Virus record (IMG/VR): IMGVR_UViG_3300032011_001365 | Span: 1 to 29,808 of that record | DNA length: 29,808 bases | Strand: one strand, 5' to 3' | Origin: a virus | The notes under the pieces: generated by a model | Databases searched by the model: none | Told to the model about the DNA's origin: nothing | The model's input: only the letters and a program-made list of their open reading frames with translations | Made by a program: the position numbers and the translations under genes | In this document: piece by piece, positions 1 to 29,808 of the stretch | Layout of the letters: the number at the start of each line of letters is the position of its first letter | Numbering within the stretch: position 1 is the stretch's first letter

Positions 1-86
1 GCATACGTTTTAAAGTCATAAACGAAGATCAAATTTTTAAAAATAACAAACCTCGAAAGCCAAAAAGAATTGCTAAACGTAAATAA
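1..86 (+). CDS. C-terminal end of an upstream gene (partial)
   Basis: One frame (codons from base 3) is open from the window edge to a TAA at 84-86. It gives a 27-residue tail that is strongly basic and ends KPRKPKRIAKRK. The stop codon lies inside the TAAATA box (84-89) that precedes the next gene, the same stop/promoter overlap seen at 841 and 4135. Product unknown; only the tail is visible. Confidence 0.55.
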   Translation, partial: IRFKVINEDQIFKNNKPRKPKRIAKRK

Positions 87-89
87 ATA
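84..89 (+). promoter_or_regulatory. T4-late-type promoter box TAAATA before the first SGNH gene
   Basis: TAAATA is followed by exactly five bases (CTGAT) and then the ATG at 95. There is no Shine-Dalgarno sequence. T4 late promoters use TATAAATA about 10 bp upstream of the start site, which would place +1 at or next to the A of ATG (leaderless mRNA, inferred). Confidence 0.7.
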
Positions 90-94
90 CTGAT

Positions 95-847
95 ATGAAA
101 TTATTAGTAGGCGGTGATAGTTTTGCAGTCTTTCCTGATCACTGCTTTAACTATAAAGAAGACAGAGAATATATAGATTATCCTTCATCTAAAAAGGGCG
201 AAGGGTTTAGGCAATATTTAAACTTTCAACATTGGTGTCAAAAATTAGATTCTAAAGCAACTTCAGTAGGAATAAATTCAGGTGACATCAGCACTACAAC
301 TTTTATAACACTACAAGAACTTATAGATAATAATTATACTCATTGCATATTTTTTGTAACAAACTTTTACAGAGATAATCTACAAATAGAAAAGCAACAT
401 ACTATAGACTCAGCCGATTTTGCACAAAACACAAACTTTGATAATGTTTACAAAGATAAAAATTTTATTAATAACAAAGAGCATAAGTTTATTAGAAATA
501 GCATTTGGTATGAAACAGATGAGATTATAGGCCCGCATAAAGCAGGAATAATGCAATACCTGAGATATAATGCAGACTTTAAATACATACACGATAGATT
601 ATCAAACTTAATGTTTTTAAAAAAATACTGTGATGATAACAACATTAATATATGTTTTGTTTTGCCTTTTTATCCACAACAGTTTGCAAAAGGTGTTATA
701 CAGTATATACCAGCAAAGCATTTTACATACGAAATAAACAGAGATACAGAATTTTTTAAATGGGCAGTAACACACCACACAGAGCAAGAGCATGAAAACA
801 TAGCAAACCGCTTCAAAAATGAATACCCTGTCTGGTTAAATAAATAG
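95..847 (+). CDS. SGNH/GDSL-hydrolase-fold protein 1
   Basis: 250 aa. The N-terminus MKLLVGGDSF holds an SGNH block I-like GDS motif (residues 7-9) on the first beta strand. Near the C-terminus, THHTEQEHENIA resembles a block V histidine region but without a clear Asp two or three residues before the His, so catalysis is uncertain. SGNH enzymes are esterases or acylhydrolases that act on lipids or acylated sugars. No signal peptide is visible, so a cytoplasmic or virion role is likely. It is one of three SGNH-type proteins in this window (others at 3229 and 23209). It starts 5 nt after a TAAATA box with no ribosome binding site, so late expression is expected. The substrate cannot be told from sequence. 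Confidence 0.55.
   Translation: MKLLVGGDSFAVFPDHCFNYKEDREYIDYPSSKKGEGFRQYLNFQHWCQKLDSKATSVGINSGDISTTTFITLQELIDNNYTHCIFFVTNFYRDNLQIEKQHTIDSADFAQNTNFDNVYKDKNFINNKEHKFIRNSIWYETDEIIGPHKAGIMQYLRYNADFKYIHDRLSNLMFLKKYCDDNNINICFVLPFYPQQFAKGVIQYIPAKHFTYEINRDTEFFKWAVTHHTEQEHENIANRFKNEYPVWLNK
841..846 (+). promoter_or_regulatory. T4-late-type promoter box TAAATA before the small terminase gene
   Basis: TAAATA-GTAGT-ATG, with a five-base spacer to the ATG at 852. The box overlaps the end of the upstream gene, whose stop TAG occupies 845-847. No Shine-Dalgarno sequence lies before the ATG. Confidence 0.7.
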
Positions 848-851
848 TAGT

Positions 852-1340
852 ATGACAAAGAAATTAGAAGAAGAGTTCAATTTACCACCTTTAGAAGAGG
901 CTCTTGCAAAAGAAAATCCAGAGGAAGTGCCTTCTATAGAAGAAACAAAACAAGAAATTGTTACTATGGAAGATGCATTAAGTGTCAGCGAAAAGATTAA
1001 TATGGCATTTAAAGAAGTAAAAGGATTAGAAGAACACGAACTAGAAATGAATGATATTGCCAAAGAAGCACTTAGCAGTTATAAGCAACTTATGAGTCTA
1101 GGAATGAATGTAGGAGATATGGCGGCAGGTAAAGTATTTGCTGAAGCAAGTAATATGTTAAAAATAGCCTTAGATGCCAGTGATGGTAAAGCAAAAGCAA
1201 AACTACAGCAAATAGATCTAATGATTAAAAAAGCAAGACTTGATAATACCTCAGGAAAGAGCGGAGAGAAGACAGCAGACGGCGATATTCTTTACGACCG
1301 TAATGAACTTTTAAAAATTATTAATAAAAATGATAAATAA
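852..1340 (+). CDS. 16: Probable terminase small subunit (gp16-like)
   Basis: 162 aa, matching the size of T4 gp16 (164 aa). It has an acidic Glu-rich N-terminus (residues 1-45), a long central helical region (about 50-125, including KQLMSLGMNVGDMAAGKVFAEA) suited to oligomeric coiled-coil packing, and a polar tail. T4 small terminase forms rings that recognise concatemeric DNA and regulate the gp17 motor during head filling. The assignment rests on size, helical architecture, position upstream of gp17 and late-promoter control. Direct sequence identity to T4 gp16 is low, as is usual for this family. Two other genes and an SGNH gene separate it from gp17, whereas T4 genes 16 and 17 are adjacent. 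Another helical late protein remains possible. Confidence 0.5.
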   Translation: MTKKLEEEFNLPPLEEALAKENPEEVPSIEETKQEIVTMEDALSVSEKINMAFKEVKGLEEHELEMNDIAKEALSSYKQLMSLGMNVGDMAAGKVFAEASNMLKIALDASDGKAKAKLQQIDLMIKKARLDNTSGKSGEKTADGDILYDRNELLKIINKNDK

Positions 1341-1360
1341 GTGTGTAAAGGAGTTATACA

Positions 1361-2065
1361 ATGGAACTTAAAGATTATTTAAAAGAATCATTTAACAAAG
1401 AATATGGCTACAGAGTCAAGTTTGCCTGCGATTGCAGTAGCGAACAAAAAGATATAATTGAGCAATGCCTTGCAAAATATGGTGTTGTAAGTATATCCGA
1501 TTTTAAAAGAAAACCAATAGAAGAAAATCCAATGGAGTTTTTGAGAGCCAAAGGAGTTCAAATGGTTTCTGAAGTAAGTAGCACAGATATAGTTTTAAAG
1601 TATCCTGTTAATGAAAGAATTTTAGAAGTATGGTTAGCAGTTAATTTAGGTTTAGATCATGAGAGAGTTTTATGCTACGGTGTAAAAGACCCAAGAAGGA
1701 TCGAAAGCGAAATGGCTGAAATCAGACACGAACAAGACAAAGATAGATATGTATCTGAAGAAGATGCAGAATTCAATAAAGAAGAACAAGCACATTATGA
1801 AAACGAAAACATGGACATGGACTTTAATGTTGCATTGTTTGGCGAAGAACATAATAAAAAATTCTTAGAAGAACTCCAAAAAATTAAAGATGAAAAAGGC
1901 GCAGATTATTTCCGTAACTATCCTAGCAAGGATGAGTTAATGGGCGATGCACTAAGACCTACATACGATAATATTGTAGGAACACCTAATATGGGCAAAG
2001 GTGCAGAAGGTTCTAAAGATGTATCCAGAGTAACACAATCTGCAGGCGCCAGGAGAGCAGGATAA
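1361..2065 (+). CDS. Conserved phage protein with capsid-targeting-like N-terminus
   Basis: 234 aa, function not recognised. The start at 1361 is set by a good AAAGGAG nine bases upstream. The first residues MELKDYLKES resemble the capsid-targeting sequences of T4 internal head proteins (Alt begins MELITELFDE), and L-K-E at 7-9 fits the (L/I)-x-E cleavage pattern of the T4 prohead protease gp21. A globular part (to about residue 120) contains VLKYPVNERILEVWLAVNLGL. It is followed by an acidic charged stretch (120-165) and a Gly/Ser/Ala-rich tail ending AGARRAG. The stop overlaps the next ATG (ATAATG), so translation is probably coupled. A head-associated or internal virion protein is my inference, not a family match. 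Confidence 0.45.
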   Translation: MELKDYLKESFNKEYGYRVKFACDCSSEQKDIIEQCLAKYGVVSISDFKRKPIEENPMEFLRAKGVQMVSEVSSTDIVLKYPVNERILEVWLAVNLGLDHERVLCYGVKDPRRIESEMAEIRHEQDKDRYVSEEDAEFNKEEQAHYENENMDMDFNVALFGEEHNKKFLEELQKIKDEKGADYFRNYPSKDELMGDALRPTYDNIVGTPNMGKGAEGSKDVSRVTQSAGARRAG

Positions 2066-3213
2066 TGTCAAATAAAAAAATAAATGAAAACCCTAACGCC
2101 AACGTCCAAGGTGGCGCAAAGTTAAAAAGTTTAGGTGGACAAAAAAATTCAGAACTAAAAGGTATTCAACCTCAGATACTTGCTAAAGCAATGGATAAAG
2201 CGGCCAAAGGTGAACCTGTATCAGGCCAACATTCTCAACAACTAGGTAAAATACTTACAGTATTACAACCAATTTTAAGTGACAGTGGTGCTTTACAAAG
2301 AGTTTTACAACTTTCCGATCAAATGACACAAAAAACTGCACAAGGACAACAAGCACAACAAACTCGTAATCCAGGACAAGATCCAGATAGCAGTTACAGA
2401 GCAGACAGAATGGACAATGTTCATGCAGAACTAGACGATGATCTAGATATAGAAGAACTAAGTCTTTCTGAAGATCCAAAATTTTTAAATCAAGTTAGAG
2501 ACCCAGAAAACAAAGGCAGTATTCAACAAATTGATAGAGGTCTAGACGATCTTAGTCAAGGTGAAATAGGCAACAAACAAGACCGAGAAGCCGCTAGTGG
2601 TATTATTGGTAAACTTCGTGGTATGTTAGATGACGAAACATTTGGTCCTAGAATTGTTAACCTTATTAAAATGTATAATAAAGAAAAAGGTCAAGCAATG
2701 GAACCAGATATGGATGCAAAGCCAGAAATGGATGCAGACGAGCCAGAAATGAAATTAGCCGCTAGTAAATATGCAGAGCAAATGGAAGAACTTAAAAAAC
2801 TTGCAGGACTTCAAGAAGGATTAGGATATGCTGATCCAGGCGAAGAAGACGAAAGAGTAACATACAGCAAAACTAAAAAACAAGGCGATGCTAGTGTAAC
2901 TGTTAGTGCAAATGCAAGTAGCATGGATGAACTACAAGACATCTTGAAGTTAGCAGGAATGGAACCACAAACTGACGTAGTTCCAGGTGATGCAAATGAC
3001 GAAGATCCTGAAGAAGAAGAATTGTTAATGCCTGTTCAATCACATGATCACGAAGAGCCAGAAATGTCTGATTGCTGTGATGATGAAGAATGTCATGATG
3101 ACTGCGGTGACGAAGAAAAACCAAAAATGATTGTTCTTAAAAAACATGACATGGACAAAAGTTCTTTATTCAATAGTTTAAAAGCAAAATTACAAGACAA
3201 ACTTTCCTCTTAA
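2065..3213 (+). CDS. Acidic low-complexity late protein, unknown function
   Basis: 382 aa, very acidic and Gln/Asp/Glu-rich. It has a disordered basic-to-polar N-terminus (1-50), a helical segment (55-95) and a poly-acid middle region. Two short similar helices (ELKKLAGL at 242-249 and DILKLAGM at 292-299) look like an internal repeat. A Cys/His cluster (C337, C338, C343, H344, C347) sits within an acidic run and could bind a metal. The last 25 residues (SSLFNSLKAKLQDKL) form an amphipathic helix. The start overlaps the stop of the 1361 gene. The composition suits a scaffold-, core- or capsid-associated role beside the packaging genes, but I do not recognise a family. Confidence 0.45.
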   Translation: MSNKKINENPNANVQGGAKLKSLGGQKNSELKGIQPQILAKAMDKAAKGEPVSGQHSQQLGKILTVLQPILSDSGALQRVLQLSDQMTQKTAQGQQAQQTRNPGQDPDSSYRADRMDNVHAELDDDLDIEELSLSEDPKFLNQVRDPENKGSIQQIDRGLDDLSQGEIGNKQDREAASGIIGKLRGMLDDETFGPRIVNLIKMYNKEKGQAMEPDMDAKPEMDADEPEMKLAASKYAEQMEELKKLAGLQEGLGYADPGEEDERVTYSKTKKQGDASVTVSANASSMDELQDILKLAGMEPQTDVVPGDANDEDPEEEELLMPVQSHDHEEPEMSDCCDDEECHDDCGDEEKPKMIVLKKHDMDKSSLFNSLKAKLQDKLSS

Positions 3214-3217
3214 TCAC

Positions 3218-3223
3218 TAAATA
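3218..3223 (+). promoter_or_regulatory. T4-late-type promoter box TAAATA before the second SGNH gene
   Basis: TAAATA-CTTAT-ATG, with a five-base spacer to the ATG at 3229 and no Shine-Dalgarno sequence. The 11 bases TAAATACTTAT plus ATG recur identically at 4135-4148. Confidence 0.75.
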
Positions 3224-3228
3224 CTTAT

Positions 3229-4137
3229 ATGAGAGATCTATTTGTTAATGGCTGTTCCTTTGCCACAGGTTGGCACGGCGGTGAATATACTATTCCTAGT
3301 ATAACATCAAAAGACGTAGTTACAGATACAATTAGTTGGGTGCAACACTTTGCTAATATGAACGATATACAAAACTGCTGGAACCATTCTATAGTAGCAA
3401 AACCCATAGACATGACAGTAATAGACAGCATAGGTTTTTGTGAACAATACTATAACAAGTATGGCACATTCAAAAATTTATTTGTTGTCTGTGAATTAAC
3501 CGATCCCTCTTATAGACAATTCGATCCTGTTACACTAAAAGGTCTAGTAACTGATAAAAGTTTTGATGATGACTATTCAATTGTGCCTATAGCATTTAGA
3601 GGAGATAGGCAATACATAGAAATCGAAGCAAGTGGATACAAATCTATATATGTAAAACTTAAAAAAGATATTGATTATCTATCCGGTGATCAATTTGCAG
3701 AACAGGTTCCAATGGAAGAAATAGCAGAAGGAGAGATTGCAAGGCATGATCATGAAAAAAATATTGCACTACAATTAAGAACTTCACAACTAAGTAATCT
3801 AGAATTAACACTACAGCAACTTACTAAAATGACAGATTACTTTCATAAAAATGATATACGTTATATAATGACTTGGACTGGAGGAAGAGATCCTAAATAT
3901 AAAAAAATATTAGACGCATATTACAAAAAATTTGTTAAGACAAAACGCCTTGTATCTGCTTACATATATGCAGGTGTTGATTTTAGTTTAGAACATTCAG
4001 TAGAACCTGTAGGTATGCACCCAGACCAAGCAGGCCATCTTGCTATTGCAGAATTCTTAACAGAATATATTACAATGTATAATCTTACTCAATCACCACA
4101 ACTAGATTTATTAAACAACCAAGAAAGCATTAACTAA
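3229..4137 (+). CDS. SGNH/GDSL-hydrolase-fold protein 2
   Basis: 302 aa. The N-terminus MRDLFVNGCSFATGW contains block I (GCS, candidate nucleophile S10), nearly identical in style to the 23209 protein. A C-terminal block V-like segment HPDQAGHLAIAEFL contains the general-base His, but the usual Asp just before H-P is replaced (VGMHP). The triad may therefore be incomplete or use another acid. A central region (about 150-190) is charged and probably an insertion. No signal peptide is visible. Its own TAAATA box and leaderless start place it in the late class, between an acidic late protein and the terminase motor. A deacylase of surface glycans or lipids is possible but unproven. Confidence 0.55.
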   Translation: MRDLFVNGCSFATGWHGGEYTIPSITSKDVVTDTISWVQHFANMNDIQNCWNHSIVAKPIDMTVIDSIGFCEQYYNKYGTFKNLFVVCELTDPSYRQFDPVTLKGLVTDKSFDDDYSIVPIAFRGDRQYIEIEASGYKSIYVKLKKDIDYLSGDQFAEQVPMEEIAEGEIARHDHEKNIALQLRTSQLSNLELTLQQLTKMTDYFHKNDIRYIMTWTGGRDPKYKKILDAYYKKFVKTKRLVSAYIYAGVDFSLEHSVEPVGMHPDQAGHLAIAEFLTEYITMYNLTQSPQLDLLNNQESIN

Positions 4138-4140
4138 ATA
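4135..4140 (+). promoter_or_regulatory. T4-late-type promoter box TAAATA before the terminase large subunit
   Basis: TAAATA-CTTAT-ATG, with a five-base spacer to the ATG at 4146. The first three bases are the TAA stop of the upstream SGNH gene. No Shine-Dalgarno sequence. Confidence 0.75.
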
Positions 4141-4145
4141 CTTAT

Positions 4146-5735
4146 ATGGCTAGAGGAACAGCAGATACAAGTTTAATTAAGCAAGGCTTCAAAAAAGTTC
4201 CTATGAGTAAAGAACAGTTATTGGACTTTGAAAATTGTTGTAATGAAGAAACAGGTGCTTTACATTTTATGAAAAAGCACATGAAGATACAACATCCTAC
4301 TCTAGGAGGCATAGACTTTGATCCTTTTGATTACCAAGAAGGTCTTGTAGAAAATTATAGCAAATACAGATACAGTATCAACATGCTGGGAAGACAGATG
4401 GGTAAAACTACTGTAGCCGCAGGATACTTGCTGTGGTATGCTATGTTTAAGCCTGACAGCACAATATTAGTTGCGGCTCATAAACAAGCAGGTGCTAGTG
4501 AAATTATGCAACGTATTAGATATGCATACGAAAGTGTGCCTAATCATATTAGAGCAGGTGTAACAGAATACAACAAAGGCTCTATGACAATGGACAATGG
4601 TAGTAGGATAATAAGTGCTACAACTACAGAAAATACTGGTAGAGGTATGTCACTTTCATTAGTTTACTTAGACGAGTTTGCATTTGTTCCACCTAGAATA
4701 GCCAAAGAGTTTTGGACTTCATTATCACCTACACTAGCAACAGGTGGTAAGTGTATAATTACAAGCACACCTAATAGTGATGATGACACTTTTGCTATGA
4801 TTTGGAACCAAGCAAACAAGATGTTTGACGAACATGGCAATGAACAAGATGTAGGTGTAAATGGGTTCAAACCTATGATTGCAAAATGGGAAGAACACCC
4901 AGATAGAGATCCTGCATGGGCAACTGAAGAAAGAGGAAGAATTGGAGAAGAACGTTTTAGAAGAGAACATGAATGTGAATTCGTTATCTACGATGAAACA
5001 CTTATAGATGCTTTGAAACTTTTAGAAATGAAAGGTGTTGAACCAAATCTCAAAATGGGGCAAACACGTTGGTATAAGCAACCAGATCCAGATTCTATTT
5101 TTGTAGTTGCATTAGATCCTAGTTCAGGAACAGGTGGCGACAATGCGGCAATACAAGTGTTAGAACTGTCAACTATGACGCAAGTTGCAGAGTGGTGTCA
5201 TAATAAAACACCTATAGAAGGCCAAATGAAAGCCATGTTAGATATTTTAATGTATCTAAAAGAATGCAAATGCGATCAACTGTATTGGTCTGTTGAAAAT
5301 AATGCTATTGGTGAGGCCGCTCTTGTTGTAATTAGAGATACAGGAGAAGAAACTTTCCCCGGTGATTTCTTACATGAACCTAAAAGAATACAAGGCAAGA
5401 AAGGTAGGAAAGGATTCCATACTACACATAAAAGTAAAATAGAAGGCTGTTTATTCCTCAAACGATTAGTAGAACAAGATAAAATTAGAATTAAAAGTAA
5501 GATGCTTGTATCAGAACTAAAAAACTTTGTATCAAGAGCAAATAGTTTTGCCGCTAAACCAGGCGAATTTGATGACTTAGTTATGTCTTTAGTAATTGCT
5601 GTAAGAATGATTCAATACATAGGAACATTCGAAGAAGGTGTTTATGACCAAGTAAATAGTGGTTTAGGTGCTGATGGATTATATGAAGATGATTGGGATG
5701 ATTCCGATGGACCAATGCCAATTGGGATAATTTAG
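4146..5735 (+). CDS. 17: Terminase large subunit, gp17-like DNA packaging motor
   Basis: 529 aa, somewhat shorter than T4 gp17 (610 aa). The N-terminal ATPase has Walker A GRQMGKTT (82-89), Walker B LVYLDEF with catalytic E177 (172-178) and coupling motif TSTP (206-209). The C-terminal RNase H-like nuclease has acidic residues D324 (VALDPSSG), E384 (WSVENN) and D476/D477 (EFDDLVMSL). This enzyme pumps genomic DNA into the prohead through the portal and makes the headful cut. The start is fixed by the TAAATA-N5-ATG arrangement. In this genome it is followed by a conserved 421-aa protein and the recombination genes rather than by tail genes 18 and 19 as in T4. Confidence 0.95.
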   Translation: MARGTADTSLIKQGFKKVPMSKEQLLDFENCCNEETGALHFMKKHMKIQHPTLGGIDFDPFDYQEGLVENYSKYRYSINMLGRQMGKTTVAAGYLLWYAMFKPDSTILVAAHKQAGASEIMQRIRYAYESVPNHIRAGVTEYNKGSMTMDNGSRIISATTTENTGRGMSLSLVYLDEFAFVPPRIAKEFWTSLSPTLATGGKCIITSTPNSDDDTFAMIWNQANKMFDEHGNEQDVGVNGFKPMIAKWEEHPDRDPAWATEERGRIGEERFRREHECEFVIYDETLIDALKLLEMKGVEPNLKMGQTRWYKQPDPDSIFVVALDPSSGTGGDNAAIQVLELSTMTQVAEWCHNKTPIEGQMKAMLDILMYLKECKCDQLYWSVENNAIGEAALVVIRDTGEETFPGDFLHEPKRIQGKKGRKGFHTTHKSKIEGCLFLKRLVEQDKIRIKSKMLVSELKNFVSRANSFAAKPGEFDDLVMSLVIAVRMIQYIGTFEEGVYDQVNSGLGADGLYEDDWDDSDGPMPIGII

Positions 5736-5736
5736 A

Positions 5737-5742
5737 TAAATA
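5737..5742 (+). promoter_or_regulatory. T4-late-type promoter box TAAATA before the 421-aa gene
   Basis: GATAAATA-GTTGT-ATG, with a five-base spacer to the ATG at 5748. It directly follows the gp17 stop at 5733-5735. No Shine-Dalgarno sequence. Confidence 0.7.
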
Positions 5743-5747
5743 GTTGT

Positions 5748-7013
5748 ATGGCAACTAATAAAAAACAAGTTTCAGAAAAAATTTTTAGTCTTCTAAAAGG
5801 TTTTGGCTACGAAGTTAAAACATTTGATGTTGAAGGCAATAATCAAGTTAATCCACAAGAAAGCACAAGATTTGTTGTAGACGAACCTAATATTATAGTA
5901 AGACTAGATTTAAATAAAAATTCTATAGTATTAAATACTAGCGAAGACTTGTCAGATCACAAAATTAGACCAATGATTAAAGAATTAAGCAAAGACTATT
6001 TGCTTAACTTTGATTATAATGTTTTTGGAAAAACCCTAAAAGCAAAAGGCGAGTTGCAAGATGCAGAAAAGAATTCGGAGAAAGAAATGGCAGACGTTAT
6101 GAAAGAGGCTAGTTTAGGTAAATTGTCAGGCTCTACTAAAACAAGTTATCAACCTTTAGAGAATGTAAAGATAGTTTTAAAACATAAAAAAGCAGTAGAC
6201 GAAGAAGTAAGAGGTTCACGTAGTAGAAATATACAAAATGTGTTTATACAACGTGGCGATGAAAGATTTAAACTACCTGAAAACAATTTAGCAATGGCTA
6301 GAGCAATGGCAAGACATGTTCAACAAGGTGGAGAAGTATATGATAGCATTGGTGAATCTATAGTAAACATGGCACAAGACTTAACAAAGTTACGTGAATT
6401 TATTGTTTATGTAAGAAGATCAAATATTGTTAATGAAGCAAACGCAGAGTATGTTGCATTAGCAGTAGAGAATATCAACAACATCAGAGAAACATTTAAA
6501 AAATTACAAGGTGCAAAAACATACGCAACAGCAGTAGAAAATTTATCAAATCAAGAAAAGTATAATTTAGAAGAAGATGACTCCGACATCCAATCATTAT
6601 TTACTGAAACACATTTTGATAGCAAAGTTGCAAATGTAATGGACAATTTAAGAACATTAAATTTAAAAAGAAAAGCATTTGAATCACACATTGTTAAAGC
6701 AATAGAAAACGAGCAATTTAACAATGCAGTAGACATGCTAAAAGAAACAGAATTATTACAATTCGACACACCTAATGCAAAATTAGGACATCAGGTGAGT
6801 CAATTAGGCTTCAGTGCTAAAGACGAAAGACTAGGAAGTTACTTACGTGACTGTGGTAAACGTCTTACTAGCGGAGGCAGAATGAGCGATTTTGATTACA
6901 AAGCAATCAAAAGTTCATTATTAAGTGCAGGAAATAAACCTATTCAAGGTGAGCCAATGTCTTATATGGAGTCATATGAGAAGTTTTTGGACCGTTTTTC
7001 AGTAGAATTTTAA
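5748..7013 (+). CDS. Conserved late protein of unknown function
   Basis: 421 aa, highly charged. An N-terminal alpha/beta part (1-105, with FSLLKGFGYEVKTFD) is followed by a charged linker and a mainly helical part (about 170-420) containing LPENNLAMARAMARHVQQGG, a segment I associate with conserved hypothetical proteins of marine T4-like phages. There is no catalytic motif, signal peptide or membrane segment. The leaderless late start and position after gp17 suggest a structural or assembly role. I cannot name the family. Confidence 0.45.
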   Translation: MATNKKQVSEKIFSLLKGFGYEVKTFDVEGNNQVNPQESTRFVVDEPNIIVRLDLNKNSIVLNTSEDLSDHKIRPMIKELSKDYLLNFDYNVFGKTLKAKGELQDAEKNSEKEMADVMKEASLGKLSGSTKTSYQPLENVKIVLKHKKAVDEEVRGSRSRNIQNVFIQRGDERFKLPENNLAMARAMARHVQQGGEVYDSIGESIVNMAQDLTKLREFIVYVRRSNIVNEANAEYVALAVENINNIRETFKKLQGAKTYATAVENLSNQEKYNLEEDDSDIQSLFTETHFDSKVANVMDNLRTLNLKRKAFESHIVKAIENEQFNNAVDMLKETELLQFDTPNAKLGHQVSQLGFSAKDERLGSYLRDCGKRLTSGGRMSDFDYKAIKSSLLSAGNKPIQGEPMSYMESYEKFLDRFSVEF

Positions 7014-7023
7014 CAGCATTTAA

Positions 7024-7029
7024 TAAATA
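7024..7029 (+). promoter_or_regulatory. Possible late promoter box TAAATA upstream of gp32
   Basis: AATAAATA lies just after the stop of the 421-aa gene in the 185-bp intergenic region. Unlike the other boxes no ATG follows five bases later, so any transcript would carry a long leader to the gp32 ATG at 7199. AT-rich context makes a chance match possible. Confidence 0.3.
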
Positions 7030-7045
7030 AAGTTGTAATTTAAAA

Positions 7046-7061
7046 ATTGTCCTAGGACAAT
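7046..7061 (+). repeat. 16-bp perfect palindrome ATTGTCCTAGGACAAT
   Basis: A gap-free palindrome centred between 7053 and 7054, with the only GC-rich core in an AT-rich spacer. It could be a dimeric-protein operator or, as RNA, a hairpin. No T-run follows, so it is not a classic intrinsic terminator. It lies 49 bp upstream of the -35 box of the gp32 promoter. Confidence 0.6.
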
Positions 7062-7066
7062 CAGAG

Positions 7067-7084
7067 AATTACATTATTGTAATT
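7067..7084 (+). repeat. Inverted repeat with 7-bp stem and 4-nt loop, possible weak terminator
   Basis: AATTACA-TTAT-TGTAATT followed by TT. The stem is all but one pair A/T, so it would be a weak hairpin. It sits between the late block and the gp32 promoter. The 3' arm is part of TTGTAATTT (7077-7085), which is also present at 7033-7041 as a direct repeat. Confidence 0.35.
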
Positions 7085-7109
7085 TTGGCAATTTATTTGC
7101 AAAAATAGG

Positions 7110-7141
7110 TTGACAGAGTTGCATTTAGGCATTAATATAAT
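7110..7141 (+). promoter_or_regulatory. Sigma70-type promoter for gp32
   Basis: A perfect -35 TTGACA (7110-7115) is followed by overlapping -10 choices: TAATAT at 7133-7138 (17-nt spacer) or consensus TATAAT at 7136-7141 (20-nt spacer). Transcription from here gives a leader of roughly 50-55 nt to the gp32 start. Confidence 0.65.
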
Positions 7142-7147
7142 AAAACA

Positions 7148-7167
7148 GTAGTAGAAACACATACTAC
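7148..7167 (+). promoter_or_regulatory. Hairpin in the gp32 mRNA leader
   Basis: GTAGTA (7148-7153), an 8-nt loop, then TACTAC (7162-7167). This perfect 6-bp stem lies near the predicted 5' end of the gp32 transcript, about 20 nt before the AGGAG. T4 gp32 represses its own translation through a folded leader (established). A similar role here is inferred from position only. Confidence 0.4.
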
Positions 7168-7198
7168 GACATGGCATACAATCAATAGGAGACACATT

Positions 7199-8212
7199 AT
7201 GGCATCATTGGCAGAAATCAGAGCAAAACTACAATCTATGGAATCAAAACCTGGTAGTTCACCCGCTCAAAGCGACAAAGCAATTTACCCTTTTTGGAAT
7301 ATCGACGAAGGAACAAGCACCGTTCTTAGGTTCTTACCTGACTCAGATCCAAACAACACGTTCTTTTGGGTAGAACGACAAATGATCAGACTTACATTCC
7401 CAGGAGTGGCTGGCGGAGAACAGAAACCTGTTACCGTTCAAGTCCCTTGTATGGAAATGTGGGGTGACACATGCCCTGTATTGACTGAGGTTCGTCCTTG
7501 GTTTAAAGACGCAAGTCTTGAAGATATGGGAAGAAAGTATTGGAAAAAACGTTCATACATTTTCCAAGGCTTTGTAAACGAGAATCCACTTAACGAAGAA
7601 ACACCTGATAATCCTATCAGACGTTTTGTTATTGGACCGCAAATCTTTAACATTATCAAATCAGCATTGATGGACCCAGAAATGGAAAATCTACCAACTG
7701 ATTATGTAAATGGAACTGATTTCCGTTTATCGAAAACTACAAAAGGTCAATACGCAGACTACTCTACAAGTAAATGGGCAAGAAAAGAATCTGCTCTTAC
7801 TGAAGATCAACTTGCGGCAATTGATACAAATGGACTATTCACTCTGAATGATTTCCTACCTGCTAAACCAACAGCAGAAGGCGTTCAAGCAATAGCAGAA
7901 ATGTTCCAAGCATCAGTAGATGGGGAGTTATATGACCCTGCAAAATGGGGTGGTTTTTACAAACCCTACGGACTTGATGTGGGAAGCAAAACACAATCAA
8001 CAGTGGCATCGGCTCAACCTGCTCCGGCAGTATCACAGCCTGCAACAGAGAGTGTGGCTCCTGCAGTAGAAACACCTGCTCCGGCACCAGCGGCAACACC
8101 AGTTGCTGAACCAGTTGCTGAAACACCTGCACCTGCTACGGCAAGTGAAGACGTTGGTAAGAAGTCGGCTGATGATATTTTAAATATGATCAGAAACAGA
8201 CAGTCGTCTTAA
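7199..8212 (+). CDS. 32: Single-stranded DNA-binding protein gp32
   Basis: 337 aa. The N-terminal basic segment is followed by the gp32 signature AIYPFWNIDEGTSTVLRFLPD (around 28-48) and a Zn-region-like element CMEMWGDTCPVL (84-95). The T4 zinc site uses H64, C77, C87 and C90. Here C84 and C92 remain, but the third Cys is Leu95 and no matching His is obvious, so zinc binding is probably lost or altered. An Ala/Pro-rich flexible linker (about 263-315) leads to a short C-terminal tail with KKSADDILNMIRNRQSS, which is less acidic than in T4. It coats ssDNA in replication and recombination and works with UvsX and UvsY encoded just downstream. The start has TAGGAG 9 nt upstream. Confidence 0.92.
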   Translation: MASLAEIRAKLQSMESKPGSSPAQSDKAIYPFWNIDEGTSTVLRFLPDSDPNNTFFWVERQMIRLTFPGVAGGEQKPVTVQVPCMEMWGDTCPVLTEVRPWFKDASLEDMGRKYWKKRSYIFQGFVNENPLNEETPDNPIRRFVIGPQIFNIIKSALMDPEMENLPTDYVNGTDFRLSKTTKGQYADYSTSKWARKESALTEDQLAAIDTNGLFTLNDFLPAKPTAEGVQAIAEMFQASVDGELYDPAKWGGFYKPYGLDVGSKTQSTVASAQPAPAVSQPATESVAPAVETPAPAPAATPVAEPVAETPAPATASEDVGKKSADDILNMIRNRQSS

Positions 8213-8223
8213 GGAGTTAAATC

Positions 8224-9327
8224 ATGCAGAAACCTTTTGACTTAACAAAGTTCAGAACTGGAATCACCAAAAGCATTAGTGGTATCAGTGCAGGATTTCA
8301 TGACCCTAGGGATTGGATCAGCACTGGTAACTACACACTTGACTATTTAATTAGTGGTGACTTTAGCGGAGGTATTCCTCTAGGTAAAGTAAGTGTGTTT
8401 GCTGGAGAATCTGGTTCAGGCAAATCCTTTATATGTTCTGGGAACGTTGTAAAAAATGCACAAGAGGCAGGATGTCAAGTAGTGTTGTTCGATTCAGAGA
8501 ACGCACTTGACGAACAATGGCTTCAAGCATTAGATGTTGATACCAGTCCTGAAAAACTATTAAAAATTAGTGTTTCAATGATTGACGATGTTGCAAAAGC
8601 AGTATCAGAATTTTTGAAAGACTATAAAGCAAACTACTCCGATCTTCCATACGAAGAAATGCCAAAGTTAGTATTTGTTGTTGATAGTTTAGGAATGTTA
8701 TTAACACCCACTGACGTTGCTCAGTTCGAAAAAGGTGACATGAAAGGTGACATGGGTAGAAAACCTAAGGCATTAACAGCCTTGGTTAGAAACACAGTTA
8801 ACCAGATTGCACCTTTCCCAATAGCACTAGTGGCAACAAATCATACTTATGCATCACAAGACATGTTTGACCCTGATGATAAAATCAGTGGCGGACAAGG
8901 TTTTATATATGCAAGTAGTATTGTAGTTGCTATGAAGAAACTTAAACTTAAAGAGGATCTTGATGGTAATAAAGTAACCACGGTGCAAGGAATCAGAGCG
9001 GCCTGTAAAGTGATGAAGTCACGATACAGCAAACCTTTTGAAGGTGTTCAAATCAAAATACCATATGAAACTGGCATGGACCCATATAGTGGCCTATTGG
9101 AAATGCTAGAATCTAAAGGTATAGTTGAAAAAGTAGGAAATAAACTTTCTTACATTTCACCTGTAACTAATGAAGAAATCAAAGAGTTCAGAAAAGGCTG
9201 GACTGGAGATAAACTTCAGGTAATTATAGACGAATGGGGTCAAAATCCAAAAGTGCAAATTGCAGATGAGGACGTTGACTTAGACGATTTAGAACCAACT
9301 GAAGAGGAATACGCAGATGAATCCTGA
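8224..9327 (+). CDS. uvsX: UvsX, RecA-family recombinase
   Basis: 367 aa. RecA/UvsX core with Walker A GESGSGKSF (61-69), a catalytic-Glu region FDSENALDE (89-97), Walker B FVVDSLG (151-157), and a DNA-binding-loop region near GDMKGDMGRKPKALT. The C-terminus is acidic (DEDVDLDDLEPTEEEYADES). It forms filaments on ssDNA displaced from gp32 and drives strand invasion for recombination-dependent replication. Length is close to T4 UvsX (391 aa). AAGGAG precedes the start. It lies 11 nt after gp32 and overlaps the next small gene by 11 nt, indicating one operon. Confidence 0.95.
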   Translation: MQKPFDLTKFRTGITKSISGISAGFHDPRDWISTGNYTLDYLISGDFSGGIPLGKVSVFAGESGSGKSFICSGNVVKNAQEAGCQVVLFDSENALDEQWLQALDVDTSPEKLLKISVSMIDDVAKAVSEFLKDYKANYSDLPYEEMPKLVFVVDSLGMLLTPTDVAQFEKGDMKGDMGRKPKALTALVRNTVNQIAPFPIALVATNHTYASQDMFDPDDKISGGQGFIYASSIVVAMKKLKLKEDLDGNKVTTVQGIRAACKVMKSRYSKPFEGVQIKIPYETGMDPYSGLLEMLESKGIVEKVGNKLSYISPVTNEEIKEFRKGWTGDKLQVIIDEWGQNPKVQIADEDVDLDDLEPTEEEYADES

Positions 9328-9550
9328 AGTAGCATTATTACTTGAAACATGGGACAGCATAAAGTCATACCTTCCTAAGAAAGAAAGACTTAATATTGCA
9401 GAAATACTCGTTAGAACATTCGATGATAATGTAGATATTTCTGAAATTGAAAGTAACATCATGGAATTCGATTCAATAATGAAAGCGGCTATTGTTAGTC
9501 ATTTTGATATTGGTATCGAAGAAGATGAAGAAGACGAGGATTGGGATTAA
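9317..9550 (+). CDS. Small acidic conserved protein between uvsX and uvsY
   Basis: 77 aa. The N-terminal part is helical (LETWDSIKSYLPKKERLNIAEILVRTF) and the tail is very acidic (EEDEEDEDWD). The start overlaps the uvsX end and its stop TAA shares a base with the uvsY ATG (TAATG), so it is translated within the recombination operon. Acidic tails in this setting often contact ssDNA-binding or recombination proteins, so an accessory role is plausible. I know similar proteins only as conserved hypotheticals of marine T4-like phages. Confidence 0.55.
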   Translation: MNPEVALLLETWDSIKSYLPKKERLNIAEILVRTFDDNVDISEIESNIMEFDSIMKAAIVSHFDIGIEEDEEDEDWD

Positions 9551-10011
9551 TGGCAACTTGGTATAATGAAGTAGTTTCAGATTTAAGCAAAATGGTCGAC
9601 GCCATTGCTTATTACGAAGACGAACTTAATGATGCCAAATACGAATGCAGAATAAAGGGAAGCCTGGAAAAAGCCAGTGCTTCCCTTCCCGGCACAACAG
9701 AGTTTCGCTTCAATCAACTACAAGAGATTGAAGCAATTCTCGAACATCTAAATATAGAACTTCGCAAAGAACGTTCAAAGACATTTAGAAAATTTTTAGA
9801 ATCATATAATAGACAATTATCTAGTAGAGACGCAGAAAAGTTTGTTGACAGCGAACAAAGTGTTATAGACTTAACACACCTAACAAATCAATTTAGTCTT
9901 TTGCGAAACAAATACTTAGGCATAATGAAAGGACTAGACACAAAGCAATGGCAGATAGGACATATAACGAGATTGAGAACAGCGGGAATGGAAGACATAG
10001 TAATAGGGTAA
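9550..10011 (+). CDS. uvsY: UvsY recombination mediator
   Basis: 153 aa from the ATG at 9550, close to T4 UvsY (137 aa). An in-frame TTG at 9541 is a poorer start. The ATG shares a base with the upstream stop and gives MATWYNEVVSDL. Helical and charged, with a C-terminal segment (LRNKYLGIMKGLDTKQ, then IGHITRLRTAGMED) that parallels T4 UvsY (LQYWGILLDFCSGAL, then IKHIQDMRAFEAGK). UvsY loads UvsX onto gp32-coated ssDNA. The operon order gp32-uvsX-x-uvsY supports the call. The last 64 nt also encode the start of the next gene in another frame. Confidence 0.75.
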   Translation: MATWYNEVVSDLSKMVDAIAYYEDELNDAKYECRIKGSLEKASASLPGTTEFRFNQLQEIEAILEHLNIELRKERSKTFRKFLESYNRQLSSRDAEKFVDSEQSVIDLTHLTNQFSLLRNKYLGIMKGLDTKQWQIGHITRLRTAGMEDIVIG

Positions 10012-11171
10012 ACTTCTTTTACAGATTAAATAATTGCTTAGAACGTGACCGAGAAAACTTTGAAAATTTCACAGAGACTTTAACACAAGATCTTCGCGAC
10101 TATTGTTCGCAAAATTCAAATAGAGAAAATGTTTATGTGTATTTTGAATATACACAAGAAGGCACATTGTGGGTAGTAAACGGAAAATGGTTTGGTGATG
10201 TTATCCATGAGTTCGCACACAAATATAATTTACCCTTAGAAAATATTACTTTTCATGGCGGTGCGGCTACACTAAAAGAAAATTATCACAAGTGGCATTC
10301 TATACATAGACCCAATGAAGGTAAAATAAATATCAGAAGCACTGATTTTGGTCGTTGGCTTTATGCAAAAACTAATCCATTTTATAAAATACTAAAGTTT
10401 CCAAAAGAAGCACACAAAAATCTAAGACCAAAAAAGTTTAATTGTTTAAATGCAAATTTAGGCATACAACATAGAATTGTATTTTTGCATTACATGTGGA
10501 AAAATGGATTACTTACAGAAGAAAATATTAAAAACAACTTAATAAGTTTTCATTACTTTCACACATTATACTATCCAATAGAAAAACAATATCCACTAGA
10601 ACAAGAACTAAAGGATATGTTACCTTTACAATTTGATTTAGTAGGGGATTGGGAGCAAGTATATGCTAAAATATTTGAAAAAGATTCTGATTTAACAGAT
10701 TGGAACAAAACAGGAGATTATACCTATTTGTATGATGACTGTTACTTTACAGTAACTACAGAAAGCGGAGAGTGTCCTCAATTATGTGATCAATTTGGTC
10801 ACAATGTTGAATTAAATGATCACTTTAGGCCATATCATCATGAGATGTTTATTACAGAAAAAACAACAAGACCTATGCTCTACTTACATCCACAAATACT
10901 TTATTCCACATCAGGAACTTTAGAATATTTAAAAGAATGTGGTTTTAAAACTTTCAGTAATTATTGGAGCGAAGATTATGACAACGAAGAAAACGGAGAT
11001 AAAAAAGTTCAAATGATAATGGACGTTGTAAAAGAACTTAATAATAAATCTTTGGAGGAGTTGCATGAAATGTATTGGGACATGATGCCAATACTGAAAC
11101 ATAACCAAAACGTCCTAATAAATTCGGAAGTAGACAAATATTCAAATGGTCTATTTCCGCTTGACTTATAA
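9948..11171 (+). CDS. Putative glycosyltransferase-like protein
   Basis: 407 aa. The C-terminal third contains FITEKTTRPMLYLHPQILYS, then GTLEYLKECGFKTFSNYWSEDYD. This follows a pattern (x-ITEKT-x(2)-P...P-x-I-L...G-x-L-x-YL...GF-x-TF...W-x-E-x-YD) that I associate with fucosyltransferase/GT10-like proteins of large phages and bacteria. An upstream segment KKFNCLNANLGIQHRIVFLHYMWKN fits the same group. If correct, it would use a nucleotide sugar to modify a glycan, nucleic acid or virion protein. The ATG at 9948 lies inside uvsY (64-nt overlap), and the next in-frame Met is far downstream. It ends just before the TonB-receptor promoter, whose -35 overlaps its last codons. The assignment is from pattern memory and moderate at best. 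Confidence 0.45.
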   Translation: MADRTYNEIENSGNGRHSNRVNFFYRLNNCLERDRENFENFTETLTQDLRDYCSQNSNRENVYVYFEYTQEGTLWVVNGKWFGDVIHEFAHKYNLPLENITFHGGAATLKENYHKWHSIHRPNEGKINIRSTDFGRWLYAKTNPFYKILKFPKEAHKNLRPKKFNCLNANLGIQHRIVFLHYMWKNGLLTEENIKNNLISFHYFHTLYYPIEKQYPLEQELKDMLPLQFDLVGDWEQVYAKIFEKDSDLTDWNKTGDYTYLYDDCYFTVTTESGECPQLCDQFGHNVELNDHFRPYHHEMFITEKTTRPMLYLHPQILYSTSGTLEYLKECGFKTFSNYWSEDYDNEENGDKKVQMIMDVVKELNNKSLEELHEMYWDMMPILKHNQNVLINSEVDKYSNGLFPLDL

Positions 11172-11188
11172 AGGAAAGAATGTATAAT
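11161..11188 (+). promoter_or_regulatory. Sigma70-type promoter for the TonB-dependent receptor gene
   Basis: -35 TTGACT (11161-11166), 16-nt spacer, perfect -10 TATAAT (11183-11188), predicted start near 11195 and GGAG before the ATG at 11219. The -35 overlaps the end of the upstream coding sequence, so the receptor can be transcribed on its own. Confidence 0.6.
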
Positions 11189-11218
11189 GAATAATAAGAA
11201 TTCTATAATGGAGATAAA

Positions 11219-13204
11219 ATGAAAGAATTTGATAAGAATTTCCACATAAATTTTTCGCCTCTATATGTTGCTTTTGTTGTAATGCTAGGTATGTTAATAG
11301 CATTTGAAACTAAAGCAAGTGAGATTGAAGAAGTAATTGTGGTAGCACAGCAGGAAAGGGAAACTAAAGCCGAGCCTGTAGAAGATGAATCTATAATTAG
11401 TATAATTATGCCAGCATTTACATATCCTCAAGGTGGCCCAGGTGGCTTTGTTGGATATGCTGAACGAGGAGCACAAACTATACACACTTCTGTTTTTGTA
11501 AACGGAATACCTGCAAATGATCCTGGTGCAGGATGGTATGACTTTGGTCATGACATTGCACATGGTCAAACAGTAAAAGTTATATCAGGTTCTAATAGTG
11601 TTTTGTATGGCTCAGGTAGTATGGCTGGAACAGTATTAATACAAGACACAATTGAGCATGGCATAACATTAAAAAGAGGAAATGATGATTACACTAGAGT
11701 TGCACCTATAGATCAGTTTGAAGTTAGTTCATATAAAGGTAGCATTGGAAGTGTAAGAAACGACAATGATGAAAAAGATCAATATGTAAACAAAACAGCA
11801 AGGCTAAATGTTGATGTTGGAGACTTTACTATTGTAGGTAAATTTTCTGAATACGAATACGACTACGATAATTGTTATGATTATAATTGGGGCCAATCAA
11901 ACGATTGTTTACAAGATGGCAAAAGATATAATGTAGCAATTAGAAATGAATACTTCACTATAGGTAGAAACTATAATACTGCTGATTATTTTACAGTAGA
12001 AGATCCAACATACTCAAATGAAAGTTTTAGAGACTTTGTTAGATTTGGCCAAAATATGAATTTAAGTCAAAACTTGTCAGTAGCATTTGGAGTTGATGCA
12101 GAAAAAATTTACTACAATACTAACAGTTGGCAAAACGTTGAAGGGTCCACTGAGATTGAGACTGAACTTACGGAACCATCTATTTACTATGATGAAGAAT
12201 TAGATACAAATAAAATAAGACCATTATGGGATGGTGGTTTTATTGGCACGGGTGAATTTGTAACTTCTACTGTCGGCGATGGGGTATATACATTAACTGA
12301 GATACAAGAAAAACATTCAGATGAAAATGTTGGATTGTATTTTTCTGCAAATGCAAGTTTTGTATTAGATTACAACTTTGGTATTAGGCTTGGCAACGAT
12401 GATCAAAATGCTTTAAGATTAGGAATTGCAAAGGGTAATTGGTTTTTAAATGTAGGAAACAGTTTTAGAAAACCTAATCTGTATGAACTTAATGGTGACG
12501 GTTTTGTAGATGGTAATGCAGAACTTAAACCAGAAGAAGGCGTAGGCGTAGAACTTGGCTATGGTGCTGTTAGTGTGTTTATGTATGACTTTCAAGAGTC
12601 TATAGAATACATACCAGGATACAATACAGAAATAAGCACTACAAAAGTTGAATTAGATGTAGATGCTACACTTGATCCTATAACTGGTCCAGGTGCAGGT
12701 TGTGTTTTATTATCAACATGGAATGCTAATGATGAAGCAACGTTTGGACTACCTGGTTGTATTTACTCAAATCAAACAACTATAACTAACGTATATAATA
12801 TGCCCACATACGCAAACACAGGAGAATACACTACACAAGGTATTAGATTTGCTAACAACTTTGGTCCTGTATTAATATCACTGAAATATACAGATACAGA
12901 CCAAGCAAGAATACCTAAGTATGTAGGACTTATACAATGGGAACAAATGTTTAATGGCGTAAAATTTAATGTAAAATATGCAGTAAATTTAGATAGAGCA
13001 CCCGGACAATATGATGTCTTACCAGAAGGCCAAGAGTATTTGGAAGACTTGCATAAACTAGACTTAACTATAGTAAAAGAATTTACAAATGGTGTTACAT
13101 TAGCATTAAAAGGAACTAACTTAACAGACGAAGTCGTAGAGGTTACTCCTTACTATAATAACCAAGGAAGAGAAATAAATCTTGCACTTAACTATAAATG
13201 GTAG
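11219..13204 (+). CDS. TonB-dependent outer-membrane receptor
   Basis: 661 aa. A signal peptide (about 1-33) has hydrophobic core LYVAFVVMLGMLIAF and likely cleavage TKA|S. A TonB-box-like EEVIVVA follows at 37-43. The plug region (about 65-145) shows VFVNGIPANDP (92-102), then VKVISGSNSVLYGSGSMAGTVLI (119-141), the typical plug core. The rest is beta-barrel-like, with a FRKPNLYELNG segment and a C-terminal NLTDEVVEV...GREINLALNYKW. The terminal aromatic Trp fits the outer-membrane assembly signal. Cys pairs in predicted loops (NCYDYNWGQSNDC; later GAGC...PGC) suggest disulfides outside the cell. These receptors import ferric siderophores, cobalamin or other scarce nutrients using TonB energy. 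The plug seems short at its N-terminal end. The open frame is intact and has its own promoter and ribosome binding site. Ligand not identifiable. Confidence 0.85.
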   Translation: MKEFDKNFHINFSPLYVAFVVMLGMLIAFETKASEIEEVIVVAQQERETKAEPVEDESIISIIMPAFTYPQGGPGGFVGYAERGAQTIHTSVFVNGIPANDPGAGWYDFGHDIAHGQTVKVISGSNSVLYGSGSMAGTVLIQDTIEHGITLKRGNDDYTRVAPIDQFEVSSYKGSIGSVRNDNDEKDQYVNKTARLNVDVGDFTIVGKFSEYEYDYDNCYDYNWGQSNDCLQDGKRYNVAIRNEYFTIGRNYNTADYFTVEDPTYSNESFRDFVRFGQNMNLSQNLSVAFGVDAEKIYYNTNSWQNVEGSTEIETELTEPSIYYDEELDTNKIRPLWDGGFIGTGEFVTSTVGDGVYTLTEIQEKHSDENVGLYFSANASFVLDYNFGIRLGNDDQNALRLGIAKGNWFLNVGNSFRKPNLYELNGDGFVDGNAELKPEEGVGVELGYGAVSVFMYDFQESIEYIPGYNTEISTTKVELDVDATLDPITGPGAGCVLLSTWNANDEATFGLPGCIYSNQTTITNVYNMPTYANTGEYTTQGIRFANNFGPVLISLKYTDTDQARIPKYVGLIQWEQMFNGVKFNVKYAVNLDRAPGQYDVLPEGQEYLEDLHKLDLTIVKEFTNGVTLALKGTNLTDEVVEVTPYYNNQGREINLALNYKW

Positions 13205-13210
13205 TATAAT
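13182..13210 (+). promoter_or_regulatory. Sigma70-type promoter for uvsW
   Basis: Weak -35 TTGCAC (13182-13187), 17-nt spacer, perfect -10 TATAAT (13205-13210), then ATAACTT and the ATG at 13218. The predicted start falls at or one base before the ATG, so the mRNA would be leaderless or nearly so. No Shine-Dalgarno sequence is present. Confidence 0.5.
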
Positions 13211-13217
13211 ATAACTT

Positions 13218-14675
13218 ATGAATAAATGTGTTCTAGAAATCAGAGATGAAGTAAACGTCAGGTTTACAGGTCTTGACGTTAAAACAAGACGTAAGATTTC
13301 AGATGAAGTCAAATACTTCTTACCCTATGCATATCATATGCCTGCTTATAAACTAGGTAGATGGGACGGATGTCTTAGATTTTGTGATATAGGAGGTAGA
13401 ACATATTTCCATTTATTAGAAAAACTTTTACCTATTGTTGCAAATGATGGATACGACATAGAAGTAAAAGACCTCAGAAAGTCATGGGAATTTAATTTTA
13501 AGAAAGTTGATCAAACTGATTATGAACATATTGCTTGGCCGCCTAGACATCCTGTTGCAGGCACGCCAATAATATTAAGAGATTATCAAGTAGATGTAAT
13601 TAATAAGTTTTTAGAGAATCCACAATGCTTACAAGAAATTGCCACAGGTGCAGGTAAAACATTAGTTACAGCAGTATTAAGTCATAAGTGCGAACCATAT
13701 GGTAGAACTATTGTTATTGTTCCAAACAAAGATCTTGTTGTTCAAACAGAAAAAGATTATAAGAATTTAGGATTAGACGTTGGTGTATTTTTTGGAGACA
13801 GAAAAGAATACAATAAAACGCACACTATTTGCACATGGCAAAGTTTAAGTATCCTTGAAAAGAAAACAAAGGCACACGAAGCCGATTTTCCAGTAGAAGA
13901 ATTTTTAGATGGTGTTGTTTGTGTTATGGTCGACGAAGTCCATAAAGCAAAGGCAGATGTATTAAGAAATTTACTTGGTGGTGCTTTTGCAAATGTTCCT
14001 ATTAGATGGGGACTTACAGGAACTATTCCTAAAGATGAGCATGAGGCTGTAGGAGTATTTTGTAGTTTAGGACCAGTTGTTGGTAATTTAAGCAGTAAAG
14101 AATTACAAGACATGGGTGTATTAGCAGACTTAGATGTTAATATATTTCAACTACAAGACGGTGTGCTAGGCTTTAATAGTTATGCACAAGAACTAAAATG
14201 GTTACTAACTGATGATAAACGTATTGATCATATTAGTGAAATTATAAAAGGTTTAGCAACTAGCGGAAATACATTAGTTTTAATTGACAGAATTAAAACA
14301 GGTGAAATGCTTTTAGAAAGAAATCCAGACTGGGTATTTATAAGTGGCTCTATGAAAACAAAAGATAGGCAAGATGAATATGCAGAGGTTAGTGAGTTAA
14401 ACAATAAAGTTATTGTTGCTACATATGGTGTAGCGGCAGTAGGCATTAACATTCCTAGAATATTTAATTTAGTAATGTTAGAGCCAGGAAAGAGTTTTGT
14501 TCGTGTTATACAAAGTATCGGAAGAGGTATTCGTAAAGCAGAGGACAAAGATTATGTGCAAGTGGTTGACATCACAAGCAATTTAAAGTATAGTAAAAGA
14601 CACCTTACAAAAAGAAAGCAGTTCTATAAAGAACAGAATTTTAGACATAAGGTAACAAAGGTTGAATACAAATGA
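13218..14675 (+). CDS. uvsW: UvsW-like SF2 helicase
   Basis: 485 aa, close to T4 UvsW (503 aa). An N-terminal substrate-recognition domain (1-110, with LPYAYHMPAYKLGRWDG) precedes helicase motifs: Q-motif-like RDYQ (121-124), Walker A ATGAGKT (142-148), DEVH box (239-242), motif III LTGT (266-269) and motif VI-type QSIGRGIRK near residue 440. UvsW unwinds branched DNA and R-loops, and shifts T4 from origin- to recombination-dependent replication. ATGA overlap with the next gene indicates coupled translation. Confidence 0.93.
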   Translation: MNKCVLEIRDEVNVRFTGLDVKTRRKISDEVKYFLPYAYHMPAYKLGRWDGCLRFCDIGGRTYFHLLEKLLPIVANDGYDIEVKDLRKSWEFNFKKVDQTDYEHIAWPPRHPVAGTPIILRDYQVDVINKFLENPQCLQEIATGAGKTLVTAVLSHKCEPYGRTIVIVPNKDLVVQTEKDYKNLGLDVGVFFGDRKEYNKTHTICTWQSLSILEKKTKAHEADFPVEEFLDGVVCVMVDEVHKAKADVLRNLLGGAFANVPIRWGLTGTIPKDEHEAVGVFCSLGPVVGNLSSKELQDMGVLADLDVNIFQLQDGVLGFNSYAQELKWLLTDDKRIDHISEIIKGLATSGNTLVLIDRIKTGEMLLERNPDWVFISGSMKTKDRQDEYAEVSELNNKVIVATYGVAAVGINIPRIFNLVMLEPGKSFVRVIQSIGRGIRKAEDKDYVQVVDITSNLKYSKRHLTKRKQFYKEQNFRHKVTKVEYK

Positions 14676-15169
14676 AAATATTAACATTAGAAAATAACAG
14701 TTATGATATAGATAGTGTCCCTGATGAGATAGATGATATAAGGTATTGTGTTTTTGACGCAGGTGATCCTGAGTTCATGGACTACTACTTTTTACCATTA
14801 ATTTTTTTAGAGAGTTTTTACGCACCTGCAATATGTTTACAAATAGGCGAATACAATATACAGATGCCTATGGATTGGAGCATACTTACAAGTGACGAAG
14901 ACTTTGATGGTATAGAAGTTATGCCATTATCAAGTCTTAATAATAGAGGCTTTGTAGCACCTATTTTAAACCCAATGAAAACTTGGTTACCAAGAGCAGA
15001 AGAAATACAGATTACAAATGTGTATCAAGATGTAAAATGGTATTTTCCTAAATTAAAAAATGGCCACTTACTGGTTGTTCCGTTGGAAGACAAGCCAGAA
15101 CCTAAGTGTGCAATGTTTGTAAAAGAAGCAAACAAAATTAAAGATATAGACTTTTCCGACATGTTATAG
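14672..15169 (+). CDS. Conserved hypothetical protein downstream of uvsW
   Basis: 165 aa, start overlapping the uvsW stop (ATGA). Acidic alpha/beta protein with a hydrophobic core segment FLPLIFLESFYAPAICLQIG and the segment MPLSSLNNRGFVAPILNP, which I recall from conserved hypotheticals of marine T4-like phages. No catalytic motif, signal peptide or convincing membrane helix is visible. Its linkage to uvsW is the only functional hint. Confidence 0.5.
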   Translation: MKILTLENNSYDIDSVPDEIDDIRYCVFDAGDPEFMDYYFLPLIFLESFYAPAICLQIGEYNIQMPMDWSILTSDEDFDGIEVMPLSSLNNRGFVAPILNPMKTWLPRAEEIQITNVYQDVKWYFPKLKNGHLLVVPLEDKPEPKCAMFVKEANKIKDIDFSDML

Positions 15170-15177
15170 GAGATAAA

Positions 15178-15936
15178 ATGGCAAAATATAGATATAGAAT
15201 AGAAGGCAGTAGATATGGAGGCGAACTAGTAGTAGGTGAAATAAATCCTAATTTTGCTAGACATTATCAAGATCATGACTGTTCTGAACTTGTTGATGTA
15301 GTATTGGATGCCGATGACTGGCATAATCATAGCGATAGTGATGAACCACAAGATGCATTATTAGATCCTAACACTCCTCCGAGTCCTTCATTAGATGGAG
15401 AGCCTGGTTTTAACATGTGGGAAAATGATGATTTAGAACATCTTAATGGACCGTATGCAGATGGCGGGTTTACAGTATATGAAGTTCCTGCAGACAGCAC
15501 AGATGATTGGGACTACGAAAAAGAAGTATATGATGGAGAAGCAATACTTGTATATGGTAGAGAAGGAGCATATTTTAGTAGAGAAGAACCAACAGAAAAT
15601 GCAGAAGAATACATTCCTGTTTTAGCATTTCACAGTTCAGAGAAAGGAACGTTTGGAGTTTGGTTTGTAGACACTGATGAGCCATTTGATGAATTTAAAC
15701 TAGGTTACGGAATTTGTGAAACAAACCTTTGTGAATTAGTAGATAATGTTTACTATGACAAGCAAGAATTAGATGCAGATTATGATTACAATGACACAAC
15801 CGGTAAAAGTTATGACGCAGATATTGGTTGGTTAAATAAAAAGTGGAGAGATCCATTTGATAAGTATTCAGAAATCGACGAGGAAACTTGGGAAGATTTT
15901 AATGATAACGTTGAATGGGAAAGAGAAAATAGATGA
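15178..15936 (+). CDS. Highly acidic hypothetical protein
   Basis: 252 aa, start set by AGGAG 7 nt upstream. A short basic beta-rich N-terminus (MAKYRYRIEGSRYGGELVVG) is followed by long Asp/Glu-rich stretches, with many Trp and Tyr (for example DDWDYEKEVYDGEAILVYG). A composition this acidic can mimic DNA or bind basic partners, but no family is recognised. The ATGA overlap with the next gene puts it in the uvsW-to-metK operon. Confidence 0.45.
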   Translation: MAKYRYRIEGSRYGGELVVGEINPNFARHYQDHDCSELVDVVLDADDWHNHSDSDEPQDALLDPNTPPSPSLDGEPGFNMWENDDLEHLNGPYADGGFTVYEVPADSTDDWDYEKEVYDGEAILVYGREGAYFSREEPTENAEEYIPVLAFHSSEKGTFGVWFVDTDEPFDEFKLGYGICETNLCELVDNVYYDKQELDADYDYNDTTGKSYDADIGWLNKKWRDPFDKYSEIDEETWEDFNDNVEWERENR

Positions 15937-16736
15937 AAAGAATTTTAATTTTTGGTTTACCTGGTTCAGGTAAATCTACTTTAGCAGAAAAACTAGTAGA
16001 AGTATTAGGTAATGCCGATTGGCACAACGCAGACAAAATCAGAGAAACATTTGATGATTGGGATTTCTCACCTGAGGGCAGAGAACGTCAATCATTACGA
16101 ATGAGAGATTATGTTAGAAAAAGTGTTGCAAAAGGAAATTATGGTGTAGCCGACTTTGTTTGTCCAACAAATGAACTTCGAGAAAAGAATGTTCCTGAAT
16201 ATGTAATTTGGATGGATACTATTGAAGAAGGCAGATTTGAAGACACAAATAAAATGTTTGAAAAGCCTACAATAGATAGTGTAAAAATAAATGCTATTGT
16301 AACAGCAGAAGATTGGTGGACAGAAGAAAAGGTTGAGGAATGGGCAAGACTAATTGCTGTTGATATTAAAGATCACGAGTTTCAACCAAAGCAACCAACC
16401 ACGCAAATGTTAGGGAGATTTCAACCATTCCACGATGGACATAAAGCATTATTTGAAAAGGCTGTAGCAAAGCATGGTCAAGTTGCAATACTGGTTAGAG
16501 ACATGCCACTTACAGATGATGACCCATGGCAAGTAGATAAGATATGCGAAAATATAGAAATAGCATTGGCCGAACATGCAGGAAAATTTAGATGTTACCC
16601 TGTGCCTAACATAATGAATATTACTTATGGCAGAGGAGTAGGGTATAAAATTGAAGAGGAAGTTCTTGATGAGGAAACACAAAAAATAAGTGCAACAAAA
16701 ATTAGAGAACAAATGAGAAAGGATGGCAAATTATAA
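15933..16736 (+). CDS. Fusion of APS-kinase-like P-loop kinase and NMNAT-like nucleotidyltransferase
   Basis: 267 aa with two domains. Residues 1-150 are a P-loop kinase: Walker A GLPGSGKS (8-15), NADKIR (32-37), DWDFSPEGRERQSLRM (42-57), and VADFVCPTNELRE then VWMDTIEEGRFEDTN-type elements that parallel adenylylsulfate kinase (CysC). Residues 155-267 are a nucleotidyltransferase with GRFQPFHDGH (161-170, carrying the HxGH motif) and ISATKIR (252-258), the pattern of NadM/NadR-type NMN adenylyltransferases. NadR joins NMNAT and a ribosylnicotinamide kinase in the opposite order. The product may serve NAD salvage, or PAPS formation plus a separate transfer. The exact substrates are open. It overlaps both neighbours (ATGA upstream, 14 nt downstream). 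Confidence 0.7.
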   Translation: MKRILIFGLPGSGKSTLAEKLVEVLGNADWHNADKIRETFDDWDFSPEGRERQSLRMRDYVRKSVAKGNYGVADFVCPTNELREKNVPEYVIWMDTIEEGRFEDTNKMFEKPTIDSVKINAIVTAEDWWTEEKVEEWARLIAVDIKDHEFQPKQPTTQMLGRFQPFHDGHKALFEKAVAKHGQVAILVRDMPLTDDDPWQVDKICENIEIALAEHAGKFRCYPVPNIMNITYGRGVGYKIEEEVLDEETQKISATKIREQMRKDGKL

Positions 16737-17007
16737 TCACCCTGCATACACAAGATATCCACATTTGAAAAAAGGAACCATTGCAGGTGATTATATAAAC
16801 AGCGAAGATAATTTAAGATTTACAAAATGGAGAAAGACTTTTGCTTTTACGCCTAAGATTACAATTAGTGGAAACAGGGTTTGGTTTAAACTGCTCTACA
16901 AAAGAGATAGATGGTTACATATAGAACCACCGCAGTTTCCTAAAGACCATTTTGTAAAAACAGAATATGCAGAATGGGATGAAATATTAAATTTAAAAAT
17001 GAGGTAA
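16723..17007 (+). CDS. Small conserved hypothetical protein before metK
   Basis: 94 aa, basic and rich in aromatic residues (WRKTFAFTPKITISGNRVWF, then LLYKRDRWLHIEPPQFPK). Its start lies 14 nt inside the kinase-fusion gene, and its stop is two bases before the metK ATG, so it belongs to the same transcript. No known motif is recognised. The pattern of Trp, Tyr and Lys could suit nucleic-acid or protein contact, but this is only an impression. Confidence 0.5.
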   Translation: MANYNHPAYTRYPHLKKGTIAGDYINSEDNLRFTKWRKTFAFTPKITISGNRVWFKLLYKRDRWLHIEPPQFPKDHFVKTEYAEWDEILNLKMR

Positions 17008-17009
17008 AC

Positions 17010-18107
17010 ATGTATCAATTCACAAGTGAAAGTGTGTCGCAAGGACATCCAGACAAAGTTGCAGATCTAATTTCAGATACAGTAGCAACGTATTTAATAA
17101 ACTCTAACAAACAACATAGAGCGGCTGTGGAAACTATAGTCACTACCAACAAAGTCGTGTTAGCCGGCGAATACAAAAGCGACAGAGGTGCTAATAAGGA
17201 TAGAATAGCAAACTTAGTAAGAGACGTAATACAAGAAATAGGATATGAACAAGAAGGCTTTCATTGGGAAACAGTAGAAATACAAAATAATTTACATGGA
17301 CAATCACCTGATATAGCACTAGGCACAGATGACTTTGGTGCTGGAGACCAAGGTATTATGTTTGGTTATGCATGTGAAGAAGCAGGAAATAAATTACCTT
17401 ATCCTTTATTTTACAGTCATGAAATATTAAAAAAATTACAAGACTTAAGAAAAAATGACTCTGCCTTTACATGGCTAGAACCTGACAGCAAGGCTCAAGT
17501 AACATTCAATTACGGTAGTGACGGCAAGCCGATAGATATTTCAAATATTGTTTGTAGCACTCAACACAAAGAAGAAGTTGACATAGAATTTGTTAGAAAT
17601 AATGTAAGTGATATAATACAAGATGTTGCAGGAAGTTTTATTACAAACAAGACAACATTTCATATTAATCCAACTGGTAGATTTGTTATTGGTGGCCCCG
17701 ATGGTGACACAGGATTAACTGGTAGAAAGATTATTGTAGACACATATGGAGGAGCATCTCCTCATGGCGGTGGAGCATTTAGTGGTAAAGATTGCACTAA
17801 AGTAGATAGAAGTGCCGCCTATATGGCTAGAGCAGTAGCAAAACAAATATTAGTGGAAAATGATTTTCAAGAAGTATTAGTGCAATTAAGTTATGCTATC
17901 GGAATAAAAGAACCTACGTCAGTAACAGTTTGGACTGATAAAAAAATAAATTATGTTGTTGCAGAGAAAGTAAAATCAGTTGTGGATTTAACACCATTAG
18001 GTATTATAAATAAATTTAAATTGTTTGATTTTGATCTAACTAAAACTACAAATTATGGGCACTTTGGTAAAAATGATTTACCATGGGAGCATGAAGCATG
18101 GACTTAA
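17010..18107 (+). CDS. metK: S-adenosylmethionine synthetase (methionine adenosyltransferase)
   Basis: 365 aa, slightly shorter than the E. coli enzyme (384 aa). It keeps the hallmark elements: SESVSQGHPDKVADLISD (6-23; bacterial enzymes usually read SEGHPDK), GAGDQGIMFGY (110-120) and GGPDGDTGLTGRKIIVDTYGG (228-248) followed by the PHGGGAFSGKDCTKVDRSAAY phosphate-binding loop. It makes SAM from methionine and ATP in the cytoplasm. GAGG lies 5 nt before the start, and apt overlaps its end by 10 nt. The motifs look intact, so it is probably active. Host MetK is normally essential and present, so a phage copy points to raised or redirected SAM demand. Confidence 0.95.
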   Translation: MYQFTSESVSQGHPDKVADLISDTVATYLINSNKQHRAAVETIVTTNKVVLAGEYKSDRGANKDRIANLVRDVIQEIGYEQEGFHWETVEIQNNLHGQSPDIALGTDDFGAGDQGIMFGYACEEAGNKLPYPLFYSHEILKKLQDLRKNDSAFTWLEPDSKAQVTFNYGSDGKPIDISNIVCSTQHKEEVDIEFVRNNVSDIIQDVAGSFITNKTTFHINPTGRFVIGGPDGDTGLTGRKIIVDTYGGASPHGGGAFSGKDCTKVDRSAAYMARAVAKQILVENDFQEVLVQLSYAIGIKEPTSVTVWTDKKINYVVAEKVKSVVDLTPLGIINKFKLFDFDLTKTTNYGHFGKNDLPWEHEAWT

Positions 18108-18631
18108 AACAACATATTAGAACTGTTTTAGATCATCCTATAGAAGGTATAAAGTTTAGAGATATAACATCTCTAACTGAAAACCCAAAAGCATTTCATA
18201 AAACACTAATAGACATTACATCTGAATGTATGGACTTTACAGTTGATACAATAGTTGCTATAGAAAGCAGAGGTTTTGTTTTTGGTTCTGCAGTGGCTAG
18301 AGATTTAGAAGTTCCCTTTGTTATGGCTAGAAAGCCAGGAAAGTTACCAAACGAAACTGTAAGTAAAGAATTTAAATTAGAGTATGGTGAAACAGAATTG
18401 CATTTACAAAAAATTTCGCCCATCCAAGGTAGGGTAGTAGTTATAGATGATTTAATTGCTACAGGCGGAACAGCACTTGCCTGTGCAGATTTAATTCACG
18501 AGAACTTTGATATAGCAAAAAAAGATATTTTAATTCTGGCTGTAATAGACTTGCCCGATTTGAAGGGAAGTGCTATAATACAAGAGCAAGGTTACAATAT
18601 TAAAACACTTATAGAATTTGAAGGCGAATAA
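18098..18631 (+). CDS. apt: Adenine phosphoribosyltransferase
   Basis: 177 aa, usual Apt length. Type I phosphoribosyltransferase fold with FRDIT (20-24), AIESRGFVFGSAVA (54-67) and the PRPP-binding loop VVVIDDLIATGGTA (113-126). It converts adenine and PRPP to AMP. The gene begins inside the last codons of metK, suggesting joint expression. Adenine is released when SAM-derived products (SAH or methylthioadenosine) are degraded by host nucleosidase, so the pair could recycle SAM-derived adenine (inferred). Its stop shares one base with the next ATG. Confidence 0.93.
   Translation: MDLKQHIRTVLDHPIEGIKFRDITSLTENPKAFHKTLIDITSECMDFTVDTIVAIESRGFVFGSAVARDLEVPFVMARKPGKLPNETVSKEFKLEYGETELHLQKISPIQGRVVVIDDLIATGGTALACADLIHENFDIAKKDILILAVIDLPDLKGSAIIQEQGYNIKTLIEFEGE
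18551..18579 (+). promoter_or_regulatory. Possible internal sigma70-type promoter at the end of apt
   Basis: TTGCCC (18551-18556), 17-nt spacer, perfect TATAAT (18574-18579) preceded by TGC, giving an extended -10. The predicted start is near 18586, just upstream of the micro-ORF and the clamp-loader-like gene. It lies inside coding sequence, so a chance match is possible. Confidence 0.35.
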
Positions 18632-18717
18632 TGGCACAAAAACAAGCACAACAAAAAGTAGATTTAAAAAAAGAAAAACTAAAAAAGAAACAAGCACAGG
18701 ATAGACGTAATGGCTAA
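18631..18717 (+). CDS. 28-aa Lys/Gln-rich micro-ORF between apt and the next gene
   Basis: ATG at 18631 shares a base with the apt stop (TAATG), and its TAA at 18715-18717 overlaps the next gene's ATG at 18710. The product is 28 residues (MAQKQAQQKVDLKKEKLKKK, then QAQDRRNG), very basic and predicted as one helix. It fills an 80-nt gap exactly, with overlaps at both ends, in a genome where such overlaps mark real genes. It may instead serve only to couple translation of the flanking genes. No family known. Confidence 0.5.
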   Translation: MAQKQAQQKVDLKKEKLKKKQAQDRRNG

Positions 18718-19180
18718 AAAGGCGCCAGCAATAGCACTTAAAGATATAATGGCGGCTGTCGATAAGAAAGACAGAGGCTTTTATAATCGTCTTACTACTG
18801 AACAGAAAAAGGCATTTAGTGCCTGGATGATGATGAGATATTGCAGTAGTGTGCAAGGTCGAGATGCCGCAAACTACATATATCTTACAAATGAATTAGT
18901 AAATTTTCAGTTTATGGAAGTTAGTAAACATCCTGAATTGCAATGGCTTTTACTAAGTGCATGTGGTGTTGGCAAAATACAATTTCACCCTTACTTAAAA
19001 CCACCCAATGCTAAGAAGAAGAAAAATAAAATATCAGAATTTTTATATGGTTTATATCCGCATAGCAAACCAGAAGATATAGAATTAATGATTAAGTTAA
19101 ACAGTAATAATGAATTAAAGGCATTGGCATATGACTACGGCTACGATGACAAAACAATTAAAGACATCTTTGGAAAATAA
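18710..19180 (+). CDS. 62: Probable clamp-loader small subunit (gp62-like)
   Basis: 156 aa, helical, close to gp62 in length (T4 187 aa; marine relatives shorter). AFSAWMMMRYCSS (about 45-57), followed by YIYLTNELVN and LQWLLLSACG, resembles the pattern of gp62 (F-x-x-x-x-V-N-x-A-L-S, then A-x-x-M-N). It continues with a Lys-rich segment and an alternating helical tail (YPHSKPEDIELMIKLNSNNELKAL). T4 gp62 with gp44 loads the gp45 sliding clamp. No gp44 is in this window, so context support is limited and I rely on a remembered pattern. The start overlaps the micro-ORF, and the end overlaps the zinc-finger gene by 50 nt. Confidence 0.45.
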   Translation: MAKKAPAIALKDIMAAVDKKDRGFYNRLTTEQKKAFSAWMMMRYCSSVQGRDAANYIYLTNELVNFQFMEVSKHPELQWLLLSACGVGKIQFHPYLKPPNAKKKKNKISEFLYGLYPHSKPEDIELMIKLNSNNELKALAYDYGYDDKTIKDIFGK

Positions 19181-19850
19181 TCTAACATGTAAATGGTGTA
19201 ATAAAACTTTTATGAGTGAACGAACTCTATCCGCTCATATGTGTGTTAGAAAAAGACGTTGGGCAGACAAAGACTTAACACATACAAGATTAGGCTATAG
19301 AGTTTTTCAAATGTTTTATGAACTTAATACAACAGCAAGTAAACCTAAATCACAAGAAGATTTTATACGCAGTCAATATTATGAAGGTTTTGTAAAGTTT
19401 GGTAGAAGTTGTATTCGTAATGAATATTTAGAGCCAGAAAAGTTTGCAGAGTGGTTAATTAAGAACAGTAAGAAGTTAGCAGATTGGCATAAAGATAAAG
19501 TGTATGATGAATTCTTATTGCAATATGTAAAAAAAGAACCTGGCATGAAAGCATTAGAAAGAACAATTATGTATTTGTCTGCTTGGGGTAAAGATAACGA
19601 AAAAGAGTATTTTGAATACTTTAAGGAAGTATCAACACCTAGAGCAGTTCATGATATAAGAAGTGCAAAAGTTAGTCCTTGGGTAATTTATCTAAGTGAT
19701 TCAGGCAACGATCTGTTAAGACGTTTTAGTTCAGAGCAAGTAGAAATGATAAAAGATTTAATAGACTCTAAATTTTGGATGAAAGTATTTGTATCTAACA
19801 AAGAAGAAGTAGCAGAAATTAAAAAAACGTGTAAAATAGCAAGTATATGA
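19131..19850 (+). CDS. Zinc-finger-containing conserved phage protein
   Basis: 239 aa. An N-terminal CCHC finger (C20-x2-C23, H36-x-C38, in CKWCNKTFMSERTLSAHMC) is followed by a basic run VRKRRW and a helical body. The finger suggests nucleic-acid contact. The body (for example SQYYEGFVKFGRSC, and later VSPWVIYLSD) is unrecognised but looks like a conserved marine T4-like family. Start 19131 has AAAGG nine bases upstream; an in-frame ATG at 19146 is an alternative and would reduce the 50-nt overlap with the upstream gene. Role in replication, repair or transcription is open. Confidence 0.55.
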   Translation: MTTATMTKQLKTSLENNLTCKWCNKTFMSERTLSAHMCVRKRRWADKDLTHTRLGYRVFQMFYELNTTASKPKSQEDFIRSQYYEGFVKFGRSCIRNEYLEPEKFAEWLIKNSKKLADWHKDKVYDEFLLQYVKKEPGMKALERTIMYLSAWGKDNEKEYFEYFKEVSTPRAVHDIRSAKVSPWVIYLSDSGNDLLRRFSSEQVEMIKDLIDSKFWMKVFVSNKEEVAEIKKTCKIASI

Positions 19851-19861
19851 GGAGTAAAAAT

Positions 19862-20167
19862 ATGGAAATGTGGGACTTAGATGACCTAATAGATTTAACA
19901 GAAAAATGGCATGTAGATAGAAATCTTATCGATGGAGCCACAAGTAAAGATCAAGTATTGAAACTAATACAAGAAGTTGGAGAACTATCTGATAGTGTCT
20001 GCAAAGGAAAAGATGTAAAAGATGATATAGGAGATTGCTTAGTGATACTAATTAATATTGCTAAAAGAGAAGGCACAACATTAGAAGAATGTTTACAAGT
20101 AGCATACAATGATATTAAGGATAGAAAAGGCAAGATGATAGATGGCATCTTTGTTAAAGAAGAATAA
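19862..20167 (+). CDS. MazG-like NTP pyrophosphohydrolase 1
   Basis: 101 aa from ATG 19862, chosen because AGGAG (19850-19854) lies seven bases before it; the in-frame ATG at 19847 would put this site inside the gene. All-alpha NTP-PPase pattern: KLIQEVGELSDSV (ExxE helix), then DDIGDCLVILINIA (ExxD-type Mg site with D-D-x-x-D), then AYNDIKDRKGKMIDGIFVKEE. These enzymes hydrolyse (d)NTPs to monophosphates and PPi. In phages they are proposed to alter nucleotide pools or ppGpp. Its stop overlaps the start of a second MazG-like gene. Confidence 0.75.
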   Translation: MEMWDLDDLIDLTEKWHVDRNLIDGATSKDQVLKLIQEVGELSDSVCKGKDVKDDIGDCLVILINIAKREGTTLEECLQVAYNDIKDRKGKMIDGIFVKEE

Positions 20168-20427
20168 TGAATAAAAGACAAGAAATGTTAGTAATAACAA
20201 TGGAAGAATGTGCTGAACTAATACAGGCATGTAGTAAACTAATTAGATTTGAAAAGGATAGTTGCCCAGATGATATTAGTAATTTACAAGATGAAATTGG
20301 TGATGTTATGTGTATGATTGATATTATGAAACATAGTGGACTTGTCAATGACGAACAAATTCAAGAACGTATAGAAGTAAAAAAAGATAAATTAATGAAG
20401 TGGAGTTTATTGTTCAGTGAAGATTGA
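20167..20427 (+). CDS. MazG-like NTP pyrophosphohydrolase 2
   Basis: 86 aa. The same fold class with a different signature: EECAELIQACSKLIRF (ExxE, helix 1), then LQDEIGDVMCMIDIM (ExxD, helix 3) and a KKDKLMKWSLLF tail. TAATG overlap with the preceding MazG-like gene implies co-translation. The two proteins are not close copies, so they may have different nucleotide preferences or form a hetero-oligomer (inferred). Its last 11 nt overlap the GTG start of the DnaE-like gene. Confidence 0.7.
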   Translation: MNKRQEMLVITMEECAELIQACSKLIRFEKDSCPDDISNLQDEIGDVMCMIDIMKHSGLVNDEQIQERIEVKKDKLMKWSLLFSED

Positions 20428-20995
20428 TTTTGATGTAGACATTGATATGGCTAATAGAGATGACTTTCTCAAGTTAGTAAATCATACGCCTGCAGGTATT
20501 GAAAAGGATGGTAAGTTTACTAAACATAATACTGGTGTCTACTTTCAAAACATTCCTAAGTTTCCGTTAGAAGGTTACAGCACAATAGATCACAAACAAG
20601 CAGAAGAAGAGGGTTGGTTTAAGGTAGACTTTCTTAATAATCACATATACAAAGATATAGTAGATGAGCCACATTTAGACAGACTAGTTTCGACTGAACC
20701 AATGTGGGAACTGTTTGGTCATAAAGAAATAGTTGAACAACTATTTCACATAAACAATCATTTTGAAATTGTAAAACAACACCTACCCGAAACTATTGAA
20801 CAGTTAGCAATGATACTTGCAATGATAAGGCCAGGCAAACGCCATTTGGTTGGTAAGGATTGGAAGGACATTGAAAAGAATGTTTGGGTAAAAACTGATG
20901 AATACTTTTTTAAACAAAGCCATGCAATGGGTTATGCATTAGCAATTATAGTTCAATTAAATTGTATTGTTGAAAAACTTAATCAGTCTTCCTAA
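20417..20995 (+). CDS. Compact DnaE (DNA polymerase III alpha)-like palm/fingers protein
   Basis: 192 aa from a GTG start. It appears to be a condensed C-family polymerase core. DFDVDIDMANRDDFLKLV (4-21) parallels the DnaE catalytic PDFDVDF...RD segment (D6 and D8 matching the two paired Asp). KHNTGVYFQNIPKFPL (36-51) parallels KHAGGVVIAPT...FAPL. FKVDFL (68-73, D71) parallels KFDFLGL with the third catalytic Asp. LPETIEQLAMILAMIRPGK (123-141) parallels the LxP...EDL...A..RPG element. YFFKQSHAMGYALAIIVQ (163-180) parallels FNKSHAAAYAL..YQ. The PHP domain, thumb, most of the fingers and all C-terminal domains are absent (bacterial DnaE is about 1,160 aa). The GTG start is supported because the DxD motif lies before the first internal ATG. 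Polymerase activity is not implied; it could be accessory or a decoy. Confidence 0.6.
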   Translation: MKIDFDVDIDMANRDDFLKLVNHTPAGIEKDGKFTKHNTGVYFQNIPKFPLEGYSTIDHKQAEEEGWFKVDFLNNHIYKDIVDEPHLDRLVSTEPMWELFGHKEIVEQLFHINNHFEIVKQHLPETIEQLAMILAMIRPGKRHLVGKDWKDIEKNVWVKTDEYFFKQSHAMGYALAIIVQLNCIVEKLNQSS

Positions 20996-21359
20996 TTAAC
21001 TGAATACCTCTTCTCTTTATACGTTTCTTCAAAAGATTTTGTAAAGTAGTCATTGGACCAAATTGATGAGTAACGTCTTTCATTACAAAGGTAGTTAAGT
21101 AAGGCCGAAATGATTTCATCTCATGGTGTAGGAACACATCAATTGGCATAAGCCTATTAGATTCCCACCACCAAGTTTCGCCAAGTTCTAATAAAAGTTT
21201 TGTTTGATCGATATTGCTTATCTTTTGTATGTCGTAAAAAGTGATTATAGAATTATCATAGTTTACAACAATACCAAAGTGTTCAGTCTCGCCATACTTT
21301 AAACCAGTAATGAACGGAAACTTTTCTTGATACATTTCTTGCATAATGATATTTACCAT
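20979..21359 (-). CDS. Minus-strand conserved hypothetical protein
   Basis: 126 aa, the only minus-strand frame that looks like a real gene. It has normal composition and a structured pattern (FGIVVNYDNSIITFYDI, then LGETWWWESNRLMPIDVFLH), which I recall from conserved hypotheticals of T4-like marine phages. It converges on the DnaE-like gene, and their 3' ends overlap by 17 nt. Its 5' end faces the late gene at 21399 across 39 bp. Start 21359 has no clear ribosome binding site; an in-frame ATG at 21344 is an alternative. Function unknown. Confidence 0.65.
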   Translation of the reverse strand: MVNIIMQEMYQEKFPFITGLKYGETEHFGIVVNYDNSIITFYDIQKISNIDQTKLLLELGETWWWESNRLMPIDVFLHHEMKSFRPYLTTFVMKDVTHQFGPMTTLQNLLKKRIKRRGIQLIRKTD

Positions 21360-21368
21360 CTAGAAAGA

Positions 21369-21374
21369 TAAATA
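21369..21374 (+). promoter_or_regulatory. T4-late-type promoter box TAAATA before the virion-type gene
   Basis: GATAAATA-GTAAT-A. The start would be at A21380, giving a 19-nt leader with AAAGG about 10 nt before the ATG at 21399. So this late gene has a leader, unlike the five genes near the left end. Confidence 0.6.
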
Positions 21375-21398
21375 GTAATACATAAAGGTTATAAAAAC

Positions 21399-22199
21399 AT
21401 GAGTCATGGAGATCACAGATTATATTTATACGACGACCCGATAGATTTAGTGGTATCTTCTGACGCACTTTATTTGGAAAACAGACCTATGAACAATAGA
21501 CAATTAAAAGCACATAAAGGATTTAGTAACGAACTTACTTTTAACATTCGCGATAGAGATAGAAAATTGCAAAATGTTTTTAGTGAAACAATATATGCAC
21601 ATATTTACAATCCTCAAACTAAAAAAAGATTACTTACAAGAAAGTGTGAGGATACTAGTAGCATTGGGATTATAAAACTATATTTAAATGAAGGCGATTT
21701 AACAAGTATAGACCCAGGACTTTACAAAATGTATTTGAGTAAAGATTCTGTAGAAACAAAAAATATGCCAATATATTCAAACCAAGATTATGACGTTTCA
21801 ATGAATATTGAGATACTTGCAGATGGTGTTATAGAGCCTACTGCAACACAACTAGCAAATGTATTTACGCAGGTTGCTAATACTACATTAGGAGATAGTG
21901 CAAATATATTTACAACTAATTCCTTATATGGTAATCAAGATAGAAATTTTGCAGACGCTCGACATTCGTTAGCAATATATCCTTCCACCTTTACAGGTAA
22001 TGTTTTAATACAAGGTAGCATTTTAGAGAATCAACCTAATAACGATGACGCAAGTAAAGATTGGTTTAATATTTCTAATTGCTCTTTTTCAGCAACAAGC
22101 AATATTACACACAAAACATTTACTATAAACGCAAACTGGATAAGATGCTTAACTTACCCAACGTCAGGTTCTATTACAAAAATTCTTTTAAGAAATTAA
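21399..22199 (+). CDS. Probable virion structural protein (baseplate/fibre type)
   Basis: 266 aa. The N-terminal half has beta-rich segments (HRLYLYDDPIDLVVSSDALY; ELTFNIRDRDRKLQNVFSE) of the type seen in phage adhesion or baseplate proteins with a first immunoglobulin-like domain. The C-terminal part has FTGNVLIQGSILENQPNNDD and ends in INANWIRCLTYPTSGSITKI plus LLRN, a pattern I know from structural proteins of marine T4-like phages. A late promoter with leader supports virion expression. It stands alone between a minus-strand gene and the primase promoter. Exact position in the particle is unknown. Confidence 0.5.
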   Translation: MSHGDHRLYLYDDPIDLVVSSDALYLENRPMNNRQLKAHKGFSNELTFNIRDRDRKLQNVFSETIYAHIYNPQTKKRLLTRKCEDTSSIGIIKLYLNEGDLTSIDPGLYKMYLSKDSVETKNMPIYSNQDYDVSMNIEILADGVIEPTATQLANVFTQVANTTLGDSANIFTTNSLYGNQDRNFADARHSLAIYPSTFTGNVLIQGSILENQPNNDDASKDWFNISNCSFSATSNITHKTFTINANWIRCLTYPTSGSITKILLRN

Positions 22200-22200
22200 C

Positions 22201-22228
22201 TTGACATATTACATATATCCTGTATAAT
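22201..22228 (+). promoter_or_regulatory. Consensus sigma70 promoter for primase, leaderless
   Basis: Perfect -35 TTGACA (22201-22206), 16-nt spacer, perfect -10 TATAAT (22223-22228), then AAACTT and ATG at 22235. With the -10 box ending at -7, +1 is the A of the ATG. No Shine-Dalgarno sequence. Confidence 0.7.
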
Positions 22229-22234
22229 AAACTT

Positions 22235-23212
22235 ATGGATATAGACTCACTAGTAGAACAGGTGCATCGACTTGTCTTTGATAATTTACCAGTAAAGACA
22301 AGCAAAACACCTAGCGGCTGGACTACACTAAATTGTCCTATGTGCAGTGATACTAGAAAAAGAGGCGGCATTATTACTAGTGGTCCTAAGATATCATTTA
22401 ATTGTTTTAACTGCGGGTATAAAACAGGCTGGGCACCAAATCCTCACTTAGGCGGAAAGTTTAAAGAACTAGTTACAATACTAGGAGTAGATCAAACAGA
22501 ATTGCATAAAGTTCAAGTTGAACTACTGAAGTATGCAGAAATATTAGAACAAGAAGAAACAACAGATTATGTTTACACATTATCTCAATTTAAAACTGTC
22601 GACTTACCAGATTCTGCTATGTCAGTAGATGACTTATCTGCAGATCATCCAGTTAGACAGTATGCTATTGAAAGGGGACTATATGGTCTATATCCACTGC
22701 TATACTTAGATGAAAGTTTATACAAGCAGAGATTAGTAGTCCCATTTTCATATAATGGAGATCTTGTTGGCTGGACAGCAAGACATATAAATCCACCTAC
22801 AAAACAAACAGCAAAATATTTACATAACATGCAAACAGGATATGTTTTTAATATTGATAGATTTGCAGACAGTAAAAGAGAAGTTGTTATTGTTACTGAA
22901 GGAGTATTTGATGCAATATTAATAGATGGTGTATCTATACAAGGCAATAGTATAGGAGCAGAGCAGGCCCATTTAATAAGCAAACTAGGTCAACGTGTAA
23001 TACTATGTCCAGACAGAGATGATGCAGGTAAAGATCTCATAGAACAAGCATTAGCATTAGATTGGGAGATAAGTTTTCCTCCGTGGCATGCAGAAATTAA
23101 AGACGCCGCAGATGCCGTTTTAAAATATGGAAGGCTGGCCACAGTATCAAGTATCATTAATCATGCTACTAGCAACAAGATAAAAGCACGAGTGAGGGCA
23201 AAAATGTTATGA
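22235..23212 (+). CDS. 61: DNA primase gp61-like (DnaG type)
   Basis: 325 aa (T4 gp61 342 aa). An N-terminal zinc ribbon with CPMC (C34, C37) and CFNC (C57, C60) is followed by a linker and a TOPRIM catalytic domain with VIVTEGVFDAIL (218-229, E222) and ILCPDRDDAGKDL (256-268; D260 and D262). It makes RNA primers on the lagging strand with the gp41 helicase encoded two genes downstream. ATGA overlap couples it to an inserted SGNH gene. Confidence 0.92.
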   Translation: MDIDSLVEQVHRLVFDNLPVKTSKTPSGWTTLNCPMCSDTRKRGGIITSGPKISFNCFNCGYKTGWAPNPHLGGKFKELVTILGVDQTELHKVQVELLKYAEILEQEETTDYVYTLSQFKTVDLPDSAMSVDDLSADHPVRQYAIERGLYGLYPLLYLDESLYKQRLVVPFSYNGDLVGWTARHINPPTKQTAKYLHNMQTGYVFNIDRFADSKREVVIVTEGVFDAILIDGVSIQGNSIGAEQAHLISKLGQRVILCPDRDDAGKDLIEQALALDWEISFPPWHAEIKDAADAVLKYGRLATVSSIINHATSNKIKARVRAKML

Positions 23213-23925
23213 GAAACATTTATGTAAATGGTTGTAGTTTCTCAGAAGGCCATAAAGAACTTAGAGACCGAGACGGCAAACCATGGCCTGCATATTTTGA
23301 AGAAGACAATGTTATAAATGAATCATTGAATGGTGGGAGTTCTTTTAGATCATTGCGAATGTGTATGCAAACAATTTTTAATGAAATGCCTATAGATATT
23401 ATGATTTGTCAACTTTCATCTATGGACAGAGGTGAAGTATTTTTAAGGAGCAAGGAATTTGTAAGATGGCATGAGCCTATGTATATAGCATATATGCCAA
23501 CAAGATTTATTCACAGAGATCATCAATTGGAAGTTTTAAAAAGAGAAGGGTTCAGTAAAAGAGGAGAAGATTATAGATACTTTAACCAAAAAGGAGAGAC
23601 CATTGAAGACAAGTATTATCACAAATTAAAACTTTTTAATGACACAATGCTTACAAATACAAAAGACAAAGAATTACACATAATAGGATTGTGTAATAAT
23701 TTAAAACTTTTATGTGAAGCAAAAGGTATTAAGTTGCTTTTTACAGCAATGAGTGAGAAATGCATACCAAATGTTGAACACATTACACCATACTTTACAA
23801 AACCTATGAGTCATATTGTAGGAAAACAGGGTCCTCTTGTTGAAAGTGAAACAGATTTCCATCCAAACGAAGCAGGACATGAAAAAATTTATAGATATAT
23901 AATAAGTGAGTTAGAAAAATTATGA
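23209..23925 (+). CDS. SGNH/GDSL-hydrolase-fold protein 3
   Basis: 238 aa. Block I is NGCSFSEGH (S10), and block V TDFHPNEAGHEKI has the full D-x-H pair, so this is the most complete of the three SGNH proteins here. No signal peptide. It sits between primase and helicase with ATGA overlaps on both sides, so it is co-translated with the primosome genes and probably expressed early, unlike its two late relatives. Possible activities include ester or acyl hydrolysis of nucleotides, lipids or carbohydrates; the substrate is unknown. Confidence 0.65.
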   Translation: MRNIYVNGCSFSEGHKELRDRDGKPWPAYFEEDNVINESLNGGSSFRSLRMCMQTIFNEMPIDIMICQLSSMDRGEVFLRSKEFVRWHEPMYIAYMPTRFIHRDHQLEVLKREGFSKRGEDYRYFNQKGETIEDKYYHKLKLFNDTMLTNTKDKELHIIGLCNNLKLLCEAKGIKLLFTAMSEKCIPNVEHITPYFTKPMSHIVGKQGPLVESETDFHPNEAGHEKIYRYIISELEKL

Positions 23926-25304
23926 GCGATATAAAAAATTACAACGAAGAAACACAAGAACTGTTTTTAAGATTCTTATTAAGTGAGGCTGACTTGTTTG
24001 CAAGGTGTCAAAACATTGTAGAGCCTGAGTATTTTAATTTGAAATATAGATCAGCAGTTGAACTTTTTAAGAGCCATAGCGAAAAGCATAATTCAATTCC
24101 AACTCCAGAACAAGTAAGTGCGGTAGCAGGCATACAATTAGAACCAATACCTAATGTAACTGTTGATCATCACGATTGGTTTTTATCAGAGTTTGAAACT
24201 TTTTGCAGACATAAAGCATTAGAAAAAGCAATTATCGAAAGCACAGACTTGTTAGAAAATCAAGACTATGGAACAGTTGAAAATAAAATTAAAGATGCAA
24301 GTCAAGTAGGACTTGTAAAAGACTTAGGTTTAGAGTATTTTGAAAATCCAAAAGAGAGATTAGAATGGATTAAAAATCAAGCAGGTGCTGTTAGCACAGG
24401 CTGGAAAGGCATAGATCACAAACTGTATGGCGGACTAAACAGAGGAGAAATTACAATTTTTGCTGGTGGTTCTGGTGCAGGTAAAAGTTTATTCTTACAA
24501 AACTTTGCGGTTAATTGGGCACTTGCAGGACTTAATGTTGCTTATGTTAGTTTAGAACTTAGTGAACAGTTAATAAGTATGCGTCTCGATGCAATGGTTA
24601 GTGGATACAGCACTAAAGAAATAATGCGTAATATGGATGATGTTGACTTAAAGGTGCGTATGAAGGCCAAAGGTGCTGGTAGATTAAGGGTAAAGCAAAT
24701 GCCAAATGGTGTTAATGCTAACGATTTAAGAGTCTTTTTGAGAGAATATGAGATTGAAAGTGGCGAAAAAATAGATTGTTTGCTGGTTGATTATTTGGAT
24801 TTAATGATGCCTATCAGTGCAAAAGTTAGTGGTAGTGATCTGTTTATAAAAGACAAGTATGTATCAGAGGAGTTGCGTAACTTAGCAATGGAACGAGACT
24901 TACTAATGGTTACAGCATCGCAGTTGAACAGAGGTGCAGTAGAAGAAATAGAATTTGACCACCACCATATTGCAGGTGGTATTAGTAAGATACAAACAGC
25001 AGATAATGTTGTAGGTATATTTACAAGTAATGCTATGAGAGAACGTGGCAGATATCAAATACAGTTTATGAAAACACGTTCTAGTAGTGGTGTTGGTAGT
25101 AAAGTAGACTTAAAGTTCGACCCTGACACATTAAGAATAGAAGATTTAGAAGAAGGCGATGAAGATGCAATGACTATGTCCACAACAGGACTTGTTGATC
25201 AACTAAAACGTAATAATTCTATTAAAGCAGATGATGAAGAATCTAAAGGAACAATAGATCAAGCATTGAACATGCATGAGTTCTTAAAAAAGAATGACTT
25301 CTAA
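23922..25304 (+). CDS. 41: Replicative DNA helicase gp41-like (DnaB family)
   Basis: 460 aa (T4 gp41 475 aa). An N-terminal helical domain (1-130) is followed by the RecA-like motor: Walker A GGSGAGKSL (182-190), a VSLELSEQLISMR segment after it, Walker B CLLVDYLDLM (286-295) and an ATASQLNRGA-type motif III near residue 330. It is a hexameric 5'-3' helicase that unwinds the fork and recruits gp61. The start overlaps the SGNH gene's stop (ATGA). Confidence 0.95.
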   Translation: MSDIKNYNEETQELFLRFLLSEADLFARCQNIVEPEYFNLKYRSAVELFKSHSEKHNSIPTPEQVSAVAGIQLEPIPNVTVDHHDWFLSEFETFCRHKALEKAIIESTDLLENQDYGTVENKIKDASQVGLVKDLGLEYFENPKERLEWIKNQAGAVSTGWKGIDHKLYGGLNRGEITIFAGGSGAGKSLFLQNFAVNWALAGLNVAYVSLELSEQLISMRLDAMVSGYSTKEIMRNMDDVDLKVRMKAKGAGRLRVKQMPNGVNANDLRVFLREYEIESGEKIDCLLVDYLDLMMPISAKVSGSDLFIKDKYVSEELRNLAMERDLLMVTASQLNRGAVEEIEFDHHHIAGGISKIQTADNVVGIFTSNAMRERGRYQIQFMKTRSSSGVGSKVDLKFDPDTLRIEDLEEGDEDAMTMSTTGLVDQLKRNNSIKADDEESKGTIDQALNMHEFLKKNDF

Positions 25305-25307
25305 TGA

Positions 25308-25313
25308 TAAATA
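25308..25313 (+). promoter_or_regulatory. T4-late-type promoter box TAAATA before the right-end late block
   Basis: GATAAATA-GTAGT-A just after the helicase stop. The start would be near A25319, giving a roughly 25-nt leader that carries GGAGAG (25335-25340) before the GTG at 25344. Confidence 0.6.
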
Positions 25314-25343
25314 GTAGTAAAGCATAATACCGCTGGAGAGATT

Positions 25344-25613
25344 GTGGCTAAACATAGAAGCATATTAGAAGAATTAAATAAAATTTCCGTCGATAAGAGC
25401 AAGGATTACGTTGTGGAAAATCGTGCTGAGCATGTTATAGCAAGTGCAATCAATCTGCTAGAACAAGTTGATAGAAACTACTCACCAGAAGAAGCAAAAA
25501 ATTTAACTAATAGGCTTGTAAATAGTATCAAACATCGCGATCCTTCAAAATTTTCTAGAGGTATTAAAAAAATTATCAAAGAAAACTTGAAGGAGCAATC
25601 AAGTGAAGATTAA
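25344..25613 (+). CDS. Small conserved late protein
   Basis: 89 aa from a GTG start backed by GGAGAG. Basic and helical (RSILEELNKISVDKSKDYV; AEHVIASAINLLEQVDRNYS). I recall similar small proteins starting MAKHRSILEEL in marine T4-like phages, always as hypotheticals. It opens the right-hand late operon, overlaps the next gene by 11 nt and is probably a structural or assembly factor. Confidence 0.55.
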   Translation: MAKHRSILEELNKISVDKSKDYVVENRAEHVIASAINLLEQVDRNYSPEEAKNLTNRLVNSIKHRDPSKFSRGIKKIIKENLKEQSSED

Positions 25614-27792
25614 CCACTTAATAAGTGAGACAAAAGCACAAGGTGGTTACCCTATTCGAATTGAAAAAATCACTCCGGATGCCGGAAAGGCAAGAAAAGG
25701 TCAAAAAAATCAATACAAATATTTTTTTATTAAAAATGGTCAGCCAGTTGCAATAAGACGCGACCATGGTTTCTATAAACTAAACAGAGATGACCGAGAG
25801 AAATTACTAAGAAAAGATCCAACAGAAAAGAAAGTTCAAGGCCAATGGCAATATCCTAGAACATTATACACCGCTGTTCTAAATATAAATGGAAAAAACC
25901 CAAAAGACGGAACTGCTGTATTTGATTTAGAGACTTTTGGTTTCAAAGTAAACAACAGCATAGACAAATCACAAATTGGTCAACCTATTGTTGGACTTAC
26001 CGCAGACGAATTATGGAAACAGATTAATCCAAGGCTGGACAGCACAGGAACTGATGATGCATTCAAAAAGAAACAAGGTAGAGTATTCGGAAAGCAAGGA
26101 AAGATTGCTCAGTGGAAGGCAGGGCAAACTGGTAAGTATGGCGTAGCAACTCGTCAAGACCCTACAGCGAACACATTTGATAAACTTTTTGTATCAGGCG
26201 GGTTAGCGGCAATGGATAAAATGGGATTATTTGGTAATCCAAATGCAACAAAAAATATAGAACTAGACGGAGATATAAAAGCAGAATTAGATCTTATTAT
26301 ACAAGCAGGCCAAGGACAAATATTACATCAACTTTTAGGTGATTTACAAAATGTATTTGATAAAACACAAAAAGATATCCAAGGTTCTGCAGAATATCAG
26401 GCAATGAAAGATAAAGCACAACAAGATCCAACATACAAGGGAGAATCTATTGTTTACGAAGATGACTTAGGTGGCCCAGAAGCAGAAAGATTAGATCATG
26501 TAGCAAAAGAATTAGCATACAATGACGGTGTTGAATTTGATAGGTATAAAGATGAATACCTTAAAAGAGCATATGATTTATCACAAAAAGATGCAGATGA
26601 ATATAATAGCATTCTTTCAAGACCGCCTTCAATGCCAGGTGAAGAACCAGAGTATGGAGACCCTGGTTATGATAATCCAAACGATCCTAAAAAATCACAA
26701 GCATATCAAGATGCAATGGCACAAGGAACGCAACAAATTGCACAAATTTTTGGTAATATAGATAATATAATCAAACAAAGCAAAATAAAAGTTAATAATC
26801 CAGACCTTTTAAAAGGCATTGCTAAAAGCATTTTAAGTGCTGGACAACTTTTTCCTGCTTACAAATATATAGCAAAAGAGTTTCCTAAATATAACCAAGC
26901 GGCAATGGACCGTGCAACTTTAACTAAGAAAGACTATGAAACATGGGTGAACAAACTTAATCTATTTAAGGATTCAGAACCTGAAAAATACAGAGAATTA
27001 CTTCAACCATATGGTAATGCTATGCCTTCATTTCAAAAATGGAAGGCTCAACAAGGACCTAACATGCCAACAGATCCTAAAGGTGCATACTACAGTCCCA
27101 AAAAAGATTTAAGCAGAGTAGGAGATAGAAAACTATCAGCAAAAGATCCAGACAAAAACAAATATCAACCAACAGATGACCAATGGAAGGCTGAAATGCA
27201 AGTTAAAGTCCAATATGGAAGGGAAAAGGCCAAGGCAATGGCAGATCCTAAAAAAATGGGTAACGAATTTCCAGACTATAATAAATGGTTACAAATGAAA
27301 GGCTTAGGGCAAACTAAACAAAACAAAGACGGAACATTTTTTAAAGCAGATAATCCAAATTGGCAATCTCATTTAGGTGGCAATATGTTTATATCACATA
27401 AATTTATAGACCCTTCAACAAATCAGCCTATTAAAGTTGCAAAAGGAAAATTTCCTGAACTAGATAAGATAGTTAATCAGTTAGTTGATTTAAATCAACC
27501 TGAATTGTTAAACAAACATAGGAATAAAATAGTGCCAGGTGCATTTGTATTTCATATAGGTGGTAAAAACTCTGGAAAGCCAGGCGGAATGATCAAAGCA
27601 CAAATTAAAAATCCTGTAAAACCTGGTGACACTTCAGCAATGTTAGTTAGTAAGTTCAACAATAAAGGATATACAACACCTCTAAGTTCAATAAAACTAC
27701 AAATTGGAAATGCAGTTCCTAAAGGTTACAAACCTAGAACCCATAACAAAGGTGGACAAACAGCAACTAATCCAAACTTTGAATTGAAATAA
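25603..27792 (+). CDS. Large late protein with capsid-targeting-like N-terminus, unknown function
   Basis: 729 aa from a GTG start with AAGGAG eight bases upstream. The first residues MKINHLISET resemble T4 internal-head-protein capsid-targeting sequences (IPIII begins MKTYQEFIAEA), with I-S-E at 7-9 fitting the prohead protease pattern. The body is hydrophilic and Lys/Gln/Asn-rich, with mixed helical and loop regions. Two related segments (PSFQKWKAQQG...GAYYS near 465-490, and PDYNKWLQMKGLG...GTFFK near 560-590) look like an imperfect internal repeat. A basic C-terminal part (from about 650) contains VFHIGGKNSGKPGGMIKAQI. A capsid-internal or ejected protein is my inference. No enzymatic family recognised. 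Confidence 0.5.
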   Translation: MKINHLISETKAQGGYPIRIEKITPDAGKARKGQKNQYKYFFIKNGQPVAIRRDHGFYKLNRDDREKLLRKDPTEKKVQGQWQYPRTLYTAVLNINGKNPKDGTAVFDLETFGFKVNNSIDKSQIGQPIVGLTADELWKQINPRLDSTGTDDAFKKKQGRVFGKQGKIAQWKAGQTGKYGVATRQDPTANTFDKLFVSGGLAAMDKMGLFGNPNATKNIELDGDIKAELDLIIQAGQGQILHQLLGDLQNVFDKTQKDIQGSAEYQAMKDKAQQDPTYKGESIVYEDDLGGPEAERLDHVAKELAYNDGVEFDRYKDEYLKRAYDLSQKDADEYNSILSRPPSMPGEEPEYGDPGYDNPNDPKKSQAYQDAMAQGTQQIAQIFGNIDNIIKQSKIKVNNPDLLKGIAKSILSAGQLFPAYKYIAKEFPKYNQAAMDRATLTKKDYETWVNKLNLFKDSEPEKYRELLQPYGNAMPSFQKWKAQQGPNMPTDPKGAYYSPKKDLSRVGDRKLSAKDPDKNKYQPTDDQWKAEMQVKVQYGREKAKAMADPKKMGNEFPDYNKWLQMKGLGQTKQNKDGTFFKADNPNWQSHLGGNMFISHKFIDPSTNQPIKVAKGKFPELDKIVNQLVDLNQPELLNKHRNKIVPGAFVFHIGGKNSGKPGGMIKAQIKNPVKPGDTSAMLVSKFNNKGYTTPLSSIKLQIGNAVPKGYKPRTHNKGGQTATNPNFELK

Positions 27793-27793
27793 A

Positions 27794-29050
27794 ATGAGAT
27801 TAAATGAGATTGTAAAAAATTCTATTACAAATATTATCTGCGAAGCAGATGGTAAGAATACTCATTTGGAACACTTAGAAGATCATATATTTAATCAAGG
27901 ACACCAAGGAGCCAAAGAAGCAGTAGACTATCTATACAGTTTACATCAGATGCTTGAAGGAAATAGTGAGGCTCCAGTAAGCATGACAACTAAATGGGAC
28001 GGTGCACCAGCCATTGTAGCAGGTAAAGATCCTGAGACTGGCAAATTTTTTGTAGGAACCAAAGGTGTATTTGCACAAAAGCCAAAAATTAATTTTACAA
28101 ATAGAGATATAGAAGAAAATCATCCAGCAGAAGGATTGCAATCAAAGTTAAAGATAGCACTAAAGCATTTAAGTAAATTAAATTGGAATACAGTTGCACA
28201 AGGTGACATGTTATATACAAAAGAAGATTTAATGAATATTGGAATAGACGGTGAAAAGGTTATTGCATTTAAGCCTAACACACTTGTTTATACTGCACCA
28301 GTAGATTCAGACTTGGCAAAAGACATTTCAAGTGCTGAAATAGGCATAGTATGGCATACAGAATATCAAGGAGGTCCTACACTAGCAGATACTCAGGCTA
28401 AATTTGGTTTTGACAGTAGTGTATTAGGACAAACGTCAAGTGTTTGGCACAGAGATGCACTAATAAAAGATCTTAGTGGTATAATTACACTAAGCAAAGA
28501 AGAAAATGTAGATATTTTAAGTGCAATCACAGAAGCAAATAATTATCTCAATAGTATAGAACCAAGCACATTTAAATGGTTGGATCAAGGTAATGATTTA
28601 ATAGGCAAAGATTTTTTACAACAGTTGAAAGCACATGTAAATAATAATATCAGAGCAGGAGCATTTGATGAACCAACTAAGTTTGCACAAGGATTCGTGC
28701 AAAAATACATAGACTTTATGCAAAAGAAAATAGATGGTTACAAGACGCAGAAAAAACAAGACGAAGCAAATGATAAATTAGTTCAAGGAGTCAAATTTAT
28801 CAGAGAAAATGCAAAACAAATAGTTGCAGTATATGACTTATATTTAAAAATCATAGAAGCAAAAATAAAACTTATAAAAAAATTAGAACAGATAAGACAA
28901 ATTCCAACATTCAAAGAAACAGAAAACGGTTATGAAGTAACTGGAGAGGAAGGATTTGTTGCAGTAGACAAAATAGGTAACGCAATTAAGTTAGTCGATA
29001 GATTAGAGTTTAGTAAACTTAATTTTGGAACAGGAGCACCTGGAAAATGA
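27794..29050 (+). CDS. Polynucleotide-ligase-like nucleotidyltransferase with capsid-targeting-like N-terminus
   Basis: 418 aa. It carries motifs of the covalent nucleotidyltransferase/RNA-ligase superfamily: motif I KWDG (67-70, K67 as possible adenylated Lys), then FFVGTKG, then QGDMLY (136-141, motif III-like), motif IV EGFV (386-389), and a motif V-like IKLVDRLEFSKLNF (398-411), which parallels T4 RNA ligase 2 (EGYV...IKCKNSKFSEK). About 315 residues separate motifs I and IV, more than in RNA ligase 2, and include a long helical, coiled-coil-prone insertion (about 300-370). The N-terminus MRLNEIVKN...IICEAD ends in I-C-E, fitting a capsid-targeting sequence and prohead protease cleavage. 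It follows the 729-aa gene by one base and overlaps the next gene (ATGA). I know similar proteins only as conserved hypotheticals. Confidence 0.5.
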   Translation: MRLNEIVKNSITNIICEADGKNTHLEHLEDHIFNQGHQGAKEAVDYLYSLHQMLEGNSEAPVSMTTKWDGAPAIVAGKDPETGKFFVGTKGVFAQKPKINFTNRDIEENHPAEGLQSKLKIALKHLSKLNWNTVAQGDMLYTKEDLMNIGIDGEKVIAFKPNTLVYTAPVDSDLAKDISSAEIGIVWHTEYQGGPTLADTQAKFGFDSSVLGQTSSVWHRDALIKDLSGIITLSKEENVDILSAITEANNYLNSIEPSTFKWLDQGNDLIGKDFLQQLKAHVNNNIRAGAFDEPTKFAQGFVQKYIDFMQKKIDGYKTQKKQDEANDKLVQGVKFIRENAKQIVAVYDLYLKIIEAKIKLIKKLEQIRQIPTFKETENGYEVTGEEGFVAVDKIGNAIKLVDRLEFSKLNFGTGAPGK

Positions 29051-29808
29051 ATGACATGACTACTGATGAAATGATAACATACTTAGAAAAGGCTATGAAA
29101 GAGAAGCATCATCCAGATTGGCTTGGATGGGTAAGACAAAATAAAGTTTTTAAATTAAAAACCATTCCTATAAACTCTGTAGCACCAGCAGATGGTTGGG
29201 AAGGAGATCAAAATAATATAGATAATATGGTTAAAAGTGATTTAAGTAATGCTCCTACTATTGTGGTTCATAAAGATGGCACTATGATTGATGGCAATCA
29301 TAGACATCAAGCATTAAAGAAACAAGGTGCTCAAACAGTTAAAGCCTATGTAGGCGAAAGTAAAATGGATTTAAAATTAGTAAATCAAGAAATATCTGAA
29401 GCAAGGTTATATAGAACAACCAACGGCTTTAAAAATCTTACTGGCAGAGACATTGCAGACCTACTTTATCTTCATACTTTGACATTATATATGATGTTAC
29501 AAGATGATGGTCTTGAAGATTATGCTGTAGGATATGCTAAACAAACTACCCAATATGGACATTTTACTTTGATGAGAACACATGCTACTGATCTTTACAT
29601 GTTAGCATACGCAGTAAAAAATCCAGATAACAGATATATAAGTTTTAAAAACAATCGTTCAAGTAGAAAGTTTTTAGAAAAATTAAATTTTGGCACAATG
29701 CCTACAAGACAGTTTCATTTCTTTATATCTAGAATAGGTAAACGTGGAGATAAAAGAAATGAGGCATTAAGTTTCTTTATGAGATTAGAACGACAGTTAA
29801 AAATTACA
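29047..29808 (+). CDS. ParB/sulfiredoxin-like domain protein (3' end outside the window)
   Basis: Open for 254 codons to the window edge with no stop. The ATG overlaps the upstream TGA (ATGA). The segment NAPTIVVHKDGTMIDGNHRH, then QALKKQGAQTVKAYV (about residues 68-102), matches the ParB/Srx-like core with D-G-x-H-R, a fold used by ParB CTPases, some nucleases and sulfiredoxin. An N-terminal helix (1-30) precedes it, and a helical domain with many Tyr, Arg and Lys follows. In this late operon, after the ligase-like gene, a DNA-handling role is plausible. The specific activity is not determined. Confidence 0.55.
   Translation, partial: MNDMTTDEMITYLEKAMKEKHHPDWLGWVRQNKVFKLKTIPINSVAPADGWEGDQNNIDNMVKSDLSNAPTIVVHKDGTMIDGNHRHQALKKQGAQTVKAYVGESKMDLKLVNQEISEARLYRTTNGFKNLTGRDIADLLYLHTLTLYMMLQDDGLEDYAVGYAKQTTQYGHFTLMRTHATDLYMLAYAVKNPDNRYISFKNNRSSRKFLEKLNFGTMPTRQFHFFISRIGKRGDKRNEALSFFMRLERQLKIT

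Follow-up and report, generated by a model that had tools for sequence, protein, structure and literature searches.

The DNA examined here is a viral stretch of 29,808 nucleotides (hereafter, the window), in which TerL, a virion protein, SSB, UvsX, UvsY, a gene of 407 codons, a receptor gene and UvsW follow one another (Table 1). The receptor gene forms a single intact reading frame whose GC content equals that of the rest of the window. Judged by eye, the protein opens with a leader, MKEFDKNFHINFSPLYVAFVVMLGMLIAFETKAS, and the leaders of its relatives, also by eye, proceed from a hydrophobic stretch through an AxA/S site to the TonB box, which together with its flanking residues reads EIEEVIVVAQQ in the window protein. 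The sole Pfam match of this protein is Plug (PF07715), which lies above the gathering score (E 4.7e-7), covers residues 64-138 with profile positions 32-107 of 107, and was matched in all 34 family members. None of the Pfam barrel families scores on the receptor; the barrel was assigned because of the profile comparison with BtuB and the structure models, and the chain ends on W661. The first-pass annotation had read this locus as an intact TonB-dependent receptor in one frame, a reading borne out by the 661-residue frame, the box, the plug above its cut-off and the terminal tryptophan, together with the leader as judged by eye.

Table 1. Features of the receptor gene and its neighbourhood, in window coordinates.
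Feature	Position	Strand	Basis or remark
UvsX-like recombinase, marker of the block	8224..9327	+	PHROG 1.2e-67
UvsY-like recombination mediator	9541..10011	+	PHROG 1.8e-11
Upstream gene without assigned function, 407 aa	9948..11171	+	Variable between relatives
Sigma70-type promoter, TTGACT-16-TATAAT	11161..11188	+	11/12 consensus; overlaps end of upstream gene
Ribosome-binding site GGAG	11210..11213	+	Read from the sequence; GGAG common here in relatives
BtuB-like TonB-dependent receptor, 661 aa	11219..13204	+	ATG at 11219, stop at 13204; Pfam, profile comparison, structure models
Sec-type signal peptide, about aa 1-34	11219..11320	+	Judged by eye
TonB box IEEVIVVAQ, aa 36-44	11324..11350	+	Low entropy between variable flanks
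Plug core, aa 64-143	11408..11647	+	Pfam Plug, 4.7e-7
Beta barrel, aa 148-661	11660..13201	+	22 strands counted on model of a 554-aa relative
Acidic loop RNDNDEKDQY, aa 180-189	11756..11785	+	At place of BtuB loop L2 (model and hhalign)
Loop YEYDYDNC..C, aa 212-234	11852..11920	+	At place of BtuB loop L3 (model and hhalign)
UvsW-like helicase, conserved downstream neighbour	13218..14675	+	PHROG 4.6e-73
MetK	17010-18107		Within window

Structure prediction for the window protein (pLDDT 77) returned TonB-dependent receptors exclusively among its top PDB matches. The model of a 554-residue family member, L073, is of higher confidence (pLDDT 85, pTM 0.83) and contains a plug and 22 barrel strands, counted as DSSP elements, so that the absence of a 22-strand barrel, named beforehand as an observation that would tell against the assignment, does not apply to the family. 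The twelve best PDB matches of this model are all cobalamin transporters, comprising ten structures of E. coli BtuB and two of Bacteroides BtuB (best E 1e-19, TM up to 0.73), with ZnuD and Cir as the next fold matches. Given that the HMMER bias term was large, we relied on hhalign and its controls. The family aligned with BtuB at 97% over 505-509 columns; for CirA, PqqU and FepA the alignment was confined to the plug, while FhuA, FecA and the shuffled and reversed controls gave none. Of the BtuB/FecA-like families with which the first-pass annotation had proposed a comparison, the receptor thus resembles BtuB, over the full length, and not FecA. Because the score against the curated BtuB model TIGR01779 is 19.3 bits against a cut-off of 599.7, we describe the receptor as BtuB-like and do not file it as BtuB; among NCBIfam models, haem-type models match 27 of the 34 members and BtuB 26, all below cut-off.

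Also apparent from the profile alignment was a plug that is shorter on its N-terminal side, in keeping with the first-pass annotation and with the Pfam match that begins at profile position 32. Approximately 16 fewer residues than in BtuB separate the TonB box from the first plug helix; none of the 34 members carries these extra residues, and no member shows gaps in that stretch. In BtuB, plug apices and loops L2-L5 bind the ligand, and calcium held by aspartates helps cobalamin binding (PMC7360065). The phage loops at the places of L2 and L3 are likewise acidic and conserved, although their residue alignment to the calcium-binding aspartates of BtuB is uncertain. R180, D182, N183, E185, D187 and Y189 of the first loop are invariant in the 34 members, as are C219 and C230 of the second, which may form a disulfide. 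The plug apex of the phage receptor bears a motif, WYDFGHD, that is absent from BtuB, which indicates that the ligand pocket differs.

A total of 183 related stretches were confirmed in IMG/VR, whose contigs are mostly fragments, and the best 80 of these were retrieved. Two genomic settings were identified. In setting A the receptor lies within the UvsX/UvsY/UvsW block, mostly directly before UvsW and usually behind an AAA+ ATPase gene, which in one subgroup sits between the receptor and UvsW instead. This ATPase is the gene of about 345 codons found beside the receptor in most relatives, which had been considered as a transport partner and was thereby ruled out as one. In setting B, within the baseplate module of related phages, the receptor starts a few bases past a co-directional PNP_UDP_1 nucleosidase-like gene (7453-7998 in L036, and likewise in the other relatives of this setting), with which it probably forms one transcription unit. 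Anchoring the search on UvsW, we found the receptor directly upstream in 68 of the 78 neighbourhoods with enough upstream DNA, the other ten representing empty sites in which the ATPase is followed by approximately 100 bp, containing an apparent terminator and a TTGACA-type promoter, and then by UvsW. The receptor is therefore a self-contained cargo gene, with its own promoter and present or absent among relatives at one site. A second copy per phage was sought and ruled out, each of 15 contigs having one locus.

Outside IMG/VR, no relative of the receptor was found in INPHARED, and 84,980 species genomes, scanned twice, yielded 48 and 64 pattern matches, none of which was confirmed as a cellular relative; since these scans depend on short patterns, a diverged cellular donor may have been missed. 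INPHARED phages were also considered as carriers of TonB-dependent receptors in general and rejected, the best-scoring matches falling on bacterial-looking contigs or unannotated fragments. The entry for Pseudomonas phage Y13 carries the label UNVERIFIED; AFYI01000005, AGRM01000004 and CAKLQH020000002 resemble bacterial chromosome contigs (16S rRNA, btuB). Bacterial-looking records of this kind are a pitfall when phage-encoded receptors are counted.

The near-consensus sigma70 promoter that had been noted ahead of the receptor was confirmed, and in a consensus scan it ties for the best among 46 sites in 12 kb. Sites that agree with the consensus at 11 or more of its 12 bases occur within 120 bp in 35 of the 43 distinct upstream regions of relatives in setting A, compared with 0/33 upstream of UvsX, 0/6 in setting B and 2.3% of random 120-bp stretches. 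SSB and UvsW are often preceded by the same kind of promoter, which thus marks the transcription units of the block and not the receptor alone. In several relatives (L009, L015, L027 and L031) the final codons of the receptor contain a TTGACA/TATAAT promoter for UvsW. From its sequence, the receptor promoter would be used by host sigma70, and hence early in infection.

The gene order supports the earlier placement of the receptor in a recombination block (SSB, UvsX, UvsY, UvsW), and the accompanying label, T4-like, can be refined to a relative of PA5oct/Rak2-type jumbo phages. The nearest isolates by TerL (57%) and UvsW (55%) are PA5oct-type Pseudomonas phages, those by UvsX are Sinorhizobium phage Phosso (65%) and Atu_ph07 (64%), and gp6 shares 40% identity with the PA5oct/Rak2/121Q/Atu_ph07/Phosso jumbo group; by these identities, the phage belongs near the PA5oct/Rak2/Atu_ph07-type jumbo phages. 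A related IMG/VR contig, G001, spans 250 kb or more. Vibrio phage 2.275.O shares the order TerL-SSB-UvsX-UvsY-UvsW, with an unrelated gene in the receptor's place, and none of the jumbo isolates Vibrio 2.275.O, Paride, Phosso and Atu_ph07 has an annotated receptor between UvsX and UvsW. The host of the lineage must be Gram-negative, and the setting of these phages is apparently marine, going by the literature on comparable phages.

Further cargo was observed in these phages. At 15933-18631 of the window, a NadR-like kinase/nucleotidyltransferase, an S-adenosylmethionine synthetase and a phosphoribosyltransferase adjoin, which suggests phage-carried NAD and SAM metabolism. A protein encoded at 25603-27792 of the window, and again at 226774-228963 of G001, where a DnaJ-like protein adjoins, resembles a Clp-type ATPase by eye; the window protein had no PHROG match. 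In G001, a long run of radical-SAM/SPASM-like proteins was seen by eye among cargo genes at 162-177 kb (L114), two other proteins exceed the Radical_SAM cut-off, and a ferredoxin-reductase-like protein is present. The same contig carries a curli-like block on the minus strand (L110, G001 80001-100000, at about 3346-12550 therein) with CsgG (Pfam 4e-48), a FecR-domain protein, a CHASE2-cyclase and, by eye, curlin-repeat proteins.

Sequence variation within the family is unevenly distributed. Mean entropy in the TonB box is 0.67-0.72 bit, compared with about 1.7 in the leader and the segment after the box, and the plug core and the loops RNDN[DE]EED and YEYDYDNC..C are among the most conserved parts of the family. 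Selection on the receptor is purifying, with faster change than in UvsW and UvsX (median dN/dS 0.26 over 838 pairs, versus 0.09 for both). Relative to a close relative, L027, the receptor shows dN 0.25 and dS 1.49, while the surrounding genes show dN 0.01-0.12 and dS 0.3-1.2, most of them having dS 0.3-1.0, a pattern better explained by replacement of the allele than by rapid evolution at the locus. Furthermore, 17 of the 33 well-supported splits in the receptor tree conflict with UvsW splits, so that, as read from the trees, receptor alleles recombine between phages. Two interchangeable kinds of leader occur among relatives, the DKNFHINFSPLY type and the FFHKHIIKFT type, consistent with allele exchange.

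What the analysis yields directly are the sequence, the family, the predicted fold, the promoter sequence, synteny, purifying selection and allele exchange. From these we infer, with a probability of about 0.58, an early-expressed, TonB-coupled receptor that takes up a large and scarce nutrient, for which a corrinoid is our best guess; the timing, the insertion, the coupling to TonB, the ligand and the benefit are all parts of that inference. On this reading, host sigma70 polymerase would read the gene from its strong promoter upon infection, and Sec would export the product, which would be inserted in the outer membrane as a plugged barrel of 22 strands. The conserved box would then be gripped by host TonB, whose pull on the shortened N-terminal plug segment would open the channel to a scarce large nutrient, such that the long infection of a jumbo phage would not be starved. 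The TonB would have to be the host's, since none is encoded in the 15 contigs. TonB-coupled uptake is favoured by the conserved box, plug core and ligand-side loops, the purifying selection and the gene's own promoter; the conserved box in particular would argue against a simply blocked channel.

With regard to the ligand, cobalamin or another corrinoid is the likeliest class because BtuB alone, among the E. coli receptors tested, can be aligned with the family from one end to the other. A link to B12 or SAM chemistry, through MetK, the nucleosidase-like gene of setting B and a B12-binding domain in one contig, is circumstantial; this domain scores over its cut-off in G009 and is absent from 13 of the 15 contigs, which are mostly fragments. 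Cobalamin riboswitches are common, though not universal, for BtuB; the Rfam search returned neither such a riboswitch nor any other match, which speaks against a corrinoid. So do the differing plug apex and the ribonucleotide reductase of the phage, which, judged by eye, belongs to the iron-type class I and implies no direct need of B12. In BtuB, residues 23-73, the 50 after the box, are the part that TonB unfolds (PMC5413942), and the phage form, with about 16 fewer residues, may for that reason open more easily. A fuller scenario, which we consider improbable as a whole, would have the lineage install its own corrinoid gate in the host outer membrane early on, a relative of BtuB that has lost part of the weak plug subdomain, that needs less unfolding by TonB to open and whose alleles pass from phage to phage.

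Uptake of another ligand, such as iron-siderophore, haem, zinc or an organic nutrient, is a variant of the favoured reading in which the likeness to BtuB would reflect scaffold and short loops. The near-equal numbers of members matched by haem-type and BtuB models, all below cut-off, would fit it, as would ZnuD and Cir following in the fold matches and a plug apex unlike that of BtuB; moreover, the many radical-SAM proteins and the ferredoxin-reductase-like protein in G001 would raise the demand for iron. Conversely, among the receptors compared by profile only BtuB aligned along the full length, and we regard this variant as tentative, somewhat short of an even chance. Far more remote is an assembly chimera or stray bacterial gene. 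A single window and the lack of an INPHARED member might raise that suspicion, but the 183 IMG/VR stretches, the same neighbours in dozens of contigs and a GC content like that of the window contradict it, and no family member was confirmed in the genome collection scanned. Absence from related genomes together with chimerism, which the first-pass annotation had listed as grounds for doubt, therefore does not apply, recurrent synteny ruling out contamination and leaving this explanation a negligible probability.

TonB-dependent receptors are common phage attachment sites, and the phage receptor could accordingly serve superinfection exclusion, crowding out, masking or replacing a host receptor or titrating TonB through its box and so blocking rival TonB-dependent phages or bacteriocins. 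An early-type promoter would suit such a fast block, and the allele exchange described above (17/33 splits; dS 1.49 relative to L027) also fits genes in conflict with host or competitor, for which reason we retain exclusion or TonB titration as an unlikely alternative. A decoy, however, needs neither a conserved plug core nor conserved ligand-side loops, yet both are highly conserved, and for titrating TonB the box alone would suffice, with no need to conserve an entire barrel. A channel that leaks or opens with ease appears less probable still. The stretch between TonB box and plug that the family lacks falls in the part of BtuB unfolded by TonB (PMC5413942), such that its loss could lower the opening force and let in mixed solutes or weaken the envelope before lysis, and marine myophages carry another outer-membrane pore, CsgG (PMC9004378), which G001 has alongside the receptor. 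Nevertheless, a mere pore would not need the plug core that is kept and conserved here, and the predicted model of the 554-residue member retains its plug domain.

Outer-membrane receptors are known as doors for phages. That a phage lineage brings and keeps a door of its own would suggest that long infections are limited by the uptake of nutrients or by control over the host surface. Because its plug is short by nature, the receptor also lends itself to testing the model according to which TonB unfolds the first 50 residues of the plug to open such gates. Furthermore, the family stands sufficiently apart for searches of metatranscriptomes and metaproteomes, in which its peptides might otherwise pass for those of bacterial receptors.

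Among known systems, a single BFVD entry matched the receptor below 0.001, annotated as SusC of an uncultured marine phage (A0A8D9FQQ5), which we take to be the SusC-type receptor of Mar_Mega_1. A phage TonB-dependent receptor of this type has been reported in that megaphage and in few genomes (PMC9723777). Both are phage-encoded TonB-dependent receptors of giant marine phages; the Mar_Mega_1 protein, however, is of the SusC type, with 805 aa and about 10% identity, whereas the present family is BtuB-like, comprises 183 stretches and mostly has its own promoter. By annotation alone, pelagiphage Skadi offers a further parallel, a "TonB-dependent receptor" of a marine phage, whose gene is surrounded by those for tail and capsid and which the authors took as a hint at the adsorption receptor (PMC10504331). 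The CsgG curli pore of marine myophages (PMC9004378) is likewise a phage-borne outer-membrane channel, although of another fold and family, and occurs in G001 only, one of the 15 contigs. In the open-access literature, we found no report of phages with a family of BtuB-like receptors. Phage TonB-dependent receptors were thus known before, and the BtuB-like phage family appears to be new and unrelated in sequence to that of Mar_Mega_1. Its closest counterpart is E. coli BtuB (TIGR01779 / PRK10641), with which it shares 22 strands, a TonB box and a GREYTL-like last strand, and from which it differs in an identity of only about 17-26% and in the paired cysteines of the loop at the place of L3.
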